Positions 1 through 40,314 are shown, counted from the first letter of the stretch. The stretch is 40,314 nt of DNA from Cytophagales bacterium (GCA_019456305.1 VRUD01000037.1:1-40314); one strand, 5' to 3'. Program-made: numbers and translations. Notes: generated by a model from the letters alone, not told the origin.

Positions 1-77
1 TCCTATGCTGATGAGTAAATTTATAATTTTTAGAAGTAATTTTATTAGTTTATAAATTTAATCGGACAACAGTGATT
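1..77. repeat. Left copy of 77-bp terminal inverted repeat
   Basis: Bases 1-77 are the exact reverse complement of bases 40238-40314, and the match stops at 78/40237. The inner edge on this side reads ATCGGACAACAGTGATT. The methyltransferase stop codon (76-78) overlaps the edge. The likely meaning is that both contig ends enter the same longer repeat, for example an insertion sequence present in both orientations. Exactly 77 bases is also a common de Bruijn k-mer size, so an assembly-graph cause is probable. Confidence 0.95.
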
Positions 78-936
78 AATTATATTTAATCTTGAACCAA
101 AATGATCCTCCATGCTTTTCTACTTTAGCCAAATTTTCATGCTCCCAAACAGGTTCAAGTATTTTATTTAATTTACTGTCTTGACTGATAAAATAATTAG
201 GTAATATAATTTCAAATTTTTCTTCATTGGCCAAAAGATAGCAGGCAAGTAAATATTGCTCGGAATAAAATCTATCTGCCATAAATTGAGGATAGTCATA
301 AGGCAAGTAAATATCATGCAGATGTACGATTACTCCTTTATTTAATTTTGGCAGCACTTCCAGAAAAAAAACCGTTACATCTGAATTTGGTAAAGCCCGG
401 TGTGAATTATCAATAAATAGAATATCGTTTTCTTGTAATTCATAAATAAATGAGAAATCAGTTTGTTCAAAGGGTTGCCGAATGGTTTTGTAGCACAACT
501 GATCAATTGAATTTCTTGGAAATGGGTCTACGGATATTATTCTTGTTTGGAGTTTATTGTCTTTGATTGATTTATAAGCAACTTTTGTTGAGGTTCCTGA
601 ACCAACTTCTACAAATAACTTTGGCTTAAAAAGGTGTATTAATCCATAAATACTTATAATATCCAATCCAGGCAAATAACCATTATTCCAGCATGGATTA
701 ATTTGATTTGTTTCTTTATCACAAGTTTTAATTGCAATAAACGTCTCTTTAAACTTTATAAAATGATTCAAGTAATTGGAATAGTGACTTCTATTTTTGG
801 TTACAATATTAAATAGTAAATCATGTGGTGGTTTCCCAAAACCATACCTAGGCACTAAATCAACTTTGTATTCGAGAAAAAGATTCTGAAACTTAGGAGA
901 TAAGAAGCGATAAATGTTTTTTATTTTTTCTTTCAT
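76..936 (-). CDS. Class I SAM-dependent methyltransferase (Methyltransf_24-like)
   Basis: This 286-residue protein looks like a cytoplasmic class I S-adenosylmethionine methyltransferase. Motif I is FVEVGSGTST (about 108-117), followed by the acidic end of strand 2 (SVDP, about 135-138), DILFIDNSH (about 171-179) and HLHDIYLPYDYP (about 205-216). The paired DNSH and HLHD motifs resemble the Methyltransf_24 family, which is often found in polysaccharide or surface-glycan loci. It is the last gene of a minus-strand run after the CotH and GT-C genes, 45 bp downstream of the latter. Its substrate cannot be read from the sequence; a glycan intermediate is an inference from context. The stop codon lies at the edge of the terminal repeat, but the protein looks complete. 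Confidence 0.8.
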   Translation of the reverse strand: MKEKIKNIYRFLSPKFQNLFLEYKVDLVPRYGFGKPPHDLLFNIVTKNRSHYSNYLNHFIKFKETFIAIKTCDKETNQINPCWNNGYLPGLDIISIYGLIHLFKPKLFVEVGSGTSTKVAYKSIKDNKLQTRIISVDPFPRNSIDQLCYKTIRQPFEQTDFSFIYELQENDILFIDNSHRALPNSDVTVFFLEVLPKLNKGVIVHLHDIYLPYDYPQFMADRFYSEQYLLACYLLANEEKFEIILPNYFISQDSKLNKILEPVWEHENLAKVEKHGGSFWFKIKYN

Positions 937-981
937 TTTAAAAAAGGCTATTGTAATTAATGCTATTTGTTTATTATATGA

Positions 982-3303
982 TTAATTTTTGGAGATTAAA
1001 TAATTATCCATCACAAATGACCCATTTTTATCAATGTGATTGAAGACATGCACATCAAGTGGTTTTATTAAAAATTCATCAACCAGAATATGATCCCATA
1101 TTATTAAAAATTTTATTCGATTGTTTTTGTTATATAAAGTGAAGATATGATCTACCCTTACCCAATTCTTATATATTTCTGTGGAAAATTTTGGATTTAT
1201 ATCAACTTGTTCAATAATTTGATTATCTTGATTGTATTGAAAGTATTTCAATAAAGGAAATGCTGAAAATTGATTATCTGCATAAAACCATAAAGATGCG
1301 TTGAGGGTCATTGGGTCAAATTTACCCAATTGCTTCTCCTTATTTAATGGGATAGTCTGATTATAAATTTCTATCTCACCATTTTCCTTATAAAGCGCTC
1401 CGCTGCCAAATAAAGTATGATCAGCTTGTTTATCATCATAGTTTCTGATAATAATGGACTTTGTTTGCTGCAAACTCAAATAATTTTTACTTTTATAAAG
1501 AGAGTCTTTACAATTTTTAAAAAATAATCTGGTTTCAGCAAGTTTATCCTTGAAAGCGCCTAAAGGTAGCTTATATATGTTGACAATATCATTTTTATAA
1601 ATAAATTGGGAATTGCTAACCAGTTTATTTTCGGCTATATTTAACGTTTCATTTGTGGTGATGAGTAACAGGGGTTTATCACTTTTATAATCTTTTAAGA
1701 TGTCTTTTTTAATTAGATCACTGCTAATCAGTTGAGCTTGCTTTAAGCTTTGAGAGATCGATGTTCTGGACATAAATCCACTTACCATGGGCAAACCTGT
1801 ATTATAAGACGCTTTACATGCCTCAAACAAAGAACCCCCGCCTCTTTCAATATACAACTTTTCCGAGCCCATTTGAAAGTATGGCAGCGCCAGTATTGCC
1901 TGAAAATCATCAGGAAAATATCCTGTTTCTTTTAACCATGATGTATAATTATCATGCTTAGTTATAAAGCCACCGGCAGTTTTATATTGAATAATAAAGT
2001 CTCGTTTAACCTTTACGTTGATATATGCTTCCATCGACCATATGATTAACAACAACGAAATAATAGTGATGGCAAGACCTTTTAAACGTTTTATGACCAA
2101 AAATCTAAAAATCAAATAAAAATAAAAAGCGCTATAAACAGTAAAAACATAATAAAATATCCAGGAGAGTCGCCCTATACCCCTAAATTGTTTTATAACA
2201 GGAATGGAGTAATAGAATTCTTGTAAACCAAGTTTAAAAGGATATGCCATTGAAATGAGTAATATTAAGACTGATGCCCATAAGGTAGTTGACAAGGTAG
2301 CTGGCAGTACTGGCTTAAATATTTTATAATACTTTTTCGTTCTTATATATTTTATGATCTTTACAATTGAAAAAATAAGTGCTAACAAGCCTGCAAAACC
2401 CACATAGGCATATCCTTCCCACTGTGCTTTACTAACTTTTATAAAAGTATTCCAAACATCTAGAAAAGGACTATATACAGGTAAAAATACACTTTCAAAA
2501 GAGGCTATATAATGAAAAAAGCCATAAGGAACAACAATTCTATCATTGACGGGATCTGTTAAAAAGAAATAAATTCTTATTATTATAAAAGGAATAGCAG
2601 CAGAAATAATCCCTAAAATAATATACTTATAGCTAAGTTTATCTGTTTTATAATTTTGCAGGAAATAAACAAGTAGATAGATGATTATAAAAATACCACC
2701 AATCAGTGCATAATACATGGTAATAAAACTGAACAATGTGATAGTAAGTGATAACGACATTCCCCATAATATTGGTTTTTTTGAGTGAAAAAATTTGATT
2801 AACAGATACCAGATCAAAGGTACATACAACATATATGATAACCCATAATGACCGGAAAATCTGCTAAACTGGGGGGATAAAAATCCAATGATGATAGAGA
2901 CGATAAAAGCATACCACGTAGGTAAAAAATGGTATTTTAATATTTTAAATAATAATAATATACAGGGAAGAATAGAAAAAATAATGAAAGAATTGAATAT
3001 GCCTATAGTATAGTCAGAAATATTGAAAACATTTTTTTCTATCCAATTAAGTATAAAAGACAGAATAGGCTGTGTAGCGGCAAAAACCACATTCTCACCG
3101 TAAGGGTAATTCATCCCGGTAAAATGAGTGCCGCTATCATATTTAATATAATAAGCAGCAGTGTAATAATTCTTAATTCCATCTCCACCCACGTCAAATA
3201 GATATGAATTGGGGTGTATAACAATGTCTTTAAATAAAATCAGGATAAGAAACAGGGTTATTACTGTTAAAAGTATAAGAGGTTTTTTATCTGATACATT
3301 CAT
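982..3303 (-). CDS. GT-C-like polytopic membrane protein (YfhO-like)
   Basis: This 773-residue integral membrane protein has roughly a dozen hydrophobic segments in the first 440 residues and then a soluble C-terminal region of about 330 residues, probably periplasmic. The first extracytoplasmic loop carries D41-G-I-K-N-Y and MNYPYGE (about 64-70). Acidic residues in this loop are typical of GT-C glycosyltransferases, which use polyprenyl-phosphate sugars. The protein at 9035-10909 has the same two motifs at the same positions, so the two are paralogues. It lies 28 bp downstream of the CotH gene and probably shares its transcript. Transfer of a sugar to a surface polymer is an inference. A YfhO-like membrane protein of other function is the alternative. 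Confidence 0.65.
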   Translation of the reverse strand: MNVSDKKPLILLTVITLFLILILFKDIVIHPNSYLFDVGGDGIKNYYTAAYYIKYDSGTHFTGMNYPYGENVVFAATQPILSFILNWIEKNVFNISDYTIGIFNSFIIFSILPCILLLFKILKYHFLPTWYAFIVSIIIGFLSPQFSRFSGHYGLSYMLYVPLIWYLLIKFFHSKKPILWGMSLSLTITLFSFITMYYALIGGIFIIIYLLVYFLQNYKTDKLSYKYIILGIISAAIPFIIIRIYFFLTDPVNDRIVVPYGFFHYIASFESVFLPVYSPFLDVWNTFIKVSKAQWEGYAYVGFAGLLALIFSIVKIIKYIRTKKYYKIFKPVLPATLSTTLWASVLILLISMAYPFKLGLQEFYYSIPVIKQFRGIGRLSWIFYYVFTVYSAFYFYLIFRFLVIKRLKGLAITIISLLLIIWSMEAYINVKVKRDFIIQYKTAGGFITKHDNYTSWLKETGYFPDDFQAILALPYFQMGSEKLYIERGGGSLFEACKASYNTGLPMVSGFMSRTSISQSLKQAQLISSDLIKKDILKDYKSDKPLLLITTNETLNIAENKLVSNSQFIYKNDIVNIYKLPLGAFKDKLAETRLFFKNCKDSLYKSKNYLSLQQTKSIIIRNYDDKQADHTLFGSGALYKENGEIEIYNQTIPLNKEKQLGKFDPMTLNASLWFYADNQFSAFPLLKYFQYNQDNQIIEQVDINPKFSTEIYKNWVRVDHIFTLYNKNNRIKFLIIWDHILVDEFLIKPLDVHVFNHIDKNGSFVMDNYLISKN

Positions 3304-3331
3304 GGAAATTTAATTTATTAATCGAGTCAGG

Positions 3332-6292
3332 CTATTTATTCCCGGTAATTACTCTATCATCAATTTTTAATACGGAACCTTGCTCTATCGAATATAAACG
3401 TTTTATCCCCCTATACTTAAAATTATTAACAATAATCCTGGCACCACCATATTCAGGGTTTTGCTGATAAGCTACTAAACCCTGTTCACAGTCTGTTAAT
3501 TCAATATAATTAATATCAACTTCTGATAGATCTCTGGAAGAAATTGCGATTTTAGAATTTTTGATTGTTATATCAATCATTGCAACTTTAGCCTCCATAA
3601 CTGCGTTAACAGCATTTCCTTTTGTTTTTGTTATGTGACAGTTTTTGACCTGAACTACAGAACCTGAAAATTCAAAAGCATCTTTACCAATAACCTGAAA
3701 AAAAACATTTGTAATTTTTCCTTTGCAAAAATCTGCATCAAATGCATCACCGGTACAATTTGTGAAAACTGTATTTGAAATAGTGAAATTTGAACGAATG
3801 ATATTCAGGGCATCTTCAGCATGAATATCACTGATTTTGCAATCAGTTATTTCAACATCAGATTCATAAAAAGTAACAGCGCCGTCAAGTTTCCAGCCTC
3901 TGTAATTTAAGGCATTGATATTGTTAAAAATTACATGTTTTACAAAAGATTTTTTATCAGCCTGTAAAACAGTAAACCCTCCGTATGTACCATCACTTGA
4001 ACCAATTACAATAGGCTCTTCTTCATTTCCATACATATAAACAGGAGATTTTGATATAAACTTAGAATAATTTATAAAATCCAAATTACATCCTGCTAAA
4101 AACTTGACAGAATAATGTTCAGGAATGATTACGTTTTTTTCAACTTTATAATTACCAGGATAAAAAATAACCGTAGAGTCTTTAACCCGATAAATTTTAT
4201 TGCTTTTTAAACTCATTGTTTTAATAGAATGTAATAATTCCTGGGCAGATGTTGAAGGAATAGGTGCCGGCCATGGATTGATATTTACTGTATAGATAGA
4301 ATCTAATCCTAAAACTTTATAAAATATCGTATTTCCACTTCCATTGATGTGCTGATCATAGAATTCAATAGGATTGTTCCTGTTATATGCAGGTAAGATT
4401 ATTTTTTTACTAAAATAGCTGGTAATCATATTATTACCGCCAATCCCCATTAATTCGATTGGCAAAGCGTGCGTACTTCCAATACATAATATCAATTTAT
4501 ACTTATTAGAATTTTGCAAATATACTTTCAAAGCTAGTTTTTCATATGGGATCAAATGATTTCTGATATTTGCGGCATTATTATAAAGAAAATTTTTATC
4601 ATACTTGTAATCTATAAATTCGGTTTGTAGCAAAAGTTCCCGTTTTATTAGATCCATTTCAATGTTAGAAAAAAAGTCATGCAGATACTCTTCGTTAGAA
4701 TATTTTTCAAGATAAGATATATATTTTTCAACAAACAGATAATCATGGAATATATTTATTAATATATTGCCAGCCTTCCAATCTCCAAATTTGTTGATCG
4801 CATAACCTATAAAAGGTCTGTGAATCCAGTCAAAAACACCCTCTGCCGAATAACCATCGAATCCTATTGGTTCTAATTTTTCTGTCACCGGATTAAAATA
4901 CATTCGTTGATTATGCCATATTATTGCATGAAAAGCTTTTGTTATATCTAAAATAGCATAATATCTTGCTAATTTGTCAATATCAAATATTTCTGAAGTT
5001 GTTTTTATTCCATATTTATACTGAAACATGAGGTTCTGAGCCTTCTTAAATTCATTTAATAATTTTTCAGATTTTATAACATTTTTTATTGAAAATGGTT
5101 TAATTTCTGAACCTTCAAAAGAGGCAATACCGGAATTGTTCCTATAATCTCTTACCCGGGTATCCCACAATCCACCTTCATCAAATTTAATAATTACACT
5201 TTCTTTCCTTCGTTGTCTTTGTAATAACTGGTTGGTAAAGTGTTCTTCATAAGCATATATGCCTAGATCCTTATTGTTAAGGTGTAATACTATAAAATCG
5301 TAGGTAGGTGTTAGAATATCTTCATATTCTAATAATTTATGAAAAACCCATTCGTCAATAAAGTGTCTTGTAAGTGGATTTTGGACAGAAAATTCCTTCA
5401 TTCTGTTCCATGCATAATTCTTTTTTGTTTTGATCCTGAATGACCATTTATTTTCTTTTAAATGATCAAGCCAATCTCCTTTTAATCGGGCAAAAGCAAG
5501 TATTTCATTATCATTATTATCTATTAATTTTACTTTAACAAAATCATCATTGTTTGTTACAAGAATTCCCTTCTTAAATGCCTCATGCCGTTTTGCTTTT
5601 AATTTATTTAATCCTTTGTCATCTATTTTAAGGGTCAAAATTTTAATTTCCCCAAAGCCTGATAGATTATTTGAAAATTCAGCCATTTTTGATAATTTAA
5701 TTATTTTTAAATCATCAAAATATGCCGGCCTATTATCAGGATTCCATACATAAAATTTTAATTCTTTATTATGTATGTTTCTGGGGATTATTACTTTGAT
5801 TTTTAGCAGTTCCCATCCTTCAAAGTTCTTCTTAATAGCTGTTTTATCCTGATGCCAGAGATTCCAATTACCTTGTGCTACAATTGTGCCAACATGATAC
5901 TCACTATATTTCCACACGCTTGCTTCATAAATCTCACCTTCATTTACATTTGATATTAAATAACCTAATGCAAATTGGTCTTCTTTATAAACTTTAGCTG
6001 AATATTTTCCTGATAATGCTTTTTCATCTGATTGAGTTTGTCCATTATAAAAAATATTATTTTTATTTTTGAAAAATTTTTTATTTTTTTTAACAATAAT
6101 ATTTTCTGCATCGCATAATACTTCGGTAAAATCAGTGCTCGCTCTAATTTTATTAAATAAAATCATCAAACTATAGGATGCGGCTGTTACGCCCAAAATC
6201 AGACCTGCTGTTATTAACCCTATTTTTTTATATTTGTGTTTTGATTTGGGTTTTCTTTTGGAAATGATCATAATTTTTGGATTTGGATGCAA
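3332..6292 (-). CDS. Membrane-anchored CotH-kinase family protein with C-terminal beta-helix
   Basis: This 986-residue protein begins with a basic stretch and one membrane segment (about 24-46), so most of it should lie outside the cytoplasmic membrane. Residues about 65-205 look like a jelly-roll carbohydrate-binding domain (WNLWHQD, FYVWNPDNRPAYFDDLKI). The CotH-type kinase core runs from about 215 to 640 and includes LKGDWLDHL (about 270), IIWHNQRMYFNP and PIGFDGY (about 478); that Asp is in the position of the DFG-like metal-binding Asp. Residues about 740-970 repeat short beta-strand units typical of a right-handed parallel beta-helix. CotH proteins are atypical kinases that phosphorylate secreted proteins. 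Met8 (position 6271) is an alternative start. The upstream gap to the divergent PLD gene is only 37 bp. Confidence 0.8.
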   Translation of the reverse strand: MHPNPKIMIISKRKPKSKHKYKKIGLITAGLILGVTAASYSLMILFNKIRASTDFTEVLCDAENIIVKKNKKFFKNKNNIFYNGQTQSDEKALSGKYSAKVYKEDQFALGYLISNVNEGEIYEASVWKYSEYHVGTIVAQGNWNLWHQDKTAIKKNFEGWELLKIKVIIPRNIHNKELKFYVWNPDNRPAYFDDLKIIKLSKMAEFSNNLSGFGEIKILTLKIDDKGLNKLKAKRHEAFKKGILVTNNDDFVKVKLIDNNDNEILAFARLKGDWLDHLKENKWSFRIKTKKNYAWNRMKEFSVQNPLTRHFIDEWVFHKLLEYEDILTPTYDFIVLHLNNKDLGIYAYEEHFTNQLLQRQRRKESVIIKFDEGGLWDTRVRDYRNNSGIASFEGSEIKPFSIKNVIKSEKLLNEFKKAQNLMFQYKYGIKTTSEIFDIDKLARYYAILDITKAFHAIIWHNQRMYFNPVTEKLEPIGFDGYSAEGVFDWIHRPFIGYAINKFGDWKAGNILINIFHDYLFVEKYISYLEKYSNEEYLHDFFSNIEMDLIKRELLLQTEFIDYKYDKNFLYNNAANIRNHLIPYEKLALKVYLQNSNKYKLILCIGSTHALPIELMGIGGNNMITSYFSKKIILPAYNRNNPIEFYDQHINGSGNTIFYKVLGLDSIYTVNINPWPAPIPSTSAQELLHSIKTMSLKSNKIYRVKDSTVIFYPGNYKVEKNVIIPEHYSVKFLAGCNLDFINYSKFISKSPVYMYGNEEEPIVIGSSDGTYGGFTVLQADKKSFVKHVIFNNINALNYRGWKLDGAVTFYESDVEITDCKISDIHAEDALNIIRSNFTISNTVFTNCTGDAFDADFCKGKITNVFFQVIGKDAFEFSGSVVQVKNCHITKTKGNAVNAVMEAKVAMIDITIKNSKIAISSRDLSEVDINYIELTDCEQGLVAYQQNPEYGGARIIVNNFKYRGIKRLYSIEQGSVLKIDDRVITGNK

Positions 6293-6329
6293 TTTAGTGT
6301 TTTTTAACCAATTTTAAAGAATATTAGAA

Positions 6330-9008
6330 ATGCGAAAAAATAAATCCCACAAAGCCCGAATGGGTTGTATAATTTTTATATTAATTGTATTTATGGCTTG
6401 TTCAGATGAAAATAAGGAAATTCAAATAATTTATAGTATCGAACAAACCAATATTATAACCAGCGGATTTGATATTAAATGGAAGACTGCGTTCAAAGGC
6501 ACTTCCAATTTAAAATACGGGATAACAAGATCATTAGAACTTGGTGAAATTAACCAGGAAAGAAAAACAAAATTACATTCAATATCTCTCAGTGGTTTGA
6601 AACAAGCAGAATTTTATTACGTCCAGGCCTATTCAGTATATGGATATGACACTGCTTTTTCAAATATAGGTTTGTATAGTACAGCTTCAAATTCCACTGG
6701 TAAAATTCGAATCTATTTCAATAAACCAGTAGATAATTCTATTTCTACAGGAGTAGATGCCGTTTATCTAGATCATACCTTTGCCGATACAATAATGGCG
6801 TACATAGATAAAGCAAAATCTACGCTGGACGTTTGTATGTTTGTCAGTGAAGTTGAATCAATTGTACAGTCTATCAATAGAGCATATGTTCGTGGAGTTA
6901 CGGTAAGATTTATTACGAGTGGTGATGGTCAAACAAATACTGCATTAAAGCATCTTAATGACAAAATACCACTTCTGAAGGGTAGTCCTAAGCAGTCAAT
7001 GCATAATAAATTTTTTATCATTGATGCTAAATCTACAAGTCATGCCTGGGTAATAACCAGTTCAGCAAATAACACTGAGCGTGGCTTAAATGACTGGCCA
7101 AATAATATGGTATTAATTCAGGATGAGGCCTTGGCAAAAGCCTATACTTGGGAATTTGAAGAAATGTGGGGTGGATCAGGAACTATGCCAGATAGTTCAA
7201 ATGCAAAATTTGGAGCTCAAAAAACAGATAATACACCTCATAGATTTATTATAGATGGTAAATTAATTGAGCTCTACTTTTCTCCCTCTGATTTTACAAA
7301 TTCGGCAATAGTGAATGCAATAAAAACTTCTGATTGTGACCTGGAATTTGCGTTAGCTATTTTCCAGGTACATAAAATAGCTGTTGAAGTAAAGAATGCA
7401 CATAAAAGAGGTGTAAATGTTAGAGGAATAATCGAATTAATAAAATCTACCAGCAGTGAATATCATTATCTACGCAATAATGGGGCTAATGTCTTAGAAC
7501 ACACTTTACCAGAAACCATGCATCAAAAATATGTTATAATAGATGCAACGCTGCCTGATTCTGATCCAATGGTAATTACTGGCTCTTACAATTGGTATCC
7601 AGTCAATACAGCAAATATTGATGATAACACACTGATTATTCATGATGCGTTTATAGCCAATATCTATTTACAAGAATTCTCAGCCCGATTTAAAGAGCTC
7701 CCTGAATACTTTAAAATCAGAGATATTGAACAAACTAAAATTAAAACTACGGGATTTGATATTAAATGGACAACTAATTTCAATAGCACGTCCAATATAA
7801 AATATGGTTTAACAAGATCATTAGAACTTGGTGAGATCAAATCCATAGAGCAAACCACATCACACACTGTCTCACTTAATAGTTTAGCGTCTGCAGAATT
7901 TTATTATATTCAAGTCTATTCAGTGTATGGAGATGATACCATTTTTTCAAAAGTAGGTTTGTATAGTACAGCTTCAAATTCCACTGGTAAAATTCGAATC
8001 TATTTCAATAAACCAGTAGATAATTCTATTTCTACAGGAGTAGATGCCGTTTATCTAGATCATACCTTTGCCGATACAATAATGGCGTACATAGATAAAG
8101 CAAAATCTACGCTGGACGTTTGTATGTTTGTCAGTGAAGTTGAATCAATTGTACAGTCTATCAATAGAGCATATGTTCGTGGAGTTACGGTAAGATTTAT
8201 TACGAGTGGTGATGGTCAAACAAATACTGCATTAAAGCATCTTAATGACAAAATACCACTTCTGAAGGGTAGTCCTAAGCAGTCAATGCATAATAAATTT
8301 TTTATCATTGATGCTAAATCTACAAATAATGCCTGGGTAATAACCAGTTCAGCAAATAACACTGATCGTGGCTTAAATGACTGGCCAAATAATATGGTAT
8401 TAATTCAGGATAAGGCTCTGGCAAAAGCCTATACTTGGGAATTTGAAGAAATGTGGGGTGGATCAGGAACTATACCAGATAGTTCAAATGCAAAGTTCGG
8501 AGCTCAAAAAACAGATAATACGCCTCATAAATTTATTGTTAATAATAAACTGGTAGAGCTATATTTTAATCCTTCAGATAGAACAAATAGAGCAATTATT
8601 AAGACAATATACACAGCAAATCAAGATCTTGAATTTGCTATGGCACAGTTTTGGGGGCATGATCTTGGTACAGCTATCAAGAATGTGCATAATAACGATG
8701 TGAATGTTAAAGGAATAGTGGATGTAGTAAAATATTCTACCAGCGAAGATCATTATCTACGTAATCTTGGAATTAATATTTTAAGCCACACTTTGCCTGC
8801 AGTTATGCATCACAAATATGCAATTATTGATGCAAATGCTCCTGATTCAGACCCAATTGTAATAACAGGATCATATAATTGGCATTTGAATAATATAAAA
8901 ATTGATGATAACACCCTTATTATTCATGATCCTTCCATTGCAAATATTTATTTACAAGAATTTACTGCCAGATATAATGATGTGTTAAAATATAATTTTA
9001 CCCATTAG
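6330..9008 (+). CDS. Surface lipoprotein with two tandem phospholipase-D domains
   Basis: The 892-residue product starts with a lipoprotein signal peptide (FMAC, Cys24) followed by SDENKE, an acidic tail like the Bacteroidota surface-export signal. It is a tandem duplication of about 429 residues. Each half has a fibronectin-III-like domain (about 35-125 and 460-555) and then a two-lobed PLD domain. Four HxKx4D motifs are visible, at His225, His398, His654 and His827. The second and fourth are followed by GSYNW, while the first and third have SSAN in place of the usual GSxN. Such enzymes hydrolyse or transfer phosphodiesters, including phospholipids, nucleic acids and teichoic-type polymers; the substrate here is unknown. 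It is the only plus-strand gene among minus-strand neighbours. Confidence 0.85.
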   Translation: MRKNKSHKARMGCIIFILIVFMACSDENKEIQIIYSIEQTNIITSGFDIKWKTAFKGTSNLKYGITRSLELGEINQERKTKLHSISLSGLKQAEFYYVQAYSVYGYDTAFSNIGLYSTASNSTGKIRIYFNKPVDNSISTGVDAVYLDHTFADTIMAYIDKAKSTLDVCMFVSEVESIVQSINRAYVRGVTVRFITSGDGQTNTALKHLNDKIPLLKGSPKQSMHNKFFIIDAKSTSHAWVITSSANNTERGLNDWPNNMVLIQDEALAKAYTWEFEEMWGGSGTMPDSSNAKFGAQKTDNTPHRFIIDGKLIELYFSPSDFTNSAIVNAIKTSDCDLEFALAIFQVHKIAVEVKNAHKRGVNVRGIIELIKSTSSEYHYLRNNGANVLEHTLPETMHQKYVIIDATLPDSDPMVITGSYNWYPVNTANIDDNTLIIHDAFIANIYLQEFSARFKELPEYFKIRDIEQTKIKTTGFDIKWTTNFNSTSNIKYGLTRSLELGEIKSIEQTTSHTVSLNSLASAEFYYIQVYSVYGDDTIFSKVGLYSTASNSTGKIRIYFNKPVDNSISTGVDAVYLDHTFADTIMAYIDKAKSTLDVCMFVSEVESIVQSINRAYVRGVTVRFITSGDGQTNTALKHLNDKIPLLKGSPKQSMHNKFFIIDAKSTNNAWVITSSANNTDRGLNDWPNNMVLIQDKALAKAYTWEFEEMWGGSGTIPDSSNAKFGAQKTDNTPHKFIVNNKLVELYFNPSDRTNRAIIKTIYTANQDLEFAMAQFWGHDLGTAIKNVHNNDVNVKGIVDVVKYSTSEDHYLRNLGINILSHTLPAVMHHKYAIIDANAPDSDPIVITGSYNWHLNNIKIDDNTLIIHDPSIANIYLQEFTARYNDVLKYNFTH
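6667..7038 (+). repeat. 372-bp exact direct repeat, copy 1
   Basis: This segment inside the PLD lipoprotein gene appears identical, base for base, to 7954-8325 (offset 1287 bp, or 429 codons). It covers the end of the first Fn3-like domain and the first HKD lobe. Sequence outside it in the two halves is clearly more diverged. Confidence 0.9.
7954..8325 (+). repeat. 372-bp exact direct repeat, copy 2
   Basis: Second copy of the 372-bp block at 6667-7038. High similarity continues for about another 200 bp with a few substitutions, then falls off. The gradient points to recent homogenisation of part of an older duplication. Confidence 0.9.
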
Positions 9009-9034
9009 TTAAATAAAATATTTTAATAAGGGAT

Positions 9035-10909
9035 TCAATGTTTCTTCCATTTTGATACATCAAAATGATATAAATATAATACATCTTTGTATTCAGATAA
9101 TAACTCCATATTGTATTTTTCAATGATGTCAGCAGTTTTATAAACCAGTTCTTTACTATGCGGATATTGGCTTTTTTTAAATTTCTCTATAATTTCATTG
9201 TGTATTTTCTTATCGTATAACACTAAAATTGGTTTATCGGATAAGAGCTTCGAAAGATCCTTAGGAAAATCCTCTTCTATAAAGAGTTCAAAAAATTCCT
9301 TTACTTGATATTCAGCAGTTCGGGACATCTTGCTTGACATTAATGGTAAATTACTCATCAGGCTTAATTGCATGGTTTGTGTACAGAACGATTCAATCGG
9401 ATCTATTGTATAGTCATAATTTTCTGAACCAACATGATAATAAGGAATGGGTAAAATTGCCTGATATTTTGAAAAATCAACCTTATTTGTCAATGACTTC
9501 ATTTCTTCTATATATGATTCATTTGTTAAATAATTTTCATACTTTTTCTTTTTAAAAACAGTAATCATATCATATGTATCTATAATAGAACAAATTATCA
9601 GTCCAAAAACTATAGTTTTTAACCACATCGATTTATTATGTCTTAAATAGTAATCTATGATAAAAGCAACACAGAAATTAAACCCCCAGAAAAAAAACCA
9701 GTTAAATCTACCTAAACATCGAAACTGTGTAACTGAATCTGTTATTTTATGTAAATAATAAAACGGTGTTAAATAATTAGTTATTCTGTAAGAGTTGTTA
9801 AATATATAGATTTTTTCTCCAAAAGCAATTAAAAGAGAAACCAGTGCTGATGCTAATAATAAGAGGATAAAGAATCCTTTATCTGAATCGAAAATTTTCT
9901 TAAAAGAAAGGAACCATTTTCTTTTAAATATATAAGTAATAATAAGAATCAAGGTTGCTATTAAGGCAAAATTACCTAAAAATGCATGGGATTCGTAAGG
10001 GATACCATTTACATATTCGATTGGAAATTTTATCACATTATGGTCATAAGAAGTAAATAGTGCAGGAAAAGTTAATGACCACGTATCCCAATCATATCCT
10101 CCAACAATTGTTCTCCTGAAATCATAAAATTTGTCGATTAGTTTAATAATGAAAACAGGAATAAGAGAAAATATGATTATAAAAGAGAAATAATTTAATA
10201 ATTTAGGATATCTTTTGGTTTTAATGAATTCATAAATTGTCCAGAAAAAGAAAAAACTAAAAATTAGTATCAATAATAGTCCGATATAATAAAGATGAAT
10301 GAAAGTGAATATTATTACTGAGAAAATTATTAATATAGAATTTATGATACAACTTTTAATATTATTTTCATTATAGCTATTGTAAAATCTTAACAATAAG
10401 TAGGTTATTAGTAAAAAAGTAAAAGAAAATGATAAGTTAAAATGTCCAACATTCAATCGTATAATTTGTGGACATAACCAAGGTAAAATTAAACTAAGCG
10501 GATAAATTAAAATTTTCGAATTTAAAATGTATGAAAGAATTTTATAAACAAAAAACGTACTAATTAATATGTTTATAATACAAAAAAAATTGTAAATTTC
10601 AAAACTATAGGAAGTAACATCAAATATATAGTTTGAAAACAGTTTAACAAAGATTGCTAAGATAGGATTGTTGCCTGCGTAAAATAAATAATCCCCATAA
10701 GGATAATTCATATTTTTAAAAATAAATATACCTTCATTAAAGTTTTGTTTTAAATAAGAAATAAAGGTGAAATAATTTTTTATACCATCGTAATAGTTTA
10801 CAAACAATAAATCTTTGAATAATATATTTTTAAAGGCAAATAGAAGTAGGCAGGATTGAATAATTATTATTAATAAAATTGCAAGCCGTTGATTGGAATA
10901 AACTTTCAT
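9035..10909 (-). CDS. GT-C-like polytopic membrane protein, paralogue of 982-3303
   Basis: This 624-residue membrane protein has about a dozen hydrophobic segments. Near the N-terminus it has DGIKNY (41-46) and MNYPYG (about 67-72), the same motifs and spacing as the 773-residue protein at 982-3303. Further shared features are SENYDYTI versus SEKLYIE and LPLMSSKMSRT versus LPMVSGFMSRT in the C-terminal region. It is therefore a true paralogue, with a shorter extracytoplasmic tail. It lies 31 bp downstream of the VTC-domain gene and is probably co-transcribed with it. A role in transferring sugars from a lipid carrier is inferred from the GT-C-like layout. The product is very rich in Ile, Phe, Lys and Asn. 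Confidence 0.65.
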   Translation of the reverse strand: MKVYSNQRLAILLIIIIQSCLLLFAFKNILFKDLLFVNYYDGIKNYFTFISYLKQNFNEGIFIFKNMNYPYGDYLFYAGNNPILAIFVKLFSNYIFDVTSYSFEIYNFFCIINILISTFFVYKILSYILNSKILIYPLSLILPWLCPQIIRLNVGHFNLSFSFTFLLITYLLLRFYNSYNENNIKSCIINSILIIFSVIIFTFIHLYYIGLLLILIFSFFFFWTIYEFIKTKRYPKLLNYFSFIIIFSLIPVFIIKLIDKFYDFRRTIVGGYDWDTWSLTFPALFTSYDHNVIKFPIEYVNGIPYESHAFLGNFALIATLILIITYIFKRKWFLSFKKIFDSDKGFFILLLLASALVSLLIAFGEKIYIFNNSYRITNYLTPFYYLHKITDSVTQFRCLGRFNWFFFWGFNFCVAFIIDYYLRHNKSMWLKTIVFGLIICSIIDTYDMITVFKKKKYENYLTNESYIEEMKSLTNKVDFSKYQAILPIPYYHVGSENYDYTIDPIESFCTQTMQLSLMSNLPLMSSKMSRTAEYQVKEFFELFIEEDFPKDLSKLLSDKPILVLYDKKIHNEIIEKFKKSQYPHSKELVYKTADIIEKYNMELLSEYKDVLYLYHFDVSKWKKH

Positions 10910-10940
10910 GGTTGTTAAACTATGGATACCTTTTAAAAAT

Positions 10941-11573
10941 TTAATAATACCTCATCCCCCCCCCCACATACTTCGAACTCTTCCCCATCCTAAACGCCAT
11001 ATTCTGCGATACATAATCCCAATCCTTATCAAATTGAGCGTCATATTTTATCTCAACAATAGTTGTATTTTCTTTAGCAGGATTACTCAAAAAAGCCGGA
11101 TAACTGTCCATAACATAGTATTTCAGGTCTCTATCCAGCGTTAATCTGTATTTTTTATCCATAGAAATAAAATAAGAGCGCAGATACTGTATGAGTACCA
11201 CAGGGTGTAATGGAATTATGGTATTCACATTTTTCTTCACATATTCCTGAAGACTTTTCCCATTCAACAGCTTAAAATCCGGCAGCTTTTTATATTCTTT
11301 TTTACCCAATTGGTTTATTTTGATTTTCTTTTCTAATTGTGGATTTTTAGCAACTTTTATATCTTCACCATACCACCTGATCCTGTGTTTAACTCTTTGG
11401 GAAATACCGGCCAAATTATCTCTTAAAGCATCCATGTTATGCGTATCAAGATATATGCTGTTCACATACCTGTCCGGATACGTAGTGATAAAGGAGGCGG
11501 GGTGGAGTTTGATAGCGTTTAAAACCTCAAAGTACGAGGCATCTTCTATTTTATATTTTCTTTCGTAGCGCAA
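10941..11573 (-). CDS. VTC-domain (polyphosphate polymerase-like) protein
   Basis: This 210-residue soluble protein has the hallmarks of the VTC/polyphosphate polymerase domain, a triphosphate-tunnel fold that in yeast Vtc4 makes polyphosphate from ATP. They are RYERKY at the N-terminus, NSIYLDT, the basic strand RVKHRIRWYG, LEKKIK, RSYFISMDKKYRLTLDRD, VEIKYD and SKYVGGG at the C-terminus. The start appears to be TTG (11571-11573): an in-frame stop lies five codons upstream, and the conserved domain begins at once. It is followed after 31 bp by the GT-C-like gene. CotH, DUF4956 and small membrane protein genes lie nearby. Whether it makes polyphosphate or uses another acceptor cannot be told from sequence. 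Confidence 0.85.
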   Translation of the reverse strand: MRYERKYKIEDASYFEVLNAIKLHPASFITTYPDRYVNSIYLDTHNMDALRDNLAGISQRVKHRIRWYGEDIKVAKNPQLEKKIKINQLGKKEYKKLPDFKLLNGKSLQEYVKKNVNTIIPLHPVVLIQYLRSYFISMDKKYRLTLDRDLKYYVMDSYPAFLSNPAKENTTIVEIKYDAQFDKDWDYVSQNMAFRMGKSSKYVGGGMRYY

Positions 11574-11593
11574 TTCAATAGTAACTCAATAGT

Positions 11594-11640
11594 AATTCGG
11601 TTGTAATTCAATGGTAATTCAACCGAATTACAACTGAATT
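11594..11640. repeat. AT-rich imperfect inverted repeat upstream of VTC gene
   Basis: AATTCGGTTGTAATTC (11594-11609) is matched by GAATTACAACTGAATT (11625-11640), a 16-bp stem with one G-T pair, and TAATTC is repeated between the arms. It sits just upstream of the TTG start and could fold in the transcript. Confidence 0.6.
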
Positions 11641-11693
11641 AGGCATCTTTAAAATCATGAGTTAATAATACTAAAATGATCCCCATAATACCT

Positions 11694-11738
11694 GCCCCCC
11701 TAAGTCCCCCCGAGTACTCGGGGGGGATTTAGGGGGGC
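11694..11738. repeat. GC-rich palindromic element with CCCGAGTACTCGGG core
   Basis: A near-perfect palindrome of about 45 bp built as GCCCCCCTAAGTCCCCCC, GAGTACTC, then the mirrored arm with one extra G. The core CCCGAGTACTCGGG (11709-11722) recurs exactly at 21926, 22724 and 31588. The arm GGATTTAGGGGGGCTT recurs inside the ABC transporter gene near 17391-17406. Confidence 0.85.
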
Positions 11739-11818
11739 TTCAAGAATAATAAGAATGATCTCAAAAGTGGTCATAACTATATTTTTATTCTGTCTATTAA
11801 ATTACCAGAAATAGAAAA

Positions 11819-11914
11819 TTATACATCCTTAAGATTATCAGTTGTTAAAGCCCAAATGATACCGACTATACCAATGACGGTGAGTATACTAAGTGTAATA
11901 ATCAAATAAATCAT
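11819..11914 (-). CDS. 31-residue single-pass membrane peptide
   Basis: A short reading frame whose ATG (11912-11914) overlaps the TGA of the upstream 92-residue gene as ATGA, the classic arrangement for coupled translation. The product is about 31 residues, almost all hydrophobic (MIYLIITLSILTVIGIVGII and so on) with an acidic end (TDNLKDV), as expected for a small membrane peptide. No family is recognised. The coupling and composition support it, but its length makes it uncertain. Confidence 0.45.
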   Translation of the reverse strand: MIYLIITLSILTVIGIVGIIWALTTDNLKDV

Positions 11915-12189
11915 GATTCGAACTTTTTTCTGTCTATTAAATTTCCAAATATATAAAATATGATTGTAACAACAAAACCCCAAATAACTATCAAAAAGTT
12001 AAATTCTTCTGGTTTTGTTATTGGTCCAATAATAAATAATGCAAAATTTATCTTAGCAATATCATAACAAAACTTAGCATTATTATCTTTCTGCTCTTTC
12101 GTTTTAATAAGCTTAATGCTTTTTAATTTGTTTATTATTCTTTTTAATCTCTTAATCATTTTCACATTAATAATTAATCGAAACTCCAA
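11911..12189 (-). CDS. Small two-helix membrane protein
   Basis: This 92-residue protein has a Lys-rich cytoplasmic start (MIKRLKRIINKLKSIKLIK) and then two hydrophobic segments (about 47-58 and 66-83) separated by TKPEEFN, ending in DRKKFES. Met11 is an alternative start. It resembles the small uncharacterised two-helix proteins common in Bacteroidota; no function is assigned. It lies between the DUF4956 and VTC genes on the same strand, and its stop overlaps the start of a 31-residue hydrophobic peptide. It may be an accessory subunit of the locus, but that rests on position alone. Confidence 0.6.
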   Translation of the reverse strand: MEFRLIINVKMIKRLKRIINKLKSIKLIKTKEQKDNNAKFCYDIAKINFALFIIGPITKPEEFNFLIVIWGFVVTIIFYIFGNLIDRKKFES

Positions 12190-12203
12190 GCTTTATACTA
12201 TGA

Positions 12204-12250
12204 GAGCATAGTGCAGAGAGGTGAACCCCGCCTGTGGCGGGGCTATGCTC
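12204..12250 (-). terminator. Compound hairpin after DUF4956 gene
   Basis: GAGCATAG (12204-12211) pairs with CTATGCTC (12243-12250) around an inner CCCCGCC-TGT-GGCGGGG hairpin (12226-12242). It lies just after the DUF4956 stop and before the 92-residue gene. There is no clear T run, so it may be a terminator, an attenuator or only a repeat insertion. The inner hairpin belongs to a family also seen at 19844 and 29729. Confidence 0.5.
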
Positions 12251-12267
12251 TTTACGCTATGCGCCTA

Positions 12268-12948
12268 TCACACCGCCAAATTCCTCTGCTCAACAAACGA
12301 AAAGTTCAAATCAGACGATAGATCTCTGAGCTTATCTTTTGCCTCGGTGATCTTATCAAGTGAATCTGTTTCAATGATAAAGGAAAGTTCAAGCCTGTTG
12401 TCTATTTGATCCATTCTTTTTAGTTCAACCAGGGTAAATAGAGAAGTAAGGATATCTGTTATAGGTTTTACGTCTGTTTTGCTTGTAGAAATATTAATAA
12501 ACATATTATCAGGTGTGGAAGCTCTTTTCTTTCTCTTTATCATGGCCTGGATAAAAAGAAGAGCAAGAATAACAATAAATGCCAGAATAGTGATAATAGC
12601 CTGGTTTGCCCCCATCCCTAAGCCAACCCCGATGCATAAAAATAAGAAAGCCAGCTCTTCAGGTTCCTTGATAGCGGAACGAAACCTCACGATTGATAAT
12701 GCACCTACTAAACCAAGCGACAAAGCAATGGAGGATTTAACGATATAGATGATAAGCATTGTCGTTAATGCAAGCAGCATGAAGTTATTTGCAAACTGTT
12801 TACGATTGGAGATTGTGTTGCCATACCTTGTGTAAAAAAGAGATAAAATGTAGGTCAATAAGGCTGTAATGAACAAATTGAATAAGAACTGCTCGTGATT
12901 AATGGCATCAGCAGAAAATTCATTTACAAAGTCTTCAAATCTAAACAT
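12268..12948 (-). CDS. DUF4956 family membrane protein
   Basis: This 226-residue protein has four hydrophobic segments in its first 135 residues and a soluble C-terminal domain of about 80 residues. The diagnostic DUF4956 stretch is GLVGALSIVRFRSAIKEPEE followed by LAFLFLCIGVGLGMGANQ. The C-terminal part (LFTLVELKRMDQIDNRLELS and on) alternates strands and helices like a small regulatory sensor domain, probably cytoplasmic. The function is unknown. In annotated genomes DUF4956 genes commonly sit beside VTC-domain genes, often with CotH, as here. A possible role in moving or sensing the VTC product across the membrane is inference. A TAATTTTG motif ends only 5 bases before the ATG, hinting at a very short or absent leader. 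Confidence 0.85.
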   Translation of the reverse strand: MFRFEDFVNEFSADAINHEQFLFNLFITALLTYILSLFYTRYGNTISNRKQFANNFMLLALTTMLIIYIVKSSIALSLGLVGALSIVRFRSAIKEPEELAFLFLCIGVGLGMGANQAIITILAFIVILALLFIQAMIKRKKRASTPDNMFINISTSKTDVKPITDILTSLFTLVELKRMDQIDNRLELSFIIETDSLDKITEAKDKLRDLSSDLNFSFVEQRNLAV

Positions 12949-13030
12949 AGTGGCAAAATTATATAATTTTAGACAATAAATTATATCTTTACGCTTAATT
13001 TTATAAAAATTTTGTCTGCAGGAGTTAATT

Positions 13031-13957
13031 ATGAAAAAGTTTTACAAAATTTTCACGTTAACCATTTTAGTAATTAATACTTGTACTGCTGATGAGGATC
13101 AAGGCGGCTATAATAAGATACGGCTGGAAAACGAATTCAAATTAAGTGTGCCCAACGATCTTGCTGAAAAAATATGGATTTATTTACAAGCTAATTATTG
13201 TAACGATTCTATTAAAAAGTTTTTGGGCCTGACATTCAGTACATCTTTTTCCGAAGAACATTTTATAGATACTTATTTTGACGATGAAAACAAAACGCTT
13301 TTAAATCAGTGGTGTGGTATCCGTTACAGACAAAGGTTCATGAATGGAATGTTAGGAAGTCAATTGATACAACTCAAGATTTCAACAGATAAAAGTAACA
13401 GCACAATCAGAAAAGAATTAAAATTCAGATATAACAGCAGAAAAAGTAAGAAAGACAAATTTTCAGAGCATCCATTTTTGAAATATATACACCGCACAGA
13501 TAGAGACGCTATTCAGAGATACCTGGTTAGCCTGGGTACCAATTCACAATCCCTTGCACCTTCTGTTTCTATTCAGCAAAACCGAAGAAGGGTTTATATT
13601 TCAGAAAAAGGGCAAGCATTAGTTACTATTACGCTTGATATCGTATCAAAAAAAGTTTGGCCAAAGCTATCATTCACAGAGATTGAGATCGAGCTTAACG
13701 AAATAAGATATACCTATGGTGATAAAAAACAAAGATCATGGATGCACAAAATAAATAACAAAATAAAAACCGGCATTATGAGAAAATTCCCGGACCTGGT
13801 GCAGGACCAAAAACCAAAATATAATAAGATTTGCGAACTTAAAGAAAATAATTTTATATCAAAATTAACCGATAAGCTTATCTGGATTGTATTTTCCAGC
13901 TTAATATTAACAGCAGTATTATTGTTTATTAGAAATGGTAGAAGGAGAGGAAAATAA
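13031..13957 (+). CDS. Apparently exported CYTH/VTC-like triphosphate-tunnel protein with C-terminal anchor
   Basis: This 308-residue protein starts with a signal-peptide-like sequence (about 1-20, probable cleavage before DEDQ) and ends with one membrane segment (about 283-300) followed by RNGRRRGK, which should stay in the cytoplasm. The middle is a triphosphate-tunnel fold: the CYTH signature ExExK at Glu33, Glu35 and Lys37, then HFIDTYFDD, GIRYRQRF, LIQLKIS, RKELKFR, RRRVYI, LDIV and TEIEIEL. It is read divergently from DUF4956 and about 1.5 kb from the VTC gene. Most CYTH enzymes work in the cytoplasm on triphosphates or ATP, so a periplasmic location would be unusual. It could bind or cleave an exported polyphosphate or phosphorylated polymer, but activity is unproven. 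Confidence 0.75.
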   Translation: MKKFYKIFTLTILVINTCTADEDQGGYNKIRLENEFKLSVPNDLAEKIWIYLQANYCNDSIKKFLGLTFSTSFSEEHFIDTYFDDENKTLLNQWCGIRYRQRFMNGMLGSQLIQLKISTDKSNSTIRKELKFRYNSRKSKKDKFSEHPFLKYIHRTDRDAIQRYLVSLGTNSQSLAPSVSIQQNRRRVYISEKGQALVTITLDIVSKKVWPKLSFTEIEIELNEIRYTYGDKKQRSWMHKINNKIKTGIMRKFPDLVQDQKPKYNKICELKENNFISKLTDKLIWIVFSSLILTAVLLFIRNGRRRGK

Positions 13958-13960
13958 AAA

Positions 13961-14232
13961 AACCACAGATAACACTGATTAGTGCTTGTCTATAATGTCA
14001 AAAATATTCGTTAATGAAAATCCAAAGTTTCAACATTAAGTCGGCAGTCGGCAGTCGGCAAATTTGCTGACTGCCGACTGTGGACTGCCGACTTTTTAAT
14101 CAACTTACGAAGTTATGTTTTTACTATAATATATTAAACATTCGACTTTATAGACAAACACCGATTAGAAAATATTAATTTTTTTTAAAAAAATCTGTGC
14201 CTGCCCCGATTTCCCGGTGGTTATCTGTGGTT
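13961..14232. repeat. Nested inverted repeats (three concentric pairs)
   Basis: The 281-bp gap between the CYTH gene and the next CDS is filled by concentric inverted repeats. The outer pair is AACCACAGATAAC (13961-13973) and its exact complement at 14220-14232. The middle pair is TTGTCTATAA (13986-13995) with TTATAGACAA (14148-14157). The inner hairpin (about 14038-14095) is made of GTCGGCA units of the 7-bp repeat family. No gene is seen in it. Confidence 0.8.
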
Positions 14233-14239
14233 AAAACCC

Positions 14240-14695
14240 TTATTTCTTGAATCCTAAAATACACAATGAACAGTCAGATGGGGGTTGAATGCCGTCATAT
14301 GAGAATGAAATATAATAGATACCGGTTGCAGTACATTGATATCCGATTTGTGAATATTTCTTCTTTTTCTTTTTATCGTAACTATTAGCTTTTAACTTAC
14401 GATTGGTATCGAAAATAGTGGCAATCAGGCTGATATTACCCTCACCACTGCCATCGCATAAAACCAGTTTATACATTGTGTTTTTGCTGAAAACATACGA
14501 AAATTCCTTTTTAACACTTTTATCCCCACTTTTGAATTTATCAGCATCAATCTCATAAGCTTTTAAGAATTTAAAATCACCGAGTTTGCTTGCGCATGTT
14601 TCAACCTTAGCTTTTGAATGGCATTGAGAAAAACACCATTGAGGCATTAATACCATTATTATAGCAAAATTACAGTAAATCAGTATCTTTTTCAT
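14240..14695 (-). CDS. Small secreted protein of unknown function
   Basis: This 151-residue protein has a signal peptide ending near CFSQ (about residue 24), so it should be exported. The mature part has five or six cysteines (CHSK, ETCAS, VLCDGSG, YQCTATG, SDCSLC), which suggests disulfides, and strand-rich segments such as TMYKLVLCDGSG and GIYYISFSYDG that resemble a small beta-sandwich. No family is recognised. It has a Lys-rich loop (DKKKKKKYS). It follows the two paralogous lipoprotein genes on the same strand with a 60-bp gap and may be part of the same transcript. Confidence 0.6.
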   Translation of the reverse strand: MKKILIYCNFAIIMVLMPQWCFSQCHSKAKVETCASKLGDFKFLKAYEIDADKFKSGDKSVKKEFSYVFSKNTMYKLVLCDGSGEGNISLIATIFDTNRKLKANSYDKKKKKKYSQIGYQCTATGIYYISFSYDGIQPPSDCSLCILGFKK

Positions 14696-14755
14696 ATGTA
14701 TAAATGGTTTTATATATGTTCACGTTAATACACGAGAATACCTGAACACATATTA

Positions 14756-15658
14756 TTAGTTTGTTAAAGTTTTTCGTATAGATTCAGTTTCAGACGCAAT
14801 TTCAGCAATTAATTCCTCAGTAATAATTATTGTACTTGTGCTGTGATCCTCTACAATGAGCATATTATCAATCTCTTTAAAAGTAGGCGGCTCATAAGTA
14901 TATTTTACCTCTACTTGTTCAAAAAGTCTTTTGAGGTTGTCCAAATCGCTCCTTAATTTTTGAATATTATGATCATTTTGATAAACACTCAATAGTATCA
15001 TGATCTGATCAAGAGTAACTTTTTGCTCTCCTATTCTTTCTGATAGTTCCTTGTGCCATCCCTCCTCTGTATTTAATTTATCAATTTGTGCTGCTATATG
15101 CAATGCTTCCAACCAACCACCTGTAAGCATCAAAATAGTAAGGCTGCTGCGATTTTGTTCGCGCAGATAACGATACATGTCCTCAAAATTGGAGGTGGTA
15201 ATATATAATAATGAATCCAGGTTACCCCCCAAATTAGTGAGTCGTTGTAAGGTTTCAAAATTAAAATAATGACCAACTCTTATATCATCGGCAAGCTCTT
15301 TAACAGAATTCAAATACAGCAGTGCATCCTGATTTTGTTCATATAAATTAATATATCCCAGATCTGCACCATATATACCCAGGTTAATGGCTTTTTTGAA
15401 GTTTGTATTGTAATTTTTAATGTTTTCTGTTGGGTTCAATATATTTTTAGAATAATTGGCGCCAATACCCTGAATAAGGGAGGTCATTTCTAATGGCGAG
15501 GGTATTGATTGTATCACCTCCTCTACAAGATCCGGTGAGATATCAGGAACCTTTTCAAAGCTGAGCGAATCATCTTCAAGCAGATCATTTTCATTGTTTG
15601 TTTCTGAAGTACAACCAATCAGAAACAATACCAGCATAGTTATAATAAAATTTTTCAT
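14756..15658 (-). CDS. Lipoprotein of unknown function, paralogue B
   Basis: This 300-residue product has a clear lipobox (LIGC, Cys16) followed by an acidic, Asn-rich stretch, suggesting outer-membrane and possibly surface location. The mature protein is mainly helical, with conserved blocks such as EMTSLIQGIGANYSKNILNP, NFKKAINLGIYGADLGYINL and SNFEDMYRYLREQNRSS. It is closely similar to the neighbour at 15780-16685, so the two arose by tandem duplication. No characterised family is recognised. A TATATTTG element lies about 40 bp upstream, so it may have its own promoter besides read-through from the ABC transporter gene. The context suggests a partner of that transporter, but this is inference. 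Confidence 0.75.
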   Translation of the reverse strand: MKNFIITMLVLFLIGCTSETNNENDLLEDDSLSFEKVPDISPDLVEEVIQSIPSPLEMTSLIQGIGANYSKNILNPTENIKNYNTNFKKAINLGIYGADLGYINLYEQNQDALLYLNSVKELADDIRVGHYFNFETLQRLTNLGGNLDSLLYITTSNFEDMYRYLREQNRSSLTILMLTGGWLEALHIAAQIDKLNTEEGWHKELSERIGEQKVTLDQIMILLSVYQNDHNIQKLRSDLDNLKRLFEQVEVKYTYEPPTFKEIDNMLIVEDHSTSTIIITEELIAEIASETESIRKTLTN

Positions 15659-15696
15659 TTCTAAATATTTTTATACGGCTAATATTAATTACGGGG

Positions 15697-15704
15697 CAAA
15701 TATA
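15697..15704 (-). promoter_or_regulatory. Promoter -7 element for lipoprotein B
   Basis: On the minus strand this reads TATATTTG, the Bacteroidota -7 consensus TAnnTTTG, about 38 bp before the ATG of the lipoprotein at 14756-15658. No clear -33 TTTG is seen; ATTG occurs at about the right distance. Confidence 0.45.
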
Positions 15705-15734
15705 TTTTATTAAGAATTAAAAAACAATTTTTTT

Positions 15735-15763
15735 ATAAACTTTTTTTTAAAAAAAAAGTTTAT
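15735..15763. terminator. A/T hairpin between the two lipoprotein genes
   Basis: ATAAAC, a run of eight T, a run of nine A and GTTTAT form a self-complementary 29-bp stretch just after the stop of paralogue A (minus strand). It could act as a weak terminator in either direction. Confidence 0.45.
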
Positions 15764-15779
15764 TGACCAATTTCCTGAT

Positions 15780-16685
15780 TTAGTTTGTCAAATTTCTACG
15801 AATAGATTCAACTTCAACTGCAATTTCAGAAAGTAATTCCTGAGTAATAATTATTGTACTTGAGCTATGATCCTCTACAATTAACATACCATCAATCTCT
15901 TTAAAAGTTGGCGCTTCATAAGTATATTCTATCTCTACCTGTTTGTAAAGTTTTTTAAGATTTTCAAGATTGTTCCTCAATTTTTGAATATTATGATCAT
16001 TTTTATAAACACCCAACACAATCATGATCTGGGCAAGCGTTACTTTTTGCTCACCTATTCTTTCTGATAGCTGCTTATGCCCTTGCTCATCTATATTGAG
16101 TTTATCAATTTGCGCTGCTATATGCAATGCTTCCAGCCAACTGCCTGTAAGTATTGAAATAGTGATACTGCTGCGATTTTGTTCACGCAAAGAATGATAC
16201 ATATCTTCAAAATTAGAGGTGGTAATATATAATAATGAATCCAGATTCCCACCCATAGTTGTGAGTTGTTTTAAGGTCTTAAAATCAAGATAATGACCAA
16301 CTCTCAGATCATCGGCAAGCTCTTTAACACAATTCAAATACAGCAGTGCATCCTGGTTTTGTTCATATAGATTAATATATCCCAAATCTGCGCCATAGAT
16401 ACCCAGGTTGATAGCTTTTTTAAAATTCGTATTATAATTTTTAATATTTTCTGTTGGGTTCAATATATTTTTAGAATAGTTGGCGCCAAGACCCTGAATA
16501 AGGGAGGTCATTTCTAAAGGAGGCGGTATCGATTCAATCACCATTTCTACCTGATCAGGTAATATTTCAATGACTTGTCGGAAGATCAGCGAAGAGTCTT
16601 GGTCAAAATCGTGTTGATTATTTGTTGTATCAGCGTTACAACCAATCAAAAATAAAAGTACGAAGGATACAGTAATATTTTTCAT
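15780..16685 (-). CDS. Lipoprotein of unknown function, paralogue A
   Basis: This 301-residue lipoprotein (lipobox LIGC, Cys16, then an acidic Asn- and Asp-rich tail) is the tandem paralogue of 14756-15658, with long identical blocks such as SLIQG-GANYSKNILNPTENI and NFKKAINLGIYGADLGYINL. I chose the ATG at 16683-16685 (MKNITVSF) because it matches the paralogue start and because a longer start at 16706 would run into a 20-bp-stem hairpin (16701-16747). It lies directly downstream of the ABC transporter gene. The family is unrecognised; it is probably a helical outer-membrane lipoprotein. Two diverged copies suggest two non-identical partners or dosage. Confidence 0.75.
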   Translation of the reverse strand: MKNITVSFVLLFLIGCNADTTNNQHDFDQDSSLIFRQVIEILPDQVEMVIESIPPPLEMTSLIQGLGANYSKNILNPTENIKNYNTNFKKAINLGIYGADLGYINLYEQNQDALLYLNCVKELADDLRVGHYLDFKTLKQLTTMGGNLDSLLYITTSNFEDMYHSLREQNRSSITISILTGSWLEALHIAAQIDKLNIDEQGHKQLSERIGEQKVTLAQIMIVLGVYKNDHNIQKLRNNLENLKKLYKQVEIEYTYEAPTFKEIDGMLIVEDHSSSTIIITQELLSEIAVEVESIRRNLTN

Positions 16686-16700
16686 ATATAAATAATTTAT

Positions 16701-16747
16701 GGGCATCTCTAAAAACTACACCATACATGTAGTTTTTAGAGATGCCC
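16701..16747 (-). terminator. Perfect 20-bp stem hairpin after ABC transporter gene
   Basis: GGGCATCTCTAAAAACTACA (16701-16720) and its exact complement (16728-16747) enclose a 7-base loop. It lies between the ABC transporter stop and the lipoprotein start. The 3' side on the minus strand is A/T-rich (ATAAATTATTTAT) but lacks a pure T run, so it may attenuate rather than stop transcription. Confidence 0.6.
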
Positions 16748-16753
16748 TTATTG

Positions 16754-19700
16754 CTATGTTTTCAGCCTGCCTGGCTTGAATTTCTCCAAAAAGTCCAATA
16801 CCCATTTTAAGGCGTCAAAATATAGGGTAATGTACAATATAATTGACATTATCCAGATAATAGTGATATTAAAATACAGCGTATCAAAGAGTGTGCCTAA
16901 AAATCGTTTATTTGGTGCATAAAAATGGGTTCGAAAGTCTAATTTACTCCGATTTATATCAGGTTCTAAATATATTGGCTCAAACTTTTGCAATAGCTCG
17001 CCATCATATTCTATTATCCTGTGTTTTGTCCTGCGGTTTTTAACCATTTCTTCGAGCTCTTCATTAAAATAAGACAGCTTTAATTGCCTGAATCGTTGTT
17101 CTTTTTCAGGTGTATCCTGAAGTTTATTTAAAAAAATATCTTCCCGGAAATCAGCCCTGCTGAATTCACCAATATAATATGCTTTGAGCCTGACAAGATA
17201 GTTTGATAAGCTGTCTGCAATTTGCAGGTTAAAATTATTAATATCAAGTTTGTCAAGGTATTTAAATTGAATTGTACGGGATTTTAAATTTATTTTTGAC
17301 AGTTCCCTTTTTAATAATTGAAGATTTTTGGTTATAATCTCTTTAGATGAAGGGAAAGGGGATGGCAAAGTCCTCCCGGGTACTCGGGAGGGATTTAGGG
17401 GGGCTTTCATTAAATTGATACATTCAGTTGCTCTTTTTTTCAATTCAGGAACATACCACCCTTGTTTAAAATCCGCAGCACTTACTTTTTTCTCAACATC
17501 ATATAATCTTGCCTTACCTAATCTCTGATTTTCGTATCTGTTATTCTTAAACTGATGCACAGCAAGCGCTTCAAATGCCCATCTGGAAGTCATTATGTCA
17601 GCTATTATGGGTACGTGAGCTTTGCTGCCAATATAGTGGTTTAATTTATCAAAATTAAAAATAGCACCGCTTAATATCATTTGTGGTATCAGCAGGATTG
17701 GTATTAATATGTATATGGTTACTGCCGAATTAAAAGACGCTGAAATATTCAAACCAAGCACATTGGCAAAACAAGAGCATGAAAAAAGTACAGCCCAATA
17801 GGCTATCGTCATACCTTGTATATTAAGTATTAAATTTCCGACAACAACATAACTTAATGTTTGGATTGCAGAAAGAAAAAACAGAATAGTAATCTTTGAA
17901 AACAGATAGCTTGTTTTGCTTAAATTTAGAAAGGCTTCTCGTTTTAATATCTTTCTGTCTCTGATAATTTCTTCAGCGCTCACTGTAAGCCCCATAAAAA
18001 GTGCAACGATTATGCTCATAAAAAGGTAGGCAGGGAGATTTTCATTTTGCCCGAAATAATATATTCCAGATTTAGGATCTTCTATATACCATATAATTCC
18101 AGCCAGTAATAATGCTAAGACAGGCGCCTCCAGGAAATTTATTAACAAATACTGTATGTTGCTTACTTTTGTAAGAAAATCCCTGATCGTAAAAATGAAC
18201 GTTTGTTTGATCCTGGATGGTAAATTCAGGGAACTGGGCAGAGCCTCCTTAACTGGTTTTACTTGCTGAGGCTTAATATTTCCCCTGTAATAGTCATTCC
18301 ACTGGAGCGGATCAATCTTCCTTACTTCTGTAAAATTACCATATTCATCTACTACCTTCGCTTCTATGATATTAAAGAGTTGTTCGGGATTAACGTTGCC
18401 GCATTCAGTACATTGGTCCTTTTCACTATTAATTTGATTGGTTATTTTTTTGAAGTATATGATAGCTTCTACCGGGTTGCCATAATAGATAGGATAACCG
18501 CCAATATCCATGATCAGCATTTTATCAAACATCTTGTATATATCAGAGGAAGGTTGGTGGATCACTACAAAAATAAGCTTGTTTTTTAATGTTAATTCTT
18601 TAAGCAGATCCATTATATTCTCAGCATCACGCGAAGATAATCCAGTGGTAGGTTCATCAACAAACATCAGTGACGGCTCCCTGATCAGTTCCAGGGCAAT
18701 GTTTAGTCGTTTCCTTTGTCCGCCACTGATCAATTTATTTAGCACATTGCCAACTTTAATATCTTTGATCTCTGATAATCCCAGGCTCTTCAGTGTATTT
18801 AAGACTAAATCTTTAATTTGTTTGGTGGGTAAATTATCAAAACAAAGCTTTGCATTGTAATAGAGGTTTTGAAATACAGTGAGTTCTTCAAACAGGATAT
18901 CGTCTTGTGAAATATAACCTATTACACCTTCTATTTTATCTTTTTCAGTATGAATGTTAACGCTATTTATAGAAATTTCACCATTTGATGGCTTTTCTAT
19001 TCCGGTTAATATATTAAACAGTGTTGTTTTGCCTGCCCCACTGGCTCCCATAATGCCAATGAGTTTCCCTGCCCCTTCCGATAAATTTACATTGCGTATT
19101 CCGATATTACCATTTGGAAAATTATAATGAATCTTTTTAGCACTAAACGATATGTTCGCTGATTTTTCATCTTTTAGATAGTGGCTAACAATATCACTGT
19201 AAAAAACAGGACCTGCTTTGGGCAGCTTAATCGTACTTCCATTGGCAAATAAATATATCCGGCCGGCGCCTATAACCAGGCCGTTCAAAAGAATATCATC
19301 TTTGCCCAAATACTTCACAAAGTACAGATCTACACTTTCAACCTTTAAAAATGATATTGTACCATCCAGATATTCTAAAAAGATATGTTTTGTAGCCCCC
19401 CTAACAGCCCCCCTTCCGTCCCCCCAAAGGGGGGAGACTTTGCCAACCCCTTTCCCTTTGGGAAGCGTGGTGGGAAAGTCCCCCCTTTGGGGAGGACGAT
19501 GTCCAGTGGACATCGGGCCAGCATTGCGGGAGGCAGGGGGGCTGTTAGGGTTGGCAGGCAGGCCATCTAAAATAAGGATGTTTTGGTTAGAAATGTCGCT
19601 AATATCATCATTTAAAATAAAGATTTCTATTGCTTTGTATTCTTCTTTGGGTATATTAAATACAGAAGAGACCGTATCAATGATCTGCATTCTTTGGGTA

Positions 19701-20149
19701 GTAATATTTGCGTCTGACTTAACAAGTTCAAAAAGTCTGACTAATACAACTACCTTTTGTTTCTGGTCTAAAGTTTTGTTGATTTTTTTACAGATAGAGA
19801 GGGTTTTAAGCGAGTCTTTTACAGTGGTAAGCTTTATTCCGAGCCCCGCCATAGGCGGGGAGGAGTCTCCTTTTGAAATGGTAGGCCCTTTACTAGAAGA
19901 AGGGACTATATGCAGTTCCGGAGTAGTTGCCCGGTTCTTTTCGGGTATTCCTTCACTACGCCCGGGACTGGTTTTGTCATACTCAGAAAATTCGTCATAT
20001 AGTATCAGATATTCTAATACAGAGGTCCGGTCTACTAACTGTTTGAGGAAATCTTCAACGTAGCTCCTTTCTTTTTGGGTAACACCGCCATCTTGTTTTG
20101 TAATGATGGCAAATAGTTGCATTAAAGCACGAAGTATCTCCTCGCTCAT
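16754..20149 (-). CDS. TerB-like/ABCG-type ABC transporter, ATPase and permease fused
   Basis: This 1131-residue protein combines several parts. The N-terminus resembles a TerB domain in two halves (about 1-58 and 107-180). A possible FHA-like stretch follows at about 255-320 and is weak. The ABC ATPase has Walker A GASGAGKTT (about 368), the signature ISGGQRKRLN (about 476) and Walker B LMFVDEPTTG. ABC2-type membrane segments lie at about 650-890, with a last helix pair near 1075-1120. ATPase-before-permease order is typical of ABCG/White exporters; the substrate is unknown. Three regions look like in-frame repeat insertions: about residues 55-105, 198-251 and 913-930, rich in Pro, Gly, Ser and Arg. 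It follows siaC directly, so SiaB/SiaC control is a reasonable inference. Confidence 0.85.
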   Translation of the reverse strand: MSEEILRALMQLFAIITKQDGGVTQKERSYVEDFLKQLVDRTSVLEYLILYDEFSEYDKTSPGRSEGIPEKNRATTPELHIVPSSSKGPTISKGDSSPPMAGLGIKLTTVKDSLKTLSICKKINKTLDQKQKVVVLVRLFELVKSDANITTQRMQIIDTVSSVFNIPKEEYKAIEIFILNDDISDISNQNILILDGLPANPNSPPASRNAGPMSTGHRPPQRGDFPTTLPKGKGVGKVSPLWGDGRGAVRGATKHIFLEYLDGTISFLKVESVDLYFVKYLGKDDILLNGLVIGAGRIYLFANGSTIKLPKAGPVFYSDIVSHYLKDEKSANISFSAKKIHYNFPNGNIGIRNVNLSEGAGKLIGIMGASGAGKTTLFNILTGIEKPSNGEISINSVNIHTEKDKIEGVIGYISQDDILFEELTVFQNLYYNAKLCFDNLPTKQIKDLVLNTLKSLGLSEIKDIKVGNVLNKLISGGQRKRLNIALELIREPSLMFVDEPTTGLSSRDAENIMDLLKELTLKNKLIFVVIHQPSSDIYKMFDKMLIMDIGGYPIYYGNPVEAIIYFKKITNQINSEKDQCTECGNVNPEQLFNIIEAKVVDEYGNFTEVRKIDPLQWNDYYRGNIKPQQVKPVKEALPSSLNLPSRIKQTFIFTIRDFLTKVSNIQYLLINFLEAPVLALLLAGIIWYIEDPKSGIYYFGQNENLPAYLFMSIIVALFMGLTVSAEEIIRDRKILKREAFLNLSKTSYLFSKITILFFLSAIQTLSYVVVGNLILNIQGMTIAYWAVLFSCSCFANVLGLNISASFNSAVTIYILIPILLIPQMILSGAIFNFDKLNHYIGSKAHVPIIADIMTSRWAFEALAVHQFKNNRYENQRLGKARLYDVEKKVSAADFKQGWYVPELKKRATECINLMKAPLNPSRVPGRTLPSPFPSSKEIITKNLQLLKRELSKINLKSRTIQFKYLDKLDINNFNLQIADSLSNYLVRLKAYYIGEFSRADFREDIFLNKLQDTPEKEQRFRQLKLSYFNEELEEMVKNRRTKHRIIEYDGELLQKFEPIYLEPDINRSKLDFRTHFYAPNKRFLGTLFDTLYFNITIIWIMSIILYITLYFDALKWVLDFLEKFKPGRLKT
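17365..17407. repeat. Palindromic repeat inside ABC transporter gene (insertion 3)
   Basis: A palindromic CCCGGGTACTCGGG core (17375-17388) followed by AGGGATTTAGGGGGGCTT matches the intergenic element at 11694-11738 with little change. It is translated in frame as a Pro/Ser/Arg-rich linker (LNPSRVPGRTLPS) in the C-terminal half of the transporter. Confidence 0.75.
19399..19550. repeat. GC-rich inverted-repeat element inside ABC transporter gene (insertion 2)
   Basis: CCCTAACAGCCCCCC (19399-19413) is mirrored exactly at 19536-19550. Inside are smaller palindromes such as CCCCCCAAAGGGGGG and GATGTCC-AGT-GGACATC (19497-19513). The base composition is far richer in G and C than the gene around it. 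The reading frame stays open and encodes a Gly/Pro/Arg-rich linker. Confidence 0.85.
19844..19860. repeat. CCCCGCC-N3-GGCGGGG hairpin inside ABC transporter gene (insertion 1)
   Basis: A perfect 7-bp stem with a 3-base loop, the same motif as at 12226-12242 and (shorter) 29729-29743. It forms the edge of a longer unusual stretch (about 19835-19985) that splits the two halves of the TerB-like domain. Confidence 0.7.
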
Positions 20150-20217
20150 GGCTCATAGCGCATAGCGCATAGCGCATAGCGCATGGCGTTTTTCGCTATG
20201 CGCCATGAGCTATGCGC
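20150..20217. repeat. 7-bp CATAGCG repeat array forming a hairpin
   Basis: Four exact CATAGCG units (20154-20181) and one CATGGCG (20182-20188) are followed after a short T-rich loop by inverted units (CGCTATG, CGCCATG, AGCTATG, 20194-20214). It fills the whole gap between siaC and the ABC transporter start, so it would be transcribed and could fold just ahead of the transporter start codon. Confidence 0.85.
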
Positions 20218-20592
20218 TTAGTACGTTTTATAGGTAAATGGAATTTCTATCAATTCTGCAAACTCTTCACCTGCTTCCTGCATATCTTCATCGTCCGATT
20301 GGGAATACCATATCACCGTGGCCTGTGTGCCATTATCATGAAGATCTTCAAGCTTGGTAAGCAGGTCTAAAATTAGTTTGGAAGAGGATGTATTAAAGTA
20401 TTCTAATTTAAAAATAATGTTTGTTTTAGTATTAGGTTTTTTACTATAACTATCAAGCCAGTCCAGCGCAGTTTGATAAAATTCTGCTGCATCTTCCGGC
20501 AGAGACCTTCCTGATAATTCCAAAATACCGCTATCGGCATTAAATATTATTGCAGGAGTATCTTCTGTAAGGTCAAGTTTTAAATCTTCCAT
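20218..20592 (-). CDS. siaC: SiaC-family regulatory phosphoprotein (DUF1987)
   Basis: This 124-residue cytoplasmic protein belongs to the SiaC/DUF1987 family: an anti-sigma-antagonist-like fold with PAIIFNADSGILELSGRSLP at the N-terminus and FKLEYFNTSSSKLILDLL in the centre. Thr68 lies in YFNTSSSK and corresponds to the phosphorylated Thr68 reported for Pseudomonas aeruginosa SiaC. There SiaB phosphorylates SiaC, SiaA dephosphorylates it, and unphosphorylated SiaC activates the cyclase SiaD. Here three SiaB-like kinases lie upstream and no SiaA or SiaD is visible. The gene has its own strong promoter-like sequence (20612-20642) and is followed by an ABC transporter, which may be the output. 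Confidence 0.9.
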   Translation of the reverse strand: MEDLKLDLTEDTPAIIFNADSGILELSGRSLPEDAAEFYQTALDWLDSYSKKPNTKTNIIFKLEYFNTSSSKLILDLLTKLEDLHDNGTQATVIWYSQSDDEDMQEAGEEFAELIEIPFTYKTY

Positions 20593-20611
20593 ATGTTAAT
20601 AAAGTGAATTG

Positions 20612-20642
20612 CAAATATATGAATGAATACTAATGATGCAAA
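20612..20642 (-). promoter_or_regulatory. Promoter of siaC
   Basis: On the minus strand TTTG (20639-20642), 19 bp, then TATATTTG (20612-20619), a full match to the Bacteroidota -33/-7 consensus. The predicted transcript starts about 10-15 bases before the siaC ATG. It implies that siaC and the transporter can be expressed apart from the three kinases. Confidence 0.7.
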
Positions 20643-20719
20643 TAAAAAATAAAGAATTAAACACTAAAAAATAGTTAGATCGTATTTTTCATTTGAATTA
20701 TTAGTATCGGGCATTTATA

Positions 20720-21301
20720 TCATTTTTCTTTTGAAATAAGGCTGCGTAAAGAAAAAAAGGTAACATTATCTTTAACCTCCTGAAAATTGAATCGAAGTTT
20801 TTGACCTGATCTTCTTGCCATGTCAATCAATCCAAGACCCGCGCCTCCTTTGGGCGATCTTTTTCCTTTTAACATAATTTCTTTGTATAATTCTTTTAAT
20901 CCTTCTTTATCCAGGGCATTTATTTTTTCCAGTTTAGACCTTAATGAATCTACATGGTCCTTTAACATAAAGTTGCCTGACAAAATTGTATAATGATCAT
21001 CTTGCATGCCGATCATAAAAATAGCATACTTGAGAGTATTAACATTTTCTTCTTCGTAACAGTGCCTGCAAATATTTTGCAGACATTCTACCATTATATT
21101 AAATACCTTTCGTTTTATTGACAATTGTTCACCAAAATAAGTAAGGTTCCTTTCGGTTAACATTAAAACTGACTTAACAATTTCTTGTGAAAATTCTCCT
21201 TCATAGACAAGATATAAATTTTCTGAAAGCATCTTTTGGTGCATTTCGTAAATATATTTTAAATATTTTTTGTTTTTGTTGATATTGTTCAGTTTCTGCA
21301 T
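20720..21301 (-). CDS. SiaB-family protein kinase, paralogue 3
   Basis: This 193-residue protein is a SiaB-type GHKL kinase, the third of three tandem copies. The ATP-binding N-box is VECLQNICRHCYEE (Glu, Gln-Asn, His), and the glycine-rich lid is GGAGLGLIDMARRSG. The shared N-terminal signature is YIYEMHQKMLSENLYLVYEGEFSQE. SiaB kinases phosphorylate a Thr on SiaC. It lies 25 bp downstream of paralogue 2 and 127 bp upstream of siaC. Compared with its siblings it has a Cys-rich N-box segment (ICRHC) and an intact C-terminus. Confidence 0.85.
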   Translation of the reverse strand: MQKLNNINKNKKYLKYIYEMHQKMLSENLYLVYEGEFSQEIVKSVLMLTERNLTYFGEQLSIKRKVFNIMVECLQNICRHCYEEENVNTLKYAIFMIGMQDDHYTILSGNFMLKDHVDSLRSKLEKINALDKEGLKELYKEIMLKGKRSPKGGAGLGLIDMARRSGQKLRFNFQEVKDNVTFFSLRSLISKEK

Positions 21302-21326
21302 AATCCAAATTAAATTAGCATCGGTT

Positions 21327-21899
21327 TTATTCGTCTTTTATTTTCCTTGCCTGCAATGCAAAATAAGAAATCTCATCATTAATCTTTTCAAAATTATATT
21401 CCAGCTTTTGATCCGATTTTCTGGCTATATCAATAAGGCCTAACCCCGGTGTTGCTTTGTTTGTAATTCTTTTCGCCTTTCTAAGAAGGTCTTGATAAAA
21501 TGCTTTTAGCCCCGCTTTGTCAAGATTGTTTATTTTATCTAATCTTGATTTTAGTGAATCAATCTTACTGTTCTTAATAAAATTACCGGATGAAATAACA
21601 TATTCCCCATTATCTCTGCCAATTATAAAAATGCCGGTTTTGGGGTATTTAATATTTTCTCGTCTATCTGCATGCTTACAAATATTTTGCAGGCATTCAA
21701 CCATAATATTAAATACCTTTCTTTTGGTGTTCTCCTGCTCCCCAAAGTATTCCATGTTTCTTTCAGCCATTTCCAGGACCGATCTTGTTATTTCCTGAGA
21801 AAATTCACCTTCATATAATAACAGAAGGTTCTTAGAACGCATCTCGTTGTGCAGATCGTAAATATATTGTAGTTGCTCGTTGGTATTACCCTTGCTCAT
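21327..21899 (-). CDS. SiaB-family protein kinase, paralogue 2
   Basis: SiaB-type GHKL kinase, middle copy. Motifs are VECLQNICKHADRREN (N-box) and TPGLGLIDIARKSDQKLEYN (lid). I chose the ATG at 21897-21899 (MSKGNTNEQLQYIY) because it lines up with the start of paralogue 1 (MGKAGNNSQLKYIY); a start three codons earlier at 21908 is possible. It lies only a few bases after paralogue 1 and 25 bp before paralogue 3, consistent with one transcript. Three kinases facing one SiaC suggests several inputs feeding one switch, or that some copies have changed partners. Confidence 0.85.
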   Translation of the reverse strand: MSKGNTNEQLQYIYDLHNEMRSKNLLLLYEGEFSQEITRSVLEMAERNMEYFGEQENTKRKVFNIMVECLQNICKHADRRENIKYPKTGIFIIGRDNGEYVISSGNFIKNSKIDSLKSRLDKINNLDKAGLKAFYQDLLRKAKRITNKATPGLGLIDIARKSDQKLEYNFEKINDEISYFALQARKIKDE

Positions 21900-21913
21900 A
21901 ATGATCAAAATAT

Positions 21914-22507
21914 TTAGCGCATAGCCCCGAGTACTCGGGGTTGATCGCTATGCGCTTTGCTTTTTTTAGTTTGTAATGAAAAATAAGAAAGCTGATCATT
22001 CACACGATCAAAACTGGTTTCAAGTTTTTGACCCGATTTTCTGGCTATATCAATAAGACCTAATCCCGAGGGAAGTTTTTTAGTTTCTTTTGCTTTTGAA
22101 AGCATATCTCTATGCAATGCTTTTAGTCCGGACTCGTCAAGATCGTTTATTTGATCTAATACGGATTTTAGCTGTTCAATCTTATTTTTCTTAATAAAAT
22201 TGCCCGATGCAATTAAATAGGCTTTGTCACCTTTCCCAATAATAAAAATACTTGATTTAGTACCCTCATCTTCATCTGCGTGTAAAGAAATATTTTGCAA
22301 ACATTCAACCATGATATTAAATACCTTTCTTTTAAGAGATGTCCCCTCACCAAAATAATTCATGCTCACTTCAGCCATCTCCAGCACAGATTTTGTCATT
22401 TCCTGTGAAAATTCACCTTCATATACCAAAAGAATATCTCTTGAGAGCATCTCATTGTGTAGCTTGTAGATGTATTTTAGTTGACTATTGTTACCAGCTT
22501 TTCCCAT
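21914..22507 (-). CDS. SiaB-family protein kinase, paralogue 1, with repeat-derived C-terminus
   Basis: This 197-residue SiaB-type GHKL kinase is the first gene of the tandem. It shows YIYKLHNEMLSRDILLVYEG, the N-box VECLQNISLHADEDEG and the lid PSGLGLIDIARKSGQKL. Its last residues (about SKAHSDQPRVLGAMR) have no counterpart in the other two copies. They are encoded by a palindromic element at 21917-21957 containing CCCGAGTACTCGGG and GCGCATAGC. The kinase core seems intact, so the protein is probably still active. A promoter-like sequence lies immediately upstream, ending about 7 bases before the ATG. Confidence 0.85.
   Translation of the reverse strand: MGKAGNNSQLKYIYKLHNEMLSRDILLVYEGEFSQEMTKSVLEMAEVSMNYFGEGTSLKRKVFNIMVECLQNISLHADEDEGTKSSIFIIGKGDKAYLIASGNFIKKNKIEQLKSVLDQINDLDESGLKALHRDMLSKAKETKKLPSGLGLIDIARKSGQKLETSFDRVNDQLSYFSLQTKKSKAHSDQPRVLGAMR
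21917..21957. repeat. Palindromic element overlapping 3' end of SiaB paralogue 1
   Basis: GCGCATAG on the left and CTATGCGC on the right flank an exact CCCGAGTACTCGGG (21926-21939). It combines the two repeat motifs seen separately at 20154-20214 and 11709-11722 and supplies the last codons and stop of the gene. Confidence 0.85.
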
Positions 22508-22514
22508 TTACTCG

Positions 22515-22545
22515 CAAAAGTAAAATTTTATGTCTTTAATTCCAA
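22515..22545 (-). promoter_or_regulatory. Promoter of the SiaB kinase genes
   Basis: On the minus strand TTGG (22542-22545), 19 bp, then TACTTTTG (22515-22522), close to the Bacteroidota consensus. The -7 element ends 7 bases before the ATG at 22507, so the transcript would have almost no leader. Confidence 0.6.
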
Positions 22546-22589
22546 GATTATGTCATTTTTTTTTTAAATTGCCTGCGAAGTTATAAATT

Positions 22590-23098
22590 TGTAACTAATC
22601 AGTCGGCAGTCGGCAGTCCACAGTCAGCAAAAAAGAAAATGACAATCAAACCATTATAACAATATGGCAACTGGATTTAGAAACTTAACTTAATCAGTCG
22701 GCAGTCGGCAGTCAACAGTCGGTCCCGAGTACTCGGGATGAACTGCCGACTGATTTCAATGAACGATCAGAAGAAATAGGACGATTACTTAATCACATGA
22801 TTCGAAATCCTGAAAAGTATAAATAGAGAAAAGTCGGCAATCTACAGTCCCCAGTCGGCAAAAAACAATTGCCGATTGTGGACTGCCGACTGCCGACTGC
22901 TGACTGCAGACTACCAACTGCCGACTGCTGACTGCCGACTACCGACTGCCGACTACCGGCTGCCGACTGCCGACTGCCGACTGCCGACTGCCGACTGCTG
23001 ACTGCCGACTGCCGACTGCTGACTGCCGACTGCTGACTGCCGACTGCCGACTGCTGACTGCCGACTGCCGATTGTGGACTGCCGACTGATTAGTTACA
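22590..23098. repeat. 509-bp repeat island: 7-bp GCCGACT arrays inside 22-bp inverted repeats
   Basis: The 606-bp stretch between SiaB paralogue 1 and the porin gene is bounded by exact 22-bp inverted repeats (22590-22611 and 23077-23098; outer end TGTAACTAATCAG). Inside are GTCGGCA units, a CCCGAGTACTCGGG palindrome (22724-22737), remnants of a four-helix-bundle gene, and from about 22872 to 23092 a nearly unbroken array of about 31 GCCGACT-type heptamers with variants (GCTGACT, GTGGACT, ACCGACT). No intact gene is seen. Confidence 0.9.
22664..22826 (+). pseudogene. Remnant of a four-helix-bundle (S23 / 23S rRNA intervening sequence) protein gene
   Basis: An ATG at 22664 starts MATGFRNLT and stops. 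Beyond a repeat insertion (about 22693-22757), the frame at 22761-22826 reads ERSEEIGRLLNHMIRNPEKYK and a stop. These match, from memory, the N-terminal (FRNL) and C-terminal (SEEIGKLLNHMI-NPEKY) ends of the S23 four-helix-bundle family, whose members are about 120 residues long. The middle (roughly 80-90 residues) is missing and replaced by GTCGGCA repeats. The C-terminal part recurs at 31298-31365 on the other strand. These small proteins are of uncertain function. Confidence 0.6.
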
Positions 23099-23113
23099 TA
23101 AATTTTAATTCAC

Positions 23114-24361
23114 ATGAAAAAAATAACCCTTATATTTATCAGTTTTATTATTGCCTACTGTCTACTGCCTACTGTCTACTGTTTTTCAGGTGGTTTCCAG
23201 GTAAACCTTCAGGGACAAAAGCAAACCGGTATGGGACACACAGGTACGGGTTTGGTTTTAGGTGCAAGCAGTAGTTTTTTTAATCCAGGCGCTTTTTCGT
23301 TTGTTAACAGAAATCACATTGCAGTTGGCGGTAGCTTTATTTTCCCACGCACCGTATATCTTGAGCCGTATCCCGGTAATTACACTACTGAAACTGTACA
23401 TGCTGTTGGTACTCCATTTACATTTTATAGCTCTTTTCGTACTAAACCCGAAAAAAAATGGAATGCAGGACTGGCTGTCTATACCCCCTTTGGCAGTGGA
23501 ATAAAATATGAAGATGATTGGAAGGGACAATTCATACTGCGCGAAATGTCATTAAAAACAATATATATTCAACCCACCTTTGGTTACCAGGTCAATGATA
23601 GGCTGGGAATAGGCATCGGATACGTTTATGGATTTGGAAACCTCCTTCTGAGAAAAGCAATTCGAACTCAGGATATGAATGGTAACTATGGGGAAGGAAA
23701 ATTAACCGGCAAAGCCTCAGGGCATGGTTTTAATGCCGGTATATTTTATAAAGCAACCGATAGATTAACGATAGGCCTGAGTTATCGCTCTTCCGTGAAA
23801 GTGAAATTAAAAAATGGAAAAGCAAACTTTACTGTACCATTATTTTTGAAGGACTCTATACCCAGCACTACTTTTTCGACCAGTATAAAACTTCCTCAGG
23901 GTTTTAATTTTGGTATAGGCTACAAATTAACTGAGAAAACCACACTTGCTTTTGATATTAATTATGTTGGCTGGAGTTCTTACGATACGTTATCGTTTGA
24001 TTTCAAGGAAAATACCAGCAAACTTGAAGATATTAATTCCCCCCGAAAGTACAAGGATGCTTTCATTTTTCGCCTTGGAGGTGAACACCAGTTAAATGAA
24101 AATATTATAGTCAGAGCTGGAATTTATTATGACCCAACGCCTGTTCAGGACGGATATATCACTCCCGAGACGCCTGATTCAGACAAATTGGGGATTACCG
24201 CAGGAGCCAGCTATAAAATAGCTGATAAATTTAATATTGACATTTCGCTGCTATTCTTAGAAGGAAGAAAAAGAACCGATACCAACCTGGAAACAGGATT
24301 CGGAGGGACGTGGAAAAGCAGGGCTGTGATACCGGGGATTGGGTTGGAGTATATTTTTTAA
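23114..24361 (+). CDS. OmpP1/FadL-family outer membrane channel
   Basis: This 415-residue outer-membrane beta-barrel belongs to the OmpP1/FadL/TodX group, which takes up long-chain fatty acids and other hydrophobic compounds. After the signal peptide (cleavage near CFSGG) it starts with GGFQVNLQGQKQTGMGHTGTG, the plug-like FadL N-terminus, then LGASSSFFNPGAFSF, and alternating strands (RLGIGIGYVYGFG, LTIGLSYRSSVKVK, GFNFGIGYKLTEKTTLAFDINYVGW) to a C-terminal aromatic (GLEYIF). The signal peptide contains AYCLLPTVYCF, encoded by three units of a CTACTG(C/T) 7-bp repeat. It stands alone between a repeat island and a promoter. Confidence 0.9.
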   Translation: MKKITLIFISFIIAYCLLPTVYCFSGGFQVNLQGQKQTGMGHTGTGLVLGASSSFFNPGAFSFVNRNHIAVGGSFIFPRTVYLEPYPGNYTTETVHAVGTPFTFYSSFRTKPEKKWNAGLAVYTPFGSGIKYEDDWKGQFILREMSLKTIYIQPTFGYQVNDRLGIGIGYVYGFGNLLLRKAIRTQDMNGNYGEGKLTGKASGHGFNAGIFYKATDRLTIGLSYRSSVKVKLKNGKANFTVPLFLKDSIPSTTFSTSIKLPQGFNFGIGYKLTEKTTLAFDINYVGWSSYDTLSFDFKENTSKLEDINSPRKYKDAFIFRLGGEHQLNENIIVRAGIYYDPTPVQDGYITPETPDSDKLGITAGASYKIADKFNIDISLLFLEGRKRTDTNLETGFGGTWKSRAVIPGIGLEYIF

Positions 24362-24383
24362 TTAACCGGTTTTTTTATCTTTT

Positions 24384-24414
24384 TTTGCACGGATAATTTT
24401 TTTTATTACCTTTG
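24384..24414 (+). promoter_or_regulatory. Promoter of the secreted esterase gene
   Basis: TTTG (24384-24387), 19 bp, TACCTTTG (24407-24414): an exact match to the Bacteroidota promoter pattern. It predicts a 5' leader of about 50 bases before the ATG at 24471. Confidence 0.75.
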
Positions 24415-24470
24415 TAGCTTAAAAAAGTTATACCTTCTTAAATATTTTAACTCTTTAACCTTTAAACATT

Positions 24471-25997
24471 ATGAACCGATCTATTTTACTCCTCGTAATT
24501 ACAACGCTCATTTATTGTGACTATTTGTATGCCCAGCTTGGTTGCAGTGGCGGAAGATACCTGAATGAGATATTTCCAACTGTTACTACAACCAGCAATA
24601 TTTTGTATGGCAATAATACTAATCTGTCAGGCAGTCCTGAAGACCTGTTTCTTGATGTTTACGAACCGGCAGGTGACACGGTGAGTATGCGTCCTCTGAT
24701 TATTTTAGCTCATGGAGGCAGTTTCACTAGTGGAGATAAAGCTGATGGATGCATAGTCGATATGTGCAAGAATTTTACAAAATTGGGCTATGTAACAGCT
24801 TCAATAGATTACAGGTTAGGGATGGCATGTATTCCATGCTGCTTTTGCTGCCCGGATTCGGTTGATGCGACAGAATCGGTTATGAGAGCTTTCCATGACG
24901 CCAAAGCAGCCGTCAGGTTTTTTAGAAAAGACTTTGTATTAAGCGGCAATACCTATAGAATTGACACCAGCCTGATATTCTTTGGCGGGCAATCTGCAGG
25001 GGCATTTATGGCTATCCAGCTTGCTTATCTTGATGAGGTCAGCGAAATACCATCCTATATAGATACTACTAAAGCGGGGTTAGGTGGCGGTGTAGAAGGT
25101 AACAGTGGTAACCCCGGTTACTCTTCTAAAGTTAAAGCGATCATCAATATCAGCGGAGCAATAGGAGATACTGCCTGGATGAAAACCGGTGATACACCCA
25201 TGATAAGCTTTCATGGCGACCAGGACGGTACAGTGCCTTATGCTACTGACTGGATAGGAGTATTGTTTTGTAACAACATTATTATAGTTGATGGGAGCTC
25301 TACCATGAATCTTAAAGCTAACGCAATAGGTATAGATAATTGCTTTAAACCCTACTGGGGTGCAGGCCACGTACCCGAATGCGGCAATGCAGCTTATATG
25401 GACTCCACTGTGACCTATACAAAACACTTTTTATTGCAGTTTGTTTGCAACAGTCCTTCTATATGTAGTTACATATTACCTGCTTGTGCTGCTTCTTTTG
25501 CTGGTTTTACTGTTATTACCTCTAACCTGACGGCAAATTTTACCGATAATTCTTCCTCTACTGGTATTACTAGCTGGTCGTGGGATTTTGACGATGGAAG
25601 CCCTGTGGATAATACTCAAAACCCAACGCATACTTATGGTGCTGACGGCATTTATGTCGTTTGTTTGATCGTTACCGATAGTTGTGGCGCTGATACTATC
25701 TGCCAGGATGTAACACTCACTAATGTAGGTGTTACCCCCGGGTACCCGGGGCTGACTCTTGGATCTGTAAAGCTTTTTCCAACTCCTGCAGTAAATGAAT
25801 TAAATATTGTAACCACACTTCCCCAACAGGTTATATTCAATATTTATAATGTTATAGGGCTACAGATAAAAAGTGTAATAATTAACGGTACTAAAAAGAT
25901 AAGCACTGCTGAACTGTACACAGGGATGTATATTTATCAAATTGCTGATAGAAATGGTGTTGTGTTAAGCAGGGGTAAATTTAATGTTGTAAAATAA
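24471..25997 (+). CDS. Secreted alpha/beta-hydrolase (esterase) with PKD domain and T9SS sorting domain
   Basis: This 508-residue product has a signal peptide ending near YAQ (about 22) and then an alpha/beta-hydrolase domain: oxyanion HGGS (81-84), nucleophile Ser175 in GGQSAGA, probable acid Asp252 in HGDQDGTVPY and His300 in WGAGHVP. This is typical of carboxylesterase-like enzymes related to feruloyl or acetyl-xylan esterases. Residues about 343-425 form a PKD domain (WSWDFDDGSP, NPTHTYGADGIY). The last 75 residues (VKLFPTPAVNELNI to LSRGKFNVVK) are a type A T9SS C-terminal sorting domain, so the protein should reach the cell surface. A CC-rich segment (CIPCCFCC) in the hydrolase is unusual. 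The linker before the sorting domain contains the palindrome CCCGGGTACCCGGG. Confidence 0.9.
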   Translation: MNRSILLLVITTLIYCDYLYAQLGCSGGRYLNEIFPTVTTTSNILYGNNTNLSGSPEDLFLDVYEPAGDTVSMRPLIILAHGGSFTSGDKADGCIVDMCKNFTKLGYVTASIDYRLGMACIPCCFCCPDSVDATESVMRAFHDAKAAVRFFRKDFVLSGNTYRIDTSLIFFGGQSAGAFMAIQLAYLDEVSEIPSYIDTTKAGLGGGVEGNSGNPGYSSKVKAIINISGAIGDTAWMKTGDTPMISFHGDQDGTVPYATDWIGVLFCNNIIIVDGSSTMNLKANAIGIDNCFKPYWGAGHVPECGNAAYMDSTVTYTKHFLLQFVCNSPSICSYILPACAASFAGFTVITSNLTANFTDNSSSTGITSWSWDFDDGSPVDNTQNPTHTYGADGIYVVCLIVTDSCGADTICQDVTLTNVGVTPGYPGLTLGSVKLFPTPAVNELNIVTTLPQQVIFNIYNVIGLQIKSVIINGTKKISTAELYTGMYIYQIADRNGVVLSRGKFNVVK

Positions 25998-26049
25998 TTA
26001 ACTTTTTTTTCATTTTATTTTTGATTTGTTTCGTTTATGCATTATATTT

Positions 26050-26200
26050 GAGTCCACTCTAAAAAGTCTTTTTTGCCACAAAAGCACAAAAACACAAAAT
26101 CCCACTAAAAATTAACTAATTGATTTTCAGGGTTTTGTGGGATTTAGTGCTTTGGTGTTTTAGTGGCATTTTTATTTTTTGGACTTATTAGAGTGGACTC
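26050..26200. repeat. 151-bp imperfect inverted repeat (MITE-like)
   Basis: The 311-bp gap between the esterase and the PKD protein holds one long imperfect hairpin. GAGTCCACTCT (26050-26060) is mirrored by AGAGTGGACTC (26190-26200). The arms continue through GCCACAAAAGCAC and CACAAAATCCCAC on the left, with loosely matching complements on the right. No coding potential is seen. It could be a small non-autonomous element or a strong terminator. Confidence 0.75.
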
Positions 26201-26248
26201 ATTAATTAAAATCTAAGAAAATATTTCAAATTCTCAAATTATTTTTCC

Positions 26249-26256
26249 TATATTTG
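26249..26256 (+). promoter_or_regulatory. Promoter -7 element for PKD/T9SS gene
   Basis: TATATTTG about 53 bp before the preferred ATG (26309), with TTTC 21 bp upstream as a weak -33. Its position downstream of the longer possible reading frame supports the start at 26309. Confidence 0.5.
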
Positions 26257-26308
26257 CGTCTTGAACTTTTTAAACCTTTTAACCATAAAACTTATAAACT
26301 TAAAGATC

Positions 26309-28096
26309 ATGAACAAAAAATCACTCATCGCATCAATAGCGGTTCTTATTGGTGTGATATTTTTCGCTGGATTCGCAAATGCCCAGGTGTGTGTGCCTGA
26401 TCCTCAATTTACACAACCTGGTATCTATCCGGATAGTGCAACAGGGGTATACCAGGCAACTGTTGGTGAGTGTTATGAGCAGGTATTAACTGTTGTAGTT
26501 CCACTTGACACTACCGATCCAAGTGGGTTCTGTAGCTGTGGAGTAGATATTGATAGCATTGGATTAAATGGGCCTGGTATAGGAGGCTTACCCCCTGGCC
26601 TGAGCTATACATGTAGTACGCCTAGTTGTTATTGGCAAGGAGGATCAAACGGATGTGTTTTGATTTCCGGCACTCCAACTGATACAGGTGATTTTTATAT
26701 CACAGCTTATATTAGGGCGAAGGTCGTATGTAATATAATGTTAATTTTTTGTACTCCTTTTGATACAGCATCTTATGATACAATAGATTATTATCATATT
26801 GTTGTAAATCCTGCTCCTGTAGCGTTTGATGATACAGTTACTACCGATCAAGACGTTTCTGTTGTAATAGATGTACAAAGTAATGATATAGGAGGAGACC
26901 CATTAGTAACTACTATTTTAACTGGACCAGCCAACGGTATCGCAGATACATTGAATGGTGACAGCATAGGTTACACACCCAATCTCGGTTTTATCGGGGC
27001 AGATAGTATAGTTTATATGATCTGCAATAATGGAAGCCCAACATTGTGCCCTCCACCTGTATGTGATACAGCAGTAGTGAATATTACTGTACAGCCTGTT
27101 TGCTCTGCTACTATTGCAAATTTTATATTCATCACCTCCAACCTCACTGCTGATTTTACCGATTCTTCAGCAGGCGCTGATCTGAACTGGGCTTGGGATT
27201 TCGGGGATGGCAGCCCTGTGAATAATACTCAAAACCCAACACATACTTATACCGCAGACAGCGCTTATACTGTTTGTTTGATCGTTACCGATAGTTGTGG
27301 CGCTGATACTATCTGCCAGAACGTAACAGTCAGTTGCCCTGTTCCCACTGCTGGTTTTTCATTCACCACTTCTAACCTGACTGCTTCTTTTATAGATGCG
27401 TCATCAGGGGCTGTGAGCTGGGCTTGGGATTTTGGGGATGGAACAGGCACATCCACTGCTCAAGACACAACATATACCTATTCAACGGATAGTACTTATA
27501 ATGTTTGTTTAACAGTTACCAATAGCTGTGGTAATATTGATACATTATGCGATAGTGTAACGGTAGCAAGTGGTTTCTGTTCTCCACCTGTGGCTAATTT
27601 TACATTCACCGATAACAACCTAACGGTTAATTTTACAGACGCATCAACAGGCGCTGATTTGAGCTGGACATGGGACTTTGGGGATGGTAGTATAGATAGT
27701 ACTACTCAAAACCCAACACATATATACACTGCCGACAACACTTATAATGTTTGCTTAACCGTTACAGATAGCTGTGGAAGTGACTCTACTTGTAAGAACG
27801 TTACGGTGACGGATACAACCACAGGTATTTCCCCCGGGCACGCAGGGCTGGCTTTGGGATCTGTCAAGGTATATCCAAACCCTGCAAATGATCTGTTAAT
27901 TGTTGAAATAAATGATCTGAATAATAGTAGTTACGATGTTGAATTATACGATCATATGGGAAGGTTGGTAAGAAATTATCAGGATCAATCATCTGGTAAG
28001 CTGAAGATCAACAGGAAGAATCTCAATACCGGGTTGTATTTTTTGAGAGTAAAAACTGCCCAAGGAATTTATTCCAATAAGATTGTATTTGAATAA
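26309..28096 (+). CDS. Secreted PKD-repeat protein with T9SS sorting domain
   Basis: This 595-residue product (start chosen at MNKKSLIASIAV because it gives a clean signal peptide ending FANAQ and lies after the promoter) has a Cys-rich N-terminal region resembling an Ig-like putative-binding domain (GLPPGLSYTC, VLISGTPTDTGDF). Next comes a cadherin-like/Big domain (APVAFDDTVTTDQDVSVVID), then three PKD domains (WAWDFGDGSP, WAWDFGDGTG, WTWDFGDGSI, each with HTY or YTY further on) and a type A T9SS domain (VKVYPNPANDLLIVEIN to GIYSNKIVFE). It has no enzyme motif, so an adhesive or structural surface role is likely. Its PKD and sorting regions are closely similar in DNA and protein to those of the upstream esterase, suggesting exchange. 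Confidence 0.85.
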   Translation: MNKKSLIASIAVLIGVIFFAGFANAQVCVPDPQFTQPGIYPDSATGVYQATVGECYEQVLTVVVPLDTTDPSGFCSCGVDIDSIGLNGPGIGGLPPGLSYTCSTPSCYWQGGSNGCVLISGTPTDTGDFYITAYIRAKVVCNIMLIFCTPFDTASYDTIDYYHIVVNPAPVAFDDTVTTDQDVSVVIDVQSNDIGGDPLVTTILTGPANGIADTLNGDSIGYTPNLGFIGADSIVYMICNNGSPTLCPPPVCDTAVVNITVQPVCSATIANFIFITSNLTADFTDSSAGADLNWAWDFGDGSPVNNTQNPTHTYTADSAYTVCLIVTDSCGADTICQNVTVSCPVPTAGFSFTTSNLTASFIDASSGAVSWAWDFGDGTGTSTAQDTTYTYSTDSTYNVCLTVTNSCGNIDTLCDSVTVASGFCSPPVANFTFTDNNLTVNFTDASTGADLSWTWDFGDGSIDSTTQNPTHIYTADNTYNVCLTVTDSCGSDSTCKNVTVTDTTTGISPGHAGLALGSVKVYPNPANDLLIVEINDLNNSSYDVELYDHMGRLVRNYQDQSSGKLKINRKNLNTGLYFLRVKTAQGIYSNKIVFE

Positions 28097-28110
28097 TATA
28101 AAAAAACTAT

Positions 28111-28283
28111 AAAAAAGCCCTTCAAATAAAACTGTCATTCCGAGTGCAGGGACGCCAGTGTGCGGGGGCAAACGAGGAATCCCCAGAATAACAGCAGTAC
28201 CTTTTTCGGGAGATTCCTCGTTCGCTCTAACCTCATTCCCACACCTGCACTCGGAATGACAGTTTTATTTGAAGGGCTTTTTT
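28111..28283. terminator. 173-bp element with 40-bp perfect inverted ends, bidirectional terminator-like
   Basis: Bases 28111-28150 and 28244-28283 are exact reverse complements. The outermost part reads AAAAAAGCCC with GGGCTTTTTT, so either strand gives a GC stem ending in a T run between two convergent genes. The inner arms contain GTCATTCCGAGTGCAGG and a second stem (AACGAGGAATC with GATTCCTCGTT). This resembles dispersed GTCATTCCGAG-type elements of Bacteroidota. Confidence 0.85.
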
Positions 28284-28285
28284 CT

Positions 28286-29686
28286 TTACGGAAACCTGAT
28301 CCCTGAACATTCAGAACAATTCACCGTAGGGATCACCGCATTATATTTTTGATTAATTGCCTTTATAAACTCATTGGCAATCAACGCATAACCTTTCTGG
28401 TTGGGATGAAAGCCGTCTAAACTGAAAAAACCGCCACTGACAAATTCTGCATTATAATCTACACCATCCCATTTTATACCTGATTTTACTGATTCAAAAT
28501 AAGCGTGCATGTCAACCAGTGCCAGGTCATATTCACTGGCTTTTTGAGCTATCACCTGGTTATATGCATCTATGGCATGTCTGATAATGTGTATTTCGTA
28601 TTGATCCAGCACATACCTGTCGTGTATTGGTGTGAGGATCAGACCATAGAAATAACATTTCATAGAGTCAAGCGGCACATTCAACAAAATATGCTCGCCT
28701 TCAATCAACTGTCTAATACCAACAGGGCCAGTTATATTTGCATCCATTATGAAAAAAGGATTGAACCCTTCGTGATAATGAACAAGGTCAAAGGTTTCCC
28801 AGGGCTTATTTAATTCAGTTGCCTGACTATCTGTAAGTACAGCAGCATTATAAGGAATAAGTGTATAAAAAGGGAAACTTTCAAAATCAGGAATATTGGC
28901 AATTACACCTTTTGCTCCATTCGTAGTTAATAAGGCAAGTATTGAATCTATATTAGCCCGAAATGAAGATGAGTCAGGGATGTTGGCATTATATCCTCCA
29001 TTTCGTACATAATTATAGATTTCTTCTAACCCCAGCCAAAGTATTAAAAAAGTAGGATTTTGTGGGATGGCATCTGTAAGGACGGTTGAAATTCCCGAAT
29101 TACTCGCAAAACGATGATAATAAAGATTTCCTCCTGACGAAAAGTCGTTTCCGAATAAAGGGTCAAACAAATCCTCTGTTCTTGCGAAGGGAACAGCTAA
29201 ATTTTGGAGATAACCACCTGCAACCTTTTGTAAATAAAATGATGCCTGGCTAATACCGAGAGTATCTTTTAATGGAGAAAGTCCTCCCCTTCCCCAGCAG
29301 TCAATAATATTATCATTATCTATATCATAAGGAATTGAATCTTTATAACCAAGGTTACTGCTGGATACAAAATCACTTTCCCAGGGTTTGCTGTTTAATC
29401 CCAGACCCGAATTATCCGGCATATATGGTTGATTAAAAGCGCCTCCACCCACCAATTCAAATTGCTCTGCCAATAATGCAGGAATTGAATACCGCTGTCC
29501 ATCATAATACAATGCACCATCCTGATATCCTGCCAGATAACTATCACCAAGGGCAATGGTTCGTTCAAAATTTGCTTCCCCGGGATCTGGCTCCGGGATA
29601 TCCAATTTAGGCGTACAGGTGATACAAAGCAGGCAGTAAACAGTTGGCAGTATACAGTTGGTTAAAATTGAAAATGGATTTTTCAT
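28286..29686 (-). CDS. SGNH/GDSL hydrolase lipoprotein
   Basis: This 466-residue product (start at MKNPFSILTN, positions 29684-29686; a longer frame to 29770 runs through a repeat) has a signal peptide and probable lipid-anchored Cys24 followed by TPKLDIPEPDPGEANFE, the usual start of Bacteroidota SGNH lipoproteins. Block I is ALGDSYLAGY with nucleophile Ser49. The catalytic Asp-His pair is in DGFHPNQKGYALIA (Asp424, His427). WLGLEE (about 240) resembles the block III region (GxNE) but has Glu-Glu. Members hydrolyse esters of lipids or glycans. The signal peptide includes CILPTVYCLLC, encoded by the CAGTA-type 7-bp repeats. An unusual point is the Ile-Thr before the presumed lipobox Cys. Confidence 0.85.
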   Translation of the reverse strand: MKNPFSILTNCILPTVYCLLCITCTPKLDIPEPDPGEANFERTIALGDSYLAGYQDGALYYDGQRYSIPALLAEQFELVGGGAFNQPYMPDNSGLGLNSKPWESDFVSSSNLGYKDSIPYDIDNDNIIDCWGRGGLSPLKDTLGISQASFYLQKVAGGYLQNLAVPFARTEDLFDPLFGNDFSSGGNLYYHRFASNSGISTVLTDAIPQNPTFLILWLGLEEIYNYVRNGGYNANIPDSSSFRANIDSILALLTTNGAKGVIANIPDFESFPFYTLIPYNAAVLTDSQATELNKPWETFDLVHYHEGFNPFFIMDANITGPVGIRQLIEGEHILLNVPLDSMKCYFYGLILTPIHDRYVLDQYEIHIIRHAIDAYNQVIAQKASEYDLALVDMHAYFESVKSGIKWDGVDYNAEFVSGGFFSLDGFHPNQKGYALIANEFIKAINQKYNAVIPTVNCSECSGIRFP

Positions 29687-29728
29687 TGATACTAATAATA
29701 AAATGCTAATATACGAATTAATACTAAT

Positions 29729-29743
29729 CCCGCCTTTGGCGGG
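29729..29743. repeat. CCCGCC-TTT-GGCGGG hairpin
   Basis: A perfect 6-bp stem with a 3-base loop between the SGNH hydrolase and GT-C genes, the same family as 12226-12242 and 19844-19860. Confidence 0.6.
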
Positions 29744-29784
29744 ACTAATACACCGATGCCAATCCCGCACATAAATTTAATTAA

Positions 29785-31152
29785 TTATAGAATTTTTTTT
29801 CTAAATTCTAAAATTTTTTCATAAATCATCCATCCAAAAACTACTATATACTCTGCCATGATCAAATAAAAATTTTCCTGGTAAGGTATTGTTAGATAAG
29901 TAATGTAAGTAAGAGGGATCAGCGCTGACCAAATAATTGCAAAACGATATTTTGAAAAAACCGATAATGCTACCAAAGTGGTAATATACCAGGGATGAAC
30001 GGTGGTAGCCAACAAGAAATAACAAGTTAACACCCACAATATTGTTTGTGGCAATTTCTTTCCAGGTTTACTAAACTTTGCAGATAGAGAAGGTATCTTC
30101 TCAAAATAAGTGATAAAGCCAATTAAGACTGCTGTTGTTGCTGCAAGTGCAATTCCAGCCTGAATAATGATATTATACCCAACAATTTGATAACCTATCC
30201 ATCGAACGATATAATAAATGCTGGCATTAAACTCAAACTTTTGAAAATAAAGGGAAAAACTTGAAAGAAGATTTGTGAGATGTGAAATTGAGAAAAATGG
30301 AATAAAAAGAATCAGCACACAAGATGCTACGATCAAATAATAGAAAATACTTTTTTTGAACCCCAGCCTTTTCAGCAGGAGAGGGAGAAAAATTAAAGGC
30401 AGCAGTTTGACTCCTATTGCTATTGCAAAACTAATAGCAGAACCAGCCTCCTTGTATCTTCCTTTGATAAGTTGGGAAGTTGATTGAGCTCTGGCCAGCA
30501 AATAAACAGCAAGCAGCAAAAAAAATATCATGACCGCTTCGAAATGCAGGTTTCCAACAAGTTCTATGATCACCAGGGGATTCAATGCATATAACAGAAC
30601 AGCTTTTTGTGGTATCTGGAAAGTTTTCATAAGTTTATTCAACAAAAAAATGCTGCCGGCTTCTGCCAGTAATATAAAAAGACGCATTACTACTACACTC
30701 CCTAATATGCTTTCCGGAAATAACTTACAAGCTGTATAAAAAATGAATTGGCAGACAGGGGGATAAATGGAATAATAATCTGGTGAGTTTAGATGATCGT
30801 ATAAATCCTTATTAATTCCATGTTGTAAATAATCTGTTGGTAAAAAAGCAAAAGGATTTTCCCCATTTGTCATCAACCTGCCATCCCAAATAAAACGATA
30901 AAAGTCATCTGACAGATTAGGCAATACAAATAAAAGGGAAATTCTAAAAAGGATTGCTGCTAAAATACCGGTCTTATAATCAAACGTATCTGATTTTTTA
31001 CTAAGCAAATAAGCATAACTAAGAAAAAGAAAGCTATAAAGAATAAAGACCTGGTAAAAATTTGTTCTATCAGTAAAATAACTCAGACAAATGTATCCGG
31101 TCAAGGAAGCTAAACAGGCGGTATAATGGTGAAGTTTTTTTGAAATATTCAT
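29785..31152 (-). CDS. GT-C mannosyltransferase-like membrane protein (MptB/GT87-like)
   Basis: This 455-residue protein has about 11-12 membrane helices. The first large extracytoplasmic loop holds SDDFYRFIWDGRLMTNGENPFA and YPPVCQF, the acidic loop pattern of polyprenol-phosphate-mannose-dependent GT-C enzymes of the MptA/MptB and GT87 type. ALNPLVIIELVGNLHFEAV follows near residue 190. Such enzymes add mannose to lipid-linked or surface glycans from the outer face of the cytoplasmic membrane. It is unrelated in motif detail to the two GT-C-like paralogues at the left end. Its start lies next to an array of GTCGGCA repeats. Donor and acceptor are not known. Confidence 0.75.
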   Translation of the reverse strand: MNISKKLHHYTACLASLTGYICLSYFTDRTNFYQVFILYSFLFLSYAYLLSKKSDTFDYKTGILAAILFRISLLFVLPNLSDDFYRFIWDGRLMTNGENPFAFLPTDYLQHGINKDLYDHLNSPDYYSIYPPVCQFIFYTACKLFPESILGSVVVMRLFILLAEAGSIFLLNKLMKTFQIPQKAVLLYALNPLVIIELVGNLHFEAVMIFFLLLAVYLLARAQSTSQLIKGRYKEAGSAISFAIAIGVKLLPLIFLPLLLKRLGFKKSIFYYLIVASCVLILFIPFFSISHLTNLLSSFSLYFQKFEFNASIYYIVRWIGYQIVGYNIIIQAGIALAATTAVLIGFITYFEKIPSLSAKFSKPGKKLPQTILWVLTCYFLLATTVHPWYITTLVALSVFSKYRFAIIWSALIPLTYITYLTIPYQENFYLIMAEYIVVFGWMIYEKILEFRKKIL

Positions 31153-31159
31153 GTATATA

Positions 31160-31485
31160 AGTCGGCAGTATCCAGTCGGCAGTCAGCAGTCCACAGTCGG
31201 CAATCGGCAGTCCACAATCGGCAGTCGGCAGTCAGCAGTCCATAGTCCACAGCCGGCAATTGTTTTTTGCCGACTGGGGACTGTAGATTGCCGACTTTTC
31301 TCTATTTATACTTTTTAGGATTTTGAATCATGTGATTTAGTAATTGTCCAATTTCTTCTGATCGTTATTTTCTTTTTTGCCGACTGCCGACTGATTTTTT
31401 GCCGACTGTGGACTGCCAACTGCCGACTTTATCAATTTTGCCTTTTTGCCGATTGCCGACTGCCGACTGCCGATTTTATCAATTT
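31160..31485. repeat. GTCGGCA-type 7-bp repeat arrays
   Basis: Two blocks of variable 7-bp units (GTCGGCA, GTCCACA, GTCAGCA; then the mirrored CTGCCGA form at about 31378-31480) flank a fragment of a four-helix-bundle gene. Apparent frames through this stretch give only repeated SRQSAVG-like peptides. The 603-bp gap also holds a 30-bp palindrome and the M23 promoter. Confidence 0.9.
31298..31365 (-). pseudogene. C-terminal fragment of a four-helix-bundle (S23) gene
   Basis: On the minus strand the frame reads RSEEIGQLLNHMIQNPKKYK and a stop, the C-terminal tail of the S23 four-helix-bundle family. With the 44 bases that follow it, this 112-bp stretch (31254-31365) matches 22763-22874 with five differences, all inside the coding part. 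No N-terminal part was found here. Confidence 0.65.
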
Positions 31486-31579
31486 CGTGTACATTTATAG
31501 AGCTAAGATACAGTTTACCCCGCACATAAATTTTTTGATATGTTATTTTTATTTTTTAATCTCGCCCAGAATTTATGTG

Positions 31580-31609
31580 CCCCGCACCCCGAGTACTCGG
31601 GGTGCGGGG
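31580..31609. repeat. 30-bp perfect palindrome with CCCGAGTACTCGGG core
   Basis: CCCCGCACCCCGAGT followed by its exact complement. The 14-bp core (31588-31601) is shared with 11709, 21926 and 22724. It lies about 65 bp upstream of the M23 promoter. Confidence 0.9.
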
Positions 31610-31673
31610 TGTGCGTGGTTTAACACGCTACATTAAACTAAAGCCATGCAACCAACTTCAAACTTTCATCGTA

Positions 31674-31706
31674 TTTGTATAATTTAATGAAAATCAGCTA
31701 TATTTG
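31674..31706 (+). promoter_or_regulatory. Promoter of M23 peptidase gene
   Basis: TTTG (31674-31677), 21 bp, TATATTTG (31699-31706). The transcript should start near 31710-31714, after the upstream possible ATG codons at 31675-31689. This is why a start at the TTG of 31756 is preferred. Confidence 0.65.
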
Positions 31707-31755
31707 CCCCAAAAGTAAATTGTTTGTTCGGGGTAAACAACACAATACGTTAATT

Positions 31756-33102
31756 TTGAAGAAGATATTAAAAACTAAAAAGGGTAAATATGGCATGGTT
31801 TTCCTGGCATGCCTTATTGTTCCGGTTGCTTTAATATTTGTAGAGATAAGCAATTCTGTTTTTCGTAATCTGAAAATTATGGAGAACAGCGGGAAGAGCG
31901 ATACCAAACCCGTTTATTACGCTGGTTTTATACCGGAAAAAAGAGTAGAATTCGGCATTATATTAGATTCCTTTCTTGTTTTCAAAGATAAAATTAAAGC
32001 CAATGAAAACCTTGCCGGGATACTTTCAAGATTCAATGTAGATTATTCACTCATTGACAAATTAGTAAAAAAGTCCAAAAATATTTTTAATGTCCGGAAA
32101 ATCAGAACTGGCAAGCCTTATACGGTACTTTATTCTAAAGACTCATCCTGTTCAGCTAAATACTTTATCTATGAGCAAAGTCCCACTGATTACGTGGTTT
32201 GTGATCTTAGAGATACTTTGAACGTTTACAAGGAACAAAAGGATGTTGAAGTGAAAATTCAAACAGCCTCGGGTATTATCCACGCTTCTCTTTACGAGAC
32301 CATGATTGACAATGAGATCAATCCGTTATTAGCAATAGAATTATCAGAAATTTATGCATGGGCTATTGACTTTTACAGGATACAGAAAGAAGATAAGTTT
32401 AAAGTAATCTATGAAGAAAAATTTGTGGACGGACGTTCTATCGGGTTTGGTAAAATCCTGGCAGCATATTTTAATCATGCCGGTAAAGATTTTTATGCCT
32501 TTTATTTTACACCTGCCTGCCCGCAAGACAATAAAGACAGCATCGGGGATTATTTTGACGAATGTGGAAGTAGTTTAAGGAAAGCGTTATTAAAATCGCC
32601 TCTTAAATATTCCAGGATAACCTCAAGATATACTCACAGAAGATTTCATCCAATCCTGAAAAGGTACAAGCCACATTATGGAATAGACTATGCTGCAGCA
32701 ACGGGTACTCCAATCAGATCGGTAGGTGATGGGATAGTACTTGAGGCAAGGTATAAGAAAGGTAACGGTAACTATGTAAAGATCAGGCATAACAGTGTTT
32801 ATACCACCCAGTATTTACACATGTCAAAGAGAGCTAAGGGTATAAGACCAGGGGTTTGGGTAAACCAAGGCCAGGTGATCGGGTATGTAGGAAGCACAGG
32901 ACTGGCAACAGGTCCGCATCTTTGTTACAGATTCTGGAAACATGGCCGGCAGGTTAATCCTTTAAAGGTAGAAATACCACCCTCAAAACCAGTCAAACAT
33001 GAATACCGGGAAGAATATTATCAAAATATAAACGAAATAATCAGGGAATTGAATGTGATTGAATATCAAAAAAAATGGTTAAAAACAGTTAATAGCGGTT
33101 AA
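31756..33102 (+). CDS. M23-family peptidoglycan endopeptidase, membrane-anchored
   Basis: From the TTG at 31756 the product is 448 residues. It has a basic start (KKILKTKKGKYG), one membrane segment (MVFLACLIVPVALIFVEI), a middle region resembling the LysM/OapA-like domain of Bacteroidota M23 proteins, and a C-terminal M23 (LytM) domain. Zinc and catalytic positions are PHYGIDYA (His, Asp), TQYLHMS and GPHLCYR. The last usually reads HLH in M23 enzymes; here the third zinc ligand is Cys. HLC variants are, from memory, common in Bacteroidota, and Cys can bind zinc. It likely cleaves peptidoglycan cross-links for growth or division. An ATG start at 31795 is also possible. The gene ends inside a GGTTAATA-type repeat. 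Confidence 0.85.
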   Translation: MKKILKTKKGKYGMVFLACLIVPVALIFVEISNSVFRNLKIMENSGKSDTKPVYYAGFIPEKRVEFGIILDSFLVFKDKIKANENLAGILSRFNVDYSLIDKLVKKSKNIFNVRKIRTGKPYTVLYSKDSSCSAKYFIYEQSPTDYVVCDLRDTLNVYKEQKDVEVKIQTASGIIHASLYETMIDNEINPLLAIELSEIYAWAIDFYRIQKEDKFKVIYEEKFVDGRSIGFGKILAAYFNHAGKDFYAFYFTPACPQDNKDSIGDYFDECGSSLRKALLKSPLKYSRITSRYTHRRFHPILKRYKPHYGIDYAAATGTPIRSVGDGIVLEARYKKGNGNYVKIRHNSVYTTQYLHMSKRAKGIRPGVWVNQGQVIGYVGSTGLATGPHLCYRFWKHGRQVNPLKVEIPPSKPVKHEYREEYYQNINEIIRELNVIEYQKKWLKTVNSG

Positions 33103-33185
33103 TAATAATGGTTAATAACGGTTAAAAGCAGTTAATAACGGTTAATATCGGTTACTTTTTCATATTTTAACTGCTATTAACTGTT
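33084..33185. repeat. GGTTAATAACG minisatellite with inverted ends
   Basis: Several GGTTAATA(A/T)CG-like units (33096-33154) lie between AACAGTTAATAGCGGTTAA (33084-33102) and a complement with one mismatch (33167-33185). The left arm supplies the last codons of the M23 gene. It could fold as a terminator between M23 and ndk. Confidence 0.7.
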
Positions 33186-33201
33186 TGAAACATAGGTATA
33201 T

Positions 33202-33630
33202 ATGCCCGGAAATATTACATTTACAATGATCAAACCTGACGCTGTTGCAGACGTACATTCAGGCGCTATTATAAAGATGATAGAGGATGCAGGATTTGAA
33301 ATTATTGCTATGAAAATGACCAGGTTGAGTGGTGAAAGTGCAGGCCAGTTTTATGAAGTACATAAAGAAAAGCCATTTTACGAAAGTTTGGTCAAATATA
33401 TGTCATCCGGGAAGATCATTGCTATGACGCTCAGGAAAGAAAATGCGGTGGAAGATTTTCGGAAATTTATAGGGGCTACCAACCCTGCTGAAGCTACAGA
33501 AGGTACAATAAGAAAATTATTTGGAAAATCAATTGAAGCCAATGCAGTGCATGGGTCTGACTCGGATGAAAATGCTGAGAAAGAAGCGGGGTTTTTCTTT
33601 TCAGAAAAAAATAATTATATTTGTATCTGA
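33202..33630 (+). CDS. ndk: Nucleoside diphosphate kinase
   Basis: This 142-residue cytoplasmic enzyme transfers the gamma phosphate between nucleoside triphosphates and diphosphates through a phosphohistidine. Lys11 in TMIKPDAV and the active-site His117 in [12 protein letters not shown] are present. [17 protein letters not shown] is the standard substrate loop, and length is normal for the family. The last residues (NNYICI) are specified by a stretch that also contains a promoter-like TATATTTG (33616-33623) for genes downstream. Confidence 0.97.
33616..33623 (+). promoter_or_regulatory. Promoter -7 element inside 3' end of ndk
   Basis: TATATTTG within AATTATATTTGTATCTGAAA. Nearly the same 20 bases recur at 34405-34424, inside the end of the retropepsin-like gene. 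It would serve the small gene cluster that follows. Confidence 0.5.
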
Positions 33631-33677
33631 AATAAAAATATAAATCAAAATTATACAACTTTAAATATTTTACTGAT

Positions 33678-33770
33678 ATGAATTCAATTTCTGATTATTC
33701 ACCAGAAACAGTTACTGCTATGGAATTGTTAGAAAGCATTCCACCGGCAAAACGTAAATACATTAATTAA
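33678..33770 (+). CDS. Possible 30-residue small protein
   Basis: A short frame (MNSISDYSPETVTAMELLES and on, ending PPAKRKYIN) begins about 50 bases after a promoter-like element and ends 35 bp before the DUF5678 gene. It is hydrophilic with no membrane segment. It may be a small protein, a leader peptide or chance; support is only position. Confidence 0.3.
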   Translation: MNSISDYSPETVTAMELLESIPPAKRKYIN

Positions 33771-33805
33771 CAAGAAATTAATTATAAAATAAATATCTTT
33801 ATCCT

Positions 33806-34039
33806 ATGAAATCACAAGAGAAAAAAATTACCACTCCATCAAAAGAATATCTTTGGCTTTGTGACCACCCTGAAGAAGAAGCTAAATATGAAGGTGAATG
33901 GATTGCAGTAGTCGTTGATAAGATTGTGGCACATGGGAAAAATTTACAAAAAGTAAGGGAAAAGGCTTATACTATTGGTGAGAGCCCTTATTTTGCTTAT
34001 GTAGTTGAAGAAGCTGAATGGATTTTTTATGTCAGTTGA
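33806..34039 (+). CDS. DUF5678 domain protein
   Basis: This 77-residue protein matches DUF5678: KEYLWLCDHPEEEAKYEGEWIAVVVDKIVAHGKNL, then KAYTIGESPYFAYVVEE. Its function is unknown. Its 3' end overlaps the start of the retropepsin-like gene by 11 bp in a different frame, indicating coupled expression. DUF5678-like and retropepsin-like genes are found as neighbours in other bacteria (from memory), so this is probably a functional pair. Confidence 0.8.
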   Translation: MKSQEKKITTPSKEYLWLCDHPEEEAKYEGEWIAVVVDKIVAHGKNLQKVREKAYTIGESPYFAYVVEEAEWIFYVS

Positions 34040-34436
34040 ATATAAATACAAAAAAGGGATAATTCCTGGCTCGAAAAAGTACCGACCGTTTGCTGATGTC
34101 GGTTTAAATATCGAAAATAAAATTGAAATCTATCAATTTTTGATAGATTCAGGGGCCGATAGAACTATTATCAATTATCAATTAGGAGCGCTGCTTGGAT
34201 TTTCTGTGAAAAGAAATGAAAAATCTATTCAGATTGTAGGGATAGGAGGTTTTACACATGGCTATATAAGACCAATTAAATTATTAATCTCGGGTAGAAA
34301 AATTAATCTAAAAGTTACTTGGATTCATTCTGATAAAGTTCCCTTATTGCTGGGACAAGATGTATTCGATTATTTTAAAATTACTTTTATTAAAAGTAAG
34401 AAGAAAATTATATTTGTGTCTGAAAACAAATATTAA
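34029..34436 (+). CDS. Retropepsin-like aspartic protease domain protein
   Basis: This 135-residue protein has the retropepsin pattern: catalytic LIDSGADRTI (Asp40, Ser41, Gly42), a flap-like GIGGFTHGYI and LLLGQDVFDYFKI near the end. Retropepsin-like enzymes act as homodimers with one Asp from each subunit. The ATG at 34029 is preferred because it overlaps the DUF5678 stop and gives a normal N-terminus (MSVEYKYKKGIIPG); the longer frame from 34005 adds nothing conserved. There is no signal peptide, so it is cytoplasmic. The target is unknown. The 3' end carries a second promoter-like TATATTTG (34409-34416). Confidence 0.8.
   Translation: MSVEYKYKKGIIPGSKKYRPFADVGLNIENKIEIYQFLIDSGADRTIINYQLGALLGFSVKRNEKSIQIVGIGGFTHGYIRPIKLLISGRKINLKVTWIHSDKVPLLLGQDVFDYFKITFIKSKKKIIFVSENKY
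34386..34416 (+). promoter_or_regulatory. Promoter for the structured leader and Kelch gene
   Basis: TTTA (34386-34389), 19 bp, TATATTTG (34409-34416). A transcript from here would carry a leader of about 455 bases containing three hairpins before the Kelch protein start at 34878. Confidence 0.5.
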
Positions 34437-34463
34437 ACTATGACTCACCTAAAATAAAAACAA

Positions 34464-34589
34464 AACAAAAAAGTTGCGTTGCTGACGTTTCTCTGACAAT
34501 AACTACAAGAAAATATATAAAAAAATAATGTGAACCTATAAATTATTTCGTTTGGTTCTTATTCGTTTTTTATATAATTTCGTGTAGTT
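34464..34589 (+). ncRNA. Structured element 1: conserved 31-mer plus long hairpin
   Basis: The 31-base lead (34464-34494, containing AAAGTTGCGTTGCTGACG) recurs at 34632-34662 with two G-to-A changes. It is followed by a hairpin in which 34501-34524 pairs with 34566-34589 at 22 of 24 positions. The loop has a further AATAA...GAACC / GGTTC.TTATT stem. No family is recognised. The same strand is assumed because a promoter lies upstream and the Kelch gene downstream. Confidence 0.5.
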
Positions 34590-34631
34590 TTAACTAAACA
34601 AGAAAAATATAAAGTAAAAAGAAAAAAACAT

Positions 34632-34780
34632 AACAAAAAAGTTGCGTTACTAACGTTTCTCTTCTGAAAAACTACCAAATCTTTAGACCGAGAGAAATAG
34701 CTTAGGAAACGCACCCAGCAGGGTGTGTTACTTATTGCTAATTTCAATTCGGTCGAGGTGCTTGGTAGTACCTTCAGAAG
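34632..34780 (+). ncRNA. Structured element 2: conserved 31-mer plus rod-like multi-stem hairpin
   Basis: The same 31-base lead (34632-34662) runs into stacked helices: CTTCTGAA/TTCAGAAG (34661-34668, 34773-34780), CTACCAA/TTGGTAG (34672-34678, 34762-34768), GACCGA/TCGGTC (34686-34691, 34749-34754), GAAATAGC/GCTAATTTC (34694-34701, 34737-34745, one bulge) and ACGCACCC/GGGTGTGT (34709-34716, 34721-34728) with loop AGCA. Such nesting over 120 bases is unlikely by chance. It may be a cis-regulatory RNA or part of a mobile repeat. Confidence 0.6.
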
Positions 34781-34810
34781 TTGAAATAAAAGCAGAGGTT
34801 CACGCCCTTT

Positions 34811-34873
34811 TTTGTTGCCTGAAATTAATTGAACATCAACCCGCCTTTTGAACCCCGAGGCAACAAATTTTTT
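34811..34873 (+). terminator. Terminator-like hairpin right before Kelch gene start
   Basis: TTTGTTGCCT (34811-34820) pairs exactly with AGGCAACAAA (34858-34867), followed by six T, and the ATG comes 5 bases later. An alternative pairing GGTTCA (34797-34802) with TGAACC (34849-34854) would cross this stem. Such a choice is typical of attenuators. Confidence 0.5.
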
Positions 34874-34877
34874 AATC

Positions 34878-37313
34878 ATGAAAAAGCAAAATATTAATTT
34901 TATGGTTTCAAAAGCAGTATTTACACTGCTTATCTCTGGTTCATTATTGATTATTCAATTTTCAATAATCAATAATCAATTAAAAGCCCAATGCAACACC
35001 TGGACGCAAAAAGCGGATTTTGGTAGTACGGAAAGATTCGGTGCAGTTGGCTTTTCTATTGACAACAAAGGTTATATTGGAACTGGAAAAGATGGTGACT
35101 CGTTAAGATCAGACTTCTGGGAATATGACACGGTTAGTAACACCTGGGCACAAAAAGCAAACTTTGGGGGAATAGCAAGAAGATATGCTGTTGGATTTTC
35201 AATAGACTCCAAAGGATATATTGGGACAGGATTGGATGTAGGAACAAGTTATTTACAAGACTTTTGGGAATATGACCCTGTTGGCAACGCTTGGACGCAA
35301 AAAGCTGACTTTGGTGGTACGGCCAGGCATTTAGCAGCCGGCTTTTCTATTGGTAGCAAAGGATTTATAGGTACAGGATATGATGGAGATTCCTTAAGAT
35401 CTGACTTTTGGCAATATGATCCAATTAGTAACTCCTGGATACAAAAAGCGAAATTTGGAGGGACTGCAAGATTTCTTGCTACTGGTTTTTCTATAGGTAA
35501 CAAAGGATATATTGGAACTGGCGGTGATAGTCTTGGTCCTACCCAAGACTTTTGGGAATATGATTTAGTAAACAACACCTGGACACAAAAAGCTGACTTT
35601 GGTGGTACGGCAAGAACAGGTCCAGTTGGATTTTCTATTGGCAGTAAAGGATATATTGGGACTGGACGTAGTACTTTTTACAACAAAGACTTTTGGGAAT
35701 TTGATCCGGGTAGCAATACTTGGACGCAAAAGGCATCTTTAGGTGCAAATGCAGGAAAAGAATATGCAGTTGGTTTTTCTATTGGTGGCAAAGGGTATAT
35801 AGGCACAGGATATAATGGCGCTGTTGGAAGAAAAGACTTCTGGGAATACATCCCTGATTTAATAGCCAATGCCGGTAAAGATACTTCTGTATTATGTTAT
35901 GATAGTATAATCATAGGTGGTTTTCCAACAGCTTCGGGTGTCTTTAGTGATTATACATATAGTTGGTCACCTTCGGAAGGTTTAAACGACTCAACTTTGG
36001 CCAACCCAACAAGTGCTCTTCCACCTGATACTATAATTTATTTCGTAACAGTAACTGATTCCAACGGTTGTACGGTAAAAGATTCAGTTACGGTCACAGT
36101 AAATCCCTTCAACGTAATCGCAACAGCAAACAACCCTACTATTACTTGCGGAGATACCACTACATTGAATGCAACTTTCAACAGCTCCGCTTCTTATTCA
36201 TGGTCGCCTGTAACCGGATTAACCGATCCTAATGCACAAAATACAGTTGCTGCCCCCTCCCTCACCACCACTTATACAGTCACCGCCACTATACCGGGCT
36301 GCCCTTCTTCTTCCGATACGGTACCAGTGTATGTCCTGCAGGATTCCAATCAAATCTGCCTCATCACCGTAGACTCCACCTCCACCAAAAACGTCATCGT
36401 ATGGGAAAAGCCCATATCAACAGTAATTGACAGCTTCAAAATCTACAGAGACATTGTCGGCACATACACCCATATCGGCAGTGTGGCATATGGAGATTTG
36501 AGTGTTTTTACTGATACTTCTTTAGGTATTGATCCAAACAACACTGCATACAGATACAAACTCTCAGTTTTGGATACCTGTGGCAACGAGAGCGTACTAA
36601 GTAATTTCCATAAAACCATCCACCTTATCATTACGTTAGATATTAATGATAATCCTGTGCTGCAATGGAATGATTACGGAGGTTTTGTATTCACATACTA
36701 CAGGATACTAAGAGACAGCACAGGTCTTGGCGGTAGCTGGGAAGCTATTGATTCTGTATCTTTCGGGATCAATTCATATACAGACAATACTCCACCGCAA
36801 ACGCCAAATGTTCTCTATGTGGTTGAGGTGGTGCCGCCAGATGTTTGCACTGCCACCCTGATGAAGTACCGAAAAGACTTCACAGGGGAGGCCCTGATGA
36901 AATACAAAGAAAATTTCACAGGGCAAGCCCTGAAAAAAGTGTTGGTATACAATTCAGCCAGGTCAAACGTGTCAAACAGGCTTACTACGGGATACAATCT
37001 TCAATCTTCAATTTTAAATTTTCAATTAAAAGCTTATCCCAACCCTTATACAGGTAAAACACAAATAACTTATTCATTAACCCAAAAAGCCAACTCCAGT
37101 TGGATAAAAAACAGATCCAACGGAGTAAATGTATCTTTAGAGGTACTTAATGTGCTGGGTGAGAAGGTGAAGGCAATAGTAAAGGAAAAGCAGAACTTAG
37201 GGAAGTATCAATATAGTTTTTCTGCTAAAGATTCAGGTTATGGTGAAGGAATGTATATTTTGAAATTAAGTGTAAATGAATATATTTATACGAAGAAATT
37301 GATAGAATTTTAA
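34878..37313 (+). CDS. Secreted Kelch-repeat protein with T9SS sorting domain
   Basis: This 811-residue product (start at MKKQNINF; the longer frame from 34848 lies in the hairpin) has a signal peptide ending KAQ (about 40). Six Kelch-type repeats of about 47 residues follow (WTQKADFGGTAR, GFSIG-KGYIGTG, DFWEYDP), forming a beta-propeller at about 42-325. Then come a PKD/Ig-like domain (ANAGKDTSVLCYDS to DSVTVTV), another Ig-like stretch, Fn3-like domains, and a type A T9SS domain (LKAYPNPYTGKTQITYS to YTKKLIEF). It should be a surface or secreted protein; the ligand is unknown. A 36-bp tandem duplication (36858-36929) and an AT-rich QSSILNFQLK stretch look like inserted repeats. Confidence 0.9.
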   Translation: MKKQNINFMVSKAVFTLLISGSLLIIQFSIINNQLKAQCNTWTQKADFGSTERFGAVGFSIDNKGYIGTGKDGDSLRSDFWEYDTVSNTWAQKANFGGIARRYAVGFSIDSKGYIGTGLDVGTSYLQDFWEYDPVGNAWTQKADFGGTARHLAAGFSIGSKGFIGTGYDGDSLRSDFWQYDPISNSWIQKAKFGGTARFLATGFSIGNKGYIGTGGDSLGPTQDFWEYDLVNNTWTQKADFGGTARTGPVGFSIGSKGYIGTGRSTFYNKDFWEFDPGSNTWTQKASLGANAGKEYAVGFSIGGKGYIGTGYNGAVGRKDFWEYIPDLIANAGKDTSVLCYDSIIIGGFPTASGVFSDYTYSWSPSEGLNDSTLANPTSALPPDTIIYFVTVTDSNGCTVKDSVTVTVNPFNVIATANNPTITCGDTTTLNATFNSSASYSWSPVTGLTDPNAQNTVAAPSLTTTYTVTATIPGCPSSSDTVPVYVLQDSNQICLITVDSTSTKNVIVWEKPISTVIDSFKIYRDIVGTYTHIGSVAYGDLSVFTDTSLGIDPNNTAYRYKLSVLDTCGNESVLSNFHKTIHLIITLDINDNPVLQWNDYGGFVFTYYRILRDSTGLGGSWEAIDSVSFGINSYTDNTPPQTPNVLYVVEVVPPDVCTATLMKYRKDFTGEALMKYKENFTGQALKKVLVYNSARSNVSNRLTTGYNLQSSILNFQLKAYPNPYTGKTQITYSLTQKANSSWIKNRSNGVNVSLEVLNVLGEKVKAIVKEKQNLGKYQYSFSAKDSGYGEGMYILKLSVNEYIYTKKLIEF
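36858..36929 (+). repeat. 36-bp tandem duplication inside Kelch gene
   Basis: Two diverged 36-bp units (36858-36893 and 36894-36929) encode LMKYRKDFTGEA and LMKYKENFTGQA, followed by a partial third start (LKKV). It sits between the Fn3-like region and the sorting domain. Confidence 0.8.
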
Positions 37314-37669
37314 ATATTTAGTGCAATAGCTTGTGATAAAGATTTTCTCTTCACTGAAGGTAGCCTGCTCTTTTTAAGACGATCCCTGTATTTTATCTTA
37401 ATGCTATCAATCTCATATTGAACCTGGAGTCCCATCCAGAACTCTGCACTTATTTCAAAAACTGATTCAAGCTTAATAGCCAGTTCGGGTGTAACATATT
37501 GTTTCCCCTGAATTAATCCGTTTAAAAACTCTGGTAATACTCCCATTTTTTGAGCGATCTCTTTTTGCTTTAGGTTCCTGGCTTTAATCTCATCATTGAT
37601 CAATTCGCCAGGATGGGTTGCGTTACCTGGCACTACATCATCGGTTAATTTTATACGCTTATTTTTCAT
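37310..37669 (-). CDS. higA: HigA-family antitoxin
   Basis: This 119-residue DNA-binding antitoxin has an XRE-type helix-turn-helix (LKQKEIAQKMGVLPEFLNGLIQGK) preceded by the HigA signature HPGELINDEI and followed by TPELAIKLESVFEISAEFWMGLQ. HigA binds HigB and represses the operon. It overlaps the end of higB by 11 bp. Its stop overlaps the convergent Kelch gene stop by 4 bp, so the two genes end tail to tail with no spacer. Confidence 0.93.
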   Translation of the reverse strand: MKNKRIKLTDDVVPGNATHPGELINDEIKARNLKQKEIAQKMGVLPEFLNGLIQGKQYVTPELAIKLESVFEISAEFWMGLQVQYEIDSIKIKYRDRLKKSRLPSVKRKSLSQAIALNI

Positions 37670-37946
37670 AATGCTTAGATAATTTTAATATAACGATAGT
37701 TTCCTGTTCATAGACAAATTCAAGTCTGTATTGTTTGCTTACTTTCATTGAACTTCTATCCTCTCCTTTTAATTTTTTAATGTTAAGTCCTGTAATTTTC
37801 TTTAATTCATTAAGGTTTGGAGCTTTTCTAATATAAGTAACTACCTTTCTATATTGTTTAAGAACTGAATCCGAATACTTTGGCTTACCTTTTATATTAC
37901 CTGTGAATAAATTAAATGGTTCTTCTGAGTCAAACGCCACATCCAT
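37659..37946 (-). CDS. higB: HigB/RelE-family toxin
   Basis: This 95-residue toxin is a RelE-fold ribosome-dependent mRNA nuclease of the HigB group: LNIKKLKGEDRSSMKVSKQY then RLEFVYEQETIVILKLSKHY, matching the LKG-DR--SI-v---yRi--- core and the C-terminal strand plus His-Tyr. Toxin before antitoxin is the usual hig order. TAATATTG (minus strand, about 37954-37961) just before the start may be its -7 element. The catalytic residues expected near the C-terminus appear present. Confidence 0.9.
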   Translation of the reverse strand: MDVAFDSEEPFNLFTGNIKGKPKYSDSVLKQYRKVVTYIRKAPNLNELKKITGLNIKKLKGEDRSSMKVSKQYRLEFVYEQETIVILKLSKHYEK

Positions 37947-38013
37947 AATAACGCAATATTAGATAAAAAGTTTAACTCATTTAGTGAATATTTATTATTT
38001 TTTCGCTTTGTTT

Positions 38014-39099
38014 TTAAAAAATTTTCACGGTTTTTTTTCTTTTAATAAAATACACCCTTCTTATCCATGGAGGTATAAAAATTGCGCCCAAAATAAGATA
38101 GGGATAATAAGTAAACATTCTCCATAAAAATGCCATTGCAAAGTTAAAGCCTCCAAGAAACTCCCCAAAGAATGCAGGAAATATAAATTCAGCTAATCCG
38201 CTTCCTCCGGGTGTGGGCAAAATAAGCATTACTATCCATAAAATAATATGACGAAAAAATACCAGGATGTGTTCTGAAAGATTTATGTCAAGAAATGCGG
38301 CTATTAAAAGATTGACCATTAAATATCGTACGGTCCATATAAAAATAGTTGAAAAAGATGCTCTTAGCCAATATACGAAGTCCTTCCCCCTTAGTTGTTT
38401 TGAAGCCAGAATTATTTCGTCACCGTGTTTAGCAGCATCTAATCTCCATTTTCTGAAAAATCTTATGTAGGTGGATTTTACAAGCAACCATTTAAAAGCC
38501 CTGGGACTGATAAACAGGCCCCACGACATTAAAATTGTATATACGGCAACTAACGAATAACTTAAATGAAAAAAAACTTTAACTCCCATATTTATTCTTA
38601 CTATTGAGCCTAATATATTGATATCGAAATTTTCTATCCCGGCAAATATGTCTCCTTTTGTAAAAAAAAGAATAACGGGCAAAGAAATAATAAAGACAAG
38701 ATTATCCAGAATGGCAGTGAGCATAGCATAGGCAAGCGATTTGCCCAGACTTATTCCTTCTTTTACTAATACATAAACAGCCACTGCGGTTCCTCCTACC
38801 ACTGTAGGAGTTACTGCAGAACCAAATTCCCAAAGTAGAATTACATAAAAGCTGATTTTCCATGAAAAAACCTTATCGGTTATATACCTGATCCGGTAAA
38901 TATATCCGATCCCTCTAAAAATAAAGAGCAAAAAACAGCCTAAAAGCAATAAAATACTTGTATTTTTAAAATAATTTAGATCATTGCTGTTGAACTCAAG
39001 GGAAAAGAAAAAAACCGTTACGGCAAGACCCAAGACTACGGGCAAAAGAATTTTACCCGGACTTAAAATTTTGCGTATTTTCTTTTGTTGTGACTGCAT
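38014..39099 (-). CDS. Flippase-like membrane protein (LPG synthase TM-domain family)
   Basis: This 361-residue protein has about eight membrane helices and matches the lysylphosphatidylglycerol-synthase transmembrane/flippase-like family (UPF0104, AglD2-like). Diagnostic stretches are the WEFGSAVTPTVVGGTAVAVYV region and LPTPGGSGLAEFIFPAFFG. It lacks the soluble aminoacyl-transfer domain, so a lipid or lipid-linked sugar flippase role is more likely than lysyl transfer. It is read from a start next to an AT-rich gap and is not obviously in an operon with higBA (68 bp gap) or scpA. Confidence 0.85.
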   Translation of the reverse strand: MQSQQKKIRKILSPGKILLPVVLGLAVTVFFFSLEFNSNDLNYFKNTSILLLLGCFLLFIFRGIGYIYRIRYITDKVFSWKISFYVILLWEFGSAVTPTVVGGTAVAVYVLVKEGISLGKSLAYAMLTAILDNLVFIISLPVILFFTKGDIFAGIENFDINILGSIVRINMGVKVFFHLSYSLVAVYTILMSWGLFISPRAFKWLLVKSTYIRFFRKWRLDAAKHGDEIILASKQLRGKDFVYWLRASFSTIFIWTVRYLMVNLLIAAFLDINLSEHILVFFRHIILWIVMLILPTPGGSGLAEFIFPAFFGEFLGGFNFAMAFLWRMFTYYPYLILGAIFIPPWIRRVYFIKRKKTVKIF

Positions 39100-39312
39100 T
39101 TATAAACACAGATTACCCAGATTATGAACACAGATTATACAGATTTTTATATAATTATACATTAGTTATTTGGTATAGTTATAATCATAGTCATTATCTA
39201 CTGTCTGCAATCTATTTCCAATATTTCCCTTATTCCCTACTGCTAACTCTACTGCGATATAAATATCGCGCTACAAATTGCATACTGACTACTGCTTACT
39301 GCTTACTGCCAA
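39100..39312. repeat. Short direct repeats and CTACTGC-type heptamers
   Basis: The gap between the flippase gene and scpA has two AACACAGATTA units (39105-39115 and 39129-39139) and scattered 7-bp units such as CTACTGT, CTACTGC and GCTTACT up to 39312. The last of these supply the C-terminal codons of scpA (KLAVSSKQ). No gene is seen in the gap. Confidence 0.6.
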
Positions 39313-40047
39313 CTTCTCCCCCCTGGCTATCCAAAAATTATTATAACCCATCCCTATATGAATTGCGATTTTATTGAGCTGAGAAAGTTCAAGAATAGCC
39401 AAAAAATTAAAGATAATTTCTATCCTGTCATTACAATCTTCAATAATTTCTATAAAAGATACTTTTTCTGATTTTTTTAAACGTGAGAGTAAATATTTTT
39501 TTTGGTCTTCAATGGTATAGGGGTATTGAACTACGCTATGTGTTGGTTTATTCTTTTCCAACTCATATCTTTTTGTTAGCTTGATGAATACTTTTAATAA
39601 TTTATACAGGTCAAGGTCTTGTAGTTCAGCTTCAACATTGGTCTTTTCAGCAAGTGATTTAAGTTCAGAAAGGGCATTACCGCGTTTTTCTTTTAGCAAT
39701 CTTTCCTGTTCAAAGGTTTCCAGCTCACTTGCTACAGATTTATATTTTTTAAATTCCAACAGGCGTTTAGCAAGCTCCTCTCTCGGATCAATTTCATTGC
39801 CCTCTTCATCAAGCGCTTTCCTGGGTAAGAGCATCCTGGCCTTAATACGCATTAACGTTGCAGCTACCAGGATAAATTCGCTCGCAACCTCTATATCCAT
39901 TTCTTCGAGTTGTTGAATATATCCCAAGAAATCATCGGTTATCCGGGCAATTGGTATGTCATGAATATCAAGCTCATCTCTTTGAATAAAAAAGAGCAGC
40001 AGGTCAAATGGCCCTTCAAAAAGCGGAAGTTTTATTTCGAAACCCAT
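39289..40047 (-). CDS. scpA: Segregation and condensation protein A
   Basis: This 252-residue kleisin bridges the SMC dimer with ScpB in chromosome condensation. The N-terminal motif is FEGPFDLLLFFIQRDELDIHDIPIARITDDFLGYI, followed by EFILVAATLMRIKARMLLPR; the C-terminal winged-helix part has KVSFIEIIEDCNDRIEIIFNFLAILEL. This is full length for the family. The last eight or so residues come from a 7-bp repeat stretch. scpB is not in the window. It is a core chromosomal gene, which argues that the contig is chromosomal rather than plasmid. Confidence 0.95.
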   Translation of the reverse strand: MGFEIKLPLFEGPFDLLLFFIQRDELDIHDIPIARITDDFLGYIQQLEEMDIEVASEFILVAATLMRIKARMLLPRKALDEEGNEIDPREELAKRLLEFKKYKSVASELETFEQERLLKEKRGNALSELKSLAEKTNVEAELQDLDLYKLLKVFIKLTKRYELEKNKPTHSVVQYPYTIEDQKKYLLSRLKKSEKVSFIEIIEDCNDRIEIIFNFLAILELSQLNKIAIHIGMGYNNFWIARGEKLAVSSKQ

Positions 40048-40174
40048 AATCTTTAATTTTTATGAATATAAATTATCTATAATAATACCAGATGCTAATA
40101 TACAAATTCATGCTAATTAAACGAATAACAGCCAATAAATAGGAGTGAATATTAGTATCATCCTTATTTATTCG

Positions 40175-40182
40175 TATATTTG
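40175..40182 (+). promoter_or_regulatory. Outward-facing promoter -7 element near right end
   Basis: TATATTTG followed by CAACGGG, pointing right into the terminal repeat. No convincing -33 TTTG is seen. The rest of 40048-40237 is AT-rich and non-coding. The element could drive a gene beyond the window. Confidence 0.3.
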
Positions 40183-40237
40183 CAACGGGTTGCCAAAGAT
40201 ATAATTTTTTTAAAAATATTTACTTGTTTATAAAAAA

Positions 40238-40314
40238 AATCACTGTTGTCCGATTAAATTTATAAACTAATAAAATTACTTCTAAAAATTATAAATTTAC
40301 TCATCAGCATAGGA
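40238..40314. repeat. Right copy of 77-bp terminal inverted repeat
   Basis: Exact reverse complement of 1-77, inner end AATCACTGTTGTCCGATT. See the left copy for interpretation. Confidence 0.95.

Follow-up and report, generated by a model that had tools for sequence, protein, structure and literature searches.

In the genome of a Cytophagales bacterium, the locus described here represents a second CotH/VTC/DUF4956 envelope module, divergent from the first. CotH, VTC and DUF4956 genes form a conserved unit, found together more often than expected by chance, and the copy studied here carries two parts that are new to the known module: a His-type CotH fused to a beta-helix, and an exported CYTH (triphosphate tunnel) protein. 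The initial annotation had presented the whole region as a candidate undescribed system for phosphate-based surface modification. The core itself has been published: CotH, a polyphosphate polymerase and DUF4956 are an accessory set of Gram-positive Pel operons, where a regulatory role was suggested for CotH (PMC7112168), and a Clostridium perfringens locus holds VTC and CotH genes together (PMC2879425). For the core, ‘undescribed’ thus claims too much; we found no description in the literature of a His-type CotH with a beta-helix.

Gene content of the locus

The window (the whole stretch of DNA analysed, 40,314 nucleotides) is an entire contig of a 4.2 Mb genome, whose taxonomic family is shared by none of the relatives drawn for comparison. 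All of the open reading frames named in the initial annotation are present where it placed them (Table 1), and the interval it delimited, 3332–13957, leaves the second GT-C-like gene and the methyltransferase gene outside. The short gaps between genes suggest two co-directional units, one comprising DUF4956, DUF6722, VTC and a GT-C-like gene, the other CotH, a GT-C-like gene and the methyltransferase. The PLD gene lies on the opposite strand, so the locus is not one transcription unit. The CYTH and DUF4956 genes are divergent, with 82 bases separating the open reading frames.

Table 1. Genes of the locus and their coordinates in the window
Feature	Coordinates	Strand	Basis and remarks
Methyltransf_24 protein	76..936	-	PF13578 E 5.4e-12; last gene before contig end; putative membership only
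Second polytopic membrane protein, same family as the 9035..10909 protein	982..3303	-	28 bases downstream of CotH
Membrane-anchored CotH-fold protein, 986 aa	3332..6292	-	Family profiles and AlphaFold model
PLD-like lipoprotein, two tandem two-HKD halves	6330..9008	+	PF13091 (PLDc_2), 4 stretches, E 3.7e-71
Polytopic membrane protein, GT-C-like by topology only	9035..10909	-	31 bases downstream of VTC; no Pfam match
VTC-domain polyphosphate-polymerase-like protein, 210 aa, TTG start	10941..11573	-	PF09359 E 2.7e-21
Small DUF6722 protein, 92 aa	11911..12189	-	PF20482 E 1.9e-7; candidate module member only
DUF4956 membrane protein, 226 aa	12268..12948	-	PF16316 E 1.3e-15; 4–5 membrane helices and C-terminal ACT/ferredoxin-like domain
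Exported CYTH (triphosphate tunnel) protein	13031..13957	+	PF01928 E 5.6e-5, just over cut-off

The profile matches bear out the earlier calls of a VTC polyphosphate-polymerase-like protein and a genuine DUF4956 partner. The VTC profile matches yeast Vtc4, of the eukaryotic VTC complex, and all of the residues corresponding to the Vtc4 tunnel, both the basic tunnel residues and the acidic metal site, are present in the window VTC. Which of the Vtc4 residues are catalytic we take, as an assumption, from the published structure; by that assignment the triphosphate tunnel domains of Vtc4 and the window protein have the same catalytic residues, and no active-site substitution is seen in the latter. 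In contrast to Vtc4, the window protein consists of the VTC domain alone, with DUF4956 as its membrane partner. K6, R64, R66, K83, R132, R143, E174, K176 and K201 are invariant in 12 VTCs of the window subtype. Of 340 genomes of the class, 164 have VTC. PPK1 is also encoded in the window genome, which makes VTC dispensable for ordinary polyphosphate.

In DUF4956, G79, R88, R90 and F103 are invariant across 34 sequences, and the AlphaFold model (mean pLDDT 87) places the membrane helices ahead of the ACT-like domain. Foldseek matched this C-terminal domain to ACT-like domains; for the membrane helices it found nothing significant. MgtC likewise combines membrane helices with an ACT-like C-terminal domain, and 2lqj is among the Foldseek matches, but the sequence match is not significant (PF02308, E 0.21), and MgtC is a possible relative of DUF4956 only at a distance; we found no paper joining the two.

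Conservation of the triad and of its neighbours

Forty CotH-family neighbourhoods were chosen without regard to VTC, and their genes were scored with home-built profiles. In 14 of these 40 loci VTC and DUF4956 occur together, and in none does either occur alone; a simple rate estimate gives an expectation of ∼0.2 loci with VTC. The 14 triad loci span six other taxonomic families, of about 20. A single genus contributes six of the 14, which means that the loci are not independent; despite this kinship, six of about 20 families is far from chance. The CotH/VTC/DUF4956 linkage pointed out in the initial annotation is therefore conserved. VTC and DUF4956 go together in 14/14 triad loci and in 25 of the 26 loci centred on VTC.

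By BLAST, the window VTC is 35–45% identical to its counterparts in 13 of the 14 triads, other VTCs reaching at most 27%, and the window DUF4956 is 41–52% identical to the DUF4956 of the 13, others reaching at most 33%; in the DUF4956 alignment, identity to those of the 13 is 40–52%, and overall identity to the others aligned is at most 28%. The fourteenth triad, at L139, has a VTC and a DUF4956 of the canonical subtype. The window genome itself has a separate, canonical Bacteroidota locus on contig C45 (L004), with two CotHs, VTC, DUF4956 and DUF2490. It encodes the same kinds of proteins as the window, but its CotHs match PF08757 strongly and keep the catalytic Asp, whereas the window VTC and DUF4956 are divergent and DUF2490 is missing.

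The accessory set of the Gram-positive Pel operons (PMC7112168) also brings these three kinds of protein together, and polysaccharide genes lie nearby in several relatives. The L110 triad is accompanied by genes for MBOAT, O-antigen ligase, GT4 and a canonical CotH. In the f70 genomes (L100–L102), those neighbours of the triad that were checked are not polysaccharide genes, and Pfam named no Pel genes among the window proteins scanned. Compared with the Pel set, the window CotH carries a fused carbohydrate-binding domain and AlgG-like beta-helix and is without the catalytic Asp, and an exported CYTH protein is present.

This CYTH protein had been proposed as a second triphosphate-tunnel protein that is apparently exported, and both points hold: it has a likely signal sequence at the N-terminus, a C-terminal membrane anchor and the tunnel residues of CYTH proteins, with E33-x-E35-x-K37, R98/R100, K116, R127/E129, D203 and E217/E219/E221 common to the window and L139 proteins. 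In the alignment of the four-member family the tunnel residues are conserved, although one member has R in place of the motif Lys and D in place of its first Glu. Exported CYTH occurs in 4/340 class genomes, the window genome and three relatives. At L139 the CYTH relative is clustered with genes for VTC, DUF4956 and a member of the CotH family, making this the one other genome with CYTH beside VTC, and a profile scan of genome contigs with the CYTH alignment gave a single locus, on what is, by its length, the same contig as L139. In two of the four genomes CYTH does not adjoin VTC. All four also have VTC and this CotH family; the presence of the CotH family in the three other genomes has a probability of ∼0.01 against its sample frequency, a figure to be read with caution, as the numbers are small and the genomes share ancestry. 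The evidence that CYTH goes with the module is suggestive.

The proposed system had extended further, to the PLD lipoprotein, the GT-C-like proteins and the methyltransferase, which together with VTC, DUF4956, CotH and CYTH would make, attach and cut a phosphate polymer. Although the two co-directional units suggested by the short gaps favour this reading, none of the 40 CotH-family loci contains a homologue of the PLD, GT-C-like or methyltransferase genes, the 26 VTC-centred loci likewise have no PLD or GT-C-like homologue, and the PLD gene is on the other strand. We consider one such wider system very unlikely. The PLD assignment, with two full domains, is itself sound: the two halves, each with two of the four HKD motifs, arose by internal tandem duplication (84% DNA and 77% protein identity). 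A paralogue lies elsewhere in the genome, on contig C22, and the PLD lipoprotein, which recurs in no relative's triad locus, is probably a bystander. The methyltransferase is likewise recognisable by its profile and is at most a putative member of the system.

The GT-C-like proteins are, as annotated, both polytopic (by hydropathy) and resemble each other; neither has a Pfam or NCBIfam match, which leaves the GT-C label without profile support. A 69% identical paralogue on contig C89 lies beside glycosyltransferase-like genes, without VTC or CotH, and a search of the phylum found further relatives with neither VTC nor CotH nearby, several of them among glycosyltransferase-like genes; these, too, count against the wider system. 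The two GT-C-like genes nevertheless lie just downstream of VTC and CotH, in the same orientation. At L110 the O-antigen ligase gene lies between VTC and the CotH gene, and, taken with the position of the GT-C-like genes, this suggests that a membrane sugar-transfer enzyme there may be a functional parallel.

The CotH-fold protein and its active site

Searches of Pfam, and of NCBIfam as well, gave no CotH match to the window protein itself; its identity as a CotH follows clearly, and only, from its family and its predicted structure. PF08757 is matched by 35 of its 39 relatives in Pfam searches, the family aligns with canonical CotHs (hhalign P 99.0, E 8e-18), and a comparison of the family profile with the PDB finds Bacillus CotH (E 1.4e-6). 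The AlphaFold model (mean pLDDT 89.9, pTM 0.71) has 5jd9 as its top-ranked Foldseek match (E 2e-10), and residues 215–611 superpose on the Bacillus CotH kinase, 5jd9/5jda, with a VIA Z of 26.4 and an rmsd of 3.5 over 325 aligned residues.

Unlike Bacillus CotH, the window protein has additional domains and a membrane anchor. A membrane helix within residues 18–50 is followed by a carbohydrate-binding domain (∼57–200), the CotH domain (∼215–585), a beta-sandwich (∼588–670) and an AlgG/AlgE-like right-handed beta-helix (∼682–986); the large part beyond the anchor is presumably periplasmic. Carbohydrate-binding modules gave weak Foldseek matches to the model, and CBM_4_9 is matched by three family members (Pfam). 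The beta-helix superposes on AlgG (4ozz; VIA Z 27.1, rmsd 2.9, 272 aligned, residues 681–986), with many other beta-helix polysaccharide enzymes, epimerases and lyases, close behind in the ranking. The alginate epimerases AlgG and AlgE have a catalytic motif of the DPH type; reading the window sequence, no such motif was evident. Some part of the protein is matched in 76 of 345 class genomes, in many through the N-terminal carbohydrate-binding region alone, and the best near full-length relative among the 345 is 43% identical. When 59 genomes of the order were searched with the protein, the only match was in the window genome itself; the relatives all came from the sample of the class.

The main departure from known CotHs is in the active site. 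In the profile–profile alignment, His455 of the window protein aligns with the catalytic Asp (D228) of canonical CotHs, and His is found at this position in 98% of 43 family members. Aligned separately to 5jd9, the His falls one residue earlier, still with no conserved Asp at the D228 site. The second catalytic Asp (D251) is kept in the window as Asp479; in one subgroup of relatives Glu takes its place. D228Q and D251A each inactivate CotH (PMC7821199), and with the first Asp replaced by His in nearly all of the subfamily, phosphotransfer by the known CotH mechanism is doubtful. The initial annotation had named substituted active-site residues in VTC and CotH as grounds against its proposal: VTC shows no such substitution, but CotH does, at D228.

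It is possible, if somewhat unlikely, that the His-type CotH is a pseudokinase, a polysaccharide-binding or -processing scaffold in which the CotH fold binds a ligand without phosphorylating it and catalysis, if any, takes place in the beta-helix. This would account for the near-uniform His and for the subgroup in which both Asp positions are replaced, and it agrees with the resemblance of the beta-helix to polysaccharide epimerases and lyases. Kinase activity could then be supplied by the canonical CotHs, which keep D228 and which adjoin the His-type protein in L108, L110, L111 and L126. However, such strong conservation of the His suggests function rather than decay, Asp479 is retained, R269, K271, G272, S284 and E349 are strongly conserved in the family, and no canonical CotH was found nearby in L100–L102.

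Possible roles of the module

Our favoured, though tentative, reading is that the locus is an accessory module that adds phosphate to envelope polysaccharide, or otherwise modifies it. On the cytoplasmic side of the membrane, VTC would convert ATP into polyphosphate or a related phosphate chain, as its intact tunnel suggests. DUF4956, with its four to five membrane helices and two invariant arginines, may hold VTC at the membrane and pass the product across. Facing the periplasm, the CotH-fold protein would use its carbohydrate-binding domain and AlgG-like beta-helix to bind polysaccharide, and might transfer or use phosphate on that side, whilst the exported CYTH protein could trim excess chains. 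Counting against this reading are the His in place of the catalytic Asp, the PPK1 of the same genome, the neighbours other than polysaccharide genes in L100–L102, and the small number of genomes, four, behind the CYTH link.

A different emphasis would be that exported polyphosphate replaces ATP, which is scarce outside the cell, as the phosphoryl donor for CotH, with VTC and DUF4956 as the supply line. The constancy of the VTC–DUF4956 pairing is consistent with this, as is a CotH whose large, presumably periplasmic, part is anchored in the membrane, and the source of ATP for CotH phosphorylation of the B. subtilis coat proteins has been called an unanswered question (PMC7821199). However, B. 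subtilis CotH uses ATP in vitro (PMC7821199), transport by DUF4956 is itself a surmise, and the window CotH may lack the classical catalytic residue; nor did we find a paper naming polyphosphate as a CotH donor. We regard this explanation as improbable. The most specific version, in which the His-type CotH with its beta-helix phosphorylates envelope polysaccharide outside the cytoplasm using polyphosphate exported by VTC and DUF4956 instead of ATP, and the exported CYTH recycles the chains, appears quite improbable.

The reading as an accessory module acting on envelope polysaccharide agrees with the initial annotation in that a cell-surface polymer is the likely target. The CotH/VTC/DUF4956 linkage offers a possible answer to the question of how high-energy phosphate is supplied to enzymes outside the cytoplasm, one for which we found no published test. 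The different, conserved residue at the catalytic site and the joined polysaccharide-binding domains point to a sugar polymer, rather than a protein, as the target.

Internal repeat of the PLD-like lipoprotein

The two halves of the PLD-like lipoprotein gene, a probable bystander of the CotH-VTC-DUF4956 module, are 84% identical in DNA, and this level of identity suggests that the internal duplication is fairly recent.

Other genes of the window

Features outside the CotH-VTC-DUF4956 module
Feature	Positions	Basis or size
PLD-like lipoprotein gene	6330-9008	
Two lipoprotein-like paralogous genes, in tandem	14756-16706	300 aa, 308 aa
Single large fusion joining a TerB-like region, an ABC ATPase and an ABC2 membrane domain	16754-20149	
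SiaC-family phosphoprotein and three similar genes	20218-22507	PF09345 (SiaC family), DUF6272 (one of the three)
Two PKD-domain proteins with type IX secretion C-terminal signals	24471-28096	

A Pfam scan of one member of the tandem lipoprotein-like pair gave no match. Downstream of the SiaC-family gene (PF09345) lie three genes that are alike among themselves, the single one scanned being identified as DUF6272, and the group as a whole resembles a phospho-signalling cluster. Both PKD proteins, each with PKD domains and the secretion signal, matched weakly to our home-built profile of canonical CotH (proteins keeping the catalytic Asp), probably as a result of a common type IX secretion C-terminal tail.
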